Below are positions 1 through 64,000 of a stretch of 64,000 bases of DNA, in pieces. The translations under genes and the position numbers were made by a program. Location: the IMG/VR virus record IMGVR_UViG_3300044974_001280, positions 62,001 through 126,000 of that record. One strand, given 5' to 3'. Source of the stretch: a virus. Each line of letters begins with the position of its first letter. The first letter of the stretch is position 1. Below the pieces are notes generated by a model. The model was not told where the DNA came from. It ran no database searches and saw only the letters and a list, made by a program, of their open reading frames with translations.

Positions 1-195
1 CTAGTCAGATTTGCCTTGTATCTGCCTTTGGAATGGAGAACAGGCAAAAAAATTCTTAAAGACACTTTTGGTCCTTTGCTCCCTTCTGCAATAATCGATA
101 GACCCAAGGAGGCCCTTAAAAATCCTTTAATCAAACAGGATAAAATCAAATACAGACTCTGGGTAGCGGATCTCTTTGAAAACAATCATATTTAA
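1..195 (+). CDS. Asparagine synthase-like protein, C-terminal end (partial)
   Basis: Open from the first base of the window in frame 1 to a TAA at 193-195, giving 64 residues with the start outside the window. The segment LEWRTGKKILKDTFGPLLP followed by AIIDRPKEALKNPL resembles the C-terminal end of glutamine-dependent asparagine synthases, where a 'KxxLRxxxxxxLPxxIxxRxKxGFxxP' segment closes the synthetase domain. If correct, the enzyme would make asparagine, or amidate another acid, from ATP and glutamine. Phage homologues are known in large tailed phages. Only the tail is visible, so catalytic residues cannot be checked. Confidence 0.55.
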   Translation, partial: LVRFALYLPLEWRTGKKILKDTFGPLLPSAIIDRPKEALKNPLIKQDKIKYRLWVADLFENNHI

Positions 196-205
196 AATCT
201 TTTGG

Positions 206-216
206 AGATATATAAG
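206..216 (+). promoter_or_regulatory. Putative late promoter element
   Basis: AGATATATAAG lies 42 bases before the gene at 258. It matches the recurring GATATATAA element found before many genes here and resembles the T4 late core TATAAATA. Confidence 0.5.
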
Positions 217-257
217 TCAGATGTTGCATCTACCTTATAAAAAACCAAAAGATTGTT

Positions 258-1001
258 ATGATTAAAAAGTTTTCTGAATTTAGAAATAGGGTCACACCAG
301 GTCCCGATGACCAACCTGAACTCAATGAAGGAATAGGAGATTGGCTAGGTCAAACCTTTGGCAGTATTTGGGGAGGAGCCAAGGATCTATTGACCAAAAA
401 AATAACAGCTCATCTGCTCAGTAAACTTGGTATCGAGGAGAATAGCATTTTCGCAGAGCTGGTGAGCAAATTCGTTCAGCAAATCCCAATCAGTGACTAT
501 TACGGTATTTTGTTCAATTCTAAACTGAACGCCAAATACTTGGCTCCCAAAATGGCTGAAGCGGCAATGGAATTTATTTCAGGCCAGGGTTACGATGGTA
601 TAGCTCAGTCTTTAGGTTTTAATCGTGATGGATTAATATACCAATTATTAAGGGAGACCTTCACTAACGAGGCAGCTAAATTGAATTTTAAAAAGAATTT
701 AGAAAATTTCTTCCTATCGGTGTTTCAAGGATTTCCATCCACTAGTGCGACTGAATTTGAAAAAAGTTTGACTAGTTCTGAAAAATCCGCCTTAACGAGG
801 CCTCTTCTTCAAACAGCCAAAGATAAAGGAATAAAGATGGATAAATCTGCTAGGGGAGAAGGAAATATTCTGACTAATTTCCTTACTAACATGCAGAATG
901 CTAACCAGGCTAACTCTGCCCAAATTGCATCTTCCTCAACCACTTACAATCAAGGTCTAACTGCTCAGCAGTATGAAGATTTAATAAAATTCAGATCTTA
1001 A
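258..1001 (+). CDS. Hypothetical protein with capsid-targeting-like N-terminus
   Basis: A 247-residue protein I do not recognise. It begins MIKKFSEF and has L22-N23-E24-G25. This resembles the short N-terminal targeting peptides of T4 internal head proteins (MKTYQEF-type), which are removed by the prohead protease after (L/I)xE. The middle (about residues 45-165) looks mainly helical and the C-terminus is rich in Ser, Asn and Gln. A late-promoter-like element precedes it, and the 118-aa gene follows after 18 bases. A head-internal or other packaged virion protein is an inference from the N-terminus only. Confidence 0.6.
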   Translation: MIKKFSEFRNRVTPGPDDQPELNEGIGDWLGQTFGSIWGGAKDLLTKKITAHLLSKLGIEENSIFAELVSKFVQQIPISDYYGILFNSKLNAKYLAPKMAEAAMEFISGQGYDGIAQSLGFNRDGLIYQLLRETFTNEAAKLNFKKNLENFFLSVFQGFPSTSATEFEKSLTSSEKSALTRPLLQTAKDKGIKMDKSARGEGNILTNFLTNMQNANQANSAQIASSSTTYNQGLTAQQYEDLIKFRS

Positions 1002-1019
1002 AAATATAACCCCGAATTT

Positions 1020-1376
1020 ATGAACATTAACGACGTTGCCCAAAGAGAAATTTTAGATTTCAAACAGTTCAGAGGAAAGGTAATGGATGACACCTACAAA
1101 CCTTTCGATCCTCAGAATCAGAAGGACTCTTATTCTAGAACAGGACTGCACCCCATCAAAAGGGAACCTGCTTATGATTTCGTAGGGTACGCGGACGCCA
1201 TCTTTTCTCCTGACAAGGCTGGTATTGGCCTGCCTGGTTACAACGCAGGACAAAGCAGACAGTACATCAACGCTATCGGTGGTCCTGGTCTGGCACAAAC
1301 CCCTGCTACTAACGAGTCTGAAAATCAGGAAATTGACGAACCTATAATTTTAGGTCTCAGAGATTTTAGAGGCTAG
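1020..1376 (+). CDS. Hypothetical protein, 118 aa
   Basis: Small protein with no recognised family. It starts MNINDVAQREILDFKQFRGK, and DFKQFRG is weakly like the FSEF-type N-termini of other genes in this window. The middle is rich in Gly, Pro, Asp and Tyr, suggesting an extended or disordered chain. The C-terminus has LGLRDFRG, echoing the FRG near the N-terminus. It starts 18 bases after the previous gene, in the same direction, so the two are probably co-transcribed. The frame is supported by the tight fit between neighbours. Confidence 0.6.
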   Translation: MNINDVAQREILDFKQFRGKVMDDTYKPFDPQNQKDSYSRTGLHPIKREPAYDFVGYADAIFSPDKAGIGLPGYNAGQSRQYINAIGGPGLAQTPATNESENQEIDEPIILGLRDFRG

Positions 1377-1423
1377 GTTTGATTCAAGCCCGAAATTTTT
1401 TTTCATTCTGACGTAAGACGAGC

Positions 1424-2095
1424 ATGGAAAAAATTAGACTCGTTCACATTCTGACTGAATTAGATCACACAAGAGAAATAGCATCCGTAAATTCTCTATC
1501 GGTCTTGCCGAGTGTGGGAATAGAATACATTCAACAGGTAAATCAAAGATACACTGGTGACGATTGGAAGTTAGTTAAAGCTTTATCTCAAAATGAACAT
1601 ACCCGACACGGAGCAGGACATTATGGGGCTTTTCAATCTTTCAAGAAAGCCATTTTGGAAAATTTCACTCCTGATCTGGACGCCTTGATATTATGTGAGT
1701 GTGACTGCGTGCTTGAAGTATCCCCCGAGGCTTTCTTGATTAACGTTAAAAGAGGTTTAGAATTTTGTCAAACACACCAACTAAATTATTTTTCTTTGGG
1801 TGGGAGGTTTGCTTTAGGACATCTTCAATCTCCTATTTTAGAAACAGATCCCAGGTTCGAAGATTTTTACGTCACTAATAAAATTATTCTGGCCCATTGT
1901 ATAGTCTTAACCCCAATAGGCCGAGAATTTTATTTGAATGTACTGCAGGGAGATTCTTGGGACAGTCCAGATCTATGGTTTTTTGAAATCAATTGGAAGC
2001 ACGGCAATGATAGATTTGGTATTTCTTATGAGAGATCAGCCTTCCAGCATGAGGGACTTTCTCTCATTGATAACTGTTGGAAAGACTCACAATAA
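1424..2095 (+). CDS. Glycosyltransferase-like protein
   Basis: A 223-residue protein with the outline of a GT-A glycosyltransferase. An N-terminal beta-alpha start (IRLVHILTEL) is followed by ALILCECDCVLEV at about residues 88-100, where the acidic ECD cluster sits in the place of the metal-binding DxD motif. Near the C-terminus comes SYERSAFQHEGLSLID, a His-containing segment typical of small capsular and LPS-type transferases. It may modify a virion protein, phage DNA or a host surface glycan. The acceptor cannot be told from sequence. The end overlaps the convergent minus-strand gene by 9 bases. Confidence 0.55.
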   Translation: MEKIRLVHILTELDHTREIASVNSLSVLPSVGIEYIQQVNQRYTGDDWKLVKALSQNEHTRHGAGHYGAFQSFKKAILENFTPDLDALILCECDCVLEVSPEAFLINVKRGLEFCQTHQLNYFSLGGRFALGHLQSPILETDPRFEDFYVTNKIILAHCIVLTPIGREFYLNVLQGDSWDSPDLWFFEINWKHGNDRFGISYERSAFQHEGLSLIDNCWKDSQ

Positions 2096-2794
2096 CTCGA
2101 AATTTCTTTCGATCTCTTTTACGAAAAGATCTTTTGCAATTTTCAAGATACTAGACTCTGAACAAAAGTCGTCCAAAATTTCCATCACAGTCACTCTGGG
2201 TTTAGCTATGCTTCCGTTCGTCTCGAGTAGAATCTCATTAATGATGTATTCATAGGACAAAGAAAAATAGTTATTGTCCAGATCTATTTTCTTCATGATT
2301 ACTGCCTCTTGGGAAGAAATCTTGGCCTTAGACCAAAAGTGACAAAAGATCTCGTCAGTTGACATGTTTCTGATAATCAAAATTCCGCTATTGACGGGAT
2401 CTTTCTCTTTGTGAAAATTAAAGATCTTGATTTTATCTCTGATGTTATCCCAGAGAATAGATCCTATTTCCACATACCCATACAGGGATTCGAGAGCCTC
2501 GTTCACGATATGCAGGATCTGGTCTTTCTCGGTTGTTGTGTAATCCTCTCGATTGATCTCAGTCCAAATCTGATCTTGTCTGATCGATTTAACTGGAAGT
2601 TGTGGCTTCTCTTCCAGGAGCTGGCGAGCGAACTTGAGTTCACTTATCAAATCAAACACATTCTTGATAGCTGGATAGTAATCCTCCCTTTCTATATCTC
2701 TGTTAACTTGTTGGAGGAAATTCAGTAAAACGTATTGTTTGTGCTCAGTGTCAAAAGGTTTTGATAAAAACCAGGTAGATTCCAATAACTCCAT
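2087..2794 (-). CDS. Hypothetical protein, 235 aa, minus strand
   Basis: One of only two minus-strand genes in the window. The protein is rich in charged residues and looks helical (for example a stretch around EIGSILWDNIRDKIKIF). No cofactor or catalytic motif stands out and I do not recognise the family. Its stop overlaps the end of the glycosyltransferase-like gene. Its start lies 20 bases from a minus-strand copy of the late-promoter-like element, and the next plus-strand gene has its own copy on the other side, so this is a divergent promoter region. The coding assignment is supported by the long open frame and the promoter placement. Confidence 0.6.
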   Translation of the reverse strand: MELLESTWFLSKPFDTEHKQYVLLNFLQQVNRDIEREDYYPAIKNVFDLISELKFARQLLEEKPQLPVKSIRQDQIWTEINREDYTTTEKDQILHIVNEALESLYGYVEIGSILWDNIRDKIKIFNFHKEKDPVNSGILIIRNMSTDEIFCHFWSKAKISSQEAVIMKKIDLDNNYFSLSYEYIINEILLETNGSIAKPRVTVMEILDDFCSESSILKIAKDLFVKEIERNFELL

Positions 2795-2814
2795 AATTTA
2801 TCTTTTTACTTCTG

Positions 2815-2824
2815 TTTATATATG
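2815..2824 (-). promoter_or_regulatory. Putative late promoter element, minus strand
   Basis: Reads CATATATAAA on the minus strand, 20 bases before the start of the minus-strand gene ending at 2794. Its orientation matches that gene. Confidence 0.45.
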
Positions 2825-2855
2825 CTGATTAAGATGAGAGTCTGATTTTCTCAGA

Positions 2856-2864
2856 GATATATAA
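2856..2864 (+). promoter_or_regulatory. Putative late promoter element
   Basis: GATATATAA, 28 bases before the gene at 2893. It pairs back to back with the minus-strand copy at 2815-2824. Confidence 0.5.
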
Positions 2865-2892
2865 CTCAGATCCAAAAATTTACCAGAAAGTT

Positions 2893-3327
2893 ATGAGAAT
2901 CCAAGATTATGGAAGCTATAGTGTCCAGAAGAATAAAAATTTTACCTCTGAGTTTACATTTACCTCGCAGTTGGGTTTTCTCGAGGTGAAAGTTATCAAC
3001 AGGCCGTCGGAGCTTCTTCAATACGATGATCTAGAATGTATTGTAGAATATGAAGCAGCGATTGAAAGAAAAAAAGAAGGGATCCAGGATCTAAATTTCA
3101 AGATTAATCTGATTGAGATGGAATTCAGAGTTGATGGCTATCCAGAGGACCCAGCAGAATATGATTTCGAAATTGTGCCTGGAGAAAATATAGATGCCAA
3201 ACTAGTTAAAATTCAGAAAGAAGAAATACTTATCCCCTCTAACCCCTCTTTTCTACTCTTGGATATGGGCAAATCTATGAGACCAGCCGATTTTAAAATG
3301 ACAGTGCACTTTGGAAAGAAAGACTAA
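2893..3327 (+). CDS. Hypothetical protein, 144 aa
   Basis: Unrecognised protein predicted to be mostly beta strand, with alternating hydrophobic patterns such as FEIVPGENIDAKLVKI. No catalytic motif is visible. It is the first gene after a late-promoter-like element and is followed by the 292-aa gene 7 bases after its stop. A small beta-sandwich structural or accessory protein is possible but unproven. Confidence 0.55.
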   Translation: MRIQDYGSYSVQKNKNFTSEFTFTSQLGFLEVKVINRPSELLQYDDLECIVEYEAAIERKKEGIQDLNFKINLIEMEFRVDGYPEDPAEYDFEIVPGENIDAKLVKIQKEEILIPSNPSFLLLDMGKSMRPADFKMTVHFGKKD

Positions 3328-3334
3328 CAGGCTA

Positions 3335-4213
3335 ATGCCTTTTTCTGAATACAATGAACTCTTCGAGTCCAATTCGGGCAGACGTCTGAATTTAGGCATA
3401 GTTGGACCTTTGGCCAATTGGTCTATGAAAATCCAGGCCTATCCAGAGCCTAATCATGGCATGATAGGTTATGCCATTCATGAAGACGAAATAGAATTTT
3501 CTTACAAGGATAAGAAGATGAAGGTTCCGAGCAAGTGCTGTCAGGTTAAGAAGAATAAAAATTCTTCCACTATCCATTTCCAGCCAGATCCCAGATGGAT
3601 TGGTCGTTCGGAAAACATAGAACTTCTGTCTGAATTTGCAGACACTTATCTTGAAGAGAAGCTGGGTGCAACGGCCAGAGAAGATGATTTGGTAGCAGGT
3701 GATATAGGCTTGGTCTTAGATTGTTTACACTTGGGGGACAGAGTATCGGAGTGTATATTGAAAAGACCTGGCCACTATGAAATTGAGTTGGCTGATGGTT
3801 CTCTGGTGGAGGTGAAGAAAAATACAGATTCTTTTTTTGACGACCTTAAATTTTATAAAGACTCGAACAAAAAAGAGTGGGACCTAAGATTGAAGAATGG
3901 ATCTGCCCATAAATCGATAGAATTCGTAACCCCCAAATGTCAATTAACAGAAACTGCAAAGACGTTTACCGAGCTTTTTGAAAAACCGATTGTTGCCTAT
4001 TTGATTTCCGTCATGTCCGAAAAAACTGATTCAGACCTGGCTGATCTGGCCCTAAATGATCTGAAAAAAACCATTAGAAGACCTCCTAAAGGGGACCAAA
4101 GATCGGCAGAATACAGAGATCATCAGAGACGGATAGAAGACACTCTCCAGGCCTTAACACACTCTTTTGACTTGCCAGACCTCCAAAGGTTGATCCAAAT
4201 TACCCGGAACTAG
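3335..4213 (+). CDS. Hypothetical protein with FSEY-type N-terminus
   Basis: Unrecognised, 292 residues from the chosen ATG. An upstream in-frame ATG at 3311 would overlap the previous gene by 17 bases. The ATG at 3335 is preferred because it lies 7 bases after that stop and because the resulting start, MPFSEYNELFESNSG, matches the FSEF/FSEL-type N-termini of other genes here. The middle holds LVAGDIGLVLDCLHLGDRV and then charged beta-like segments. The C-terminal 80 residues look helical. No enzyme motif is evident. Packaging into the head is only a hypothesis. Confidence 0.55.
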   Translation: MPFSEYNELFESNSGRRLNLGIVGPLANWSMKIQAYPEPNHGMIGYAIHEDEIEFSYKDKKMKVPSKCCQVKKNKNSSTIHFQPDPRWIGRSENIELLSEFADTYLEEKLGATAREDDLVAGDIGLVLDCLHLGDRVSECILKRPGHYEIELADGSLVEVKKNTDSFFDDLKFYKDSNKKEWDLRLKNGSAHKSIEFVTPKCQLTETAKTFTELFEKPIVAYLISVMSEKTDSDLADLALNDLKKTIRRPPKGDQRSAEYRDHQRRIEDTLQALTHSFDLPDLQRLIQITRN

Positions 4214-4290
4214 AGGTAGAAACTTTCCGTCAACCTTTTCTATAAGAAACTAATCAATGAAATTCTTTAACGATCTTTCATAAGGAAAGA

Positions 4291-4935
4291 ATGAGCTGGA
4301 TTAAATCTTTATTTCGAAAAAAAAACACTATGCAGGAGTCTGAATCACTTCAAGAGTTAGAGAAAACCTATCAAGACAAGGATTTTCAATGGCTAAAAGG
4401 AGATAATATGGGAACCATAGAAAGGTACAAAGGTATCGTTTTAGACCCATCTCAAAATAAAACTTTCATTAATTTTCAATCTGGAGGACGCATCGACGTT
4501 CAGCTCGTAAGAGAATTTATGGACATTTTTCCGACTCAAAGAGTCGCTATCCAGGAAAATACCGCTCCTAAGATTCCTCAGATAGCATCTCCGGCAGTGG
4601 CTGAAAATCCAAATTCTTCCGGCAAAAACAAAAATGTAGTAACCCAGGTCAACCTGGAAAATTCACCGATATATACCTTGCTTCAGAAGCAAAAGCCCAA
4701 TTGGGTAAATGTAAATATAAGCTTAAAATTGAATTTACCAACCAAAACCCTCTATAACGTGCTATCTTCTTCTTTTGAGGATGCCGAAAAGGAAGTGGTA
4801 AATTTTGTGATTGAGGGATTGGAAATAGATGACATTAAGCAGGCTCTGGCTGATTCTATTTTGTCTTATTACGACAAGAAAAAAGGACCAACCTTGAATG
4901 AAAAAACGTATCAAGAAATCAATGACGGAGAATAA
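4291..4935 (+). CDS. Hypothetical protein, 214 aa
   Basis: Unrecognised two-part protein. The N-terminal 90 residues include a beta-rich stretch (GTIERYKGIVLDP, then FINFQSGGRIDVQLV). A Ser/Asn/Lys-rich linker follows at about 95-125, then a compact helical C-terminal domain starting SPIYTLLQKQKPNWVNVN. Its end overlaps the chosen start of the Nudix gene by 14 bases, suggesting translational coupling. It starts with ATG preceded by AAGGAAAG, one of the few Shine-Dalgarno-like leaders here. Confidence 0.55.
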   Translation: MSWIKSLFRKKNTMQESESLQELEKTYQDKDFQWLKGDNMGTIERYKGIVLDPSQNKTFINFQSGGRIDVQLVREFMDIFPTQRVAIQENTAPKIPQIASPAVAENPNSSGKNKNVVTQVNLENSPIYTLLQKQKPNWVNVNISLKLNLPTKTLYNVLSSSFEDAEKEVVNFVIEGLEIDDIKQALADSILSYYDKKKGPTLNEKTYQEINDGE

Positions 4936-5506
4936 AATTTTAGGAGAAACAGAATTCTTTCAATTTGTAGAAAGAGATTCCATGGCTGGACTGGTTCCCA
5001 AGTTCATGAATGTGGTGATCATGCCCTTTTTGTCAGACCCCCAGGGTTTGCCCATGTCGGTAGGAGTAATTGTTGAAAAAAACCCTTTCAGAGAAGGTAA
5101 TACAACCATGTGTCTGATTACTGGTAGTTCGGACGAAGCAGATCCTGATCTTTTGAGCACTGCCAAAAGAGAACTTAAAGAAGAGAGTGGTTTTGATGTG
5201 TCCGATAACGAGAGATGGTACTATCTGGGATCTGTTACTTCTTCCAAATTCGTAGACCATGAGCAGCCTTGTTTTGCAGTGGATGTGACAGAGATTACTA
5301 GAGGTAATCCCGAGCCCGACGGCAGCGAAAAGGAAGCTCAAATGGATTTTAAATTTATTTCTGCGAACGAGGTTGTCAAGGCCAAAGATATTTTCATTCC
5401 TGGCTTATTTTTAAAACTATTCAAGTACGTTTTAGGATTTGACATTCAGGACAAATCCACTAAACTAGATCTAAGTTCTCCAAAAGGTTATAAATTTTCA
5501 ATTTGA
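4922..5506 (+). CDS. Nudix hydrolase
   Basis: A Nudix-family pyrophosphohydrolase, which splits nucleoside diphosphates linked to another group. The Nudix box reads GSSDEADPDLL...AKRELKEESGF: the REL-x-EE-x-GF core is intact with both metal-binding glutamates, although the spacing before it is slightly atypical and an Asp replaces the first Glu. The start is ambiguous. ATG 4922 gives 194 residues and overlaps the previous gene by 14 bases; ATG 4898 gives 202 residues and overlaps by 38. The substrate (nucleotide pool cleaning, NAD or ADP-ribose, or mRNA cap-like ends) cannot be told from sequence. Confidence 0.8.
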   Translation: MTENKILGETEFFQFVERDSMAGLVPKFMNVVIMPFLSDPQGLPMSVGVIVEKNPFREGNTTMCLITGSSDEADPDLLSTAKRELKEESGFDVSDNERWYYLGSVTSSKFVDHEQPCFAVDVTEITRGNPEPDGSEKEAQMDFKFISANEVVKAKDIFIPGLFLKLFKYVLGFDIQDKSTKLDLSSPKGYKFSI

Positions 5507-5507
5507 T

Positions 5508-5840
5508 ATGAGTATTTCTAGAAAAGAAAGAAGGAAAGCCGCTCGTTCTTTAGGCTTGTTAAAGAATAAAGGGGACATAAATAGTTTCAGAGAAAGAGTT
5601 AGAAGATCTAACAATTTCGGCAATCAAATGCACATTTTACATTTAGAGAGAATGAGAAATCAAGAGTTGACAGCAGCATCTTCTTCCGAAGCTATAAGTG
5701 AGGAATCTGAAATTTTAGGACTGGCAAACTTTTCGAATCAGTCCCTTGAAAATATGAAATTTGATTTTCAAAACACAGATTACCTAACAAATTATGAAAT
5801 ATCTGCTTCTGCTTCAGAACCAGAATTGGAAAAAAAATAA
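5508..5840 (+). CDS. Small basic protein, 110 aa
   Basis: The N-terminal half is strongly basic (MSISRKERRKAARSLGLLKNK, then RERVRRSN), fitting nucleic-acid binding. The C-terminal half is acidic and rich in Ser, Glu and Asn. The start codon follows the Nudix stop with one base between (TGATATG), implying translational coupling. No known family is recognised. Confidence 0.55.
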   Translation: MSISRKERRKAARSLGLLKNKGDINSFRERVRRSNNFGNQMHILHLERMRNQELTAASSSEAISEESEILGLANFSNQSLENMKFDFQNTDYLTNYEISASASEPELEKK

Positions 5841-5848
5841 AAATTAAG

Positions 5849-6169
5849 TTGGCCAGAGTTAAGTTTTTCCTGACCACCTATTCAGCCAAAGAAATAAAAA
5901 AAAAATTTGACTTTGAGCTGGATTTTCATGTTGTTGACATTCTGAAAATTGTCAGGGACTTGGGTTACAGTGTTAACTCTCTGTCTCAAGAATCCGAATT
6001 TATCATCAACCACGAAATTCAGAAGAAAATACTTCAAGGAATATATACAGACAGTATAAGTTATGTCCTGATTGTTCATAAAGAAATTAGTGAAATTTTT
6101 ATCGACAATCTAATTGAATTTTTGAACGGAATTGATCAAGATATAACATACACGATAGAATTGATTTAA
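5849..6169 (+). CDS. Hypothetical protein, 106 aa, TTG start
   Basis: Unrecognised protein of mixed alpha/beta character, ending IEFLNGIDQDITYTIELI. It has no internal methionine, and a TTG at 5849 is the only plausible start after the previous stop, giving M-A-R-V-K-F-F. The previous gene ends at 5840 and the next begins at 6187, so it fits the gene row well. A late-promoter-like element lies inside it at 6039-6052. Confidence 0.5.
   Translation: MARVKFFLTTYSAKEIKKKFDFELDFHVVDILKIVRDLGYSVNSLSQESEFIINHEIQKKILQGIYTDSISYVLIVHKEISEIFIDNLIEFLNGIDQDITYTIELI
6039..6052 (+). promoter_or_regulatory. Intragenic late-promoter-like element
   Basis: GAATATATACAGAC sits inside the 106-aa gene, about 135 bases before the first tail gene at 6187. 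Its first 13 bases equal those of the copies before 48968 and 53342. It could start the tail operon, or it may be a chance match inside coding sequence. Confidence 0.3.
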
Positions 6170-6186
6170 AAAAATTCTTTTGGTGA

Positions 6187-8169
6187 ATGTCTGGTTCTAC
6201 CACTCTTAATTTTACTCCTACCGCTGCCCAAACCCCGGGTAACACTCAATCTTTTTCAGCCACCCCTGGCTTTGTCAGACCTTATCCCTTTGGATCTGAA
6301 GAGTGGAGATATAAAAGTCTAGCTGCCGATGTTACCTCTAGATTTTCCAATCTAGGTTCGGTTGTTCCTGAGAAAGGGCCGACTGCTAGATCTCTATTTG
6401 CCCATGCAGCTAAATATGGTGCAACTTATGGCAAGTACAACCAGTTTCTTTTCTACTCTTTTAGTAACAACTCGAACGACTTCAGAGCGGAATATTACCA
6501 ATCCGAAACTGCCCAGTTCAATCCTAGAATTTCTTCCTTAGAATCTAAAAATCCTTCTGCCGGAGCTTTGGTGAAGGCAACTCAGCAGTTTATTTTTCAA
6601 AAAACACCAAACGATAAGAACGACAGCGGGCCTGCTGATAATACTGTTGCCCCTTCCCCCATCGTGGGAGGAGTAGCGGCTCCTTATTTTTGGAGTGATT
6701 TTCTGTATTGTAAATACTACGGAACCATTCCCAACAACTACATGATCACTCTTCGCAGATATCCTGCTCCTATGCGGGACAATCTGGATATTCCCAGTCA
6801 ATTAAAAGAATCTTCAATGTATGAAAAAGGAGTAGGAAGGCCCGTTGCCCAGGCGGTAACCTGGTGGGGTGGACAGACTGGAAACTCTTTAAATTCTATT
6901 ATTTCATTTTCTACAGGTTTAAATTGGGATTCAAAAACACAAGAAGAGATCTCAGACAACAAAGGATTCGATCAAGGTTTCTTCAAAACTGTGGTTGGAA
7001 GAGCTTTGGGCTCAGTTGCCGAGGGGGTAGCTGGAGATTTAGGACTTAATCTAGTGTCGGGGTTGGGCGATCTTTTAAACGTCATAGCCGCTTCTTCAGA
7101 GGGAGGAAATCAGCAGATAACTATGGCGAAAATTAACGCAGGCCTAAGAGATAAGTTTACGTCTGCCAATGGTCCTTTATCCGATTTTATTTTTACCCCT
7201 GTTGATACGGTCGATAAGACTTATTTCAGGGACAGGGGCTTGTCTTTTTCTGGCGGAGAGTATGGAGGAATTACCCTGAAATTTCACTATGAGCTTACCT
7301 CCCTCGGTCAAGTCAATACAAAAGCAGCGATGGTAGATATAATCGGCAACCTGCTGGCTTTGGGTACCAATTATGGAAATTTTTTGACCCCTGATGTCAG
7401 ATACGACAACACCTTCCCCGCCATTGGGTTTCCGGGAGGTGATGAAGGTTTAAGAAACTTTTATTCGGATCCTTTAAATTGGACTAAAACGGCTCTGAAA
7501 TATTTAGCGGATCCCAATGGAACTACCATGTCGGATCCCGAAAACCCTCTGGTTCAGCAATTTAAAAATTTTTCTAATCAGTTAGAGGGACAAGTGCAGC
7601 AATTGGCTTCCGCTTTGACCCAAACTTCCGGTGGAAATACGTTAGAAAATTTAAAGAAACAAGTAGACGGGCCTTTGGGTAATGTGCTGGCTTTTGCCTT
7701 GTCCGAAGACTTAATCGAAAAGATTCAGGTTCCTCTATCTCTTAAAACAGGTGCTCCTGTCGGAGAGTGGCATTTGGTAGTGGGTAATCCTATGAATCCT
7801 ATCGCCATGATAGGAAACCTCATTTGTTCTAACGTGACCATAGATTTTGGTGAAGTTTTAGGTCCTGATGATTTTCCAACCGAAATTACTGCTACCTTTG
7901 AACTTGACCACGGAAGAGATCGAGATAGGGGAGAAATTGAATCTATGTTCAACAGAGGGGACGGGAGATTGTATCAATCAACCCTGCCCACATACGCCAG
8001 TACTCAGTCTCTGGCCAGTCAGTCTAATGTTCTGGGTGAAAACATTCCTGTTTCCAATACGGATCCAACCCAGGCAAATCCCTTCCAATTAGTTTCTGGA
8101 ACCAATAGTGGGGGCCAACAAAATCCTGCTACTTTCAATGTTATCCCCCCAGTTTTACAGCCTCGTTAA
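6187..8169 (+). CDS. Tail/baseplate structural protein, candidate tube-initiator
   Basis: A 660-residue virion protein heading the baseplate block. The C-terminal part carries a tail-tube-like pattern: GEWHLVVGNPMNPIAMIGN, then GEVLGPDDFPTEI, then a charged stretch ending IESMFNRGDGRLY. A Gly/Ala-rich hydrophobic segment sits near residues 270-305. A proline-rich, Gln/Asn-rich tail follows residue 600. By position next to the wedge and hub genes, a role like T4 gp48/gp54 (baseplate-to-tube junction) is plausible, but the family is not firmly identified. Confidence 0.6.
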   Translation: MSGSTTLNFTPTAAQTPGNTQSFSATPGFVRPYPFGSEEWRYKSLAADVTSRFSNLGSVVPEKGPTARSLFAHAAKYGATYGKYNQFLFYSFSNNSNDFRAEYYQSETAQFNPRISSLESKNPSAGALVKATQQFIFQKTPNDKNDSGPADNTVAPSPIVGGVAAPYFWSDFLYCKYYGTIPNNYMITLRRYPAPMRDNLDIPSQLKESSMYEKGVGRPVAQAVTWWGGQTGNSLNSIISFSTGLNWDSKTQEEISDNKGFDQGFFKTVVGRALGSVAEGVAGDLGLNLVSGLGDLLNVIAASSEGGNQQITMAKINAGLRDKFTSANGPLSDFIFTPVDTVDKTYFRDRGLSFSGGEYGGITLKFHYELTSLGQVNTKAAMVDIIGNLLALGTNYGNFLTPDVRYDNTFPAIGFPGGDEGLRNFYSDPLNWTKTALKYLADPNGTTMSDPENPLVQQFKNFSNQLEGQVQQLASALTQTSGGNTLENLKKQVDGPLGNVLAFALSEDLIEKIQVPLSLKTGAPVGEWHLVVGNPMNPIAMIGNLICSNVTIDFGEVLGPDDFPTEITATFELDHGRDRDRGEIESMFNRGDGRLYQSTLPTYASTQSLASQSNVLGENIPVSNTDPTQANPFQLVSGTNSGGQQNPATFNVIPPVLQPR

Positions 8170-8194
8170 TAAAAAAATGAACTCATAAAAACAG

Positions 8195-8782
8195 ATGTTA
8201 AATATAGATACTCTTGAAAGAAATAAAAGTATTTTCAATCCCAATAAAGATCTGCAAAATAACGGGATAGGAATTTGGGATCTAACCTCAAGTTCTATGG
8301 ATTTCACCAACATCAATTTGAAGTTGGAAAGATACTACACTTTGAGGGAAGAGTATCAAATGAGACCTGATCTATTGGCCTTGCAGGCCTACGGAAATTT
8401 AGCTTACACTGGTTCTTTGATGAAGGTTAATTTCATTTCGAATCCTTTTGCCATGCAGGAGGGCGATTTAATCGTGGTGCCGGTTGTAGATCAGATTGAA
8501 GCGACTTTTAATCTGAAACAAGCCACAATTCTCAAAGGCAACACTTCGGATAACCCCAACCAAAATTTCAGAGATGCTCAAGAACAAAAAAAATTCAGAA
8601 TTTCTAATTCCAGACAGCAGTTTTTAGAAAAAAGAAATGTCCCCAAGAATCCTCCAGCCCAGATTTTACCATCTAACATAGCCCAGGCTGAAGAAAGGCA
8701 GACAGTGAGAACCAATGTTGTGATTGGCTTAGCTCCTGACGTCAGCAATTCTTTGCCCAATCCTGCTGGTAATCCGAATTAG
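8195..8782 (+). CDS. Baseplate wedge protein, gp53/LysM-like (probable)
   Basis: A 195-residue protein with a LysM-like core at about residues 45-100: YYTLREEYQMRPDLLALQAY, then an Asn-containing segment (VNFISNPFAM), then QEGDLIVVPV. This order (helix, 'YG', 'N...P', 'xxGdxLxxP') is seen in phage gp53-type wedge proteins and the LysM proteins of contractile injection systems, which tie the spike and hub to the baseplate. The rest is Asn/Gln/Pro-rich. It lies between the candidate tube-initiator and the hub, as expected for this role. Confidence 0.55.
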   Translation: MLNIDTLERNKSIFNPNKDLQNNGIGIWDLTSSSMDFTNINLKLERYYTLREEYQMRPDLLALQAYGNLAYTGSLMKVNFISNPFAMQEGDLIVVPVVDQIEATFNLKQATILKGNTSDNPNQNFRDAQEQKKFRISNSRQQFLEKRNVPKNPPAQILPSNIAQAEERQTVRTNVVIGLAPDVSNSLPNPAGNPN

Positions 8783-8794
8783 GACTAAAATCTT

Positions 8795-10294
8795 ATGGCA
8801 TCAGAATCTATTGTAATTAATAATTTCGCCCGACCCAGTCTGACCCTGGATGAGCTGGCTGTCCCCAATAGAAGTTCTCCGCCCAACGAGAATGTTTCTA
8901 TCTTAATGGACACTGACGAGAAATCTTTTGGAGGCTATCAGCCAGTTGTATTCATCAATGGTTCTTATGTAGAAAAATTTATTGAATCTTTTGAATTAGA
9001 CATGACTGGATTCATGCCTGTTTTAAGGTTCAAGTTTACTATGGAGGATCCCCTTTTTATTTCAGTAAACTACCCTAAAGACGGTGACGTTGTTTCTGTT
9101 TACCTGAGAAGCTGGGTTTCTGTGTACAAGCCTTTGAGAATGGATTTCAATGTGTTAAAAGTTCAATCTAGCCCTTCGGCCACTTATGAAGGTGAAGGAA
9201 TGACTTTCCAAGTTTTAGGAGAGACCAGAATTCCCAGGCTCTACAATGAGGTCTCTAAGGCTTTTAGAGGTAAAACATCCTATGAAACCCTTTTCGACGT
9301 GTCCCAAGAACTGGACCTAGGATTCTCGAGCAACGAAGCAGAGGTAACAGACGGAATGACTTGGATTTGTCCTAATATGTCCTACTACGATTTTATTCAA
9401 GAAGTTGTGAGCAGGTCATATAAGGACGACAGAAGTTTCTTTTTCTCTTTTATTGATTGTTACTACAACCTGAATTTCATCAATCTCAACAACCAATTGA
9501 CTGCTGATGATCCTCTTCAAACGGCTATGGTCATTCGAGGAATGGGCTCTAGAGAAACTGACGACACCTCTTTTCCAGGAACTGAATTGGTTGAATACGA
9601 GCTCCCTTTATTTCTCAACAACCAAAAAGGAAACAACGATTTGCCCTTTTTTATTACTGGCTACACCCTATTGTCGGATGCCGGCAACATTGCAAACAGA
9701 ACTGGTTACGTCCAGGAAGTACAATTTTGGGACGAGGGTTTAGAAGCCGAAGACCAGTTGGAGAAATACATTAAATACACCATTGAGAGTATCACAACTG
9801 AGAATGTGGGTGAAAACATGATTCTCCAAAAAGGAAGACCGAAAGAAAAAGATTATCAGAGGGAATACCGCAAAAACTGGTACGGGGTTCTGAATAATTT
9901 TGAGGACGGTGGGGTGCATCAAAATTTCATCCAGGCTCTAGCCCAAAACACCCTGAATCTAGAGGATGTAAGTAAGTTTGTGCTCCAGGTAAGGACTGTT
10001 TCTTACTATCCAGGGTTTTACAGAGGTATGGTGCTGCCGGTCGGCATCTACGTTAACAAGCAAGGTCTCAGGAAAGAAAATGTAGGGGTAAACGAAAATC
10101 AAAATCCAGAGCAATCAATCAATCCCGTTTTAGACACTTTTCTCTCTGGTGTTTATGTGCTAATCGGATTCCAGGTCAAATATGATCCTATCAATGGACT
10201 TTATATGCACTTGAATTTAACCAAGAGGGAATGGACACTAAACAGTGCTGGCCAGTTCCCGAAATTTTTTCCAATCAATTTCATTTCGGGATAA
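8795..10294 (+). CDS. Baseplate hub protein, gp27/gpD-like
   Basis: A 499-residue protein with features of the hub family that forms the ring above the spike. An early beta domain (YVEKFIESFELDMTGFMP) is followed by SYETLFDVSQELDLGFSSN and then YDFIQEVVSRSYKDDRSFFF, matching the 'late control D / gp27' pattern in which a short helical segment precedes the second barrel. It ends with another beta barrel (VYVLIGFQVKYDPINGLYMH). The gp5-like spike gene lies two genes downstream. The family assignment rests on pattern and order rather than a catalytic motif. Confidence 0.6.
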   Translation: MASESIVINNFARPSLTLDELAVPNRSSPPNENVSILMDTDEKSFGGYQPVVFINGSYVEKFIESFELDMTGFMPVLRFKFTMEDPLFISVNYPKDGDVVSVYLRSWVSVYKPLRMDFNVLKVQSSPSATYEGEGMTFQVLGETRIPRLYNEVSKAFRGKTSYETLFDVSQELDLGFSSNEAEVTDGMTWICPNMSYYDFIQEVVSRSYKDDRSFFFSFIDCYYNLNFINLNNQLTADDPLQTAMVIRGMGSRETDDTSFPGTELVEYELPLFLNNQKGNNDLPFFITGYTLLSDAGNIANRTGYVQEVQFWDEGLEAEDQLEKYIKYTIESITTENVGENMILQKGRPKEKDYQREYRKNWYGVLNNFEDGGVHQNFIQALAQNTLNLEDVSKFVLQVRTVSYYPGFYRGMVLPVGIYVNKQGLRKENVGVNENQNPEQSINPVLDTFLSGVYVLIGFQVKYDPINGLYMHLNLTKREWTLNSAGQFPKFFPINFISG

Positions 10295-10298
10295 ATAC
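10290..10298 (+). promoter_or_regulatory. Putative late promoter element, GATAAATA type
   Basis: GATAAATAC overlaps the end of the hub gene, 17 bases before the ATG at 10316. It is the variant of the recurring element closest to T4 TATAAATA. Confidence 0.4.
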
Positions 10299-10315
10299 AA
10301 TAAGAAGAACTTACG

Positions 10316-12775
10316 ATGGGTATTCAGGCAACAGATAGAGACAGGACCCTTTTTCTGAAAGGGTTTAAACTTTCAGATCAAGGAAAAAACGAAGACCCTA
10401 CCTATTTAGGTTTTAAATTCGTTTTTGACTTTGGCACCTTGCCCGTCGATCCCACCTACGGTTGGGCCCCGAGTCCTTTGCTCAGAAAAAATAGCTACAC
10501 CTCCGGTAACGGAGCCTCTTTCGCCTCGGGTCTGGAAAATCCATTTGGCCAACCTCAATATGATTTTGGGGGATCTGGAGGACCAATTTATTATTCTGCC
10601 TATGAATATTTGCTGCAAAGAGAAGCTAATTTTGGTCCTTCAAACAGATTAAAAAGGGCTAATGCCTTACTGCAGTTTCAAGGTTTGTTGAACACTATTA
10701 ACACAAATTCACCTTGGTTTTTTCAGTCTATCACAGGGTTAGATTCCCTGAGCCAAGTCCCTATTTCTGGTTTTCAAACGGAAGAAGGATTTGATGATTT
10801 TAACACTCAAAGGACAGCAGGAAAAAAAATCGAGGTAACCTGTTTGGAATCCATCAACCTGAGAATTTCAGCTCTGGCCAATTTGTACAACCAGGCAGTT
10901 TTTGATGCCGATAATATGAGATGGCTGGTACCTCGCAATTTGCGTAAATTCACGATGTGGATTTTTGTGACCGAAATCCGGAATTTCTTTAAGACCTCTC
11001 GATTGACCGGCTCCTCTACGGTTTTAGCCACTCTTGATAATTTGAGTAACGTGCTGACAACCGATAGAAATCCAGGTTCTAACATTAAGACTACAGATTT
11101 ACCTGGCAACTATTCAGTGAACGGAATTGACTTTCAGCCCATAGAAAACATCTCAGGTAATCCTGGTAATTCTTTCACCAGTTTTGTATCAAATGTTTTT
11201 GGTCAATCGGGTTTACAAAATGATGTAGCTGCTTTTAGAAATCAGCAAGACCAAAGTGGTATTAAACCGGTTTTAGTTTACGAGTGTCAACAGTGTGAAT
11301 TCGACTTTAGTAACAGTACTCCTTTAAAATCTTCGGTGGATATGGGAAGTAGCAGCGCCGAACCGGAAGGACAGAGTTTTACTATCCATATTGGTAAAGT
11401 AAGAACCAAGAATCAATATCCTAACATCAGACAAGATAAAAAACCTTTGATTCTGGCAGACGGTGCGACTCAGGATCGTTCCTCTGTCGAAATCAGCGAT
11501 GATTCCCTCTCTGTAGAAGCTATTGCCTCTCTGGGGAATGAGTTGATTACCAATTTTACTTCGGCGGCTGTCAATGATTTAATCAATGAAGGAATCAATC
11601 AGTTCGTTTCCCCAGCCTTAGGTGGGATTAGTCAGGGATTACTAGGAAACATTTATTCATTCAATCCTTCGGAACTCGGTCGTCTGTTCGGCACAAACGG
11701 GTTTACCTTTAACGGGGCCCAAGATTTTCTAAATGGAGCGGCAGACGTGGGCATCGATAACATTTTCAAAGGAGACTTACCAAATCCCCAGAAATTAGGT
11801 CTAGGTGGACCTCCCCAGAGGGTTTATCCTCCTCTGTCTCCACCTGAGGACGTTTATCCTAGAGTGCCCGGAACTGATCAGGGGGTTCCCGATAGAGTCT
11901 ATCCAGCCCCGGGTGGGGATGTTTATTCAAACGTACCTGGAGCAGATCTAGGGGTTCCCGGCAGAGTTTACCCAGCCCCGGGTGGAGATGTTTATTCAAA
12001 CGTACCTGGAGCAGATCTAGGAGTTCCAGATAGAGTCTATCCAGCCCCGGGTGGAGATGTTTATTCAAACGTACCTGGAGCAGATCTAGGGGTTCCCGGC
12101 AGAGTTTATCCAGCCCCGGGTGGAGATGTTTATTCAAACGTACCTGGAGCAGATCTAGGAGTTCCAGATAGAGTCTATCCAGCCCCGGGTGGAGATGCTT
12201 ATTCAAACGTACCCGGAGCAGATCTAGGAGTTCCAGATAGAGTCTATCCAGCCCCGGGTGGTGATGTCTATCAAGATGTACCTGGAGCAGATCTAGGAGT
12301 TCCCGATCGGGTTTACCCAGCCCCGGGTGGTGATGTCTATCAAGATGTACCTGGAGCAGATCTAGGAGTTCCAGATAGAGTCTATCCAGTCCCGGATGGT
12401 GATGTCTATCAAGATGTACCTGGATCAGATCTAGGAGTCCCCGATCGGGTTTATTCTGCCCCTGCTATCAATGTCTATGAAGACCAAATAAATCCCAGTT
12501 CACTACAGCCGGAGAGGATTTATCAGCAAGAACTCCTACAAAACATTGCAGGGGAATTAAGATCTCCTGAAAATTCTTTTTCTCAACCACCAAGTCCGGT
12601 TTACGAATCCCCCAGATTTCAAACCCCCGTCGGAAATTTAGGTCAAATTTATCCCGTAACAGTTGGGGATTTTATCGTAGAACCCCCTCTAAATCTAGGG
12701 AACAATAAACCGGAGAACAAGTTTAATATTAGTTTAGGAACTTTTAATCCTCCACAGGAAGAAGTTGAACCTTAA
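10316..12775 (+). CDS. Virion structural protein with 23-residue proline-rich repeats
   Basis: An 819-residue tail or baseplate protein. The N-terminal ~360 residues are folded, with INLRISALANLYNQAVFDA, then RNLRKFTMWIFVTEIRNFF, and later a tube-like segment (VLVYECQQCEFDFS). A helical and Gly-rich section follows. Then come eight near-identical 23-residue repeats (RVYPAPGGDVYSNVPGADL plus GVPD or GVPG) flanked by decayed copies. The C-terminus is Pro-rich. The repeat zone is probably an extended flexible arm or linker. It lies between the hub and spike genes, so a baseplate or tube-junction role is likely. Confidence 0.65.
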   Translation: MGIQATDRDRTLFLKGFKLSDQGKNEDPTYLGFKFVFDFGTLPVDPTYGWAPSPLLRKNSYTSGNGASFASGLENPFGQPQYDFGGSGGPIYYSAYEYLLQREANFGPSNRLKRANALLQFQGLLNTINTNSPWFFQSITGLDSLSQVPISGFQTEEGFDDFNTQRTAGKKIEVTCLESINLRISALANLYNQAVFDADNMRWLVPRNLRKFTMWIFVTEIRNFFKTSRLTGSSTVLATLDNLSNVLTTDRNPGSNIKTTDLPGNYSVNGIDFQPIENISGNPGNSFTSFVSNVFGQSGLQNDVAAFRNQQDQSGIKPVLVYECQQCEFDFSNSTPLKSSVDMGSSSAEPEGQSFTIHIGKVRTKNQYPNIRQDKKPLILADGATQDRSSVEISDDSLSVEAIASLGNELITNFTSAAVNDLINEGINQFVSPALGGISQGLLGNIYSFNPSELGRLFGTNGFTFNGAQDFLNGAADVGIDNIFKGDLPNPQKLGLGGPPQRVYPPLSPPEDVYPRVPGTDQGVPDRVYPAPGGDVYSNVPGADLGVPGRVYPAPGGDVYSNVPGADLGVPDRVYPAPGGDVYSNVPGADLGVPGRVYPAPGGDVYSNVPGADLGVPDRVYPAPGGDAYSNVPGADLGVPDRVYPAPGGDVYQDVPGADLGVPDRVYPAPGGDVYQDVPGADLGVPDRVYPVPDGDVYQDVPGSDLGVPDRVYSAPAINVYEDQINPSSLQPERIYQQELLQNIAGELRSPENSFSQPPSPVYESPRFQTPVGNLGQIYPVTVGDFIVEPPLNLGNNKPENKFNISLGTFNPPQEEVEP
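11894..12445 (+). repeat. Eight tandem 69-bp coding repeats
   Basis: Eight 69-bp units encode RVYPAPGGDVYSNVPGADL followed by GVPG or GVPD. Units 1-4 alternate G, D, G, D at the last position, so a two-unit (138-bp) block appears to have duplicated. Units 6-8 carry YQDVPG in place of YSNVPG. One decayed copy lies on each side (from about 11819 and up to 12514). Confidence 0.9.
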
Positions 12776-12793
12776 AACCTTGAGTAATCACAC

Positions 12794-13462
12794 ATGGCAA
12801 ACCCCCGACTTTATTTAGGCCAGATAGTAGATATTGACGACCCTAGAAAATCTGGTCGAGCCCGAATCAGGGTTTTTGGATTATTTGATGGCTTGGAGCA
12901 TGAAGATATACCCTGGGCAAGTCAGATAAGCGGGGTTTCTTTTGGCAGGGGAGGAGCTGGAACCATCTCCATCCCAAAATTGGGATCTATAGTGGTAGTT
13001 CAGTTCGATGGTCAAAATTATTACAAGATGAATTACTACGGGGAGAAGGACTATGCCCAAGACATGCTGGACGAGATAGCAGATTCCTACGAGGGAGCAC
13101 AGGTCATCATGTATGACACCGAGGCTGAGCCTGGATCTTTAACCCTATTTTACACCAAAAAGAAAGGAGCTGTTTTCTCTTTGGGTGATGCCAAAATTCA
13201 ATTTGATACTCAGGATGGGGGCCAGCTTAGAGTAATTATCGAAATGGGTGGAGATCAAATTAGAATGGAGAATAACAAGGTGATCGTCAACTCCAATAAT
13301 ATTGAGCTGGGTGAAGCTGCGGCTCAGGCTCTCATTAAAGGTAACACTTTCCAAGCCTACTTTAATTCACACACCCATATTGGCAATCTGGGCGCTCCAA
13401 CTTCTCCTCCCGTAGTACCTTCTACTCCAGATCATCTATCCACAGTTTCTAAAACAAGATAA
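12794..13462 (+). CDS. Baseplate spike protein, gp5/gpV-like
   Basis: A 222-residue protein with an N-terminal OB-fold typical of spike proteins: RLYLGQIVDIDDPRKSGRAR, then IPKLGSIVVVQFDGQNYYKM. Beta-rich segments (IRMENNKVIVNSNNIELG) suggest the start of a triple-stranded helix. The C-terminal FNSHTHIGNLGAPTSPP with its His-Thr-His is typical of phage spike and gp5-like tips. No lysozyme domain is present, unlike T4 gp5. It should sit under the hub as the membrane-piercing needle. The next gene begins 3 bases after its stop. Confidence 0.7.
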   Translation: MANPRLYLGQIVDIDDPRKSGRARIRVFGLFDGLEHEDIPWASQISGVSFGRGGAGTISIPKLGSIVVVQFDGQNYYKMNYYGEKDYAQDMLDEIADSYEGAQVIMYDTEAEPGSLTLFYTKKKGAVFSLGDAKIQFDTQDGGQLRVIIEMGGDQIRMENNKVIVNSNNIELGEAAAQALIKGNTFQAYFNSHTHIGNLGAPTSPPVVPSTPDHLSTVSKTR

Positions 13463-13464
13463 AA

Positions 13465-16131
13465 ATGTCAGCTCTTCCAGATAGGATTTTATCTCCAGAG
13501 CAAGTTCAGCAGATCGTCGAAAAATCGCTGGAGACCTTCTCGAAAATAACAGGTCAAGATAACTTGAAAAGTTCTTCTCCTCAATTTTTAGGAATTGGGG
13601 TTTTGGTTTTTTTAGAAATTAAAACTTTTGAAAGAACCCTGGCCCTATTATTGTCTCCTCTGATTCTGGGCAATAAAATAGTTTCAGAAGCTTTAACCTT
13701 AGCTAGACCTCTTAGATTTATCAGAGAAAATTTGGGTCAAGTTCAAGAGATAATACAAAATCCGATTCAATTTGTCCTAGATGAAGGTATCAACGATAAT
13801 TTGAAAGATTTTCCCTTTCCGTTATATCTGTGGTGGAAAAAATCAGGTTCCCCTAACATCGAACTTTTAAATGGATTGATAGAAGAAAACTCAGAGCCCT
13901 CCGCATTACCAGAGAGTGAATTCAATTACACTTTGATAACAGGGGATTTTGAAAACCCAGCTCCTGGGTTTATAACTTCGTCGGATCCCGACCCTGCTAA
14001 TCTAACCTCGGTCAAGATCAGTTCTACTAGTATAAATCCAGATGAAAATCCACCTTTGAGTTTTCTACAGCCTGGGGACATCATTTCAATCGATGCTATA
14101 GGTTTTCAAACGGCCTATTCTGTCTCTGCCATCGAAGAACAACCCGGCTATTCTCTCTTGCTCCTGCAGAGGGTTGCCTCAAACTCTCAAGATCTTCCGG
14201 CCACAGACAGAACTGTTTATTCCCCCAATACTCAAAGCTCCTCGATTCGGATCAATCGCAGAATTTCTTTTCGTAGATTTTTAACACCCGAAGGCACCAT
14301 TATTGTTCCTTTCAGTGAACTTGGAATTTTGTTTCCTCTGGTCAGAGACATCTCCCTTGAGATTGGAAATTTCGATAAACTGTCTCCGGACAACCCTTCC
14401 CGTCTTTTGATCGATTTTTTTGAAACCAGAAGTGGTTTAGATTTCAATAAGGTACTTCTAGATATGTCCAAGGGAATTTACCCGGAGATAGATTTGGAGG
14501 CTTTACAGAATGGAGACGAGCTTGAATTTTATAAACAGCAACTCGTCTCTGTGGTTAAATTAGTGGATCTAGGCATTCAGAATCCTTTTTTCTTGGTCAA
14601 AATCATTCTAAATTATTTTGTACTTCTTGCGTTACCTTTCAAGGCCTTAGTTGGAGCCATGTCCCTAGTTGGGCAGAAAATTTTGAACCCTGTTGCTCTT
14701 ATTCAATTTGTCTTCGAAAATTTGGCCGACCCTGGAAAATTTTTCTGCAAAATTCTAGGTCAGTCTTTTATTGATTTTCTTCAGCCCTTGATCGAGCCAC
14801 AGATTCCTGCTGATATCGGGTGGAAAAATTTAGTTCAAGACCCCAATGATTCCAACAAAGGTTTTCTACCTCTTTTTACTGATCTGGTGTGTGGTGACTA
14901 TCAGAGAAAATTATCTCAATATCAGCCCAATGAAGCTTTTTTTGCCCAACAGGGAGCTACGCCAACGTCTCCTGAACCCAATCCAAGTATTCAATTGGAT
15001 TACACCAAGACCGATGATTTTATTCCTTCGGCTGGAGAAATTTCATACGGGGCTTCATCCTTAGCTGAAGTTACGACTTTCAGGGTCAGTACTTCCACTT
15101 CAAACGTGGATTCAAGTACTGCATATTTGCTTTCCTTAAAACCAGGGGATCAATTTTATCTGTCCACTTCGGAGGGTTTCCAGTATTATAGGCTGCAAAA
15201 TAGAACTCTGGTCTCCGGGGAGCAAGCAACTTTCTTTGAACTGAACGTTACCCCAATTTCAGAATCTGTTGTTCTGGAACAAAGATTAGCGGGTTTTAGA
15301 AGCACTGTCGCTCCAACGGGGATAAGTTCAGAACTTCAGGCTTCTTTAAACATCGATAACCCGGATCGAGAATTTTTGTTTATTATAGAAAATTATCTTC
15401 CGCCTAGAGCTATTTTTATCTGGGATGGGATTAAAGGAGTCCTAAGTTTGGCCATAGGGCTGGCAAATACCTCTCCGGCCTTAATCCGAACCATCCTGTC
15501 TGAACTTATCAAATCATCAGGATCTGAACAAATCTCTAGTCCTACGAACGTTTCTGCTTCTCTGGTTGCCTCTTTGATCAACACCAATAGGTTGAATGAT
15601 AGAGGGAATTATGAATCGAACGAGGACCGAGATGCGGCCCGAGAATTTCTTTATGAGTTAGTCGTCCAGAATGGTCCTGACGTTGGTGGATTCATCCAAA
15701 GGTATTTTTCTGATTTGCAACAGTCCAGAACAGAGGAGGGTTTACCAACTGTTGTTTATAAATCCGAGTTAACTCCACCTCAGGCCAATGAACTTTTAAA
15801 GTCCACGTATTCTCTGTCTCAATTGGGAGAACACATCGAGGTTTTGACCCGAATTCTGTATGAATTAACTCCCTATGATAGACCTGGAGATCTCATTCCT
15901 AAATCAACTCCTTTACCGACTGTTTATGCTGTATCTGACCAGGGACTGAGGTATGTTCTGGCAGAAGGGAGTCTTTGGAGAGCCTTTGAAATCTGGAATT
16001 TACTGACAGCAGGAGTGCTTGATCAAACAGAGAACAGAGTTCAGGTGGGCGCTTTCAGACAAGCCGTCCTAAATAATCTGAAATTTATCAATGAAGTTCT
16101 GCTGCCCAAGATTTTTGAAGTTGAGAGTTAA
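13465..16131 (+). CDS. Large baseplate-region protein with duplicated beta domain
   Basis: An 888-residue protein I cannot assign to a family. Hydrophobic helices occur near residues 42-75 and 375-410. Two similar beta domains are inserted in the helical body: one around residues 170-245 (SFLQPGDIISIDAIGFQTAY) and one around 530-605 (LSLKPGDQFYLSTSEGFQYY), both sharing 'LxPGDxxxxxxxxFQxxY'. The C-terminal ~140 residues are helical. It follows the spike gene by 3 bases and ends the first baseplate block. A baseplate or tail-length-related role is inferred from position only. Confidence 0.55.
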   Translation: MSALPDRILSPEQVQQIVEKSLETFSKITGQDNLKSSSPQFLGIGVLVFLEIKTFERTLALLLSPLILGNKIVSEALTLARPLRFIRENLGQVQEIIQNPIQFVLDEGINDNLKDFPFPLYLWWKKSGSPNIELLNGLIEENSEPSALPESEFNYTLITGDFENPAPGFITSSDPDPANLTSVKISSTSINPDENPPLSFLQPGDIISIDAIGFQTAYSVSAIEEQPGYSLLLLQRVASNSQDLPATDRTVYSPNTQSSSIRINRRISFRRFLTPEGTIIVPFSELGILFPLVRDISLEIGNFDKLSPDNPSRLLIDFFETRSGLDFNKVLLDMSKGIYPEIDLEALQNGDELEFYKQQLVSVVKLVDLGIQNPFFLVKIILNYFVLLALPFKALVGAMSLVGQKILNPVALIQFVFENLADPGKFFCKILGQSFIDFLQPLIEPQIPADIGWKNLVQDPNDSNKGFLPLFTDLVCGDYQRKLSQYQPNEAFFAQQGATPTSPEPNPSIQLDYTKTDDFIPSAGEISYGASSLAEVTTFRVSTSTSNVDSSTAYLLSLKPGDQFYLSTSEGFQYYRLQNRTLVSGEQATFFELNVTPISESVVLEQRLAGFRSTVAPTGISSELQASLNIDNPDREFLFIIENYLPPRAIFIWDGIKGVLSLAIGLANTSPALIRTILSELIKSSGSEQISSPTNVSASLVASLINTNRLNDRGNYESNEDRDAAREFLYELVVQNGPDVGGFIQRYFSDLQQSRTEEGLPTVVYKSELTPPQANELLKSTYSLSQLGEHIEVLTRILYELTPYDRPGDLIPKSTPLPTVYAVSDQGLRYVLAEGSLWRAFEIWNLLTAGVLDQTENRVQVGAFRQAVLNNLKFINEVLLPKIFEVES

Positions 16132-16142
16132 TTTTCATTGAG

Positions 16143-16150
16143 GATATATA
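16143..16150 (+). promoter_or_regulatory. Putative late promoter element
   Basis: GATATATA (within GGATATATAG), 25 bases before the S1-domain gene at 16176. Confidence 0.5.
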
Positions 16151-16175
16151 GAGCGTCATTTTAAACTCTTATCTA

Positions 16176-17339
16176 ATGAATTCTATTTTCGAACTCAAAA
16201 AAATCGAAGTTCCATTTTTTGACTGGTCCATTCCCAATAAATTCAAGGTGAACCAGAAATTAAAAACACACAAAGACTGTAAGGTCTATTGTCATGCCCC
16301 TTATGCCGAAGAGCTTTATCGACACATGATGGGTTCTGTCTCGGGGGTCAATGCAGGAAAAGACCTCGTCCCTGGCAATCTTTACGAATGCCGTGTTTTC
16401 TTAGTAACTGAAACCCACGCCTTGGCTCAGACCAGGGCAGGTCAAACCGTGTATATCGATCTTAAGAAGGAGGACAAAGATGCCCACAGATTGGGTATCT
16501 CGGGTATTGATTTTACCGTGGGTACCGACATTCAAGCCACCGTACGTCAAATTGGCCCCTCTTACTACGGCTCTGTGGTAGAAAGCTACATCCAAGGTCT
16601 CAAGGCAGAGTTTTTCGATCAAATCAAGAAAGAGAGTATTGCCTACGAGGCCAAAGTTGAATCTGTCAATAAAGGAGGTTACATCGTTGATGTAAACGGT
16701 ATTAAGTGTTTTCTGCCTGGGTCTTTAGCTGCTGCTAACAAGATCACCGACTTCGATGCCTACATCGGAAAAACTTTTCACGTCATGATCGATGGCTATG
16801 TTCAAGAAAAGGACATATTTGTTGTTTCTTACAAAAAATACATTCAAAAGATCATGGATCAAAAGATCCAAGAACTAGATCTGATGAAAAAATATAAGGG
16901 GCACGTCACTGGTACTTCGGCCTTTGGAGTCTTTGTTGAGTGGGAAGAAATCTACACGGGATTGATTCATAAAACAGAATTCGAGAATCAGATTGTGATA
17001 GGGTTTAAACCAGGAGACGAGATAGAGTTTTACATCAAAGAAATCAAGGATGACAATAAGGTTACCTTGACTTTTGGAGAACCTATTGAAAAAACCAAAA
17101 AAGTTTACGAGCTCAAAAAGAATGTTGACGAGGGAGTGGCCGAAGTTATCACCGCCTTGGTCAAATACCGCAGAAAGAACGGAGCCTTGATAGAATTAGT
17201 ACAAGAAGGTTTATTGGCTATGATTCCTCAGGACAAACTGGGAAAAGAGAGCAAAAACATGAAGACCGGAGATGAAATTCAAGTTAAGGTTTATGCCGTT
17301 GATCCTGTGATGAATAAAATTTACGCCATGCCAGCCTAA
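16176..17339 (+). CDS. Ribosomal protein S1-like multi-S1-domain RNA-binding protein
   Basis: A 387-residue protein with at least three S1-type OB-folds. Domain A, about 155-220, includes YEAKVESVNKGGYIVDVNGI and CFLPGSLA. Domain B, about 237-300, includes YKGHVTGTSAFGVFVEWEEI, then TGLIHKTEF and FKPGDEIEFYIKEI. Domain C, about 318-385, includes ALIELVQEGLLAMIPQDKLG and MKTGDEIQVKVYAV. A degenerate fourth may span 66-140. S1 proteins bind mRNA and bring it to the 30S subunit; cellular S1 usually has four to six domains. Here it heads a small operon, with its TAA overlapping the next ATG (TAATG). A role in steering host ribosomes to phage mRNA is an inference. Confidence 0.8.
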   Translation: MNSIFELKKIEVPFFDWSIPNKFKVNQKLKTHKDCKVYCHAPYAEELYRHMMGSVSGVNAGKDLVPGNLYECRVFLVTETHALAQTRAGQTVYIDLKKEDKDAHRLGISGIDFTVGTDIQATVRQIGPSYYGSVVESYIQGLKAEFFDQIKKESIAYEAKVESVNKGGYIVDVNGIKCFLPGSLAAANKITDFDAYIGKTFHVMIDGYVQEKDIFVVSYKKYIQKIMDQKIQELDLMKKYKGHVTGTSAFGVFVEWEEIYTGLIHKTEFENQIVIGFKPGDEIEFYIKEIKDDNKVTLTFGEPIEKTKKVYELKKNVDEGVAEVITALVKYRRKNGALIELVQEGLLAMIPQDKLGKESKNMKTGDEIQVKVYAVDPVMNKIYAMPA

Positions 17340-18730
17340 TGAATTCGCACTTCCAGAAGGCCCAGGCTCTAACCTCGGTCGTTTTAGGTTTTGAATTTGA
17401 GTTTTACTCCGAGATGACTCGGGGAAGAATAGTTGAATCACTGTCGAAGGAGCTGGGCAAAAAAGTTCAGCTCTCTTCTAAATATCATTCTAAAATACCG
17501 GTTACTTCCTCGAGTTTTAAATTGGAACCCGATTATTCAGGAGGTAATAACATGAACGAATTGATCACAGGTCCCTTGCCCTATTCAGAAGCTATTCCCA
17601 TTTTAATCAAGACCCTCAGATGGATAGACGCCCATGGCTGGACCACAGATAAATGTGCCTTTCAGTTCTCTATCAGTTTTGACCCTCGAAACAGAGCCCT
17701 GGAAAAAATTGAAAAACTAGATAGACTGAAATTCATCCTGGGGATTGATGAGGGAGTCATCTATTCTCAATTCGGCAATCGGACTGGCAATGTTTATGCC
17801 AAATCAATCAAAAAAATCGTGCCCAGAAATAGGTTTTCTATTTTAGAGAACATTTCTAGCATAGATCCCAAACTCTTTAAAACCCCCGATGAAAAATATT
17901 ACGGAGCTAATTTTTCCAAACTGCCCAAAGGCTACTTGGAAATCAGATATCTAGGAGGCACGGACTACGAAAAGAAAATCCCGGCCATCCGAGAAGTTGT
18001 CGATTACGTGTCACTATTTCTCCATGACATCTTGTCTGGCAAAAGAGGATACACTCGTCAGGATCTGGAAAAACTCCAGGAGATGATGAGACAACACACA
18101 AAGGTGGTCAAAAGCTTTTCTAATCCAGATTCTTTCTTCTCCAATTTTCCGGATTTTCACGTCCTGATCGATCTCAAGGGCTACGAGGAAAACGTTAAAA
18201 CCTACTGGTCCCACATCAGAGAGAAGATTTTTGATCTCATCGTAGAAGGAGGAGTGACCTCTTGTTTCTTTAATTACGACACCTCCATCGGTCGATTTCA
18301 GATTAAGGATGCCAAGAGCAGGAATGGATTGATTATCAAAGATCTGGACATCTTCGACTCCTCCTTTAAAAATGCGAAACTTGAAAATTGCAAAATTTAC
18401 AGCTGTCAAATCAAGGACGCAGAGCTGCATAACTGCGAGTTGATGACCAGCTCTAAGATCAAAGATTCTAAATTTCAGAATTCTATTGCCAACTACGGCA
18501 ACCTCTTGGAGGATTGCTACATCGACTGTCCCGGTCAAAACATCGACTGCCAGATCAAAGGAGGTATTCTCAGAAATGGTGATCTGGGCAGAAATGCTCT
18601 GGTGAGTGAGCAGACCCAGAAGGTGAAGGATTTCAACGACATCAGAAATAATCGCTTTATTACCGATTCCAGGCTCAAAAATCTGAACGATCCGGTGAAG
18701 AAAATCAGATTCAAAAATATCAACTACTGA
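17339..18730 (+). CDS. Amidoligase-like protein with C-terminal beta-helix-like repeats
   Basis: A 463-residue protein. The N-terminal part has hallmarks of the amidoligase family (glutamine-synthetase fold): LGFEFEFYSE with E19 and E21, then KLEPDYSGG, NELITGPLPYSEAIPIL and, near residue 198, GYLEIRYLGGTDYEKK. Such enzymes join an amine to a carboxylate using ATP. The usual His-x-His strand is replaced by CAFQFSISFD, so activity is uncertain. The C-terminal ~80 residues repeat five-residue-like steps (CKIYSCQIKDAELHNCEL and on), suggesting a pentapeptide-type beta-helix. It is translationally coupled to the S1-domain gene and sits among tail genes, so it could modify or cross-link a virion or host protein. 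Confidence 0.65.
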   Translation: MNSHFQKAQALTSVVLGFEFEFYSEMTRGRIVESLSKELGKKVQLSSKYHSKIPVTSSSFKLEPDYSGGNNMNELITGPLPYSEAIPILIKTLRWIDAHGWTTDKCAFQFSISFDPRNRALEKIEKLDRLKFILGIDEGVIYSQFGNRTGNVYAKSIKKIVPRNRFSILENISSIDPKLFKTPDEKYYGANFSKLPKGYLEIRYLGGTDYEKKIPAIREVVDYVSLFLHDILSGKRGYTRQDLEKLQEMMRQHTKVVKSFSNPDSFFSNFPDFHVLIDLKGYEENVKTYWSHIREKIFDLIVEGGVTSCFFNYDTSIGRFQIKDAKSRNGLIIKDLDIFDSSFKNAKLENCKIYSCQIKDAELHNCELMTSSKIKDSKFQNSIANYGNLLEDCYIDCPGQNIDCQIKGGILRNGDLGRNALVSEQTQKVKDFNDIRNNRFITDSRLKNLNDPVKKIRFKNINY

Positions 18731-18731
18731 C

Positions 18732-19514
18732 ATGACTCTAGAAGAACTAATTCAGGAAATCAAGGACGATTTATCGGTCAGTTGCTCTCTGCCCTACAAC
18801 CTTAACGACCAGGAGATTCAAAGGATTATCAGAAGAGCCAAAGCTTGGATGTATGATAATTACCAGTATGCGGTGGAGAAAAGGTACTTCGTGCTCGGGG
18901 GAGCTTTCTTTCAAACTCCCCAGTTTAGAAACACTAGACAGGTTCAGTTGCCTGATAAAATAGTGACAGTTTTTGACGTCAGAGAAACCAACGGCAACGG
19001 TATCTCAGGCAATCCAGATAAAGATTTCGGGGATTCTAAATTGATTGGCTCCGAGTTGCTGCTGTCCCCCTTTACTGGGGACAATCTGGTCTACAGAACT
19101 GTCATGTATTCTTATTTTGACTTGGCTCGGGCTTATCTATTACCGACTTACGCCTTTAACTGGAATAAGAACACCAAGAAATTGACAATTTTAGGCAGGG
19201 ACCCGGTCAGGGGAAATAATAGTTCTTCACCCCAGAGTAACGCCGGCTATAACCTGACTCAGGCGGTAGTGGTAAGCTGCTTCGTGGCCATCGAAGACTA
19301 CGAACTTTTTTCCGACGAACTATTTATCAGATATTGCCGAGCCCAAGCCAAAAATTCTCTGGTCAAACTTCTGAGCGCCTTTGACTATAACCTGCCGGGG
19401 GGAGTTAGAGTTAACACTCAAGCTCTGTCTGCTGAAGCTCAAGCAGAGATGACTGAGGTGATGGCAATGATAAATGGGGAAAATTCGACGAGTTATTTTT
19501 TGCAATGGAGTTAA
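18732..19514 (+). CDS. Virion structural protein, possible neck or tail-completion protein
   Basis: A 260-residue protein starting one base after the amidoligase-like stop (TGACATG). It has a helical N-terminus (LNDQEIQRIIRRAKAWMYDN), a central beta region, and a conserved-looking FIRYCRAQAKNSLVKLLSAF followed by NLPGGVRVN. The layout of helix, beta domain and helix is common in phage connector or tail-completion proteins, but I do not recognise a specific family. It is the last gene before a 134-base gap and the next promoter. Confidence 0.55.
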   Translation: MTLEELIQEIKDDLSVSCSLPYNLNDQEIQRIIRRAKAWMYDNYQYAVEKRYFVLGGAFFQTPQFRNTRQVQLPDKIVTVFDVRETNGNGISGNPDKDFGDSKLIGSELLLSPFTGDNLVYRTVMYSYFDLARAYLLPTYAFNWNKNTKKLTILGRDPVRGNNSSSPQSNAGYNLTQAVVVSCFVAIEDYELFSDELFIRYCRAQAKNSLVKLLSAFDYNLPGGVRVNTQALSAEAQAEMTEVMAMINGENSTSYFLQWS

Positions 19515-19538
19515 CTTATTAATAGGTATTTAACATAT

Positions 19539-19592
19539 ATGTCAATCGAGTTTTGGATCTATGACGAAAAGGGCAACAAATCTGTGAAATAG
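19539..19592 (+). CDS. Possible 17-residue mini-ORF
   Basis: ATG to TAG encoding MSIEFWIYDEKGNKSVK, preceded by AACATAT. It lies in the 134-base gap before the gp25 gene. The sequence looks like the start of an ordinary protein, so it may be a leader peptide, a remnant of a broken gene, or chance. No continuation was found in the same frame. Confidence 0.2.
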   Translation: MSIEFWIYDEKGNKSVK

Positions 19593-19624
19593 AACACATC
19601 CTTTTTTCCTCCTAATTCAATCGG

Positions 19625-19633
19625 GATATATAA
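19625..19633 (+). promoter_or_regulatory. Putative late promoter element
   Basis: GATATATAA, 15 bases before the gp25 gene at 19649. It is followed directly by a small inverted repeat. Confidence 0.5.
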
Positions 19634-19648
19634 GGGGAATTCTTCCCC
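19634..19648 (+). promoter_or_regulatory. Small hairpin abutting the gp25 start codon
   Basis: GGGGAA, loop TTC, TTCCCC: a 6-bp perfect stem ending at the base before the ATG at 19649. It could affect ribosome access. No terminator-like T-run follows. Confidence 0.35.
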
Positions 19649-20020
19649 ATGATAGAAATTTACAACAGAGATCCCGAAGACCCTAACTACAAGTCAGATG
19701 TTCTGGAAATTACAGATCCGATTGAGATCTGTATTGGTCAGCTAAAAATGATGCTGCTGACCAACAAGGGAGAGGTGCTAGGAGATCCTTCTTTTGGATT
19801 GGGCTTGGAAGAATTGGTCTTCACAATGGGTCTTTCTCAGAAGACCTTGACCGATGAAATAGATCGGCACATCCGTAATTACGTGCCCCTTTTCAACCAG
19901 TTGGGGGGATATTTTACCGTTGATTTTTACCTGGGGACTGCAAGAGACATAGTTTTTCTGAATTTTTTCATTCCCAGTTATGGTGGCAAGAGTCCATTGG
20001 TAACTCTAAAAGTAACTTAA
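19649..20020 (+). CDS. 25: Baseplate wedge protein gp25-like
   Basis: A 123-residue protein of the GPW/gp25 family, close to the 132 residues of T4 gp25. Typical features are EICIGQLKMMLLTNKGEVLG, then SFGLGLEELVF, and the helix TLTDEIDRHIRNYVPLF before the last strands. gp25 joins the gp6 ring and starts sheath assembly, as its fold resembles the sheath C-terminal domain. The gp6-like gene follows after 7 bases, the order usual in contractile-tail phages. Confidence 0.85.
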   Translation: MIEIYNRDPEDPNYKSDVLEITDPIEICIGQLKMMLLTNKGEVLGDPSFGLGLEELVFTMGLSQKTLTDEIDRHIRNYVPLFNQLGGYFTVDFYLGTARDIVFLNFFIPSYGGKSPLVTLKVT

Positions 20021-20027
20021 AACAAAA

Positions 20028-21758
20028 ATGGCAAGCAATATATTTCAGAAGAACAATATTCTTATTCGGGGTCTGTTAAACGACACGTACAATTTTCTCC
20101 AGTTGACCTACAGTCAAACCCGAAACGTTTTCACGGTTGCCTCTGCCTGGGGTCAAATCCTTTTCGTGTTAGAAAACATCTCCCAACTGATCCTGTACTT
20201 TATCGAGGACTCTATCACCGAGTTGAACATCTATCAGGCAACGAGGGATTATTCCGTCAAAAGTTTGGCCCGGATAGCAGGATACGATCCGGCTAGAGGT
20301 ATGGCAGCACAGGGAGAAGTAGCTGTTTCCTGGAATCTAAAAGGGACTGATGTGGGAGGAGCGGCAGTTCTTTTATCAGGTCGTCCTAGAATCCAGTGTG
20401 AGCAGAACGGACAGATCTACACCCTGATCCTCAATGGGCCTTCAGTCAAGGTTCCCCTGTCTAGAGGTTCTACTTTTGCCTTTAAAATTGTCCAGGGTTC
20501 CTTTATCACCAACACTTTCACGGGAACCGGAGCCGCCCTGCAAAGTTACAATATCTATTCTAAATCGGGCACTTTAATCGACCAGTTTTACGTGGACGTT
20601 TTTGTCAACGATGTGCCCTGGAAGAAATATTTCTCTCTGTACGATATTCCTTTAAATGGCAGGGGATTTCTTTGTCGGTCTGGCATCACCGAGGGGATAG
20701 ACATTTACTTCGGGAACGGCAACTTCGGGCAGCCTCCTTTAAGGGGTAGTTTGATTCGGGTCGAATTTTTGCAAACCTCTGGTTTTACCGGCAATATTAA
20801 ATCGAGACGAGATCTGCAATTGACTTATAGATTTTTGGACTCTGGAACGGATCTCTTCGGGAGAGAAGTTAATCTGAATGATTATCTGACCATAGCAGGA
20901 GTTATCGATCCCTCTTTCGGTTCTGATCCAGAACCGGTGGCTTTAACTCGCCTGGTAGCTCCTAAAACCTCGAGAGCTTTCGTGTTTGCCAATGCAGAAA
21001 ATTACGAGATCTACCTGCAAAGATTCAACCTCTTTTCCCAAATTCAGGCTTTCAGCACCTTCGGAGATCAGTTTTTGGACGATGACAATGTGGTGTACCT
21101 TTTTCTGATCCCGAATGTGACTGTGGATTTGCTACTGGGACAAGACTATTTCGATGTGCCTGCCGAAAATTTTGTGCTGAGTCAATCCCAAAAACTAAGG
21201 ATTCTCAATTTACTGGAGGACTCGGGTCAAATGCTGGCCACAACTGTTGTGAAGATTCTGGATCCTCAAATTCAAAACTTTGTTGGCAACCTGATTTTAT
21301 CGATCTTTGAGGGTTATGATCCAGAGATCATTCAGGACAAATGTAGAACTGCTATCTCGGAATACTTCTTGAATCTGAAGAGAAGAGACAGAATTCCCAA
21401 ATCTGACATTATTGCCATTGTGGAAGGGATTGAAGGGGTTGACTCTGTTTCTTTCTACTTCGTAGGGCAGGCCAACGAGGAGTACCATGCCTCGGTTGAT
21501 AATTTACCAAATGTTTCCACTGCCCAATTAAATCGGTTAATAGGTCTAGATGTTTATGGAGACATTATTATCAATTCAGGAGAACTGATCCTGATGAGGG
21601 GTGGGTGGACAGATCGCTACGGCACGACTTATGAGGTTGGCATTGTTCCGGGTAAGCCCTCTGCCCTGAATATAAACATCTCCTCGATCAATCCTAGAAA
21701 TTTATCAAATCAGCTCAATTCAGAAGAGAGAGCTAGAATTATAGCCCAAAATAGATAA
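20028..21758 (+). CDS. 6: Baseplate wedge protein gp6/gpJ-like
   Basis: A 576-residue protein of the baseplate J/gp6 type. An N-terminal helical bundle precedes TRDYSVKSLARIAGYDPARG, a pattern typical at the start of the gpJ-like core; beta domains and a C-terminal helical section follow (DIIAIVEGIEGVDSVSFYFV matches the 'I...I.....V..' end pattern). gp6 forms the inner ring of the baseplate and dimerises between wedges. Placement directly after gp25 strongly supports the call. The next gene starts one base after the stop. Confidence 0.8.
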   Translation: MASNIFQKNNILIRGLLNDTYNFLQLTYSQTRNVFTVASAWGQILFVLENISQLILYFIEDSITELNIYQATRDYSVKSLARIAGYDPARGMAAQGEVAVSWNLKGTDVGGAAVLLSGRPRIQCEQNGQIYTLILNGPSVKVPLSRGSTFAFKIVQGSFITNTFTGTGAALQSYNIYSKSGTLIDQFYVDVFVNDVPWKKYFSLYDIPLNGRGFLCRSGITEGIDIYFGNGNFGQPPLRGSLIRVEFLQTSGFTGNIKSRRDLQLTYRFLDSGTDLFGREVNLNDYLTIAGVIDPSFGSDPEPVALTRLVAPKTSRAFVFANAENYEIYLQRFNLFSQIQAFSTFGDQFLDDDNVVYLFLIPNVTVDLLLGQDYFDVPAENFVLSQSQKLRILNLLEDSGQMLATTVVKILDPQIQNFVGNLILSIFEGYDPEIIQDKCRTAISEYFLNLKRRDRIPKSDIIAIVEGIEGVDSVSFYFVGQANEEYHASVDNLPNVSTAQLNRLIGLDVYGDIIINSGELILMRGGWTDRYGTTYEVGIVPGKPSALNINISSINPRNLSNQLNSEERARIIAQNR

Positions 21759-21759
21759 A

Positions 21760-22290
21760 ATGGCTCAAGACTTTTCCCCCTATTTTCCTCGGGACTCTGT
21801 TGAATCCTATACCCAGAGCGGATTGAAATTTAAATCCACTACTCCCTCTTTTGAAACAACCACCGATCTGTACCTTTCTCCTCTGAAAGCTCAGGAAAGG
21901 TCCTACAATCTAGGATGCAGTGGTTATAGAACAGCTATCACAAATTCGGTAGGACAAGTTCAGTACGCTCCTTGCACCAGCTTCTCCGAGTATCAGACTA
22001 TCATGAACCAAATGACAACGGTCAACAAGGCCCGAAGATGGTACGAGTTTGATCCACTGGAAACAATCAACGGGATTGAATCCTCGATCAATGATATCAC
22101 CTACGAAGGATTTAACTACAAAGAACAGCTGTTTGAAAGAACCATGTCGAACGTACTGTTTAAAGATCCCACCAAAAATTTGATTCTAAATTATTTTCAA
22201 CGGGTTGTTTTTGCCCTGATCGAAAACGTGAAACAGATTCGTAATTATTTTAACTATACGGTTCCGTACAACAATAGGAGAGTTTTCTAA
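21760..22290 (+). CDS. Baseplate-associated protein, 176 aa
   Basis: Small protein squeezed between the gp6-like and gp7-like genes with gaps of one and two bases. The N-terminus is extended (FSPYFPRDSVESYTQSGLKF). The centre has a Cys/Tyr-rich stretch (LGCSGYRTAITNSVG) and the C-terminus is helical (NLILNYFQRVVFALIENVKQ). No family is recognised. The position strongly suggests a wedge component. Confidence 0.6.
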   Translation: MAQDFSPYFPRDSVESYTQSGLKFKSTTPSFETTTDLYLSPLKAQERSYNLGCSGYRTAITNSVGQVQYAPCTSFSEYQTIMNQMTTVNKARRWYEFDPLETINGIESSINDITYEGFNYKEQLFERTMSNVLFKDPTKNLILNYFQRVVFALIENVKQIRNYFNYTVPYNNRRVF

Positions 22291-22292
22291 CT

Positions 22293-25200
22293 ATGGCAAA
22301 TCTGAATCTTAAATTTTTCAATAAAAGAGGCCAGCCCCTTAATTTAATTTATGTGGGACCAACCGGCTCTAGCCAGTTAGACACGATCTTTAGATACTCG
22401 GCCAATTCCACTACCTCCCTCCCCACCAACGGAACCTTTTCTCTACTCGATCTATCAACAGGTTCTATTTACCTGAATGTGACGGACCTAAGTGGTTACA
22501 ATATTACTAGCTGGGTCTCTTCTGTGCAGGAATCGCTCACCTCAGGAGCTAAAGTTAATCTGACCCTCTCGTACGCTCCTGCCCAGACCCTGCTCTGCAC
22601 TCTGTCTGCCGCCAGCCTGGCTGGGTCTATCGTCACTCTAACTGTGGCCCAGACCATCGGATCTCCTTTTATTTCTTCGGGGACTCCGGTTACCTTTACC
22701 ACAACCTACCAGAATTTGCCAGGTGGTTATTTTTCGGGAAATGTCTATTTTGATGAAATTTCGGCCGGTCTATATGAGAACGAGCAAATCTTCGTGGTCC
22801 AAGAATTCTACGATCCCTCAACCAATCAACCCTTTTTAGGGTTTCCCCACACGGGTGCTACTGGTTCCTCCTCTAATCCCCTGTGGAGAACTCGGTGGGA
22901 AAACAACACCTACGGTAACGTAGATGTAACCGAAATTATTTTCACCTACCAAATAGTCGATAATGATCCTGAAATCGGAGGCTCCCCTTCGATTCTAAAC
23001 TATCAGAACATAGTCATTCCTGTGATTAAGGATTCTCAGGACTATCTGGTGAACGGTCTTGTGTACACCGATGAGAACTCCACTCCCTCCCGAGCCCTTC
23101 AGGTGAACGTAGCCATCAATTCTGGCAATCTGGCGGCCAATGTCTACGAAAGAAAATTGATTATAGAAGACATCACGTACGGGATTACTGCTCCTCAAAA
23201 AATAGCTGAAATTCTTTTCTATGGCCAAATCATAGCCGAGGATTCAAGACTTGATGTTTTGACCCAAAATTTGGGCAGGGCTTTCTTTGGTTCCGACTCG
23301 GTCATCCTCCGAGATCACGATCCCTTCGAGATTCTGCCCAACTACGTTGAGATCAACGAGAAGAGAAAAGAGTTAATGGTGGCGGGGGAGGATATTTTTC
23401 CCTATATCGGAAGTTATAGGGGTTTGATTGGAGCTTTGAAATTTTTTGGTTATCAGGATTTGAGGATCAAAGAGTACTGGCTCAATTTGAATTACGGTCA
23501 GGTGTCCCTGCAGCCCCTGCAGCAGAACCAAATCTTTTTAAACAACAATTACGTTACTCCCTTCCCCAATCAACAAAGCCTGATTGCGGACGTTCTGGAG
23601 AACGAAAATAGTGGTAAATACAGACTAGTTCAGACCTGGGGACCAAATGAGGATGGGGAGTATGTGCTGGATGTTGCCAGCGAGGCAACTCTGGTTCCCT
23701 CTAGAACTTACAAAAAAACCTCGTTATTCGGTCTGTACTACGATTTGGTCACCACGACGGATCAGGTTGATCCCTATGGCTATCCTATTGTTCAAGAAAC
23801 CTTCCTCTTTACCCAGGAGGAAGTGCTCCTAAAACTTTTTGCTCTCAAGGAAAGACTGAAACAAAGTTACCTGCCTCTTAATGCCAGAATAGTGGATATC
23901 ACTGGAGAGGGCGTTTATTACAATGTGTACAACACCAGAGAATGGACCGATTTCATGGACCGCACCGACGTCGAATCGGGCAACAATTTTGATTTCATTG
24001 TCAATCCGGACTTTGGTTTCCTAGAGGATCTCAGAGCTTTTGGAGTCAGAGAAAATCCAGCCGGAATTCAGGCTCCTGCCAATTACGAAGACGTGATCGA
24101 TATTGAGGTTTACGTTGTTGGTGGAACTGGTGATGCCTTTAGGTTTGTGTCTGCTGCTGGAACTCCGGCTTCCCTGTTTTCTGCTTCTGGTTTTAATCCC
24201 AATTTGACCCTATTCGAAGGCAAAAGCTACAACTTCAATCTAGTTACCTCTGGTTTTGATTTTTTCATTACCACCGATAGTGGATTAACCGAGGTTGATC
24301 CTTTGGGCGTCGTCAATAATGGAGCAGTAGGAGGCCCACTAACGCTGAAGGTCAATCCTCAGGAACAGAACACACTCTACTACTTCTCGAGCGTCAACAC
24401 AGCTAGATTAAATGGCTCCATCTCGATCCAGCCCGATTCAGTCTCTGACTTGGGCAATATCATCCCCCCTTTAGTTAACAATCAACAGTACACCTCCTCC
24501 CAGAACACTTCTCTGCTGACTGCGATTTCGAATTTTTACTTCTTGAAAGAAAACGGCAAAGTAGTTCAATTGGGGGATGGTCTGACGGATCCTGTTTCTT
24601 ACCTGAATCCCACGACCGGTGAGCCCTACGAGAATCCCCTGGGCATGCCTCTGATTTTAGAACTGGTGGTAGATCGATGGGCGTGGGATGAGATGGGTCA
24701 AAACTGGAACGATCTGAGTCTACCCTCATACACAAGCCAACAGGCAGCCCTGACCTGGGGAACTATCGATTTTTCCGCCTATAATGAAGTCGAATGGATC
24801 ATCCAGAAATCTTCGACCCAATCGGGATCTGGTTATTCTTTTTCATTCAGGGGATTTGTGGCTGATTACTACAAACTTGCTCATTTCGTACCCTACACCG
24901 GGGAATACGAGGTTACTTGTCTTCTCTACGATGCCTTCAATTTTGTGAATCGGAGAATAGTTAAAACTGCCTTGACCGTTGCTCCAAAAGAGATCACGAT
25001 TGATGCCTGGACGAGATACAGAGAGAATGAGATCTACCTCTGGGATCAAACCATCAGAAGTTGGGATGCCTATCAGTCTATCTGGGAATATCCTGCCGAA
25101 GGCCAAACCTATGACGAATTGACTCGAGAAATTCCTGCTGCCGTTTTAGATTTTGCCGTCTATGGTAACAACGCCAACCAGGGTCAAAACCTACAGGTTC

Positions 25201-26363
25201 AGGCGACGATTCCTGCAGTTGGAGCTTCTGGAAGCTTTGTTTTGAACCAGAATATTCTCCCCGTGAGTGCTGCCTATTCTCTGTACATTTCGGGTAGCCA
25301 GTATGGGTTCATGAACATCTTTACCTCACAGCCCCATGGATTTCAGGCGGGGTCTCAGGTTTATCTGGCTGGTTTCATGCCCGAATTGAACTACAGTTGG
25401 GACGTCATCATTCCTTCTGGTTCAACAGGATACAATTTTCAAATTCCCTATATTCTGGGTGCTACTGCAGGAGTGGGGCTGACTGGAGGCACTGGCTCTG
25501 TCTCTGGAGCTACGGCCTACTACGTGGACCCTTCTTATTGGACCAATCAAAGGGTCACAGGTCAATCCGAAATCTCTGTTACTGTCAACGGCAGAGAAAT
25601 AGGTGCAACAAGCGGAGGGTCCAATCTTCAAGCCACGGTCAGTGCCCTTATCGAAACGATCAACTCGGTCGTGACACAGCCAGATTATTTTGCCCAGTGT
25701 CCAGCACCTGATGCTTCCCCAGCCCAAATCACGATCACCTCGGACGTCGATTCCGGTAACATCGGAAACGGAGATATTCTCTCTGTTTCTGTTAATGGCT
25801 CCCTAATTCTGGTCAGTTCTGATTCTCAACTGACAGGGGGTGCAACAGCCTCGACTGATTACGTCTCTTGGGATCCTCTGAGTGGTCAATTCCCGGTCGA
25901 GGCTCTCAAATACTATGGCACCAAAAATTTGACCTGGGACACATTTAATCAATCAATCTGGGACGAAGCCTATGCCCACGGTTGGTATAATTTCGAATAT
26001 CAGAACGGTTGGTTGGGTGGATTTGAGATCCACTCTGTTAAAGTCGGGGACCACCTTAAAATCTCAACAGGGGCTGAACCCTATCCTTTCCCAGTTGGTG
26101 TGACTTTTGGTGGAACTGGGACCAGTGGCTCTTTGACTTTGGCTTCCGCAGCCGAACAGCTTAATTCCTCCCCTGATCCTAGTATCACCAACTTCTATTA
26201 CCGGGTGATGCCTTCAAATTATGCTGGATCTTTAACAACCGTCGGCCCAGTTGATGTTGTTTTGACCTCTTTCGCAGCCACGGGTGGAACTGGAAGCGTG
26301 CCCCCGACAGCTCCTCCCGTCTGCGTGCCCGAACCACTGATGAATATCCCTATTTTAATTTGA
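22293..26363 (+). CDS. Large baseplate wedge protein, gp7-like
   Basis: A 1,356-residue protein with beta-sandwich N-terminal domains and, near residues 345-395, a segment like the gpI/gp7 core: HDPFEILPNYVEINEKRKEL, then IGSYRGLIGALKFFGYQDLR. In gpI-type proteins a 'GTxxxLxxxLxxxGy' segment packs against gp6. The C-terminal two-thirds hold repeated Ig/PKD-like beta domains (TGEYEVTCLLYDAFNFVN) and many TG-rich loops such as GPTGSS. T4 gp7 is 1,032 residues, so the size fits. It likely forms the wedge arm that carries fibres. The gene order gp25-gp6-small-gp7 supports this. Confidence 0.65.
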   Translation: MANLNLKFFNKRGQPLNLIYVGPTGSSQLDTIFRYSANSTTSLPTNGTFSLLDLSTGSIYLNVTDLSGYNITSWVSSVQESLTSGAKVNLTLSYAPAQTLLCTLSAASLAGSIVTLTVAQTIGSPFISSGTPVTFTTTYQNLPGGYFSGNVYFDEISAGLYENEQIFVVQEFYDPSTNQPFLGFPHTGATGSSSNPLWRTRWENNTYGNVDVTEIIFTYQIVDNDPEIGGSPSILNYQNIVIPVIKDSQDYLVNGLVYTDENSTPSRALQVNVAINSGNLAANVYERKLIIEDITYGITAPQKIAEILFYGQIIAEDSRLDVLTQNLGRAFFGSDSVILRDHDPFEILPNYVEINEKRKELMVAGEDIFPYIGSYRGLIGALKFFGYQDLRIKEYWLNLNYGQVSLQPLQQNQIFLNNNYVTPFPNQQSLIADVLENENSGKYRLVQTWGPNEDGEYVLDVASEATLVPSRTYKKTSLFGLYYDLVTTTDQVDPYGYPIVQETFLFTQEEVLLKLFALKERLKQSYLPLNARIVDITGEGVYYNVYNTREWTDFMDRTDVESGNNFDFIVNPDFGFLEDLRAFGVRENPAGIQAPANYEDVIDIEVYVVGGTGDAFRFVSAAGTPASLFSASGFNPNLTLFEGKSYNFNLVTSGFDFFITTDSGLTEVDPLGVVNNGAVGGPLTLKVNPQEQNTLYYFSSVNTARLNGSISIQPDSVSDLGNIIPPLVNNQQYTSSQNTSLLTAISNFYFLKENGKVVQLGDGLTDPVSYLNPTTGEPYENPLGMPLILELVVDRWAWDEMGQNWNDLSLPSYTSQQAALTWGTIDFSAYNEVEWIIQKSSTQSGSGYSFSFRGFVADYYKLAHFVPYTGEYEVTCLLYDAFNFVNRRIVKTALTVAPKEITIDAWTRYRENEIYLWDQTIRSWDAYQSIWEYPAEGQTYDELTREIPAAVLDFAVYGNNANQGQNLQVQATIPAVGASGSFVLNQNILPVSAAYSLYISGSQYGFMNIFTSQPHGFQAGSQVYLAGFMPELNYSWDVIIPSGSTGYNFQIPYILGATAGVGLTGGTGSVSGATAYYVDPSYWTNQRVTGQSEISVTVNGREIGATSGGSNLQATVSALIETINSVVTQPDYFAQCPAPDASPAQITITSDVDSGNIGNGDILSVSVNGSLILVSSDSQLTGGATASTDYVSWDPLSGQFPVEALKYYGTKNLTWDTFNQSIWDEAYAHGWYNFEYQNGWLGGFEIHSVKVGDHLKISTGAEPYPFPVGVTFGGTGTSGSLTLASAAEQLNSSPDPSITNFYYRVMPSNYAGSLTTVGPVDVVLTSFAATGGTGSVPPTAPPVCVPEPLMNIPILI

Positions 26364-26387
26364 ACAAGACATAAAAAGTAAGAAAAA

Positions 26388-29300
26388 ATGGCATTTTACA
26401 TTCTAGAAGCCGCCACAGATTCGGCAGAAAATATTTGGGCAGTAGGAAGAGATCTATCCCTGTTCAACGGCCAGGATTGGGAGTATTTCAATTCTTCCAA
26501 CTCGGTGGTTCCTGACAATTCTCCCTACTACCTAGATACGAGAACTATCTCAATCGACGAGTATGACGTTAAATGGGTAGGTTGCGCTATTGCTCCTAGT
26601 ACGTCACAAGTTTTGGTTTTCAGTGTTGCCAATACGGATGCTGCCACTGGGTCAAATTGGACCCTATCTGACTTTAACCTGCCTCCCGGGGGTCTCTGGG
26701 AGGTGGGGGAAATCTATGCCAGTCCTTATGGAGATGAGGTTTTAGCTTACATTACGGGCCTTAACGGAGGAGCTGGAACGGGAGCAACTTGCACTCCTGG
26801 CATTACAGGTGGTTATCTCTGGAGGTACAACAAGGTTCTTCAGGAGTGGTCAGAGGTGGCACCCGGGTACATCTGGCCAACAATCTATGAGATTGCAGCG
26901 AAAGGGCTGGATGGGGTAAATTGGGAGTATTATCTTGCCACTTCAGATGGTCTACAAATTATTCCACCAGGAACTTTGGACTATGAAGTTCTACAGGATG
27001 GCACATTTTTTTTGCCTGGCTTGAAGAAACTCAATCCCTATAATTCATCTGTCCCCACCAGTCAGGTGTATTCTATTTCTTTTGACGAGAATGGGAATTA
27101 TTGGTTAGGAACAGACAGTGGATTAACTTACTGGGATGGGAAAAAATTTTATAACTGGACGGTTCCCCTTAATAACTCCGTGACTAAAGTTACTTCTAGA
27201 CCCTATGGTCATGTTTTTTTTAGATGTGGCGATCCCTTCTTTGATCTTTCTTTGTCTGATGGCTTTTTTCATTTTAACGGTGACAGTTTCAGTCAATTTA
27301 ACACTGGAAATTCCGCTCTTCCCAGCGATAGGGTAGTTGATTTGCTGTTGGTCCATAACAAAGTTGAAAAAAACGGGCTCTCGGTTTATCCCAACGACCT
27401 CTGGGTAGTGAATGGTAATAACGTTACCCTCTTCGATTATAATTTACCCCATGTCTACGCCAGCAGCAATTACACAGGAACTACAGGCTGGAATTTTCTA
27501 TACTACACTCCTGGGTCAACCGGAGCAACAACCGATGCTGCAAACCTCCCCAAAACACAAAGATACGATTGGGTTTATCCTTCTTGGCAAGGCTATGATA
27601 ACCAAAAAATTGTCTTAAATCATCCTGGAATGGATCCAAGAAGTCTCTTCCTGACGACAAACTTTAAGGATCTAGCAAACGGGCAGGCCGAGAATCAAAA
27701 TTATTGGAACTGGGGATCTGTCCCAACTTACGACCAGAGTTTGACGGCCGGAAGAATTCCTTCTTCGGATTGGGTTGTCGGTATAACAGGGAGCTCATCC
27801 CCCTTTTTAACTCAGCCCTCTATCAGCTTAACTGCAACAACGAGGTATTCCCATTTGAATGTAGTTGGAGGTTTCATGATTGGTGAAAATGCCTACTTGG
27901 GTGCTTCAAGTAACACTGAAGATTTTGTTTTGCAAAACACTAATGATACCTCATTCTTTCCTGGAAATGAATTCATGGGTTTTTTATCTTTTTACACAGA
28001 TGGTGGACAGGTTCAAGGAGCAATTCCTTTTAGGGGTGCCAATACCAAGATCTTAGATGTAAAAAGATCTTTTGATGGAAAAACTGTTTACGCCTTAGGG
28101 ATCTATAATTATTTTTTAGAAGCTGGTAAATTTACTTGGGGCTCTTCTTATCCAACGGCAGGAGGAATGTCAGTCACTGGAGTGACAGGTCCCACTGGTG
28201 GGCCCATTGGATTTAGCAATATGGCCTCACCCGGTGCAACTTCTGATTACAGCTACCCTTGGATCCTGAATGCACCAACCTCAGCTACCTCGGGTTTATA
28301 CATTCCTGATTTTTCTGTTGTTAATGATACCACTGCTTTTTTCATAGCTGAAATCGATTATGAAATAGGCAATCAAATTAGCTATGGCGGCATTGATTTT
28401 TCCTCTGAAACTGCATCCGAAGTTTTTTGTCTCAAAAAATTCAGGTATTTTCCTGGTGCCAGTTCAGATTATGATACTCAAACCGGAGGCCCAACTGGTT
28501 ATTTTCCATCGGGTGTTAATTACCCCGGTACTGCCTCTTTGGCGGTGGGTGAAAATTCAATTAGAATCATGGGGAATATCCAAGGTGGGTTTGCAACTTT
28601 GGCAAGGGACTATGAAAATATTTTAGATGCTCCATCCTGCCCTTCTTTCTTCTTCAGTAGTATTTCAGGAGGTTCTTATACTAACAGCTCTTTTGTTTTG
28701 GAATTAAACGAAGATTTTTCTTTGAGAGGAGTTCAAACGATCGGCATGACTGGTCCTAATTCCTATACCGATACTATCAGTACCGTTCCCAATGCCCAGA
28801 CTTTTCTACTGTCAGGAACTTCAACCAGCGATGTTAGCTACGGGAATCTCAATTTGACCCACCCCAATCCAGGTTTTTGTTTCCCGTGGATACTTCTGTC
28901 TCTTCCTTCTTTCACTGGTATTACTGGTTCTTTCATCAGCAATCATACTTCTAATGGTTCTTCTTTTCCCAGCTGGAGGCCTACGATAGGCACATTCTCG
29001 AGCGATTCTTCCTATTACGCTGGTTTTATCTATACCGGGAATGCAATCACTACTTCAGGAAGCACTTCTTTGACTTTTGAAGGAGCTTCGGGAGCACTTT
29101 CCGTCGGTCTTTTGTCCATCTCTCCCGGTGGAATAGTAAGACAGGAATCTTCTTATGAAATACTACCTTCCTCCTACCAGGCGGTTGATTCCTCTTTTCT
29201 GAGTGGTGTTCAGGGTCTCAGTACAGGAGATAGTTATTACCTGAGTGTTTTTTATCCAACTGTGCCTGGAGTAACGGGAGGGGGAAATCACATTTTTAAA

Positions 29301-30056
29301 AGATCTATCTCAGGAACTTATGTTGATGAATTTTCCACTGTTTCTTTGGATAGTTCAACGGTCCAATCTCCTCTTGTTTTTTCAGTCTATCCAAATTTAG
29401 ATCTGTTCCTAGCAGGTTCCGTAACAGGTCAAACCGGACCAACTGGACTTCCATATCCCCCTCTGGATGGATTTCCTTTTGTTTCTTTTTCTGAGAGCTA
29501 TAAGGCACCCAAAGGGATAGATCTAGGTAACATTATTTCTAGAGCTGGGTCCGGAGCTTGGACCTGGGCCGATGTTCATAATTCAGAGAGAGATTTATAC
29601 GTGCCCATGCTTTCCACTGTTTTCTTTTCAAACTACGGATCCCAAATTTTCGGAAAACAAAATAACAGATGGGTGCTGACCGACGCCAGAAATGGGAATG
29701 TTATTCTGGATGTTAAATTCACCCCTTATTTTATTTACACCTTTACCTCCTCGGGCTACTACAGTTTACAAAACACTGTTGAAGATGCTGCCGGCAACAT
29801 TTACGAAATTTCAAAACCTGCTTTCATCAAGGTTGTAAACCAATCAATTCCTAGAGCCGATGACCCTAACCCTTTGCTGGTAAATTCCGCCGACTATGGA
29901 TACATTAAACCCTCCAAAGAATTACAAAACCAGATTTGGGAACTCAATCAGGATCTTCTAGAAGAACAGATAGTTATCAGAAGAGAAAGCGCCATTCCTT
30001 TTGGCTCGGGACTGGTCATTAAAAGTGATGCTAATTCAACTTTTAGGGAAACCTAA
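26388..30056 (+). CDS. Tail fibre/adhesin-like protein with propeller repeats
   Basis: A 1,222-residue protein. The first ~380 residues contain propeller-type blades: AENIWAVGRDLSLFNGQDWE and, most clearly, GNYWLGTDSGLTYWDGKKFY, which follows the 'GNxWxGTxxGLxxxDG' repeat of Bacteroidota sensor kinases. The middle is Ser/Gly/Thr-rich with collagen-like bits (TGVTGPTGGPIG). The C-terminal 180 residues are Ig-like and share a pattern with the end of the preceding gp7-like protein. A surface-exposed tail protein, perhaps receptor-binding, is likely. Its stop overlaps the convergent phoH stop by 4 bases. Confidence 0.6.
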   Translation: MAFYILEAATDSAENIWAVGRDLSLFNGQDWEYFNSSNSVVPDNSPYYLDTRTISIDEYDVKWVGCAIAPSTSQVLVFSVANTDAATGSNWTLSDFNLPPGGLWEVGEIYASPYGDEVLAYITGLNGGAGTGATCTPGITGGYLWRYNKVLQEWSEVAPGYIWPTIYEIAAKGLDGVNWEYYLATSDGLQIIPPGTLDYEVLQDGTFFLPGLKKLNPYNSSVPTSQVYSISFDENGNYWLGTDSGLTYWDGKKFYNWTVPLNNSVTKVTSRPYGHVFFRCGDPFFDLSLSDGFFHFNGDSFSQFNTGNSALPSDRVVDLLLVHNKVEKNGLSVYPNDLWVVNGNNVTLFDYNLPHVYASSNYTGTTGWNFLYYTPGSTGATTDAANLPKTQRYDWVYPSWQGYDNQKIVLNHPGMDPRSLFLTTNFKDLANGQAENQNYWNWGSVPTYDQSLTAGRIPSSDWVVGITGSSSPFLTQPSISLTATTRYSHLNVVGGFMIGENAYLGASSNTEDFVLQNTNDTSFFPGNEFMGFLSFYTDGGQVQGAIPFRGANTKILDVKRSFDGKTVYALGIYNYFLEAGKFTWGSSYPTAGGMSVTGVTGPTGGPIGFSNMASPGATSDYSYPWILNAPTSATSGLYIPDFSVVNDTTAFFIAEIDYEIGNQISYGGIDFSSETASEVFCLKKFRYFPGASSDYDTQTGGPTGYFPSGVNYPGTASLAVGENSIRIMGNIQGGFATLARDYENILDAPSCPSFFFSSISGGSYTNSSFVLELNEDFSLRGVQTIGMTGPNSYTDTISTVPNAQTFLLSGTSTSDVSYGNLNLTHPNPGFCFPWILLSLPSFTGITGSFISNHTSNGSSFPSWRPTIGTFSSDSSYYAGFIYTGNAITTSGSTSLTFEGASGALSVGLLSISPGGIVRQESSYEILPSSYQAVDSSFLSGVQGLSTGDSYYLSVFYPTVPGVTGGGNHIFKRSISGTYVDEFSTVSLDSSTVQSPLVFSVYPNLDLFLAGSVTGQTGPTGLPYPPLDGFPFVSFSESYKAPKGIDLGNIISRAGSGAWTWADVHNSERDLYVPMLSTVFFSNYGSQIFGKQNNRWVLTDARNGNVILDVKFTPYFIYTFTSSGYYSLQNTVEDAAGNIYEISKPAFIKVVNQSIPRADDPNPLLVNSADYGYIKPSKELQNQIWELNQDLLEEQIVIRRESAIPFGSGLVIKSDANSTFRET

Positions 30057-30757
30057 AATTTTCCTTTGTTACTTCCGGTTCCTCCAGTTCCCCGGTACTT
30101 CCATTCCTCGTATCTTTTGACGATTTCTTTTAGAATTTTACTTCTGACGATGTCATCATCTGTAAAGACGAATTCTCCTACCCCCTCTACATCTCTTACC
30201 ATATCTACGAACATGGGCAAAGCAACTTTCTCGTATGAGATGTCGTGCTGAGTTACGTCCCCTGCTAGTAGAACTTTAGAATCGTTGCCCAGTCTAGAAA
30301 CATAAAGCATGAGTTGCTTCATATCACAATTTTGAGCCTCATCCAGAATCATCATGGATTTATCAAAGGTTGCTCCCCTGAGATAGGCTAGAGGTCTAAA
30401 TTCAATCTGCTTTTCAATGAAAAGCTGAGCTAATTTTTCTTTGGAAATGATTTTTTCCATGGTGATCAGAAAACTTTCCATGTAGGGACCTATTTTATCG
30501 TTGACGTCTCCTGGTAAAGAACCTAGTTTTTCCCCTGATTCCTGGATCGGCTTAGTGAAAATAATTCTTTCAATCTCAGATTTCTGTAAAAGCTTCAAGG
30601 CTGTGTAACAGGCAGAAAATGTTTTAGAAGTTCCTGCAGGTCCCCAACAAAAGGTTATGGTGTTGTGGATGATGGTGTCAGAGTAGAGTTTTTGCTTAGG
30701 AGAAAGAGAAATATCTCTAAAATCTTTGTTAACGAGTTTTGATTTTCCGATGGGCAT
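30053..30757 (-). CDS. phoH: PhoH-like P-loop ATPase
   Basis: A 234-residue PhoH-family ATPase on the minus strand. Walker A is GPAGTSKT at residues 39-46 (the usual second-last Gly is Ser). FTKPIQESGEKLGSLPG and YLRGATFDKSMMILDEAQN (Walker B with D139 and E140) are family hallmarks, and LAGDVTQ follows. PhoH proteins are common in phages; an RNA helicase or phosphate-stress role is proposed but not settled. It converges on the propeller protein and diverges from the gene at 30817, sharing a palindromic promoter-like element with it. Confidence 0.9.
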   Translation of the reverse strand: MPIGKSKLVNKDFRDISLSPKQKLYSDTIIHNTITFCWGPAGTSKTFSACYTALKLLQKSEIERIIFTKPIQESGEKLGSLPGDVNDKIGPYMESFLITMEKIISKEKLAQLFIEKQIEFRPLAYLRGATFDKSMMILDEAQNCDMKQLMLYVSRLGNDSKVLLAGDVTQHDISYEKVALPMFVDMVRDVEGVGEFVFTDDDIVRSKILKEIVKRYEEWKYRGTGGTGSNKGKF

Positions 30758-30779
30758 TTTTGAGTGTTAAAAAATAGTA

Positions 30780-30791
30780 GGATATATATCC
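30780..30791. promoter_or_regulatory. Palindromic, possibly bidirectional late promoter element
   Basis: GGATATATATCC is a perfect 12-bp palindrome, 22 bases from the minus-strand phoH start and 25 bases from the plus-strand start at 30817. Both strands read GGATATATA. Confidence 0.5.
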
Positions 30792-30816
30792 AAAACAAAT
30801 ACAATAAAAAAAGACC

Positions 30817-31713
30817 ATGTCAACAGTAAGTACAACTTCAATCCTAGGTTCTGATTCCATTTCAGCTTCCAGAATCACCATTAACTCTAATTTTCTGCTG
30901 CTGGAAAATTGGATTAATCAATATGTGAATGTTTTTGGGGTTGATTCAACCAACGGAATCCTAGATTTATCAGCAGCTTCTACCGGCAGGATTTCCGCCA
31001 AAACAGGAAGATTTGATCAACTGACCATCCCTGCCGGAGGCACTGGTTTGGCTCAGATCAATTCCAGTGGGATTGGACAATTTGTTGGGGTTTCTACAGC
31101 TACTTTGACAGCCAGCGGGGTCACTACATTTTCTGGTCCCTTCACTTCGTCAAACACAGCCACTTTTAATTCTACAACCAACCTATTCGGGTCGACCTCA
31201 CTGAATAACGCCTTTATCATCCTTAGCAGCGGTCATTTTGTGGGACAAAACACCACCTATGCCACTGGAGCTACTGCAGGAACTCCTTTCGCAGCAAGTA
31301 GTGTTGGAGGAGGTGGAAGATCTAGTTCTTTAGCAGTTCCTTATCAAATAACAGGGACAGAAGACATTATCTATGCTGATTGCAGTAGTGGTTGGTTTAT
31401 GACAGTAGGTACTACAGGTAGCACTGTTTCTAATTTAACCGCGGGAACCCGAATCACTATCGTAAATACTGATAATTCTGGGGGTTTTATTGCAACAGGA
31501 CTTCAAAATTCCGGAGCTTATTATACTGGATTTAACACAGATTCAAGTTACGGCGGGTTTCCCGTTTCAAGTCCTAGTTCTGGTATAGCCTGCGATGCTG
31601 GTTACCCTTATCAATCTTCTATCACTTTACAATGGGAACCTAGAATTGCACAAGGGACAGGAACTGAAGAAGGATCTTGGGTGGTATTGTCAGCAACCAA
31701 TATGACCTGGTAA
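30817..31713 (+). CDS. Tail fibre-like protein
   Basis: A 298-residue Ser/Thr/Gly-rich beta protein. The N-terminus has SRITINSNFLLLENWI, matching the (K/T)INxNFxxL motif of the two collagen-like fibre proteins at 48968 and 50454, so all three may dock to the same virion site. Long low-complexity beta repeats follow (TATLTASGVTTFSGPF), then a more globular C-terminus. It starts the fibre operon after the palindromic promoter element. A short fibre or fibre-associated protein is the best guess. Confidence 0.55.
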   Translation: MSTVSTTSILGSDSISASRITINSNFLLLENWINQYVNVFGVDSTNGILDLSAASTGRISAKTGRFDQLTIPAGGTGLAQINSSGIGQFVGVSTATLTASGVTTFSGPFTSSNTATFNSTTNLFGSTSLNNAFIILSSGHFVGQNTTYATGATAGTPFAASSVGGGGRSSSLAVPYQITGTEDIIYADCSSGWFMTVGTTGSTVSNLTAGTRITIVNTDNSGGFIATGLQNSGAYYTGFNTDSSYGGFPVSSPSSGIACDAGYPYQSSITLQWEPRIAQGTGTEEGSWVVLSATNMTW

Positions 31714-31734
31714 CCAAGGAATTAAAAAAACAAC

Positions 31735-33948
31735 ATGGCCAAAACCCCATTTATCAGACCTCTCCAAACTCAGGGTGGAACCTTCTATGCCTTTTCATCA
31801 GCTGCCGAGGATCTTTCTTTTACCTTCAATAATTCAATCAACAAATTCAAATTTTCGAAATTTGCCCTGCTGAACATTCCCCAGATAAATTCGGGGGATC
31901 CTTTAGGTAATTCTTTGAAATTGAATGCTCCCGATAGTGCCTTCATTGATAAGGCCACGAACGCACAAGAGATAATCACCACGAATCAGAATGTCAATTT
32001 TTCACAGAGCTTTCAATCCTATTGTTTGAATTTAGAAACAACGATTTTAAGTGGATCTGATTATGATTCCACCCTGAAGCAAAACGTTTCTGAACGGGTC
32101 TTTTGGAAGTGGTTGAAGGAGCTAGGAGGTATTCGATTCCAGCCTGCCGCTTCTTCCCAGGTAGTTTCATCATTAGATCAAAACACAGTAGTTACGATCA
32201 ACAATTTACCAGTTACTCAAAAAAGATACGTAGAAGGTGACCCATCAGGAGGAACTGGTTCTTTCGGTTTAACTGGTGCCACTTACAATAGGGTGGTTCA
32301 ATACATTGGGAATTTAGATATAGTTAATTCAGTTAAAAATAACAATAACACCTATTCAGAAGTGTATGTGCTCGTTCCTACTCGAGACGGTAACACTCCT
32401 ACGGTCCTATTTAAGAACGTCGTGGACAGTAATTACCCCATGGATTATTCATGGACTAATAATCCAGCGGACCCCTTAAATGATGAATATTTAACTGGCA
32501 GAGCTTATGATGAACTGAATCCCAGCGGATTGACCAACCTAGCCATTTTCGACGAAGATGTGTTGGGTCAACCCCAAGTGACATATACTGATACTTCTAA
32601 CGGAGCTACTGGAGATGGCAACTGGTATGCACCTCGGGCAATTGCAGACACATATTTCACTGATGCAACCTTTACTGATCCAACCGCCCAGATTCTTGAA
32701 AAATCATATCAAGGAGCTTCTTCAGGGAATGGCTATCAAAAGTATGTCAGAACTTTATTGGATTCGATTGGAATAGATTTTGATCCTAGTTCCTATAAAC
32801 AGATAGTAGATGATCCAGCTATTTCGACTTTAGAAGAATTTAATGCGACTTCTTTGTCTAGTGATTTTTCATTTAATGCTGTTTTAATATACTATGATGT
32901 TTATGATCCTGCCTTTCCGGCAGATTCTGCTACCAATCTTTACGGCGTTCTGTTTCTAGATGATGTTCAGCCCACGGGGGCTGGAACCGATGAAATACCA
33001 GGTTTCAAAAAATACAAGCCCAACCCTGTTACCAAGTTGAACGGTAATTCTTATGGTTTAAAGCTGAATATCAAATTTGACGTTGATATAGACCAAACCG
33101 GGGTTGAACAAGCAATCAATGATTATTCTCCCTTTTCACTAAGTATGTTCATGGATGCGGTGAATGTCCTTCAAGACGCTTCTGCCACCCTTAACAACAC
33201 GGCAGCTATTTATGCTTCTCTGGAAGACCGTGTCAATGCCCTAGAAAATCTGGTGTTGTCCTCAGAAACGACTTTTACTTTTGATCGCAGAATTTCACAA
33301 CTAGAAAATGCACTAGCAGCTAATCAGGCCCTTTTTAACAACACTCAGGCCGTCATGGGCTTAATAAATCAGAACTACGAGTTAATCAGAGCCATAATCA
33401 ACAACGAGACCTCCGTTGAGATTTCTTACAATTTAGATTTGATTCGACAAGGTAGTGGCATTATTGTGGACCGGTCAGTTCCAAACGAACTCAGAATTAT
33501 CAACGATAATCAGGATTACAATGTTGGTCCTCAAAATGGCACTGTTACTCTTCAGAATTTATCTCCCAATACGATTCAGCTTCAGACCTTCGGTAACTAC
33601 CTCAAACACGTTAACAACGGCGTGCCTATCAACCTATCTCAAGATTTGGTGATCAGAATTGATGATTATACTCTGACAAATTGGAAAAGAGGTCAGCTCA
33701 TGAGATTCTCTTTTGGAGACCAGATAGTTCCTGGCGATTACAACGTTACCTTCTTGACCAATGCGGTAGGAAACTTCCCTCTCAGTAATCCAACTAGGGT
33801 TCCATATTCGACCCTTATCATTTCTCTGGTGAATAGTGATTTTGCTAGTCAAGATTATAAACCGGTCATAGATATAGTGTGTGTCGATCCTAACAATTTG
33901 ATTTTCCAAGCGGACATTGTCGGTAGAAGTTTCACAAATAACCCATAA
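31735..33948 (+). CDS. Virion structural protein with coiled coil, 737 aa
   Basis: Unrecognised structural protein. The N-terminal half is beta-rich with an unusual aromatic helix (QNVSERVFWKWLKELGGIRF). A coiled coil follows at about residues 490-550 (LEDRVNALENLVLSSE and DRRISQLENALAANQALF), fitting a trimeric fibre. The C-terminal part is again beta (QNGTVTLQNLSPNTIQLQTF). It contains short TG-rich loops like its neighbours. It lies in the fibre block with 17-21-base gaps on each side. Confidence 0.55.
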   Translation: MAKTPFIRPLQTQGGTFYAFSSAAEDLSFTFNNSINKFKFSKFALLNIPQINSGDPLGNSLKLNAPDSAFIDKATNAQEIITTNQNVNFSQSFQSYCLNLETTILSGSDYDSTLKQNVSERVFWKWLKELGGIRFQPAASSQVVSSLDQNTVVTINNLPVTQKRYVEGDPSGGTGSFGLTGATYNRVVQYIGNLDIVNSVKNNNNTYSEVYVLVPTRDGNTPTVLFKNVVDSNYPMDYSWTNNPADPLNDEYLTGRAYDELNPSGLTNLAIFDEDVLGQPQVTYTDTSNGATGDGNWYAPRAIADTYFTDATFTDPTAQILEKSYQGASSGNGYQKYVRTLLDSIGIDFDPSSYKQIVDDPAISTLEEFNATSLSSDFSFNAVLIYYDVYDPAFPADSATNLYGVLFLDDVQPTGAGTDEIPGFKKYKPNPVTKLNGNSYGLKLNIKFDVDIDQTGVEQAINDYSPFSLSMFMDAVNVLQDASATLNNTAAIYASLEDRVNALENLVLSSETTFTFDRRISQLENALAANQALFNNTQAVMGLINQNYELIRAIINNETSVEISYNLDLIRQGSGIIVDRSVPNELRIINDNQDYNVGPQNGTVTLQNLSPNTIQLQTFGNYLKHVNNGVPINLSQDLVIRIDDYTLTNWKRGQLMRFSFGDQIVPGDYNVTFLTNAVGNFPLSNPTRVPYSTLIISLVNSDFASQDYKPVIDIVCVDPNNLIFQADIVGRSFTNNP

Positions 33949-33965
33949 AATACAGAGAAAATAGT

Positions 33966-36900
33966 ATGGCAGGTACTCAAAATAGTGTCAGTTCTCTGGT
34001 AGCTCAGTTTCTTAGGCTCCAGAAAAACTCGATTGAAATCATCAATGGTCTTAACGAGGTTGCAACCTCCACTAACGACACAGTTCAAATAGAAATGTTG
34101 GACGAGGCTGGATTTCCCAGCAACGTTTCAATTCCGGCCTATGGTTATTTAAGGAGCCAGATCCAGAGACTAGATTCCAACATTCAGTCCTTGGCTGGGC
34201 TTGGCGATAATTTCTCAACGGTCAGAAACCCTGATGGGACTTATTCACAAATCTACAAATCAGAACCTCTCAGAGATCCAACCCCTCTGGTAAACTTACA
34301 AGTACCCAGCACTTTTTCTGCCAGGGACAACTGGTTTTTTGAAAGTTTTCTTTCTCCTTTACTCTACATCAGTCTGGACGTAACTGGGCAAATACCCGAT
34401 GACGCAGATCGAATTTTGGTGAAGAGAATCATCGCCAACACCGACACGGATGATAAAAAAGCCTATTTTGACACCAATCTGAAAGGAAGAAATGAAATTT
34501 CAGAACAAAATTTTATTTCAGAACTCACCGGAGCAGGCATCAATTATTTTGTGGACGAGGACATAATTCCACTGCCTCTTCGCACTATTAGAAATCAGGG
34601 CTCGTTTGGGGTTCTTTCTTTTTACGATGACACTGTTAGTACAACAGATGCTAACGGTCAGACTGTACAAGAAACGAGAAGGAATTACAAACTTAACTCT
34701 GTTCAGTACACCGATACCAGTACGGGAGTTCAAAACGGTAGAACTTTAAATGTCGGGAATGTTTTATTAACCTCAGATGGCACTAGATACGAGATTACTT
34801 CTATTAACATCAGTCAAACTTCGGTCCAACTTAAAAGAATTTCTGGCTATCAGCCTGTTCAAATAGGTAATAACTCCTTGAGCCTATTGTCTACCCAGTT
34901 CAATGCACGATTTGTAGACGTCAACGTTGGTTACGATGAGAGGCAAGGTGTTTTCTTTAAAAAGATCGACGACAATTACAATATAGTTGCTTCTAACTGG
35001 TCCCCTGGCATTGTTTTTTTCAGCAATGAACTCAGAATCAATACCACCAGCGGGGTTCAGACTCTCGAACAATTTTATTTGACCTCGGTGGCAGATCTGG
35101 GGCAGCAGCTACTGGCGATGGCAAAAGAGAAAAAAATCTCGGCCGTGAGCGGCCTCGTGCCGGAACCCCCTAGTATTGTAAACAGTAATTTCAAAGTTGT
35201 TCAGATTAACACTCAGCTAACCCAAGGCACCGATATTCAAACTCTGAATCAAAAGGTGGCTTTAAAAGCAACCCTCCAAAGTGAAATAGCTCAGCTCGAT
35301 ACGGCGATCAACACCAATCGAGCACAGATTAATAGTTTGAGTACTACCTCTGTAACTCCATTCTCTAAGACTTCAGGCAACAGTTTAACATCCTCAATCG
35401 ATACCAGTCTGAGAACAACAACCCAAAATTCTCAAGCTCTAACAGCCAACCTAAACTCTTTAACCCAACAAAGAGTTCAAAAACAGCAACTGTTGGCTTC
35501 TGTTGTTAGCGACATTAACACCCTATCTACAAGTACCCCTCAACTAACTGTAGATCCAAAGTATAGGGTAAGGGGATTTTGGGCTATTCCTCCTCCCAGA
35601 ATCAATCCTTCGACAGGGTCTCAACAAGTTATCCAATTTATTATAGAATACCGTTATTTATCAGATTCTGGTATTTCTCCGGCTGTTCAACAAATTAATT
35701 TCCTAGATAACAACGGTCAACAGAAAACAGGCTCCTTTAGTAATTGGAACAGAGTTATTACAGACATAAGAACAAAAATTTATGATCCTAACACTGGCAC
35801 TTATACCTGGGCTCCTGAATTAACTGATGATGCAGATGCCAACAACATTAACCAATTGGATATTCCTATCACCAGCGGAGAACAAGTGGAAATTAGAATT
35901 AAATCAGTTTCAGAGGCAGGATGGCCAGACAACCCCTTAACTTCCGACTGGTCAGATAGTGTTATCATCGGATTTCCTGCCGATGCCAGCACCCAAAACA
36001 CGGCTGCTGCGGTAACAACTAATTTAAAAGACGAGGCTGTTTTGGCAATCCAACAGGATTTGTCTTCTAAAGGTCTAGACAATCTGTTGTCAAGACAGTT
36101 CACTGCTGGATCAAAAGTTTTTGTTTTGGATACTCCTGCAATTGCAAGTGGATTTTACGACTCGAACGGAAATCCAGTCGACTTGTTTCAGAAATTAACA
36201 GATCTCCAGAATGAGATCGTTTCACTAAGAGCAACGATTGAAAGAAGTGTTGGCGTTCTTGAGGTTCAAATTGTAGATTCTGCAGGAAACAGCCAAATTA
36301 TTACAAGTGGGCAAACTATCAAACTTAATGCAGGTTACACTAACCAAATTTTTACTAGTCCTCTTACTTCTGATGCAGGAAAAATCGCTTCTTCTATTTA
36401 TCAGCTTAAATTGATTAACACAGCAGCTGGAATTCTAGAACTTTCTTCGGTTGTGCCAGGTGGACTTAACACAGTTGCTGGCTCTTCTACAACTTACTCT
36501 CTGCCAGAAGGTTACAATCAGAGTCTGAGGTACGGTGAAATTGGTATTTCTATTACATCACTAACTCCAGCCGATATTATTCCTCCTGGATCTACCGGCA
36601 ACGCCAACGATGAGTCTTTCCAGCAGCTTAGACAAGCTGCCCCTTATATGTCGGGTAACGCCAACAGCCAGTTTATTTACCCCAGATGGAAAAGTGTCGG
36701 TCTAGATCAGGATCTGTATGTTAGCACGCAGCCCTATTCAGCGGGTTACAATTACCAAGGAAATGGCCAGGGTCTACCACAGAATGGCTCATCCTTGATT
36801 CCCTATGACCCTTCCGTGTCCACTGTCCCTACAGCTTCAGGCACAGGTCCGGCGGTTTGGAATGGTAATTATACTGGCTCTACGGGTAGTTATGCGGGAG

Positions 36901-37541
36901 TTGGCGGTGGCTATCTGAGCGAATTTTGTATTCATAAAGATCACCCAGCTTTGGTGACAGGTCAAACTTTTACTAATTTAGTTAAACCCAATTTTGCCGG
37001 TGGTGTGGTAGTGTACCCGGCCTTCAGACAATCCGATTATTTCTATTATGATGCGAATCTACCCAACTACTGGAAGCAGATTTCATACAGTCCGGTTACA
37101 GATGATTTTGTACAGGGACCTACTGCTACTAGAGAAGATTCTATGTTTCCTTTAAAGTGGGGTTTTGAAAGTTCTGATGAATGGCTGATTGGCAGATATA
37201 GTTGTGGCTCTTATTTCTTTTTAGGTCCCGTAACTTCATCCGTAGTTCAGGTTCAAGGTTCAACTTCTTTGGCATTCCAGCCAGTCCAGCAGGGTTCAAA
37301 TAATGCCATTATTATCCCTATTATCTTTCAATTTAGGACAACTGATAAGTTAGGTTATATTGGTGGATTTAGGGCAGATGGTAATCCAACCAATATTGTT
37401 TATACAAAAAAAATGGGCATTGATATTCAGGTAAAAAATCAAAGTCCTTTTTCTTTCGATCTAGAAGCGACAGGAAAATACAAGAATGACACCCTTTCTT
37501 CTCCTAATTTCTCTTCGCAAGGTGGTTTGAACGTTGGATAA
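33966..37541 (+). CDS. Large virion structural protein with fibronectin-like domain
   Basis: A 1,191-residue protein. The N-terminal helix (SSLVAQFLRLQKNSIEIING) and the following region look like an anchor to the tail. A helical stretch near 415-520 may form a coiled coil (LQSEIAQLDTAINTNRAQIN). A fibronectin-III/Ig-like domain follows at about 530-680, ending in VEIRIKSVSEAGWPDN and SDWSDSVIIGFP. The C-terminal ~300 residues are Gly/Tyr-rich (GSTGSYAGVGGGYLSEF). No catalytic motif is seen. It probably links baseplate to fibres. A GATAAATAG element overlaps its end. Confidence 0.55.
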   Translation: MAGTQNSVSSLVAQFLRLQKNSIEIINGLNEVATSTNDTVQIEMLDEAGFPSNVSIPAYGYLRSQIQRLDSNIQSLAGLGDNFSTVRNPDGTYSQIYKSEPLRDPTPLVNLQVPSTFSARDNWFFESFLSPLLYISLDVTGQIPDDADRILVKRIIANTDTDDKKAYFDTNLKGRNEISEQNFISELTGAGINYFVDEDIIPLPLRTIRNQGSFGVLSFYDDTVSTTDANGQTVQETRRNYKLNSVQYTDTSTGVQNGRTLNVGNVLLTSDGTRYEITSINISQTSVQLKRISGYQPVQIGNNSLSLLSTQFNARFVDVNVGYDERQGVFFKKIDDNYNIVASNWSPGIVFFSNELRINTTSGVQTLEQFYLTSVADLGQQLLAMAKEKKISAVSGLVPEPPSIVNSNFKVVQINTQLTQGTDIQTLNQKVALKATLQSEIAQLDTAINTNRAQINSLSTTSVTPFSKTSGNSLTSSIDTSLRTTTQNSQALTANLNSLTQQRVQKQQLLASVVSDINTLSTSTPQLTVDPKYRVRGFWAIPPPRINPSTGSQQVIQFIIEYRYLSDSGISPAVQQINFLDNNGQQKTGSFSNWNRVITDIRTKIYDPNTGTYTWAPELTDDADANNINQLDIPITSGEQVEIRIKSVSEAGWPDNPLTSDWSDSVIIGFPADASTQNTAAAVTTNLKDEAVLAIQQDLSSKGLDNLLSRQFTAGSKVFVLDTPAIASGFYDSNGNPVDLFQKLTDLQNEIVSLRATIERSVGVLEVQIVDSAGNSQIITSGQTIKLNAGYTNQIFTSPLTSDAGKIASSIYQLKLINTAAGILELSSVVPGGLNTVAGSSTTYSLPEGYNQSLRYGEIGISITSLTPADIIPPGSTGNANDESFQQLRQAAPYMSGNANSQFIYPRWKSVGLDQDLYVSTQPYSAGYNYQGNGQGLPQNGSSLIPYDPSVSTVPTASGTGPAVWNGNYTGSTGSYAGVGGGYLSEFCIHKDHPALVTGQTFTNLVKPNFAGGVVVYPAFRQSDYFYYDANLPNYWKQISYSPVTDDFVQGPTATREDSMFPLKWGFESSDEWLIGRYSCGSYFFLGPVTSSVVQVQGSTSLAFQPVQQGSNNAIIIPIIFQFRTTDKLGYIGGFRADGNPTNIVYTKKMGIDIQVKNQSPFSFDLEATGKYKNDTLSSPNFSSQGGLNVG

Positions 37542-37545
37542 ATAG
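37537..37545 (+). promoter_or_regulatory. Putative late promoter element, GATAAATA type
   Basis: GATAAATAG overlaps the stop codon of the previous gene, 45 bases before the ATG of the giant gene at 37591. Confidence 0.35.
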
Positions 37546-37590
37546 AGAGTAGATTAAACAGAATGATAGAGTTACTAAACCAGAATCTAA

Positions 37591-40500
37591 ATGCCAAATT
37601 GTTATAATTACTTAGTAAGTCAGGTAGGTTTACAAGCAGCAACTTATGATTACCAAGATTGTGTTGATGGGTCAACCGAACAACTTAATGTGGGAGCGGG
37701 TGCAACCGCTTCAATTTGTGCTATAGAAAATTCTGTTTTATTTATTATTGGTGAAGAAGGTGGGGTCTCACAAGAAAGCTCTTGTGGTTCGATTACCCCA
37801 ACTCCCACCCCCTCTATTACTCCCACCCCTACGCCTACACCATCGGTAACGAGTACCGTGACTCCAACCCCTACTCCAACTCCGTGTCTTACTTCGGCTC
37901 CTTGTTATGTCTATGAATATGAAAATTTCGACAATTTTTCAGTTGATCTAGAAAGTTGTTCCTGCCGACAGGAAGTTCTAAGCTTTGGACCTGACCAAGG
38001 ACTTACAGGGGGAACAGGATCTTTTGGTTTTTTTATAGGGGTAGCCCAGCCTGAAGTAAAAGGAGGAACGGCCGATTTCATCGGATCCACGGGACCCATT
38101 CAGAACAGTGTTGTCCCCGAAGATGCATGTTACTGCATGCAAGTTGTTAACATCTCTTACACCCAAACAGGATTTATTTCTTATACGGGTTGTAACAATC
38201 TGACAATATCAACGACGCTCAGCCCTAGAACAAGGATTCAGGTTTGTTATAAGGGGATCAATGCTGCTTTTAATGTAATTCCTGTCCCTGGATATAATTC
38301 AGGTTGTTGGAATACCGTAGTAGGATGTTCCCCAGGGGGTTTTTGTGGTTTTGAATGTAGATGTTATGAGTACAACAACACAACGGGAAATACTATTGCT
38401 GTCAATTATATTGATTGTGAAGGTGCAGTTCAAGCCATTGATCTTTCCACAGGTGATTCGGGAAGGTTGTGTGCCCGGGCAATTGTAGATAACGTTTCTA
38501 TTTTTACTAATGCCACTACTTGCGGATACAACAATTCTGCTCCTCTTTGTACAGGAGGAGTCTGTCCTACTCCTACTCCTACCCCAACCCCCACCCAGAC
38601 TCCTACCAACACTCAGACCCCCACCAATACTCAGACCCCCACCAATACTCAGACCCCTACCAACACCCCGACTCCTACCAACACCCAGACTCCTACCAAC
38701 ACTCAGACCCCCACCAATACTCAGACCCCTACCAACACCCCGACTCCTACCAGCACCCAGACTCCTACCAACACTCAGACTCCTACCAACACTCAGACTC
38801 CTACCAACACTCCAACCTCGAGCGTTACCCCTACCAACACCCAGACTCCTACCAACACCCAGACCCCTACCAACACCCAGACCCCTACCAACACCCAGAC
38901 TCCTACCAACACCCAGACCCCCACCAATACTCAGACCCCTACCAACACCCAGACTCCTACCAACACCCAGACTCCTACCAACACCCAGACTCCTACCAAC
39001 ACCCAGACTCCTAACTCAACCCCTTCTCAAACACCTAGCGTTACGCCCAGCGTAACTCCTACTGTTACCCCTACCAACACCCAGACCCCTACCAACACCC
39101 AGACCCCCACCAATACTCAGACCCCTACCAACACCCAGACTCCTACCAACACCCAGACCCCTACCAACACCCAGACTCCTACCAAAACTCCAACAAACAC
39201 CCCCACAAAAACCCCTAATAACACACCATCACAAACACCAAGCGTCACCCCAACCAATTCACCCACCCCTTCAAATACTCCAACTGTTTCTCCTTCCCCT
39301 GCCGGATCCACTGGATGTCCTCCTCAAGACATTTCTTGGAGTTTTTGGAATTTAAATAATATATTTGATAGGGTAGGTAGATTTTATGAAAATAACAATA
39401 CGGGGAACAGTCAGATTGCCACTGTTACCGTTTCGTCCACTCAACCCAACACTTCCTATTATAATGTTACAAATACCCCATATTTTGCTTTACTTTGTCC
39501 TAAAAATCCCCAGCTGACTGAAGCTTTGGGCCTGAATGTAAATCAGGTAACGGGAACGGAAGTATACACTTTCACTTTCGATAGACCAGTTACGGATCCT
39601 TCTCTAGCAATTTACTCTCTTGGAAGTGGAGGAACAACGGGAGTTGCTCAATTCACCAGTAACTTAGAAATTGTCTGTGTTCTGCAGGACCCAACCCTCT
39701 CTTTCCCATTAACTAAAACTGGTCCTAACGAAGTAACGGGAAATGAAAGTTTTGGAACTATTTATTTTCCAGGTACTCACACATCTATAAGTGTATCGAT
39801 AACTAATGCAATGGCTGTTAATTTCGTTTGGGGTATTTGCACTCAGGAACCCCCACCTTGTGAAGTTGATCTGATTATTGCATACGACATTTCAGTTTCA
39901 GCTGGCACTAACACCCCATACAATGGATCAATCATTGCAGAAAGACTAGTTTCTCTCCAGATAGTCAATAATTTTATCAATGAAATAAATTCGGGTAAAG
40001 TAAGAGTTGCAGCTTATTCTTGGTCAGATGTGTCTCCTGACCCCCAAATTCAGCCTTCTCTGAACAGTTTGCAGTTTTCATCTAATTATAACCAGATCTA
40101 TAATTATTTCTGCCAACAGTCGGTTTCTTATCCTTCCTGTCTGGACTATTCAGGGGTTTCTTTTCCTGGTGGTACCAATCCAGGATTGGGGATTAATACA
40201 GCTATTAGCCTGGCAACTTCCTATGGTAGACCCAATGCCAAGAAAGTTCTTGTTTTAATAGTTGATGGAAATCCGAGTACAAATCCTAGTTCACCTAATG
40301 CTTATCTTTTACAGCAAGCTACACTTTTCAAACAGTTGTCTCTTTATGGCATGCCTGGAACTTCAGAGATAGTTGTCATTGGAGTTGGTGGGAATTCTGA
40401 TGATCCAAATTTTACTGCTTGTTCGGTTAGCATTTCAGGAATTCCTACAGATTTGTGCTATTCATCTGCCTTATATTCCCAAGTTGCTTCCAATGACCCA

Positions 40501-43500
40501 ATCACAGGGAATCCAATGATGATCAACCTGGTGGGTCCAGGCCCAGGTCCTTCTTCCATCCAAAGTCTTTATAACAATACCCCAGGCCTACAAACTATTT
40601 ACAACGCCGCTCTTCAAGCTACTAATTTTATCTGCCCCAATAGCCCCTGTACTCAGGCTAATCTTTTCGTCAATGGGGATTTTCAAAATTCTGTAGCTTC
40701 CCAAACGGGTGGTTCTGTAGTAGGTTGGTCCCTTAGCAACGTGGATGTTAGAAGCATTAGATCAGCTTATTTTCCTAATTTCTTTGGCCCGAATTCAGAC
40801 AACGTCTTTATTAATTTATCCTCCTGTGCAGCCTTTGGGACCGTTCAACAAGCTTTAACACTCACTCCTGGTACTGTCTATATTTTAAGTTATAACATTG
40901 GCGCTAATAAACAAAATCTTGCTGACAATTCTTCGAGAACTGTTCAGGTTAGACTAAATGGGACTTTGTTATCCACTAATAACATACTCCCTAGTGCAGT
41001 AATCGGGACTACTTCCAATAACCCTTTCTTTGATTTTGGATGGGAAACTAAATCTGTTATTTTTACTGCTACCCAAATTTCAAATACTATCCAATTTAGG
41101 GGAAGCTCTCCAAATACTTGTTTCGGACCGGTTTTAGATAATGTTTGCTTGGTTGAGTCCAGTGCTTATCCAGTTCCATCCCCCACTCAGACTCCCTCAC
41201 AAACACCAACTCCCAGCATAACCCCGACAAACACCCCAACTCCTTCTACCACACCAATCATTTGTAATTGCTATAATTACTATAATGATAATGATCCGTG
41301 TCCACTTCCTGTAGTTGCCTGGTCCACTAAGCCTCTATCTGATCTGGGCCCTGGCGATTTTATTTATAACACCCCGAATTTAGCAGATCCTTTTAGCAAC
41401 TCTGCCAATTCTTTTTATGCTTTTGGACAGGACCCGTGTGATTTAGAGCCCCGCTGGCTTTTGCTAGGAACTGCATCGTCGGGACAAATTTCACTGTCTG
41501 GTGTTTGTGATGTTACCCCAACTCCAACCCCCTCCTCAACTCCAACCCCAACTCCTTCCGTATCTGACAATTTAGGAGTGTATACGGTGTTCATGAATAT
41601 CGAAGGGGCTTCGAGTGAGTCTTTTTCAGGAGAACCTGAAATACCAGGACCTACTCAAACCGCTAGTTCAACCCCAACCCCGAGTATCACCGCTTCTCCA
41701 ACCCCAACTTCGAGCGAGACCCCAACTCTAACTCCAACCCCAACGGAGACTGGAACCCCGACTCCAACCCCAAGTGAAACTGCTACTCAAACTCCAACCC
41801 CGAGCGAAACTGGTACCCCGACTCCAACTCCAACTAATAGTTTAACCCCTTCTGAATCTGCAACTCCTTCTCCAACCCCTACCCCAACGGTTACCCCTAC
41901 TGTATCCCCTACTCTTTCTCCTGTTGGTACTTGGTATCCCTTATACGGTAGGGGTAACGGGTACATCACTAGCCAACAAGCCTGTGATGCACATCTAATA
42001 GGTGAGCCTTGCGAGGTTTCATATGCCGATTGCGATCCCTCGGTAAATTTTGTTTCATTTTCTGTGCTTCCGGGGGAAAGTGGAACTTTCTGTGCCCAGT
42101 GGATAGTTTCAGATCCTTGTGATATAGTTTCACAGCAAGGAGGATGCACCAATCCTGGAGGAACTGGGTATATTTGCGCACCTCCTCCTACCCCTACTTT
42201 AACTTCTACTAGTCCTGCCCCTTGTTGTATAACTGCTAATAAATTCATTTCTCCACCCTTTCCTAATAACGTTTTTCCTAGTACAAGTTGGTTGTATAGA
42301 TCAATTAATTGGAATGGTGTTACTATTACAGCTTCAACTACAACACCTAATGCACTGAGAATCGCGGCACCCGAACCTACTTACGGTTGCGACATTCAGC
42401 AAATTATTTTCGATTCCTATAATAACAAATATTCAGGATTGATCGATACTTTCTACTCTTCGCCGGTTAATGCTAATTATACCCTGAATTTCAGCCAACC
42501 AATTTCTACAATTACTTTAAGGATTTTGTACCTTAGTGTAGATGAAAACAGTAATTCAGAGTTTATCTATTTTACAACAAACACTGGAACTCCTAGTCTA
42601 GAACCAGTTATTTGGTGCGGTGATAGATCAAGTTTTGAAATAGGAACCAATGTAAACGGTAGCTATATAAAAAATCTCTTAACAACCGTTCCTGGCAATT
42701 ATGACGATGAGGTTTCTCTGGTTGTGGAAATTAAGAACCCCTTGGGCTTCTCAAGCCTAACCTTAACTAATGTTTGGCCACCTAATCCAGGCAGCAGCAG
42801 TCCAGCGGGAGTTGGTTTTGATATTTGTGAGTGCTCAAACCCTACTGCCACTGTAACCCCGAGTGTCACCCCTACTAACACCCCGACACCTAGTATCACT
42901 CCTACTAACTCCCCAACCCCTAGCATTACTCCTTCTATTAGTGTAACACCGAGCGTCACCCCTACTAACACCCCGACTCCGAGTATCACTCCTACTAACA
43001 CCCCGACCCCGAGTATCACTCCTACTAACACCCCGACCCCGAGTATCACTCCTACTAATACTCCGACCCCTAGTACCACCCCTACCAACACACCAACCCC
43101 GAGTATCACCCCTACCAACACACCAACCCCGAGTATCACCCCTACTAGCACCCCGACCCCGAGTGTTACCCCGAGTGTTACCCCTACTCCTATTATTTAC
43201 GATTGTATCAGATGGTGTATCGCAAACACAAATTCGTATCCCGTTACTATCACTGTTACCAGATGCGATGGCACTTCACAACCTTTTTCCCTTTCTGCTT
43301 TTTCTGAAATCTGCAATATCTGCCTCAGAAATGTGACCACCATTGCGGGTGTTATAGCAACCGATACAGGTAGACTTTGCACTTTCTTACCCAAACTTTT
43401 TGATTACAATTCTTCCTTTGGAGTTCTAAGAACAAATCCAAAATTAACAGGAAATGTGAAATTAACACTGGACTCTAATGGTTCAGTTTGGATGAATTCA

Positions 43501-46500
43501 ATGGATGCAAATCCAGTTCTTAGCGATCAAAGATTCAAAAAATACCGAGTTTCGGGACAAAACGCCTATTCTAAAGATCTGTACAGATTCTTCATGAACG
43601 GAACCGTGCCAGAAAATGTTATTTTTGAAGTTGCAAAACTTACTGATGGGGAGGACCGGCCAGTGGAAGGCTTTAGCTCTCAGTACGATTTCTTCTATGG
43701 CTCTGGTGCCTCTACACTTGTTGATAGAAATTACAACGAGAATTTCCGGTACTTCCAGCCATTGTGGTTGCGGGATGAGATTCCAGATTTCTTTGTCATC
43801 TTTAAAATCCCGGGGCCTTTGAGTTATCCGTATTCGACAAACCAAACCGAAATTCTGAGCGGGACCCAGTACAAAATTATTCAAGACGTCAATTCACCTG
43901 ATCCTTTTGTCATCTCTTATGGGGTTGATAATTTTGCCCGGCCTATTTTGTATAGGGCTGGAGAATTTATGGTTGGAAATTCTGTTTACTCAACCTACGA
44001 AATTGTATCAGGATCTGGTAAAGTTGTGCTAATGAACGAGACTCTTTTCCAGCCTGAAGTTGATGACGTTAATTCATACTTCAACAGTAAAATCCTTCCA
44101 AACGCGGCTGCTATAGCAACTTTTGATCTTCGAGAGGACACCGTTATAGGTAAATATATTAGATCTATCATTAACGATCCTGGATTTTCTTCAGCTCCTT
44201 TGGATTTCTCCTATCAGCTTAATGCCTTTACTTACTACCAAGGAGTAGATATCAAAACAGGTAGTTATAGTAAAAAAGGGGAGTTGATGTACGATTTCTT
44301 GATTTCCAACAACTCCACCCCCCAGATAGATTTCGAGAATTATGTGACAGGAGGTTTTGAGAGAAATGGGATCATAATTCCCAATTTATTGAATTTAGAA
44401 TTTCTCTTTAATGATCCTGATTCTGATTTATATTCCATCAACAGATATTTTGGTCTGTATGTTTCCAGAAATGATTTAGGAAGTTTTAAATTGAATGGAG
44501 ATTTCTTCTATCAATATCGTAACCTGTCCGGCAACAACAATCTACCTAAACCTTCCACCAATAATGTCGGATATGCTAGTAGTACTGACCCTAATTATTT
44601 GAGTAGCACGACCGGAGTCAGACTTTTCTATCAAGAGGCAAATTCTTGGATTCCTGGCTCCTATGATGTAAATGTTTTAGAGCCACAGAAGCTTTTCTAT
44701 ATCACCGATAAAAACGACAAATTTTATTCCCTCCTCAGAAATGAAAATTACGATTCCACCACCCAAACTTGGTCCAACAACACCCCGGTAAGTGGTCAAT
44801 TCGGACCTCTTTTGCCTTCTGGTAATTTCGGAACTGAGTCGAATATGGAAATGAAATCCGGTAATTTAGTTGTGTTCAATAGGCAACTAAATCTACTTGA
44901 TTTTACCGGCCCCAATGAAAGAATAGGTGGTTTTTCGGGTTTTTTACCTGAATCTTCCGGTCACGCCAACATTAATATCCAGTTTTTATCAACTTTTAAT
45001 AGCAGTACTCCAGTTACCTTCAAGATCATTTGGCCGAATGGAACTAGAGGACCTTTAAATGAAAAATACGACCTGATTCAATCTTCCTTATTGGGAGGCA
45101 GCGTTCTCAATTGGCAGGCTGGAAGTTCTTATAACAACGGCAACACCCACTATTTCAATTTCTCTCAGGGCCAAACGTCCCAAGTCGCATCTTCGTTTGT
45201 TCAATGTGTTCTCTCCATCAGCAGCACTATCTGGGATTCTGCTAATTCTGACAATAACGCTATCATTAGAGCCAGAAACAGCGGAGCGAATTACAACACA
45301 GATTTTAAGATTGCAGTCTTTTCTGACTATGATTCTTTTGAGTCTTCTTATGCCGGAATTTGGTCCAGCACGGCCGGCTATTCCGCAGGTCAAATTGTCT
45401 CCTATTTTAATGTCTACTACACAGCTTCTTCTGCCATTACAGCCCCAAGTTCCGGCAACACGAATCCTCCTCCTACGGAGGATAACACTTGGCAAAATTA
45501 CTTCACCTTTACAACTTCAGGTCTGATTAAAATTGAGAACTATGACGTTTCAGCTTTAGATAGAAATCTGAATTTCGTTGGTGGTACTGATTTCTCTAAA
45601 TCTAGAGTTGCCTTTTCAATCAACGAGAAAGATAAAATTACCCCTGGCAAATGGATCGAAGTGGAAGGAGGTAGGGGAGTGGTAGGTTCCGTTTCTAGAA
45701 TTTCCTCGGTTACCAGATACGTCGACCGTCCAATCTACAATAATAATCCCTCCTTGACTTCGGGCACCGTGACTGAATTCAGGGGCTACAATGAATTTTT
45801 GGTCGCAAGTTTGGAAGATACTAAAGCTATTATCAGCCTGGGTAGTGATGGCAATTTCAATGTTTGGGATGTAGCTACTCTCTACTCAGGTGCTTTCAGT
45901 TTCTTCGATCTGAAAGATTTTGACTACGATTTTCTATCCTCTAAATACGGAGAAACACCAACCCCTGAATTCCATCGATATTTCCAACTTGTTCCTGATC
46001 AACCTGGTCAAATCGTAGAGGGTGTAAAATACATCGTAAGGAGTGGTGAAATACTGGTTGATAAAGGTTCACCCACGGAGAGGATTTTAGGCCCAGGCTC
46101 TGCCTTTATTGGCACTACGGTCAACTATTTCCAGGATATATTATTCTCTGAAACTGGAACTCTTTCTGTCGTGTATCCAGCAGTTTTCAGCCAGGTTGGT
46201 TGGGTAGACCCTCAGACCCCCTACCCTACAACAATTGTCCCCGAGCAAAATCTGAACTCGTTTGAGGGTTTTTACGGAATTCAATCCATCTCTAACGAAA
46301 TGCCGATCCCAAATCCTCTTGAAAAGGCAGAGTTATTTGAATATGGTAAGCTTGAAACAGAATACCAGTATCTCTGGGAAAACTTCACCCAGACCCGGGC
46401 CAATTTTTCTAGAATAGTGCCTTTCGTGAACAAATGGGGATTCTTAGGTGGCACCGACGCCAGGGGCAATGTTTACAGACTGAATTCTTCTCCTGCATTC

Positions 46501-48927
46501 AGCCCCACCAATTTTTCCCCTAGTTTTCAGAAAGAAAGCCCAGATCCTCGATATCTGACCCACGAGTGGTTGATTCTTCAGGGGGTTCCTCCTCAGTTCC
46601 CAATTGATGATATTTCAAAACAGAAAAGTTATCTGCCGGGCGAGGTTGATTTTCAGAAATTGCGTAGTGGCAATCCTAATTACGCCCTGTACTTTAATTC
46701 ATTCTTTACTGTCTCAACCGCAGATTATCCAGCTCCCTACTACAGCCTGAAATATCAGGGGTACGAATACTTTAGCAACCTCAATTTCAATTATGCCACC
46801 GGTTTTTATGAAACGGTCTTTAGGGGAGTAAAGATAGTACTGAAGAAAAGAAGCAGTGTTACGAACCCCAAATCAGAGCTTGAAAAATACATTATCAACT
46901 ACAGAGGGTATGAAAATTACAATTTCTCTGCCATCCTCAAAGTTGTGCCGGAGGATGATTCTGAAATCCAAAGTCCAGTTAGGTATGAGTTTATTGAAAA
47001 CGTGCAACAAAAATGTGTCCTCTTGGTAGTGTACGTCGTCATTAAAGATTACAGAGCTTTACCTTTGGGGTCGACTGGAGGAACTGGAGGAACACCCTAC
47101 CTGGATTATCTGCTGATGTATTGCATGAGTGACAAGAAAGAGGCCACGGACGTTGGAACAACAGGAGCTACGGGTCCTACTGGATCACCTCTCTACGATA
47201 TTGCTGATATCAAGTTGTCTGCGGCCTTGAATCTCTCCACTACTTCAGACAGTTCAGTTACTCTATTTTCTAATTCTGGAAAAATCTTCACCATTGAAAA
47301 TCCAGATTTTGACACCGATTTAAGAGAAGAGATCAATTTGTTTTACCCAATAGGATCTACCGGGTCCGTCTCCGATACCGGACCTGGTAGTTTCTACGTC
47401 CCCAGTCAGTCTTACACTTACCCCTGGCCAGTTGGAAGATCCCAAAATTTAGTTGATTTTCAAGCTATCGAGCCAGGAGCCTATGAATTCCAAATTCCCT
47501 TTGCGTTCTCCTCGCCAGTTACAATCCCAGTAGGACCAAGATCAGCCTACGCTAATTATCCAGTTTTTCAAGTAGACGGGGGAGAAGATTATTTCGACTT
47601 TATTCTAAAAAGAATTTCCCTATCCCAAATTTATTTGCGTGTTAATAACGAAAGCCCCTATATTAGTTATACTACTTACGATTGGGATCCGATTGCTGAA
47701 AGTACCCTGGTTTCTCAGAATTCTTTTCAAGTTTCTTTTACTGAGCCAACTGCTCTCTATAAACCAACTGGCTTATATCCAGTCAAGAGCTACGAAGGGC
47801 CTCAAACTCTAGGCACTAGTGTTGTTACCAGTTATCAGATTGAAAACGGTGGTTCCGAGCTGGCCAGTGATATTTTAAGGTATGGAGGCGCATACGAACC
47901 TTTGTTTAAGAAGGTGCTCAGATTCAAGGGTGATAAAACGGATTCAATCTCCGGCAACCCAGGGGCAGACATTACTTTCAGAAACTGTACCTTTGCCCCC
48001 GAGCAAGAAGGATTTGGTCTCATAGAAAATCTGGCTTTTTCTAAAGTCTCTCTGGATCAAAATATTCTTCAGGCTTCTCAGAATTTGCCACAAGGACCGG
48101 TGTTTCCTTTAGTGGGTCAATCACCAATTTCCTACAAGAATTTCTCAGTCTTCCTTTCCAGCTGGGATCCTGGCTACTACAATCTTTGGACCTCGGCTAC
48201 AACCCAGAATCCAGTTGCCGGAACTAGATCGATGAAGGAGAACAAAAGTTTTCTGGGTTCAAAGATGATGCAGACCCCCTACACTGTTACCATCTACACT
48301 TTCATCACTCTAGAACTGGTGAGAACATCAGGCAACACCAATGTCGATGCGATTAACACTCAGGCGGTTGCCGCGGTTCCTGCCATTCAAAATTTAAACC
48401 CCTCCACTTCTAACACTGGGGTAGGACAATTAGGAAATTATCTCAGTAATGTTGATTTACCCGTTTTCGATCAAGACATCTTCCCCCAAGTGGAAATCTT
48501 CTGGCAAAGGAACGAAATTTCCAACACCGTCATCGGTTCTATCAGATTGGATAGGATCTTAAGAAGGTATCTGTTAAATTCCGGGGTTAGCCAGGTTTTC
48601 GTCGACAACATGGTGAGCGAGTTTGGATTGGGGAATCCCAACAGCATCTACGACGATATCAACACCTACATTGACCAGAATATAGTTCCTATCTACGAAG
48701 GGATTACTTTTGATCTGTTTGTCAAGAAGACAGGAGAGGCGTTAACAACAACTGAATTATTGGTAAGAGGAGATCTTATTAATCCAGATCGGATCAGATA
48801 TGGTTACTATCAACAAAATAACTACAGATTAACTAAAATCACCGATTTGATTTACTCTTTCGAATATCCTCTAACGGTCGGTCAAAATTATTCCTTGACT
48901 TTCTCCTTCAGAATCCAGAAAATTTAA
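37591..48927 (+). CDS. Giant modular virion adhesin, 3,778 aa, with vWA domain and Thr/Pro linkers
   Basis: The largest gene in the window. The C-terminal core (about 1934-3778) looks like a conserved baseplate or fibre-base protein, beginning [19 protein letters not shown]. The first ~1,930 residues are a chain of modules joined by mucin-like Thr/Pro linkers. Cysteine modules lie near 3-65, 98-255, 256-320, 1224-1309, 1447-1533 and 1870-1933. A von Willebrand A domain lies near 759-1017 with a full MIDAS: D766-I-S768-V-S770, T862 in GGTNPG, and D892 in LIVDGN. A galactose-binding/DUF642-like domain lies near 1022-1190 ([11 protein letters not shown], then GWSLSNVDV). Beta domains lie near 573-757 and 1544-1750. 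Metal-dependent adhesion to the host surface is the likely role. Base composition and Cys content differ between the two halves, suggesting module acquisition. Confidence 0.75.
38566..39300 (+). repeat. TPTNTQ mucin-like repeat array
   Basis: About 30 copies of an 18-bp unit encoding TPTNTQ (variants [18 protein letters not shown]), in two blocks separated by a Ser/Val-rich spacer near 39020-39070, covering about residues 326-571 of the giant protein. The 18-bp period keeps all three plus-strand frames largely free of stops. Confidence 0.9.
41651..41925 (+). repeat. Thr/Pro/Ser/Glu-rich linker repeats
   Basis: A low-complexity linker of the giant protein made of TPTPS, SETPT and ETGTP units between two cysteine modules. 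It differs from the TPTNTQ array by regular Glu residues. Confidence 0.75.
42841..43190 (+). repeat. [10 protein letters not shown] linker repeats
   Basis: Tandem 30-bp units encoding [10 protein letters not shown] with variants ([20 protein letters not shown]). This is the last linker before the final cysteine module and the conserved core of the giant protein. Confidence 0.85.
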
Positions 48928-48940
48928 TTTTTAAGAGTCT

Positions 48941-48950
48941 GAATATATAC
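48941..48950 (+). promoter_or_regulatory. Putative late promoter element, GAATATATAC type
   Basis: GAATATATACAGA starts here, 17 bases (from the end of the core) before the ATG at 48968. The same 13 bases occur at 53312. Confidence 0.45.
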
Positions 48951-48967
48951 AGAAAGACATTCTTCCC

Positions 48968-50452
48968 ATGCCTACTTTGAACATTCTTAATCTAAATCTG
49001 GGGGATTCCCAAGAAGATATCAGGAACAAGGTTAATGCAAACTTTGAGTCCTTGATCCAAAATGGAGGTGGACCCCAAGGTCTGCAAGGAGAGATTGGAC
49101 CTCAAGGTCCAGTAGGTCCTCAGGGACCTCAGGGTGATCCTGGTCAGCAAGGACTGAGGGGAACTCGTTGGTATGTTCAACCCTCGTTTCCGGCGGGTGG
49201 AACTTCCGATCCCGTAATTGAAGGTGATTATTGGGTAGACACTTTCAATCAGAATTCTATTTTTGAGTACACTGCAGCAGGATGGACAGATACAGGGTTC
49301 GATCTTCAATCCACGGAGGTCTTTACTACTTTAGTCGGAATTTCAGGCCCGAGTGGTTCTAAGAATGCGGTCGTTTTCAACTCCCCTTTTCCTAATTTAA
49401 ACACCCTAGTTTTAAGCGATGCGGTGTCGGTGCCCCAAACCACCAATCCCACCTATGCGAAACTTCTGATCTCAACCAACTCGTCCTCTGATTACCCTCT
49501 CCTGGAATTTTCGAAAACCAACGCCACTGGAGCTGGTACACCACAGGACTACAACAGACACCCACAATTTAGGTGGTTAAACCCCAGCTCTTCCAACTAT
49601 AATTTGCTGTTTACTGTTCCTCAAGACAGCATGGAATTCAGAGCAGGAGGCTCGATGCTAGTTCAAAGCTCCGCCTCTTCCCTTCAGTTTTCTTCAGCCA
49701 ATACTTTGTCTTTAACCTCGGCTGCAACTATGACTGTTACCTCGGCCTCGGTCATGAATTTTTCATCAGGTTCCCAGCCGATGAATTTCAGTTCTCAGAA
49801 CTACAATCTTTCATCATCCTCTTTGAGTTTATCTGTGCCTCTGAGTTTGACCTCCAGTGCAAGTGGCTATGCCATGACTTTTAACAACTCCGGTTCAGGA
49901 TCAGGTCTCTTGTTATCAGGAACATCGACCAGCACTAGTCAGTTTTTGGCCAATTTTGCCTCAGGGGGATCCAGTAAATTCTCAGTTAGGGCGGATGGAA
50001 AGATTTTCGTGTCTCAATTAGGATCTGCTTTTAGATCTCTTTCCTCTACCTATGATAATTCTGCGACTATCTCCGCCACAACTTACTATTATTGGTATTT
50101 GGGAACAAATATTATCCAGACTGGAAACCTTCTTCTTTTCGATACTTCTTCCTCTCCTTCAGATAAGGGACTAGCCCTTCCTGTCGGGGGTACCGTCTCT
50201 AATAGCTGGACTCAGTATCTAGGAAATTATGAATCTATCCAATTAAGAGTTATTAGTACAAACTCGAACAATTTGGTCAAAAGTGTTGCTTTGTGGACAG
50301 GCTCAGGAACCATTAATGCGGGTTCTAACACGGCGGCTACTTTTGCCAGTGGTCAAAGTTTTGTCGATTTCACCATCATTAGGCTCTCTTCCGATACTGA
50401 TTATCAAGTTTATTATTCAACCTGTGGTGGACTCTGCGGTAAATTAGCATAA
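48968..50452 (+). CDS. Collagen-like tail fibre protein A
   Basis: A 494-residue protein. The N-terminus has RNKVNANFESL, a shared docking-type motif, followed by ten Gly-X-Y triplets (residues 35-64) that can form a collagen triple helix. Next is a head domain around RWYVQPSFPAG, with YWVDTFNQNSIFEY. A long Ser/Thr-rich beta region follows (SLTSAATMTVTSASVM), typical of fibre shafts. The C-terminal ~140 residues are globular. It is paralogous to the next gene, which starts one base after its stop. Trimeric fibre is the likely form. Confidence 0.7.
   Translation: MPTLNILNLNLGDSQEDIRNKVNANFESLIQNGGGPQGLQGEIGPQGPVGPQGPQGDPGQQGLRGTRWYVQPSFPAGGTSDPVIEGDYWVDTFNQNSIFEYTAAGWTDTGFDLQSTEVFTTLVGISGPSGSKNAVVFNSPFPNLNTLVLSDAVSVPQTTNPTYAKLLISTNSSSDYPLLEFSKTNATGAGTPQDYNRHPQFRWLNPSSSNYNLLFTVPQDSMEFRAGGSMLVQSSASSLQFSSANTLSLTSAATMTVTSASVMNFSSGSQPMNFSSQNYNLSSSSLSLSVPLSLTSSASGYAMTFNNSGSGSGLLLSGTSTSTSQFLANFASGGSSKFSVRADGKIFVSQLGSAFRSLSSTYDNSATISATTYYYWYLGTNIIQTGNLLLFDTSSSPSDKGLALPVGGTVSNSWTQYLGNYESIQLRVISTNSNNLVKSVALWTGSGTINAGSNTAATFASGQSFVDFTIIRLSSDTDYQVYYSTCGGLCGKLA
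49070..49159 (+). repeat. Ten collagen-like Gly-X-Y triplets
   Basis: Encodes ten consecutive G-X-Y triplets (such as GPQGLQGEIGPQ), residues 35-64 of fibre protein A. Confidence 0.85.
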
Positions 50453-50453
50453 C

Positions 50454-52562
50454 ATGTCTTTCAATTCAAAATACATTTTTCCAGGGGACGACAAGAACGA
50501 AATCCTGTCCAAGATTAATTCTAATTTTGCCCAAATCTATTTTAATGCGATAGGAAGTCCAGGACCGTTGGGAGAATTTGGACCCACGGGTATGATTGGA
50601 CCTGTGGGATTAGACGGTTTACCTGGAGCGACAGGTTCGCCTGCAGCAAGGTGGTTTTTTTCTCCTGAGCCCCCATTATCCACAGAATCTTCAACTGATG
50701 ACATCTGGGTTAATATTGGGATCACTGGATTTCAAAGTGTCTATTTCTATGATGGCACCAATTGGGTTGATACTGGAGAAAGTATTCTGCAGGACTCTGA
50801 ATTTGAAGCAATCACCGGAGTATCGGGACCAGGTGGAAGCACAACTCATAATAGCATTGTCTTCCCAGGACCTTCGGCCTCTGATTACAGCCTAGTTATT
50901 TCTGATGCTGTTGGAACTACCTCCAATGTCAATCCGAACCTCTCGAAACTAATGGTAAGTACGGCTCCTGTGGTTAATATAAAAGTTGGTTCTTTTTTGG
51001 CAGGAGGGGTTGTTTTTTATGTTAATCCTGCTGGTAATGGGGGTTTGGTCTGTGCGCCAAACAACCTGAATACTACTTATGCTTGGGGATGCGCTGGAAC
51101 TAATATTTCTGGTACATCTTCAGCCTTAGGTACAGGAGCAGCAAATACAAATTTGATTTTATTTGGGTGTGCTACTAGACCTATTGCCGCCAGCGTCTGT
51201 GCAGATCTTTCTCTTAATGGATTTTCCGACTGGTATCTTCCTAGTTACGATGAAATGTTTTTAATGTATCAAGAACTACAGCCTTTAGACCCTGCTTCTT
51301 TTGCTGGTACTTTTTGGACAAGTACACAGTTAAACCCCGGACTGGCTAGTGTTTTAAATTTTGGTGTCTCAGGATTTTCAAATAAATCAAATTCCAGACT
51401 GGTGAGGCCAGTAAGAACTTTTACATTAAATGACATTGGAACTGTTCAATATCCGATTTTAGGGTTCGATAAAACCTTTGTAGGATCTGTCTCCATTCCA
51501 TCTTTTAATTGGACTGTTCCAACTGCAGAATCTTATGATATCACTTTTAGCAATCCGGGAGAAACTAGAATTTTATTAGGAACTACTGGTAGTTTTTCTG
51601 CTACCGGGGGATCTGGGGAATCTGTGATACTAGCCGGCAATACTTTTGTGCAACTGACTTCTCAAAATCAAATCACTTTTGAATCTTCTACGGGAGCCAC
51701 TGGCAGCTTGACCCTGGCTACACCCTCTACGATTTTGATGAATTCTGCTAACAAGATACTGACTAGTAACAGTTTGTCGTATCAGAATCTGGCCGATTCA
51801 TCCGGTCTGACCGCAGATGCCAGCACCTTGATCGACGTCTCGGGAAATCAGGGATTGAATATTCAAATTTTAGGTTCTTCGACCGGAACCCCTATTTATA
51901 CTTTTAGAAATCCTGCGGGGTATAGAATTTTAGAAAGTAGAAGCAACAATCTAACGATGATTGGTGAAACTGGCCCCTCTGGTTCCGCTTCTGGCTGCCT
52001 AGTGAAGAAAATAGATGTTGTTGATTCATATAGTCTGAATGGAAGAAGCGGAAGCCAATTTTCTGCTAATGGATTTTTGAATAATTATGCTTCATTAGAA
52101 ATAAATGGTAATAATTCTGATGTTATTTGTATTAAGGCTTATTACGCATACTTGTTAACTCCAGATGCAAACACTCCCACCGCAAACGGAGAATACTATT
52201 CCATTTATTTACAGTTAAGTGGGTTTCAAAATATTACAACAGTTGATCCTGTAAATCCTGGTATGGGTATTTCTTTTTCTAATACATCAAGGAGAATTTT
52301 CGACATTTTTCTAGAGGATGAGTCGGGAATTTGGCCGTCTGGCTACATATCTTTTGGTGGCATTAGAACTGTTTATGCAGGTGGAAGTTCCTCTGTATCT
52401 ATTAGTAATTCATCTTTCAGATGCTACCATATTAGATTAATTTTTATAAACAACGAGTCTATCTTTTATCAGTTTAACTATTCGGGCACTGCCAATAGAT
52501 GCGGTTATATCCCTTATGTTTATACCAATCCAGTTTCTGGAGGGGGCGGAATTGGTAGCTAA
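50454..52562 (+). CDS. Collagen-like tail fibre protein B with inserted DUF1566-like lectin domain
   Basis: A 702-residue paralogue of the preceding fibre. It has the same docking motif (LSKINSNFAQI), ten Gly-X-Y triplets (34-63) and a similar head (ARWFFSPEPP, then DDIWVNIG). Unlike its paralogue it carries an extra domain at about 171-331: GGVVFYV, then LNGFSDWYLPSYDEMFLMYQ, then FWTST and RLVRPVRTF. This matches the DUF1566/Lcl C-type-lectin-like fold found in collagen-like adhesins. After it the protein rejoins its paralogue (YPILGFDKT against YPLLEFSKT). The C-terminal ~170 residues are a separate globular domain. It is probably receptor-binding. Confidence 0.7.
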   Translation: MSFNSKYIFPGDDKNEILSKINSNFAQIYFNAIGSPGPLGEFGPTGMIGPVGLDGLPGATGSPAARWFFSPEPPLSTESSTDDIWVNIGITGFQSVYFYDGTNWVDTGESILQDSEFEAITGVSGPGGSTTHNSIVFPGPSASDYSLVISDAVGTTSNVNPNLSKLMVSTAPVVNIKVGSFLAGGVVFYVNPAGNGGLVCAPNNLNTTYAWGCAGTNISGTSSALGTGAANTNLILFGCATRPIAASVCADLSLNGFSDWYLPSYDEMFLMYQELQPLDPASFAGTFWTSTQLNPGLASVLNFGVSGFSNKSNSRLVRPVRTFTLNDIGTVQYPILGFDKTFVGSVSIPSFNWTVPTAESYDITFSNPGETRILLGTTGSFSATGGSGESVILAGNTFVQLTSQNQITFESSTGATGSLTLATPSTILMNSANKILTSNSLSYQNLADSSGLTADASTLIDVSGNQGLNIQILGSSTGTPIYTFRNPAGYRILESRSNNLTMIGETGPSGSASGCLVKKIDVVDSYSLNGRSGSQFSANGFLNNYASLEINGNNSDVICIKAYYAYLLTPDANTPTANGEYYSIYLQLSGFQNITTVDPVNPGMGISFSNTSRRIFDIFLEDESGIWPSGYISFGGIRTVYAGGSSSVSISNSSFRCYHIRLIFINNESIFYQFNYSGTANRCGYIPYVYTNPVSGGGGIGS
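50553..50642 (+). repeat. Ten collagen-like Gly-X-Y triplets
   Basis: Encodes ten consecutive G-X-Y triplets (such as GPLGEFGPTGMIG), residues 34-63 of fibre protein B. The number equals that of fibre protein A. Confidence 0.85.
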
Positions 52563-52571
52563 TTTTTTGTT

Positions 52572-53285
52572 GTGGAAAAAATTTTTTACGAAGAAGGAAA
52601 GGAATTCAGGTATCAAATAGGGGAGGTAATCACCACTTGGCCTTGGCCCATGCTAACTTACGCATCCGCTAGAGAATTTTTATTAGATCCTGATTGTCAG
52701 CAAATTTTTTCTAAATATCAAAACGTCTATATTTACGGGCATTTCCTGTGGAAAAATTTTCAGACGTGGGATCTTGATTTGGGTTTGGCCTGTGATTTTA
52801 ATATCGCGGATTGGTCACGAATTTCTGCAGATCTCCACAAGCTTTACAATCTAGCTCTAAATAGACACTGTCTTCTCGTGGATATCACTGTTTCACATCT
52901 CAATGTTGCCTGTCTTTTACCAACCAAATCCGATCTAGTTGAACACAATCAAAACACACCAGCTTCTGAATGGAATTTTCCCAGAATTAGCCCGCCCCTG
53001 CAGGGAAAATATTCCCATAAATATGTAAAAATAAGCAGAATGGAAAAAAAGATAGGGGACACAATTCAAGTTTTTGATTATAGAGATTCCCCCCGAACTG
53101 CACAAAAAACTTCCCTCTTATTTGGTGAACATCTGGTTATGATTGATTTTTCTGAAGTTGATTTACACGATAAAATCATCAAAAGGATAGCAAATTCTGA
53201 AAAAAATCTTCTGATCAATTTCATGACAGTTTCTGATTTTTTAAGTCTAACCGAACTAGAATTTATTCAGATCCAGAATTACTGA
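52572..53285 (+). CDS. Nucleotidyltransferase-fold protein
   Basis: A 237-residue protein with the signature of the Pol beta-type nucleotidyltransferase superfamily: YIYGHFLW with G56-H57 in the place of Gly-Ser/Gly-Gly, nine residues later D67-L-D69-L, and a third acidic residue at D104 in LLVDITVSH. These would bind two metals and NTP. The target (RNA, protein or small molecule) is unknown. The second motif residue is His, so activity is uncertain. It starts with GTG, ten bases after the fibre stop, and ends the fibre block. A second such protein lies at the end of the window. Confidence 0.6.
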   Translation: MEKIFYEEGKEFRYQIGEVITTWPWPMLTYASAREFLLDPDCQQIFSKYQNVYIYGHFLWKNFQTWDLDLGLACDFNIADWSRISADLHKLYNLALNRHCLLVDITVSHLNVACLLPTKSDLVEHNQNTPASEWNFPRISPPLQGKYSHKYVKISRMEKKIGDTIQVFDYRDSPRTAQKTSLLFGEHLVMIDFSEVDLHDKIIKRIANSEKNLLINFMTVSDFLSLTELEFIQIQNY

Positions 53286-53311
53286 CCCCGTAGTTCGTTT
53301 TTTTCTGGACC

Positions 53312-53321
53312 GAATATATAC
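53312..53321 (+). promoter_or_regulatory. Putative late promoter element, GAATATATAC type
   Basis: GAATATATACAGA starts here, 20 bases (from the end of the core) before the ATG at 53342. It is identical over 13 bases to the copy at 48941. Confidence 0.45.
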
Positions 53322-53341
53322 AGAGGATTTAAATTTTTTTT

Positions 53342-53587
53342 ATGCAAACCCCTTTGACCCAAGATGAAATGATCTCGGCAGAAGATCTAAAAATACAATT
53401 CTCTAGAGTGTTAGAAGACATCTCTATTGTGGATGGTAAAATCAAGAATCTTCAAACAGAGGCGGGTCATCTCCTGACCAAACTTGAAAATTTAAGAAAT
53501 TCAGAAAAAGCTTTTATGACCAGATTGTCCGATAAATATGGATCGGGTGCTTTGGAACCCTTCAAATTAATCTATCACCGTGAATAA
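53342..53587 (+). CDS. Small coiled-coil protein, 81 aa
   Basis: A short, charged, helical protein (EDISIVDGKIKNLQTEAGHL, then LLTKLENLRNSEKAF) with heptad-like spacing and no signal peptide or membrane segment. Its end overlaps the GTG start of the following membrane-anchored gene by 8 bases, so the two are co-translated and may act together. Family unknown. Confidence 0.55.
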   Translation: MQTPLTQDEMISAEDLKIQFSRVLEDISIVDGKIKNLQTEAGHLLTKLENLRNSEKAFMTRLSDKYGSGALEPFKLIYHRE

Positions 53588-54407
53588 AATAGAATCCGGA
53601 TCTAACACAGTCGTTGTATCTTTATTTTTCTTCATTTTGCTTCTTCTAGCAGGTCTTTTTTTGCTGAGACAATACGAATTGACCCAAGAAGCAGAACAAG
53701 AAGCTGCCCGAAACTACAATAATTATTTAGCGAAGCAAGATTCGGTTCGTATTCTCAGCTCTTCTTTCGGGAGTGTGCTGGCAGAAAAATCTGCTCTCAA
53801 ACTGAAATACGATGAATTATCTCAGGATAATAAAGATCTGATAGACAGACTAGAGCTGGCGAATAATAAAAAGCCAAGCGTTATTATTCAAACGGAAGTA
53901 GTTTACAGAGATACCGGAATTTCGGTACCCACTTCAACAATTATCAGAGACAGCACAAAACAGCTAGTCTTCAAACACCAACCGAAATTACCTGGTAATA
54001 ACTTTCTCTCCCTCACAGGACAAATCCCTTATCGCATAGTGACAGATTCAGTCCTTAACCCGGATGGTTCATATCAACTGAATTTCAGACTTGTTTCTCA
54101 GCCCGTTGTTTTGAATTTTGAGCAAAAAATTGATCTAGTCACTGGTCTTTATACTGATCCAAAAACAGGAAGAGTTTATGTCAGGGCAACCACAGATTTT
54201 CCGGGAATCAGTTTCTCCGATCTACAAGCTCTGGAGATGATTGACGATTCTGCTACTCGTCAAGCTCTCAAAAAAGCCAGAAAAAAGTTTGGGGTGGGGA
54301 TAAATTTTGGTTGGTCGATAGCAGCAGGAAGAAGCGGTTATATCATGGGCCCAGGTATCACTGTCGGACTGACCTACACCCCAACCTTCCTCCAATTCGG
54401 GAGATAA
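53580..54407 (+). CDS. Membrane-anchored coiled-coil protein, candidate spanin
   Basis: A 275-residue protein with one N-terminal membrane helix (about 10-29, VVVSLFFFILLLLAGLFLL), a coiled coil (about 35-95), a beta region, and a C-terminal segment rich in Gly and alternating hydrophobics (FGVGINFGWSIAAGRSGYIM). The inner-membrane anchor plus periplasmic coiled coil fits a spanin-like lysis protein, and the C-terminal part looks able to insert in or contact the outer membrane. Similar proteins occur in Bacteroidota phages. The GTG start overlaps the previous gene. No holin or endolysin lies nearby, so the role is tentative. Confidence 0.5.
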   Translation: MNKIESGSNTVVVSLFFFILLLLAGLFLLRQYELTQEAEQEAARNYNNYLAKQDSVRILSSSFGSVLAEKSALKLKYDELSQDNKDLIDRLELANNKKPSVIIQTEVVYRDTGISVPTSTIIRDSTKQLVFKHQPKLPGNNFLSLTGQIPYRIVTDSVLNPDGSYQLNFRLVSQPVVLNFEQKIDLVTGLYTDPKTGRVYVRATTDFPGISFSDLQALEMIDDSATRQALKKARKKFGVGINFGWSIAAGRSGYIMGPGITVGLTYTPTFLQFGR

Positions 54408-54410
54408 ATA
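54403..54410 (+). promoter_or_regulatory. Putative late promoter element, GATAAATA type
   Basis: GATAAATA overlaps the previous stop codon, 11 bases before the chosen ATG at 54422. The spacing is short, so the assignment is weak. Confidence 0.3.
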
Positions 54411-54421
54411 TAATAATCTAC

Positions 54422-56947
54422 ATGGCCTTTACCACAACTTCTAAGTACGTTCAGCTCACCCCTTATTTGGTGCTGGAATACATGTATGCTGACCAACCTA
54501 ATCCGGAAACCTACAATGTTAACAGTGGTAACCCGACAGTTTCTTTCAACAAGTTAATTAACGGTATTTTGGAGTACAAGGGATCACCCATGAACGATGT
54601 TCAGATTTACAACTGGGATGAAAACTATAGCGTGACCCAGAATACATCTTTAGACAGTGTTGTTCAAGTATCGGAAAATTCTTTTATTTCTCTGAATCCC
54701 AATTTGATTGTTCCTTACAACGACTTCAACCCTAAATTAACACCTACTGCCGACCTGCCTATAGTTTTTCCTTCGGACATCTCGGTTGTTTATGACTCTG
54801 TGAGGTACCACATTCTCCAGGGTTACAATCTAGAAAACATCGATGGTCTGGTGCTAAGTATTGCATATCTAGGTCAAGATGGTAGCTATGTCACTTTCTC
54901 TCAGGTTCAACTGAGCTCGGGTAATGCACAAAACTACACTTTCAACCCAGTTCCTTTAACTATCGGTTCGAATATTTACAACAAGTACTTTGAGATCAAG
55001 ATCCCCTCTTTTGTGGATATGAACAATCAGTTTTCCGTCGCCTCTGCCCAGAATAAACCCAACACTTTGGCAGGAAAAACCAGTAAAAACGGCCAGGGAT
55101 ATGTCAATGGAGCCCCAATGAGAATCAACGTGTGGCAAATTTTAGACACAACCCAGGTCAACGGATACAATAAACTTGGTTCAAACCTTTATGCAACTTT
55201 GTCTCTTGAAACTGAAGACCCGTTTAAAAATGTGGGTGCCTATATTGCTCCAGCCGACACGGGGGATTTCTTCGAGTATTTTGCCACCGACGATGGAGGC
55301 TTCATTGAAAATTTTATTCTCTTTCAAAATTCTATTGGCAATCAATACTACATCGATCACAAGATTGAGACCATTGAACAAATTGGAGCTGCTCTTCTGA
55401 TAACCGACAATTTTTCAACCCTTCAGACAACTGCCTACGACCTACCTCTCCTTTACAGACCCATTGTCAGAAACTCAGCCCTTGCTTCCAGTTTTACCCT
55501 TAGATACACCATGACCCTGGTCAACAGTCTAAATCAAACGAGACTAGTCAGAATAGCAACCTACACTTCTAACGATCCTGCCAAATACGGAACCTATATT
55601 GCTCCCCTTCAACTTTCGATCTATCCTCAAACTCAAAAGATCTACAATAAACTAGCCACCCAATCTAATATTGCTGTTCCTGCAAATACTATTGCACCCC
55701 AAGAGATCATTAAATATCAGAATGTGTTTTTTGAAAGGAATCTGGTTAACACCACTCTGACAAATCTGGTGGTTAAGGGAAACATCATCACACAGGCAGA
55801 TGCTGGTGCCACTGACGGTCTAGCCTATGGTTTAGGACAGGCCTACGTTACCATCCTGCCTTTTGACAACTACTACAAATTCACTTTTTTCAAGAAAAAT
55901 CCCGATGGCACAACTGATCTAATTGATCTCACCTCCTCGGGCACTTTTAAACTTGTTTTTATAGACAACCAGAACAATAAACTTTTTGCTCCTTCCATCT
56001 CAGACAAAAATCTGGCCAATTCCGCCAGAGGTGAGTTGGCATTTAAGTTGGATCAAAGTCTGGCAACTCAGGTTTTAACTTTCAGCAATCGAAGATTTTA
56101 CATCTCAAATCAGCCCATTCAAGCTGAAACCAACACTGTGCTAGGTCAAAACGCAGTTCCAAAATTGACAGGTATTAAAAACAAGTTGGCCAAAAAATCT
56201 CTTGCCCTAGGCAATTCTATTTCCGATATTCAACTGGCAGCAACTGAGGTTGTGAATGCCAACACAAATCTAGGTACCGCCAGGATTTCTGCTAATTCTG
56301 CTTCCGTCCTGTACTATGGCAATTGGCTGAAGGATGGTGAACCACTTCCAACCCCAGGTATCACCGGTCAAAATGTTGTTCAAGATTCTATTCTGTTGCA
56401 AAAGAACCCTCAGATTTCAATTGGGGGATCTAATCCAAATGAGAGTGCGTCAGTGGTACAGAACAGCAAGAGTTCTTGGCAAAACTTTGCCCCTGCGGCA
56501 GGGACCGATTCAAGCACAGCAACTTCTTCTAACACAGGAGGGCAAAACACCACTGGTTCCGCTAATTCGCTTTCTGTCTTGGGCCTGGCAGCTTTTAAAT
56601 CGGCTATTGCTTCTGATGTTCAGGGTAAGATCTCTCTTGGCTGGACCACGGCAGAAATTATTGATTATTTCCTCAACCCCGGAGCAGCTGGATTCCAAAT
56701 TTACTCTGGCATTACAAAACAGATCTTTACTGATGCGGTCACCGGTATTTTCAACAATTTTGATCTGGCCCTGCTGAATGAATATGGCAATACAGGAGGG
56801 GGTAGAACAAACGGAGGTCCAGCCTCCGGAGGAGGTAGTACCACCAATCAAAGCGGGCAGGATAGCGGCAGCGCATCTCCTGCCTTTCCTCCTTCGAGCG
56901 GCGGATCCCCTAGGCCCAGACCCGATAGGGGATTAGGAACTTTATAA
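54422..56947 (+). CDS. Large virion structural protein, 841 aa
   Basis: Start chosen at ATG 54422 (MAFTTTSKYVQLTPYLVLEY). A longer frame from 54311 would overlap the previous gene by about 97 bases, and its extra residues look non-coding. The protein is beta-rich over 600 residues, with SVRYHILQGYNLENIDGLVL and a conserved-looking YIAPADTGDFFEYFATDDGG. A helical patch and a Gly/Ser/Asn-rich C-terminal tail ending RPRPDRGLGTL follow. It lies directly before the tail tube gene, so a sheath- or tube-associated role is possible; no family is recognised. Confidence 0.6.
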   Translation: MAFTTTSKYVQLTPYLVLEYMYADQPNPETYNVNSGNPTVSFNKLINGILEYKGSPMNDVQIYNWDENYSVTQNTSLDSVVQVSENSFISLNPNLIVPYNDFNPKLTPTADLPIVFPSDISVVYDSVRYHILQGYNLENIDGLVLSIAYLGQDGSYVTFSQVQLSSGNAQNYTFNPVPLTIGSNIYNKYFEIKIPSFVDMNNQFSVASAQNKPNTLAGKTSKNGQGYVNGAPMRINVWQILDTTQVNGYNKLGSNLYATLSLETEDPFKNVGAYIAPADTGDFFEYFATDDGGFIENFILFQNSIGNQYYIDHKIETIEQIGAALLITDNFSTLQTTAYDLPLLYRPIVRNSALASSFTLRYTMTLVNSLNQTRLVRIATYTSNDPAKYGTYIAPLQLSIYPQTQKIYNKLATQSNIAVPANTIAPQEIIKYQNVFFERNLVNTTLTNLVVKGNIITQADAGATDGLAYGLGQAYVTILPFDNYYKFTFFKKNPDGTTDLIDLTSSGTFKLVFIDNQNNKLFAPSISDKNLANSARGELAFKLDQSLATQVLTFSNRRFYISNQPIQAETNTVLGQNAVPKLTGIKNKLAKKSLALGNSISDIQLAATEVVNANTNLGTARISANSASVLYYGNWLKDGEPLPTPGITGQNVVQDSILLQKNPQISIGGSNPNESASVVQNSKSSWQNFAPAAGTDSSTATSSNTGGQNTTGSANSLSVLGLAAFKSAIASDVQGKISLGWTTAEIIDYFLNPGAAGFQIYSGITKQIFTDAVTGIFNNFDLALLNEYGNTGGGRTNGGPASGGGSTTNQSGQDSGSASPAFPPSSGGSPRPRPDRGLGTL

Positions 56948-56956
56948 TTCATTAAC

Positions 56957-57517
56957 ATGGCGATACTAAATGTCAGATCGAATAGTTTTTATTTCAATTT
57001 CCCGAAAGGATTTTTTCCCGGCTCGGTAGAGACCAAGTGGGTTGATTATCTGAAAAAACAGCCCACCCCCTACGATACCCTGACCTCTTATATGAACAGC
57101 AGTATTCAATCTGTCTCTTTTCCGACCATGAACATTGATTTAGTGTCACAAACCAGAAATCTCGGCAAACAGATTAATTACCAGAGTGCAACCCCTGTGC
57201 AGGATTTATTCTCCAGAGATTTCTCTGTTTCTTTTAGGATCAGTGAAGGATTTGTGAATTACTTTATCATGTTGGAAACTGTCTTAGATAAACTGGCCTT
57301 TCAAAACGATGCCCTGTTCACTCCTATCTTACCTCTTCGAATCTTAGATAATGAGGGGGGAGTAGTTATTTCAGTTCTTTTTAAAGAAGTAACTCTTACC
57401 TCAGTCAACAACATTGATTTAAATTACACCGCTAATGCCCCTACAGTTTCAACTTTTACCGTGGGCTTTAAATGTAATTTTATGGAACTGAATTCAGAAG
57501 TCCAGAAAACAAATTAG
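56957..57517 (+). CDS. Tail tube protein, gp19-like (probable)
   Basis: A 186-residue beta-rich protein with a tail-tube layout. An N-terminal 'FYFNFPKGF' strand is followed by SIQSVSFPTMNIDLVSQTRN, a helix-containing FVNYFIMLETVLDKL, LRILDNEGGVVISVLFKEVT, and the final FTVGFKCNF strand. T4 gp19 has 163 residues, so the size is right. Hexameric rings of this protein would form the DNA channel. Sheath, tape measure and head genes are not in this window, so the call rests on sequence pattern and size. Confidence 0.6.
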   Translation: MAILNVRSNSFYFNFPKGFFPGSVETKWVDYLKKQPTPYDTLTSYMNSSIQSVSFPTMNIDLVSQTRNLGKQINYQSATPVQDLFSRDFSVSFRISEGFVNYFIMLETVLDKLAFQNDALFTPILPLRILDNEGGVVISVLFKEVTLTSVNNIDLNYTANAPTVSTFTVGFKCNFMELNSEVQKTN

Positions 57518-57525
57518 ATATATAA
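57517..57525 (+). promoter_or_regulatory. Putative late promoter element
   Basis: GATATATAA overlaps the tail tube stop codon, 17 bases before the ATG at 57543. Confidence 0.5.
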
Positions 57526-57542
57526 GTAAAACAAACACATCC

Positions 57543-57788
57543 ATGAAAAAATTCTCAGAACTAGCCAGAGTAAATGAAATGAAATACGGTCAGCCGATGT
57601 ACGGGGAAAGTGACCTGAAGCAGCATATGAAAAATCTTCTAGTTGCCGCCTCGGGTAACGATCAAAGGGTCTTAAATGATATAGTGGATTGTCTTACTGA
57701 TGAGCAGATGAAAAAATGCTACGATAATTTGGTGAAAGTTTATAATTACACGGGTAAAGTTGGGGAAGCAGTCCCAGCAAACCTTTAA
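57543..57788 (+). CDS. Small protein with FSEL-type N-terminus, 81 aa
   Basis: Begins MKKFSELARVNEMKYG, like the other KxFSE-type N-termini in this window. The rest is helical (MKNLLVAASGNDQRVLNDIV and LTDEQMKKCYDNLVKVYNY). It is the first gene after a late-promoter-like element and precedes the resolvase by 10 bases. Function unknown; a packaged protein or late regulator are both possible. Confidence 0.55.
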   Translation: MKKFSELARVNEMKYGQPMYGESDLKQHMKNLLVAASGNDQRVLNDIVDCLTDEQMKKCYDNLVKVYNYTGKVGEAVPANL

Positions 57789-57798
57789 ATCTGTTTAG

Positions 57799-58485
57799 GT
57801 GTCCAATCCAATTTACGTTGGGATAGATTTTTCTCTTAATTCCCCTGCCTATTGTTTGTATAAAAATGGCAACTACAGTTGGCTGTCTATTACTAGATCA
57901 GATAGAACCCAGCAATCTCTTATTAAATCCGCAATCAAACCCTATTCTGTCTTAGAGCAAATGCCTGATGTGCATTTGCTTTTTTTGAATAAATTGTCAT
58001 TTCCTGATTCTTATCCGGAAAAAGAAAGAGCAAAGATGCAGAACTACATCCAAATTGTAGACACCCTGTGGCATCATCTTATTTCTCAGTTAGAGCCTGA
58101 AGATGAACTAGTGATTGCGATGGAGGGTTTGAGCTTTGCCTCTAACGGAAATTCGTTAATTGATATTTCTATGGCTACGGCCCTACTCAGAGAAAGAATA
58201 ATCACGAGGACTGGCTTCGACAACTTTTATGTTTATTCTCCTACTGCCATTAAAAAATATGCCTATAAGGGAAACTGTAAAAAAGACGAGCTCTATCATG
58301 CCCTGTTAGAAAAAAGAGATCTTGAGACTGGTCTGAACAATTTCTTAGATACATTGAGAGCAGGAGCTTCCACTTGGATCTCATCCAGTAAGGTAGTTCA
58401 AAAGCCTCTCGATGATCTAATCGATGCCACCTGGATCTGTCTATACCTCATGTCATCAGAAAAAAAATTTTCAAAGGATATATAA
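57799..58485 (+). CDS. RuvC-like Holliday junction resolvase
   Basis: A 228-residue RNase H-fold nuclease. Acidic residues sit as expected for RuvC-type resolvases: D10 in YVGIDFSLNSPA, E109 in LVIAMEGLSF, and the D205-D206/D209 cluster in PLDDLIDATWICLY. KKYAYKGNCKKDELYHAL matches the 'K...G.a.K' helix. Such enzymes cut four-way DNA junctions, clearing recombination and packaging branches. T4 uses the unrelated endonuclease VII (gp49) instead. It starts with GTG. The frame ends inside the promoter element of gene 32. Confidence 0.75.
   Translation: MSNPIYVGIDFSLNSPAYCLYKNGNYSWLSITRSDRTQQSLIKSAIKPYSVLEQMPDVHLLFLNKLSFPDSYPEKERAKMQNYIQIVDTLWHHLISQLEPEDELVIAMEGLSFASNGNSLIDISMATALLRERIITRTGFDNFYVYSPTAIKKYAYKGNCKKDELYHALLEKRDLETGLNNFLDTLRAGASTWISSSKVVQKPLDDLIDATWICLYLMSSEKKFSKDI
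58477..58485 (+). promoter_or_regulatory. Putative late promoter element of gene 32
   Basis: GATATATAA coincides with the resolvase stop, 65 bases before the gene 32 ATG. This is the longest leader among the elements here. Confidence 0.5.
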
Positions 58486-58515
58486 AAAGGGGTGAAACTT
58501 TTTATTATTCTCTCC

Positions 58516-58550
58516 ATTAAAAGATCAAACTTAAAAAAATTAAAGAAATT
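58516..58550 (+). promoter_or_regulatory. A/T-rich gene 32 leader, possible autoregulatory operator
   Basis: Only 4 of 35 bases before the ATG at 58551 are G or C, and no stable hairpin is evident. T4 gp32 represses its own translation by binding an unstructured A/U-rich leader, so a similar control is possible here. Confidence 0.35.
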
Positions 58551-59549
58551 ATGGAAAATTTAGACATTTTTAATTTAGATTTGGACAATTTTATTACGAA
58601 ATCTAAGGAAAAAGAGGGCAAGGACCTTGAATTCTACAAGCCTTACCCAGAATCAGGTAAAGATGGAGTCTACAAATCTCTCATCAGATTTTTACCCAAT
58701 CAGGCAGATCCTGCCAAATCCAAGATCCACAAATATTATGTGTATTTGACCGATCCAAAAACTGGCGAGGGATTTTCAGTTGACTGTCCATCAACGGTGG
58801 GTAAAAAATCCATCTTAAAAGATATTTTCTGGAAGCTCAAGAATTCACATTCTGCAGCCGATCAGGAATTGGCCAAAGGGTTCAGTCGAAAGGAAGATTA
58901 CTATTCCTTGATTCAAGTTGTTCAGGACAAGAACAATCCAGATCTTGAAGGTAAAATCATGATCTTCAAATTTGGCAAAAAATTAAATGAAACTCTGGAG
59001 GCCCAATTAAAACCCGAATACGGAGAACCCTGTAATCCATTTGATCTGTTTGGAGGTAAACTCTTCTCTGTTCACTCTAGAAAAGTTGGGGAGTGGAACA
59101 ACTACGATCTTTGTTCTTTTGTAGGTGATAAATGTCCTATTGAAATCAATGGCAGAAAAATGAAGAAAACACCGGAAGATATGAGGGTGATCCTTGAATA
59201 CCTGGAAACAGGTCCTAAGAATCTTACCGCCTTCGATTATAGAGAGTGGGACGAGGACACAACTCAAAGGGTAATGAATGTCATTAAAAACACAGTACCC
59301 GATGGAAGGTTAGTCAACGAAATCTTGGCTGGTGTTAACAAATCAGATTCTAAAAGTTCTGGAGGTGGATATTCGGTCCCTACAGCTTCCCCTGTTTACC
59401 AGCCTACGACGAACGACATTTTTGAAGAAGCTTCTTCAACCTCGGTGGGCAAAAGTCCAGAACCCGAAGAAAAGACTAAAGCAGGAATCAAGAGACCATC
59501 TTCACCTGTCTCTGCTTCCACTTTGGATGATCTTTACGCAGATCTTTAA
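58551..59549 (+). CDS. 32: Single-stranded DNA-binding protein gp32
   Basis: A 332-residue homologue of T4 gp32 (301 residues), which coats single-stranded DNA in replication and recombination. Matches to the T4 pattern include EGKIMIFKFGKKLNETLEAQL, FGGKLFSVHSRKVGEWNNYD and the acidic C-terminus TLDDLYADL that recruits partners. The T4 zinc site (C...CPxC) is not conserved: VDCPSTVGKKS keeps one Cys, but the CPxC pair is absent. A Ser/Pro-rich linker precedes the tail. It has its own promoter element and strong terminator, so it looks like a single-gene unit, and it lies next to primase and helicase genes. Confidence 0.92.
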   Translation: MENLDIFNLDLDNFITKSKEKEGKDLEFYKPYPESGKDGVYKSLIRFLPNQADPAKSKIHKYYVYLTDPKTGEGFSVDCPSTVGKKSILKDIFWKLKNSHSAADQELAKGFSRKEDYYSLIQVVQDKNNPDLEGKIMIFKFGKKLNETLEAQLKPEYGEPCNPFDLFGGKLFSVHSRKVGEWNNYDLCSFVGDKCPIEINGRKMKKTPEDMRVILEYLETGPKNLTAFDYREWDEDTTQRVMNVIKNTVPDGRLVNEILAGVNKSDSKSSGGGYSVPTASPVYQPTTNDIFEEASSTSVGKSPEPEEKTKAGIKRPSSPVSASTLDDLYADL

Positions 59550-59567
59550 TTTTTAATGTGTTGGGGT

Positions 59568-59602
59568 AAGAGGAGAACCTGGGGAGGTTCTCCTCTTTTT
59601 TT
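59568..59602 (+). terminator. Strong intrinsic terminator after gene 32
   Basis: A perfect 13-bp stem, AAGAGGAGAACCT with AGGTTCTCCTCTT, around a GGGG loop, followed by a run of T. It lies 18 bases after the gene 32 stop. It is the only clear intrinsic terminator seen in the window. Confidence 0.93.
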
Positions 59603-59616
59603 AATTTACAGGATCT

Positions 59617-60681
59617 ATGGAACTAGAAAGAATTAAATCTCTGATTGGACATTCACTCCATAATGCCTTTCCGGGTGAAGGTGGAAAACAGAAAATTTTT
59701 CAAGCCGGTAATAGATTAAATTTTTCTTGTCCCTATTGTGGTGATAGTGACGATGCCAGAAAGAAAAGAGGCAATTTTTACACCAACACTTTTGCCTACA
59801 AATGTTACAACGGAGGATGTGGGGTTTTCAAAGATGGGTACGCTTTTTTTCGCGATTTTGGAGTGGCCTCAGATTTGACTCAAGAAGAAAAAAAAGATAT
59901 TCTAGATATCATTAGAGAAAATAAAGAAAAAAGAAAAACTTTATATGGTTCTTTTGATTTTTCTCTGCTTTTCAATCTTGATTTCAAGAAATATGTCATT
60001 TCCCGAAAGGAATTGATGAAAAGACTTTCTCTAGTGGAAGTAGAAGGTTCTCAAGTCGAATCATATTTACGCCGTAGGAATCAGCCTACAGATCACAGAT
60101 TTGCCTGGGACCCTAAACAGGAGAGATTATTTCTATTTAATTTGACCAATCATAATGAGGTGGTGGGTCTCCAATTGAGAAACATGTCCCTGCAAAAGGG
60201 GGGATCTAAATATTACACTTACAAGTTGTCCGGCATTTGGGAAAAGCTTTTAGGGGTTAGAGATGTCGAGTTCTTGAAACAATGCACAAAGATAGATCCA
60301 GTTTCCCATGTGTTCAACCTCTTTCAGGTTTCTTTTGACCACACCATCACCATCTTCGAGGGGCCAATGGATGCCTGGCTTTGGAAGAATTCAGTTGCCC
60401 TTTGCTCCGTAGAAAACAAATTTCCTTTCGAGTTTGATGATGTCCGATATTGGTATGACTGGGATGATGCAGGCAGAAGGAAAACATCGGAGCTTCTGAC
60501 GCAAGGACATTCTGTTTTTAACTGGAAAAAATTTCTGGAAGAAAATTCTATACCTGAAAATAGAAAATGGGATTTGAATGATCTAGTTAATTATTTGAGA
60601 GAAAAATCAATTAAAATAAAAAGATTCGATGGATACTTTACCTCCGAGGTACTAGATCTAGTTTCGTTCGTTACAACTTAA
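59617..60681 (+). CDS. 61: DNA primase, gp61/DnaG-type
   Basis: A 354-residue primase that makes RNA primers for lagging-strand synthesis. The N-terminal zinc ribbon has C38-P-Y-C41 and C63-YNGG-C68. The TOPRIM domain shows TIFEGPMDAWLW with catalytic E248, then YDWDDAGRR with D281 and D283, then KWDLNDLV. T4 gp61 has 342 residues. It partners with a gp41-type helicase, which is not in this window. The stop overlaps the next ATG (TAATG), and a terminator separates it from gene 32. Confidence 0.88.
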   Translation: MELERIKSLIGHSLHNAFPGEGGKQKIFQAGNRLNFSCPYCGDSDDARKKRGNFYTNTFAYKCYNGGCGVFKDGYAFFRDFGVASDLTQEEKKDILDIIRENKEKRKTLYGSFDFSLLFNLDFKKYVISRKELMKRLSLVEVEGSQVESYLRRRNQPTDHRFAWDPKQERLFLFNLTNHNEVVGLQLRNMSLQKGGSKYYTYKLSGIWEKLLGVRDVEFLKQCTKIDPVSHVFNLFQVSFDHTITIFEGPMDAWLWKNSVALCSVENKFPFEFDDVRYWYDWDDAGRRKTSELLTQGHSVFNWKKFLEENSIPENRKWDLNDLVNYLREKSIKIKRFDGYFTSEVLDLVSFVTT

Positions 60682-60884
60682 TGTTCATCAACTACACACC
60701 AGAGGAGAAACCAAAATCACCTCCCAAACTAAAATTTCCTTGTACCTTGCACGAGGTTCAAGATCTGGACAATTTAGAAAACATTGAAGAAAACTTTCAA
60801 ATGCCAAAACCTGTCAAAAAAGTAAATCGCTGCCAGATGGTAGAGCTAGGAAAAAATAAAAAGAGCAAAGGAGGCTTATTTTAA
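60681..60884 (+). CDS. Small hypothetical protein, 67 aa
   Basis: Coupled to the primase by a TAATG overlap and followed by the UvsY-like gene after 4 bases. The N-terminus is Pro/Lys-rich and the C-terminus basic (KKVNRCQMVELGKNKKSKGG). It is likely disordered, possibly an accessory of the replication machinery. No family is recognised. Confidence 0.5.
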   Translation: MFINYTPEEKPKSPPKLKFPCTLHEVQDLDNLENIEENFQMPKPVKKVNRCQMVELGKNKKSKGGLF

Positions 60885-60888
60885 CACT

Positions 60889-61329
60889 ATGTCGTCAGAA
60901 AAAGATTTTGTCAAACTATTCGAAGAGGAAAGAGCCGATTGGAGAGAAAAAATTCAGGGGATTTCGTTCAGTCTTAAAAACATTCATACCGTGGCGGAAG
61001 CCCAGATCGATCTTTTTACTACTCGACAAATCCTGATTGAATATGGCTTTAAGTTAGCAACCATCGTTACCAAACTGTCCTCCAAAGAAAGACAGGAGAG
61101 GGCTAGAAAAATGAAGGATTACCAGGAGAACAAAGATGTTCGGTATGGTTCTAATGATTTAAAAACAATGATAGAGGGTGAGGTGGCCGAGATTAATCAG
61201 AAAATTGAACTAGTTGAGGGCCATAGAAAATATATTGATCAAACAGTTCAAACTGTAGACCATATGCTATATGGGATCCGTCAAAGAATAGCCTTGGAAG
61301 ATTACCTCAGGGGTAATACAATCAAATAA
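60889..61329 (+). CDS. UvsY-like recombination mediator (possible)
   Basis: A 146-residue helical protein. Its size (T4 UvsY: 137), placement directly before the UvsW-like gene, and the layout of helix, basic segment (SSKERQERARKMKDYQENK), and a helix pair ending HMLYGIRQRIALEDYLRG resemble UvsY, which loads UvsX recombinase on gp32-coated DNA. Sequence identity with T4 looks low by eye, so the call is tentative. In T4 uvsY lies next to uvsW. No uvsX is in this window. Confidence 0.45.
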   Translation: MSSEKDFVKLFEEERADWREKIQGISFSLKNIHTVAEAQIDLFTTRQILIEYGFKLATIVTKLSSKERQERARKMKDYQENKDVRYGSNDLKTMIEGEVAEINQKIELVEGHRKYIDQTVQTVDHMLYGIRQRIALEDYLRGNTIK

Positions 61330-61338
61330 GGAAAAGAC

Positions 61339-62862
61339 ATGTTAAAATTTTTAGTGTCAGATGATAAACAATGGTTGTTACTGAATTCTTTGACCCCTGA
61401 AGTCGAAAAAAAGCAGGTTGAGATTTCTCTGACCCGAAAGGTAAACAATTGGTTCTTTCATCCCTTGGTAAAGAAAAAACTGTGGGATGGTTCCATCAGT
61501 TTCGTCGATAAAAGAGGACCGGTGTGGAAAGTTCCAACGGGTCTTTGGATGGAGATTCATAAATTAGGAAAAGAATACGGTTACGAGGTGGAGATTGAGG
61601 GACTGGAGGACCTTATTTTTTCAGACCTGACACTGGAGGAATTTACCTCTTGGGTCAATGAATTTTTTGCCAATAAGGAGATGAAACCCAGGGACTACCA
61701 GATTGAGGCAGCCTGGAAGATTGTTAAATTTAGGTATTCTGTGTCGGAGATAGCAACCTCTTCGGGTAAGACACTGATTGCCTTCATGATTTTTGCCTTT
61801 CTCAAGCAGAGGGGCATGATAAAAAAGTTTTTAATTGTAGTTCCTAGTACTAACCTTGTGTTTCAGGGCAATGACGATTTCATTGACTACGGGATCGATG
61901 AATTGGGGGTTAAGATCCAACAGATAGGAGGAGGCAGTAAAATGAGAGAAGGCTGCGATCTGATCATTGGCACCTTTCAATCTCTGGTCAAGCAGGAAAA
62001 GGAATTTTTCGAGGACGTGGATGCTGTTTTTGTGGACGAGTGTCACCATTCCAATTCAGTTTCCATCAAAAAAATTCTATCCAAATGCATGCACACGGGG
62101 TGGAGATTTGGTCTAACCGGAACCTTGACCAATCGGTCTTCTGCCGATCACCTGACCATCCAGCAGTATCTGGGCCCCGTGTTGGTCGAGATCTCTCCTG
62201 ATTTTCTTTTTCGGAACGACCACGCCACCCCTGTTTCTATTAAGGTTGTGATCCTCGATTGGCTAGATCAGGAGATCAAGGATAAACTTGCCCAGTTGAA
62301 ATTCTCTGCCCAGAATTTAGAGGGCAACGACATCTACAACATCGAAAGAAAATTGGTGATAGAGAGTGAAAAAAGAATTTCATATATCGTTGATTTTATT
62401 TCGAAAACATCCAAGAACTCCCTGGTGCTTTTTCAGTCCGTAAAGGATGAATACGGAAAGCAAATCTGGAATAGACTGAGAGAAATAGATAGTACGAAAG
62501 AGGTTTTCTACGTGGATGGAGACACTGATGAAAAATTAAGGGAGGAATACAAAGAGAGAATGAAGGACGGAGAAAATAAGATTCTGGTAGCAACCTTTGG
62601 TACATTTTCAACTGGAATTTCGATCAACAATCTTCATAACATTTTCTTGGTTGAATCATACAAAAGCGAGGTTTTGATCAAGCAAAGTCTGGGCAGGGGT
62701 ATGAGAAAAATGGAGGGCAAGGAGAAAGTGAACGTAATCGATTTTGTGGATGACTTTTCTACTCCTAAATACCTTAACTACCTGATGAAACACGGGGACG
62801 TTCGAATGCAAATTTATAAGAAAGAGAAATTCAAATACAAAGTCTTCAAGGTTAAATTGTGA
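61339..62862 (+). CDS. uvsW: UvsW-type DNA/RNA helicase
   Basis: A 507-residue superfamily 2 helicase. RDYQIEAAW is followed by Walker A IATSSGKTLIA (139-146 core), VPSTNLVFQ (motif Ia), VDECHH with D233-E-C-H236 (motif II), GLTGTLTN (motif III), FGTFSTGISI (motif V) and KQSLGRGMRKMEG (motif VI). The N-terminal ~110 residues match the UvsW DNA-binding domain position. T4 UvsW unwinds R-loops and branched DNA and helps shift from origin to recombination-dependent replication. T4's protein is longer. It begins after an AAGGAAAAG leader. Confidence 0.9.
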   Translation: MLKFLVSDDKQWLLLNSLTPEVEKKQVEISLTRKVNNWFFHPLVKKKLWDGSISFVDKRGPVWKVPTGLWMEIHKLGKEYGYEVEIEGLEDLIFSDLTLEEFTSWVNEFFANKEMKPRDYQIEAAWKIVKFRYSVSEIATSSGKTLIAFMIFAFLKQRGMIKKFLIVVPSTNLVFQGNDDFIDYGIDELGVKIQQIGGGSKMREGCDLIIGTFQSLVKQEKEFFEDVDAVFVDECHHSNSVSIKKILSKCMHTGWRFGLTGTLTNRSSADHLTIQQYLGPVLVEISPDFLFRNDHATPVSIKVVILDWLDQEIKDKLAQLKFSAQNLEGNDIYNIERKLVIESEKRISYIVDFISKTSKNSLVLFQSVKDEYGKQIWNRLREIDSTKEVFYVDGDTDEKLREEYKERMKDGENKILVATFGTFSTGISINNLHNIFLVESYKSEVLIKQSLGRGMRKMEGKEKVNVIDFVDDFSTPKYLNYLMKHGDVRMQIYKKEKFKYKVFKVKL

Positions 62863-62871
62863 ACAAGTTGG

Positions 62872-62880
62872 GATATATAA
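62872..62880 (+). promoter_or_regulatory. Putative late promoter element
   Basis: GATATATAA, ten bases after the uvsW stop and 17 bases before the chosen ATG at 62898. Confidence 0.5.
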
Positions 62881-62897
62881 ATCAAAAAATCAGATTT

Positions 62898-63452
62898 ATG
62901 ACTCCCAGATTAAAAAACTTTTCCATGTTTTCTGAGGCAATAAACAGAGAAAGAAGCAGGTTTAGATCCAATTTTGATAAAGAGGACGATTGGAGTAAGT
63001 TCGAAGAAATAGAGAGAAGGATAGAGGATCGATATTCAAGAAAAGAATCGGAAACGGGAATTGGTGAATTTTCAGATTCGGGAGCCAGAGCAAGATTTCA
63101 AGCTATGGCAGAAGATCCGAGTGGAGCTCCGCTAAGATTGGTCCGAATGGGCCTGTCCCTTGTTCAGAAGGTGGCTAAATCTATTGTTGATGTTTTTAAA
63201 ATGCCTTTTAGAGGTGGGGATTCTCTGGAGAGTCTTAAGAGACAAAAGAAAGATATGCTAGAAAAATGGGGTGAAACCATTACAAAAAGTGGCAGAAACA
63301 CAAGAGAAGACTATGAGGATTTCTATAGTAGAGCCTACGATAGTGGCAGAAGAACATTTGGAGATGATTTTGATCTAGATTCTCCCAGCTCTGAAGAAGG
63401 CAGGGTGTATTCAAGTTACATTAAAGGGGCCAGAAGATTTTACGATATTTGA
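62898..63452 (+). CDS. Hypothetical protein with FSEA-type N-terminus
   Basis: Start chosen at ATG 62898 (184 residues). A GTG at 62859 would add 13 residues, but it would overlap the uvsW stop and place the promoter element inside the gene. The chosen N-terminus, MTPRLKNFSMFSEAINRERS, fits the FSE-type family seen elsewhere here. The protein is strongly charged, rich in Arg, Asp, Glu and Ser, with one hydrophobic helix (LVRMGLSLVQKVAKSIVDVF). Function unknown; the next gene begins three bases later. Confidence 0.5.
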   Translation: MTPRLKNFSMFSEAINRERSRFRSNFDKEDDWSKFEEIERRIEDRYSRKESETGIGEFSDSGARARFQAMAEDPSGAPLRLVRMGLSLVQKVAKSIVDVFKMPFRGGDSLESLKRQKKDMLEKWGETITKSGRNTREDYEDFYSRAYDSGRRTFGDDFDLDSPSSEEGRVYSSYIKGARRFYDI

Positions 63453-63454
63453 GC

Positions 63455-64000
63455 ATGATTTATACCTACACACAATATATGGAATTAAATGAAGGAGGGG
63501 CTGCTATTGGCAGTTCTAGAAAGATCCGAGAGGATGAAGTGGCCAAAACTTTGACCCACTTAGGGGAAGCCCTTTTTCCCTTGCTGGGCGATGGAAAATT
63601 AAACAGGGACTTTTTGCTCATTGGCAGCATTGGAAAAAAAGAAAGTCCAGATGACACTTCCGGGGACGTGGATTTGGGAGTTTCTAAACCCTTCCTGGCC
63701 CAAAAATGGGGTGTTCCTGAATCCAAGGTGTTGGATGTAATGACCGAGAAACTGAAGGACCAACTCCCCGACATTTTGGGTTACAAACCGGAGATCAAAA
63801 TGTTTAAAGGGATCAACATAGTCAGCGTTGAATGGCCCATTGAGGGGAACATCAAGAACGGCACGGTTCAACTTGATCTGATTCCAATTGCGGATATGGA
63901 TTGGGCTAAATTTATTTTTTACTCCCCGGACCAGAGAAAAAAAGAATCCAAGTATAAATCTGCCCACAGGAATTGGCTTTTCCAGGCCATTCTTTCGGCC
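63455..64000 (+). CDS. Nucleotidyltransferase with LNEGG N-terminus (partial)
   Basis: Open from ATG 63455 to the end of the window (182 residues, incomplete at the 3' end). It has the nucleotidyltransferase signature: LLIGSIG with G57-S58, twelve residues later D71-V-D73-L, and a third Asp, D141, in VQLDLIPI. The N-terminus, MIYTYTQYMELNEGGA, contains L11-N12-E13-G14, matching the T4 prohead protease site pattern. It may be packaged in the head and transfer a nucleotide to host RNA or protein after injection, like T4 Alt in concept. The target is unknown. Confidence 0.6.
   Translation, partial: MIYTYTQYMELNEGGAAIGSSRKIREDEVAKTLTHLGEALFPLLGDGKLNRDFLLIGSIGKKESPDDTSGDVDLGVSKPFLAQKWGVPESKVLDVMTEKLKDQLPDILGYKPEIKMFKGINIVSVEWPIEGNIKNGTVQLDLIPIADMDWAKFIFYSPDQRKKESKYKSAHRNWLFQAILSA

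What the first reader, a model, noticed from the sequence alone, without database searches (positions are those of the whole stretch)
16176..17339. Phage-encoded S1-domain protein in a phage lacking Shine-Dalgarno leaders
Three or four S1 OB-folds are visible. Most genes here have A-rich leaders rather than Shine-Dalgarno sequences, as in Bacteroidota, where initiation is thought to rely more on S1 and leader composition. A late-expressed phage S1-like protein could favour phage mRNAs, compete with host S1, protect RNA, or serve in RNA turnover. It is co-expressed with the amidoligase-like gene, not with translation genes.
Basis: partly seen in the sequence, partly recalled or inferred. Interest (0 to 1): 0.75.

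Follow-up and report, generated by a model that had tools for sequence, protein, structure and literature searches.

The report
Phage-encoded shortened ribosomal protein S1
This large phage carries its own shortened copy of the host's mRNA-gripping ribosomal protein S1, one of several hundred such copies in related phages, probably used late in infection to help ribosomes start on its A-rich messages; the idea is already in the literature, and a control here shows that the missing Shine-Dalgarno signals come from the host and are not what the protein is for.

Summary
ORF 16176-17339 (387 aa) is predicted to fold as four S1/OB domains behind a short helix. Its best sequence and fold matches are ribosomal protein bS1 on the 30S subunit, not RNase E or PNPase. 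The leaders are A-rich and SD-less. At least 560 IMG/VR contigs encode relatives; a scan of 84,980 genomes found one, Lak-like and probably a phage contig. The basic idea, rpS1-like proteins in SD-less huge phages that help initiation, was published by Al-Shayeb et al. 2020.

New here: (1) Five complete jumbo phages with related baseplates, four from Bacteroidota hosts, have no S1 domain but equally SD-less leaders. So SD-lessness is a host trait and does not argue for an S1 function. (2) S1 is followed directly by a glutamine-synthetase-like amidoligase gene in 83 of 92 loci, and a GATATATA element precedes S1 in 44 of 46 near relatives. (3) The E. coli OB2 mRNA-clamp positions carry aromatics in 48/48 phage proteins; Bacteroidota bS1 has Met at one. 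(4) An N-terminal F-x-W motif is shared with Bacteroidota bS1; only the core is convincing.

Best reading: a bS1 substitute or supplement on host 30S, boosting late phage translation (0.5). Untested experimentally.

The parts
16176..17339 (+). Phage bS1-like protein, 387 aa, four OB/S1 folds
   Evidence: Pfam S1 E 2.7e-15; NCBIfam best match rpsA E 6e-22; AF2 model; best PDB fold match bS1 on 30S, E 1.1e-21
16142..16151 (+). GGATATATAG promoter-like element 32 nt before the S1 start; element conserved upstream of S1 in 44 of 46 near relatives
16218..16226 (+). Codons of the F15-D16-W17 motif shared with the N-terminus of Bacteroidota bS1
   Evidence: 33 of 48 viral S1s incl. both Lak rows, 5 of 5 fetched Bacteroidota bS1 (plus chain 9zcd_A by eye), 0 of 1231 other N-termini; the longer 16-mer profile was not significant
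16305..16340 (+). Helix 44-55 before OB1, where bS1 has its uS2-docking helix
   Evidence: AF2 model; Y43 in 45/48 and L47 in 40/48 viral rows; E. coli counterpart from PMC10123108
16380..16574 (+). OB1 (diverged; the ribosome anchor in bS1)
   Evidence: AF2; weak profile match to bS1 OB1 in the near clade; whole-length colinear match in L034
16644..16829 (+). OB2 with the bS1-type KGGY...FLPGS signature; mRNA-clamp positions K166/Y169/F179
   Evidence: hhalign 98.7% to bS1 OB2; next best OB3 at 90.7%; residues
16890..17072 (+). OB3 with the usual S1 RNA-face residues F250/F253/H265
17145..17333 (+). OB4, diverged; lacks the usual aromatic/His RNA face in near relatives; absent in Lak
17339..18730 (+). 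Partner gene: glutamine-synthetase-like amidoligase (Amidoligase_2) with C-terminal pentapeptide-repeat helix; its start overlaps the S1 stop by one base
   Evidence: PF12224; AF2 pLDDT 85.8; Foldseek glutamine synthetases and pentapeptide proteins; S1-to-amidoligase adjacency 83/92 and 66/69 loci

Best explanation
The protein is a virus-adapted, C-terminally shortened bS1 (OB1-OB4, without OB5-OB6). Made late, from its own promoter inside the baseplate cluster, it docks on the host 30S subunit where bS1 normally sits (helix and OB1 to uS2), and its OB2-OB3 grip the A-rich leader just upstream of the start codon. It supplements or replaces the loosely bound host bS1 and so raises initiation on SD-less mRNAs when phage structural mRNAs dominate. 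Shown by sequence or model: four OB folds, bS1-type OB2, conserved RNA-face residues, virus restriction of the clade, own promoter-like element, amidoligase partner. Inferred: ribosome docking, late timing, stimulation, preference for phage mRNA.
For: Best NCBIfam matches are bS1 models (window protein rpsA 6e-22; the orthologue in a 462-kb phage E 1.9e-45, colinear with bS1 residues 27-369). Best fold matches are bS1 on 30S (9gut E 1.1e-21; 9guq, 172 residues, TM 0.73 by target). OB2 clamp K117/F120/F130 of E. coli (PMC10123108) aligns to K166/Y169/F179, aromatic at both ring positions in 48/48. OB3 RNA face kept. F-x-W motif shared with Bacteroidota bS1. A enrichment at -11..-13 lies where bS1 domain 4 is expected and where A promotes initiation in F. 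johnsoniae (PMC6847099). Extra bS1 roughly doubled initiation on one SD-less mRNA with F. johnsoniae ribosomes, on which bS1 is sub-stoichiometric (PMC9976891). Own conserved promoter-like element. Phage bS21, another 30S-platform protein, is expressed late in Bacteroidota phages (PMC9723584).
Against: No expression, binding or infection data. OB1 in the near clade is poorly matched to bS1 OB1 (hhalign 29%), and the uS2-contacting Lys43 and Phe5/Phe9 of E. coli bS1 are not evidently kept. OB4 lacks the usual RNA-face residues in near relatives, and Lak lacks OB4. S1-less relatives manage SD-less translation, and three near relatives lack the gene in the sequence held, so it is helpful at most. 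All members score far below NCBIfam equivalog cut-offs. Nothing shows selectivity for phage over host mRNAs, whose leaders are alike.
Confidence: 0.5

Rival explanations
1. Off-ribosome RNA binder: a free S1 protein that coats, unfolds or delivers phage RNA, or guides RNA turnover (as host S1 activates RegB in T4), without docking on the 30S.
For: OB3 RNA face kept while OB1 is diverged; OB4 and N-terminus vary among clades; no other translation gene found with it: no bS21, no tRNA.
Against: OB1-OB2 order and bS1-type OB2 are kept in all clades, and the F-x-W/helix N-terminus is conserved in the near clade and Lak; no nuclease or other RNA-turnover gene adjoins it.
Confidence: 0.2
2. Competitive inhibitor: a short S1 that occupies the bS1 site on uS2 but lacks OB5-OB6, lowering initiation on host mRNAs that need full-length bS1.
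For: C-terminal truncation relative to host bS1 in every member aligned; shared N-terminal motif.
Against: OB2-OB3 RNA-contact residues are kept or made more aromatic than in the host; phage mRNAs have the SD-less leader type of their hosts, so blocking would harm the phage too.
Confidence: 0.15
3. Virion or baseplate-associated protein, structural or injected with the DNA.
For: Lies in the baseplate cluster, between a hub-OB gene/one variable gene and Ad2/gp25/gp6 in most loci; near tail-tube or tail-fibre genes in four huge phages.
Against: In Lak it sits near tRNA-His guanylyltransferase-like and DnaB genes, in L017 next to nrdAB; L165/L173/L175 keep the cluster without it; own promoter-like element.
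Confidence: 0.08
4. Functional unit with the amidoligase: the S1 protein brings the amidoligase to the ribosome, or is its substrate, so that a ribosomal or RNA-bound protein gets an amino-acid conjugate.
For: Adjacency in 83/92 and 66/69 loci; parallel divergence of the two proteins, 70/76, 61/61, 59/59, 53/52 and 38/38% identity; strongly conserved ligase motifs.
Against: In the 735-, 636-, 642- and 635-kb phages the two genes are far apart; Lak has S1 but no amidoligase hit; three loci have amidoligase without S1.
Confidence: 0.07

Closest known systems
rpS1-like proteins of huge phages (Al-Shayeb et al. 2020, PMC7162821)
   Same: Multi-S1-domain protein in large phages without SD leaders; proposed role in initiation on or off the ribosome. 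Homologues of the window protein occur in Lak and in huge-phage LR74/LR75 records.
   Different: That paper read the SD-less correlation as evidence for function; the S1-less controls here show host leader type explains it. It does not, in the passages read, describe the amidoligase partner, promoter element, domain assignment or clamp substitution.
Cellular ribosomal protein bS1 (rpsA), six OB domains in E. coli and Bacteroidota
   Same: OB1-OB4 order, bS1-type OB2, RNA-face residues; F-x-W N-terminus as in Bacteroidota bS1
   Different: Four domains (three in Lak), about 21-23% identity, long stem branch in the tree, aromatic instead of Met at the Ec F120 position versus Bacteroidota hosts, far below equivalog cut-offs
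Phage-encoded bS21 of Bacteroidota phages (Chen et al. 2022, PMC9723584)
   Same: 30S-platform protein of initiation encoded near structural genes and thought to act late
   Different: Different protein; no bS21 found in this record
bS1 of Microcystis jumbo phage PhiMa05 (PMC13157829)
   Same: Phage-encoded bS1
   Different: There part of a set of six ribosomal proteins with Vampirovibrio-like phylogeny; here alone and long diverged

Membership tests
Ribosomal protein bS1 (rpsA) as orthologue | Score over the curated equivalog cut-off | tested here: not met
   77.8 bits against a cut-off of 577 for TIGR00717; best relative (L034) 155 against 524
Ribosomal protein bS1 (rpsA) as orthologue | Colinear OB1-OB2-OB3-OB4 order beginning with the ribosome-binding domains | tested here: met
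   AF2; Foldseek; colinear bS1 match over residues 27-369 in L034; OB2 assigned to OB2, OB1 assignment weak
Ribosomal protein bS1 (rpsA) as orthologue | Six OB domains as in Bacteroidota and E. coli | tested here: not met
   Four
Ribosomal protein bS1 (rpsA) as orthologue | Binds 30S through uS2 | not testable with these tools
   Only the position of a helix and the F-x-W motif are suggestive
Huge-phage rpS1-like family (Al-Shayeb 2020) | Multi-S1-domain protein encoded by a large phage without SD leaders | tested here: met
   homologous to the Lak and LR74/LR75 proteins
PNPase / RNase R / RNase E S1 domains | Catalytic domain, or best match to those families | tested here: not met
   PNPase only 28 bits, RNase R 18 bits, each over one stretch around OB3; RNase E not among the matches; no catalytic domain
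Virion structural protein | Presence in purified particles | not testable with these tools
   No PHROG match; location is mixed across clades

The most novel reading that the evidence does not exclude
The S1-amidoligase pair is a ribosome-retooling cassette: the short S1 docks on the host 30S with a stronger OB2 mRNA clamp than host bS1 and brings a glutamine-synthetase-like ligase that conjugates an amino acid to a platform protein (bS1, bS6, bS18, bS21 or uS2), making late-infection ribosomes that prefer phage mRNA.
Probability: 0.07. Interest if true: 0.85.

Novelty: new member of a known kind. Interest (0 to 1): 0.45.

Why it matters
How Bacteroidota ribosomes choose start sites without SD pairing, and whether bS1 reads the A-rich leader, is open (PMC6847099). 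A natural, minimal, phage-selected bS1 of four domains, with an altered OB2 clamp, is a ready probe for that question. The S1-less control phages correct a published inference from correlation. The conserved pairing with a ligase points to a possible ribosome modification that could be looked for directly.

Tried and rejected
(1) S1 as explanation for lack of SD: rejected, S1-less relatives are equally SD-less. (2) PNPase, RNase R or RNase E origin: rejected by profile scores. (3) Extended host-mimicry motif: a 16-position profile around the Bacteroidota FNW motif put only 3 of 92 viral S1s over the 1% threshold, so only the F-x-W core is claimed. (4) Donor phylum by tree: bS1 sequences join through a branch of length 3.07, long branches meet, so no donor can be named. 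(5) Phage bS21 or tRNAs in the same record: none found; the record is not proven complete. (6) Essential structural role: weakened by clean absence in L165, L173, L175, though those contigs are fragments.

Full report
Observation. The ORF at 16176-17339 encodes 387 aa with three Pfam S1 stretches (E 2.7e-15), no PHROG match, and PDB sequence matches led by ribosomal protein S1. An AlphaFold2 model from 41 viral homologues (mean pLDDT 82.7, pTM 0.56) has four OB folds and a helix at 44-55. The window is part of a 230,445-base linear viral record with no other S1 protein, no bS21 and no tRNA found.

Leaders. In 238 genes of the record, SD core tetramers occur in 6.7% (shuffled 3.5%); leaders are 46% A and 10% G with a maximum of 61% A at -11. 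In the window alone 9 of 44 leaders hold such a tetramer. The same measure finds 57% in T4 (shuffled 18%).

What it is. The best NCBIfam models are bS1 models, and an orthologue in a 462-kb phage (L034) matches bS1 with E 1.9e-45 colinearly over residues 27-369; all scores are far under the equivalog cut-offs. OB2 is assigned to bS1 OB2 (hhalign 98.7%), OB1 only weakly. Foldseek against the PDB is led by bS1 on the 30S (E 1.1e-21), and a chain of 172 bS1 residues aligns with TM 0.73 by target. Among viral models the best are S1 proteins of Virus NIOZ-UU157 and uncultured phages. PNPase and RNase R score 28 and 18 bits over OB3 only.

Who has it. tblastn finds it in Lak megaphages (33-34%) and huge-phage records (25-36%). 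That scan used one short pattern that may miss cellular bS1, so 'virus-restricted' applies to this clade, not to bS1. In the tree the bS1 sequences sit behind a 3.07-long branch, and the donor cannot be named.

Residues. E. coli bS1 K117, F120 and F130, reported as the OB2 pocket at the SD part of mRNA (PMC10123108), align exactly to K166, Y169 and F179. F179 is kept in 48/48 and position 169 is Tyr or Phe in 48/48. Bacteroidota bS1 has Met at that position: three rows in the alignment and chain 9zcd_A in the printed alignment. In OB3 the usual S1 RNA-face residues F250, F253 and H265 are kept in 38, 48 and 39 of 48. An F-x-W motif near the N-terminus is in 33 of 48 viral proteins, including all of the near clade and both Lak rows; it is in all five Bacteroidota bS1 fetched and in none of E. 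coli, Pseudomonas or Neochlamydia bS1, nor in 1231 other N-termini of the loci. A longer profile of that segment was not significant, so this is suggestive, not proof, of shared docking.

Context. In the near and middle clades the order is hub-OB gene, one variable gene, S1, amidoligase, Ad2-like, gp25, gp6. The amidoligase follows S1 in 83 of 92 loci. Starting from the amidoligase, 66 of 69 testable loci have S1 directly upstream and three do not. S1 and amidoligase diverge in parallel. The partner is glutamine-synthetase-like with a pentapeptide-repeat tail. In distant phages S1 is elsewhere: near tRNA-His guanylyltransferase-like and DnaB genes in Lak, next to nrdAB in L017, near tail-tube or tail-fibre genes in four others. 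An ATATATA element lies within 100 nt upstream of 47 genes of the record, and 51 of 61 sites are not fully inside genes although genes cover 94.6%. Upstream of S1 it is present in 44 of 46 near relatives, against a background of 0.018 per 100 nt. This reads as a phage promoter that serves S1 and the amidoligase separately; timing is inferred.

Control of the SD link. The baseplate wedge protein relates this phage to MaF61 (Flavobacterium), PTm1 and pT24 (Tenacibaculum), MA9V-1 (Chryseobacterium) and PAU (recorded host Sphingomonas). None of these complete genomes has an S1 domain, yet their leaders are equally SD-less and A-rich (0-7% core SD, 48-55% A). So SD-lessness needs no phage S1, and the correlation of rpS1 with missing SD reported in PMC7162821 is probably confounded by host phylum.

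Mechanism. I favour a bS1 substitute or supplement on the host 30S: bS1 is loosely bound and sub-stoichiometric on purified F. johnsoniae ribosomes, and extra bS1 raised initiation on an SD-less mRNA about twofold (PMC9976891); A at -12 and -13 promotes initiation where bS1 domain 4 is expected (PMC6847099). Docking, stimulation and mRNA preference are not shown here. The host being Bacteroidota is itself an inference from leader type and relatives. The rivals are an off-ribosome RNA binder, a competitor, a virion protein and a unit with the amidoligase.

Novelty. The kind is known (PMC7162821). New are the size and domain definition of the family, the S1-amidoligase unit with its own conserved promoter-like element, the clamp difference from host bS1, and the control that removes the SD argument. 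That makes it moderately interesting.

Noticed in passing
record-wide; window 258, 2087(-), 2893, 16176, 19649, 30053(-), 30817, 48968, 53342, 57543, 58551, 62898 starts: RGATATATA element 11-74 nt upstream of 47 genes; looks like a phage-specific promoter, reminiscent in kind of the T4 late promoter.
   Followed up: partly
L165, L173, L175: Near relatives in which the amidoligase-like gene is present without S1 at the usual place or anywhere in the contigs held (18-87 kb); the variable gene before it differs.
   Followed up: partly
window 13465-16131: The gene just before S1 is the most variable of the cluster: 35% and 28% identity to relatives where neighbours keep 49-89%, replaced by unrelated or much longer ORFs in others.
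   Followed up: no
window 11700-12400 in ORF 10316-12775: Tandem repeat of about 23 aa, VPGADLGVPxRVYPAPGGDVYxx, in a baseplate-cluster protein.
   Followed up: no
window 37591-48927: Single ORF of 3778 aa in the tail/structural region.
   Followed up: no
window 30053-30757 (-): PhoH-like ATPase on the opposite strand inside the structural cluster, with back-to-back ATATATA elements shared with the next gene.
   Followed up: no
L035: Contig of a Clostridium MAG bin that encodes a Lak-type S1 protein; probably a phage contig in the bin.
   Followed up: no

Follow-up and report, generated by a model that had tools for sequence, protein, structure and literature searches.

VWA domains have been reported in the fibres of extracellular contractile injection systems (eCIS), in the eBAP4 group (PMC12923769). 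In jumbo phages a vWA protein of the MoxR-vWA type has been described as an assembly co-chaperone (PMC7824862), and vWA proteins of the CobT-like or CobST type are known from tailed viruses (PMC8651126). The protein described here carries a vWA-like domain in a different setting, the N-terminal half of a phage tail-operon protein.

The window, i.e. the whole stretch of 64,000 nucleotides that was analysed, corresponds to bases 62001-126000 of a virus record of 230,445 bases. It holds at 37591-48927 on the plus strand an open reading frame of 3,778 amino acids with an ATG start, as had been claimed by an earlier reading made from the letters alone (the sequence-only reading). The features of the frame are the following, in coordinates of the window and residues of the protein.

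37591..43389, plus strand: lineage-specific N-terminal extension, residues 1-1933, not in other close relatives of the core
37591..37776, plus strand: small Cys module, copy 1, residues 1-62 (internal profile)
37885..38565, plus strand: Cys-rich modules, residues 99-325, including two more copies of the small Cys module
38566..39309, plus strand: long Thr/Pro linker, residues 326-573, of length-polymorphic 18-nt (TPTNTQ-type) repeats
39310..39861, plus strand: module M4, residues 574-757, with Cys near both ends
39865..40635, plus strand: von Willebrand A-like domain, residues 759-1015 (PF00092, E=8e-5; MIDAS residues)
40639..41154, plus strand: DUF642 / choice-of-anchor C galactose-binding-like domain, residues 1017-1188 (PF04862, TIGR04362, phrog_18458)
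41155..41256, plus strand: Thr/Pro linker 2, residues 1189-1222 (composition)
41257..41505, plus strand: Cys-containing module M5, residues 1223-1305 (sequence)
41506..41955, plus strand: Thr/Pro linker 3, residues 1306-1455 (composition, repeats)
41956..42834, plus strand: Cys-containing modules M7 and M8, residues 1456-1748
42835..43194, plus strand: Thr/Pro linker 4, residues 1749-1868 (30-nt repeats)
43195..43389, plus strand: last small Cys module, residues 1869-1933, its end matching the LCxxxPKLFD leader of the sister clade
43390..48924, plus strand: conserved tail structural core, residues 1934-3778, standalone in relatives
45328..45504, plus strand: CBM5/12-like (chitin-binding-type) module inside the core (Pfam, Foldseek)

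A baseplate-wedge-like gene (20028-21758) lies upstream of the frame and a tail-tube-like gene (56957-57517) downstream; two collagen-like fibre genes adjoin it, one flanking gene is tail fibre-like, and the gene order around the core is the same in the loci of the relatives, which form a syntenic operon. Since the core is flanked and adjoined by such genes, its role in the tail is likely, and the core is likely to be a part of the contractile tail. Some further genes were recorded. The plus-strand tail operon contains at 30053-30757 a PhoH-like gene of opposite (minus-strand) orientation (Pfam E=1.6e-56); a minus-strand gene of about this size is found at the corresponding place in the relatives. 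The gene at 17339-18730, in the structural gene region, encodes a putative amidoligase domain (PF12224, just over the cut-off) and has a weak pentapeptide-repeat match besides. The ClpA/B-type AAA+ ATPase of this phage (L116:830-3301, minus strand) has a Pro/Thr/Lys-rich stretch near its C terminus. In L014 (4997-5600) the homologue of the window gene 31735 is broken into two open frames, by a frameshift, an insertion or perhaps a sequencing error.

The conserved core of 1,845 residues that the sequence-only reading had claimed was borne out by its relatives. The IMG/VR relatives are 43-71% identical to it, nearly all of them across the full length, and membership in the tail core family is borne out by full-length homology (58-100% over 1,845 aa) and by syntenic neighbours. 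More distant homologues were found by tblastn in Tenacibaculum, Lak and other huge phages; those of PTm1 and pT24 were recognised by fold with Foldseek, and both phages are among the BFVD matches to the core model, as is a protein with the name Gp265. Judged from these likenesses, the core is a protein conserved in the tail operons of Bacteroidota-type jumbo phages, and the hosts of the characterised relatives suggest a Bacteroidota host for this phage as well. The AF2 model of core residues 1-1190 was of fair quality (pLDDT 73) and gave no useful PDB match in Foldseek; no solved baseplate protein matched it usefully. Thus, of the earlier claim that the modules were built onto a baseplate protein, the fusion of extracellular-type modules to a conserved contractile-tail-operon protein stands, while the baseplate part found no useful fold match in the PDB. 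The CBM5/12-like module inside the core was matched by PF02839 with E=2.7e-4 (21.3 against a cut-off of 26.2) and by 2d49 in Foldseek, with a TM (target) of 0.65 over 47 aa.

In order to compare the starts of the core proteins, the complete core loci were reduced to less than 93% identity, which left, the window apart, 43 distinct lineages. The start of the protein lies at most 18 residues from the first residue of the core in 42 of them, so that core relatives without the N-terminal modules, for which the sequence-only reading had proposed a search, are the rule. The only exception, L108, is distant (28%) and has an extension of 323 aa in which the Thr/Pro and Cys features are missing. In L056 and L094 (core residue ~476) and in L066 and L068 (core ~1228-1258) insertions of about 100-120 residues were observed; together with the extension of L108 they indicate that the core seems to tolerate added domains. 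In L099 (near 10,520) the core homologue is broken into two open frames, where again a frameshift, an insertion or a sequencing error may be the cause. Pfam VWA and DUF642 were found in none of the records of 37 other relatives, many of which are partial genomes. Among the sequences searched, the 1,933-residue extension is restricted to this phage lineage.

The extension was seen in five contigs of this phage from different assemblies (the window, L005, L012, L013 and L015), two of which end inside it and hold it partly. L012 is identical to the window over the whole gene. L005 is longer by 72 nt (4 units) in the Thr/Pro array and has one mismatch to the window over 24 kb, and the length of the repeat tract varies by whole units between the contigs. 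Low-complexity repeats are prone to misassembly, and the end branch of the window core in the core tree is long (0.39); both would fit a fused gene that is an assembly chimera or a functionless, decaying accretion. However, the same joint is present in the five contigs, so the extension is not an assembly artefact, and the frame is open throughout the 5.8-kb extension; we regard this explanation as highly improbable. Internal initiation at the core was also considered and rejected: there is no ATG, GTG or TTG at the joint, and the closest GTG in frame lies within a module, 19 codons upstream.

The Thr/Pro linkers described by the sequence-only reading are present and sum to about 591 residues of the extension, with few charges; the longest tract, 38566..39309, holds 33.6 copies of the 18-nt unit (TRF). 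A Pfam match to Cementoin was rejected as an artefact caused by the Thr/Pro repeat. Of the 1,933 residues of the extension 60 are Cys, against 4 in the 1,845-aa core, a number that is similar to that of the core's relatives (mean 4.8), and Cys makes up 0-1.1% of the neighbouring tail proteins. The small Cys module (C...Y.DC.G...C) occurs in four copies in the extension, and Cys stand just ahead of the vWA-like domain and at its end. Having Cys near both ends, several modules would resemble disulfide-stapled extracellular domains. Four of the modules (M4, M5, M7 and M8) belong to no assigned family; M4 and M8 had no match in Pfam or NCBIfam, and no copies of M8 were found in IMG/VR outside this phage at the sensitivity used.

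In case of the vWA-like domain, D766, S768, S770, T862 and D892 were all found at these positions in the MIDAS order. DxSxS occurs three times in the 3,778-aa protein, and the motif by itself is not specific; when the domain was shuffled 100,000 times, 508 of the shuffled sequences (0.5%) showed D.S.S...T...D with a vWA-like spacing. Pfam VWA (PF00092) matched the isolated domain with E=8e-5 and 23.4 bits against a cut-off of 23.8, and in the genome-wide search, where the neighbouring stretches were included, it reached 24.1 bits, over the same cut-off. The match lies in the later half of the domain, where T862 and D892 are (GGTNPG...), while the DxSxS half raises the score by only about 2 bits and gives no match by itself. 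Thus the complete MIDAS claimed earlier holds in that all five residues are present, its DxSxS half being recognised from motif and spacing only. The AF2 model, made from the single sequence without an alignment, had a pLDDT of 45, with alternating strands and helices; Foldseek matches of this low-confidence model (methyltransferase, Rossmann) were meaningless and were set aside. The alignment of E. coli YfbK to the domain was not significant (z 1.7). In our judgement residues 759-1015 are very probably a vWA domain.

The DUF642/galactose-binding-like domain proposed by the sequence-only reading was recognised by PF04862 with E=2.4e-8 and 34.3 bits, over the cut-off of 27. NCBIfam choice_anch_C (TIGR04362) matched with E=6e-15, under the model's own whole-family cut-off, and phrog_18458 matched the region with E=1e-6; by these profile matches the DUF642 assignment is secure. 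Scans of 84,980 prokaryote genomes, of IMG/VR and of phage records, which find close relatives only, gave no copies of the vWA-DUF642 pair beyond those of this phage. The plasmid search with the pair gave matches in DUF642-type stretches only, and the annotated ones were toxin genes.

The vWA-like domain could also mean that the N-terminal half is a fused assembly scaffold or co-chaperone that is cut off or lost by the time the virion is finished, as vWA is an assembly co-chaperone in other jumbo phages (PMC7824862). Against this, no ATPase is fused to the protein, and the records of the related phages, which presumably assemble without it, contain no vWA. DUF642 and long Thr/Pro stalks are characteristic of proteins on display and not of chaperones; we consider the assembly role very unlikely.

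In the core tree the window is sister to the clade of L033, L034 and L085 with moderate support (85/84). The proteins of this clade have a Thr/Pro-Cys leader of 15-18 residues, e.g. MSTPSPTPTYVPLCEPPPKLFD, in which LCxxxPKLFD matches the end of the window's extension. The leader would be either what is left of an extension that was lost, or the kind of leader in which the extension has grown. In a part of the sister clade (L004, L011, L016 and L023) the small Cys module is present in the downstream collagen-like fibre gene, with two copies in the fibre of L004 (13539-15605). The collagen-like fibre of the window (50454-52562) has an Lcl_C (C-type-lectin-like) match at residues 245-321 (E=1.4e-6, below the cut-off). 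A diversity-generating retroelement, considered for this neighbouring Lcl_C, was rejected, as there is no reverse transcriptase in the 230-kb record. A segment of about 1 kb beside the fibre gene (52526-53516) is 93% identical in DNA to L004, L016 and L023, while most of the flanking tail proteins are 43-81% identical between the two lineages; this difference points to a recent exchange of the segment at this locus, as judged from identity levels. The 237-aa gene within it had no match in Pfam or the phage database. The fourfold-site GC was 0.28 in the extension modules and 0.40 in the core, with a window mean of 0.41 (s.d. 0.08); the lower GC of the modules is compatible with a later arrival, although it is not proof of it.

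The fusion, its lineage restriction among the sequences searched, its module content and its repeat-length variation are direct observations. The explanation that we consider probable is a lineage-specific adhesin array, fused onto a conserved tail protein and displayed on the tail; the reported VWA domains of eCIS fibres (PMC12923769) speak in its favour. In this lineage only, ~1,930 N-terminal residues would have been added to a structural protein that is conserved in the contractile tail. The core would anchor the protein in the tail or baseplate, and the stalks, with a reach of up to ~180 nm if fully polyproline-II-extended, would hold the modules off the virion. Ahead of commitment by the dedicated fibres, the modules might then touch the surface of the host or its glycan coat in a reversible and multivalent way; going by domain type, the vWA may bind an acidic or protein ligand via a divalent cation, and the DUF642 and the CBM5/12-like module may bind glycans. 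Several points speak against such an array: the vWA model is of low confidence (pLDDT 45), a Cys-rich protein would have to fold in a reducing cytoplasm unless its disulfides form after lysis, and known vWA proteins of tailed viruses are also assembly co-chaperones (PMC7824862) or CobT-like (PMC8651126). The more specific form, an integrin-like, cation-dependent and disulfide-stapled array of variable reach, built from domains of secreted proteins on the free N-terminus of the tail protein, the modules of which are shuffled with the fibre genes of the sister lineage, is possible but rather doubtful.

The glycan-binding-type domains (DUF642, and CBM5/12 in the core) and the long flexible stalks would suit a decoration of the virion whose targets are in the environment (mucilage, particles, dissolved glycans) rather than the host receptor, and which keeps the phage near its hosts, and the fact that one lineage has the extension while its relatives manage without it agrees with this. 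However, a gene that lies in the tail/baseplate operon and adjoins collagen-like fibre genes, one of which carries the small Cys module in the sister clade, agrees at least equally well with a contact to the host. Environment binding in place of receptor binding is unlikely in our view.

In the searchable papers, few of which were from subscription journals, we came across no description of a conserved phage tail protein to which vWA or DUF642 is fused. The value of the case lies in a natural experiment, the same tail protein with and without an adhesion array of 1.9 kilo-residues in phages that are otherwise syntenic, while at this joint the sister clade keeps a Thr/Pro-Cys leader that is short; the origin and the function of adhesion modules accreted on phage tails thereby become directly testable.

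Compared with known systems, the Tenacibaculum phages PTm1/PTm5 and pT24 and the Prevotella Lak phages share homologues of the core, which align to it over part or most of its length. LR756500 has a core homologue at 26% identity (tblastn), next to which lies a homologue of the window gene 33966-37541, but its protein begins at the core, without the N-terminal modules. The DUF642 / choice-of-anchor C proteins share a domain match over the Pfam cut-off, whereas here the domain is embedded in a phage protein. The MoxR-vWA and CobST-type proteins of jumbo and archaeal tailed viruses are likewise virus-encoded and have a vWA domain, but they belong to chaperone or chelatase-type pairs and are not fused to tail structural proteins. 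The VWA fibres of eCIS (PMC12923769) are similar, by description, in placing vWA and other adhesion domains on phage-tail-derived particles; there, however, these are tail fibre genes, while in the present phage the modules are fused to the N-terminus of a conserved tail protein.
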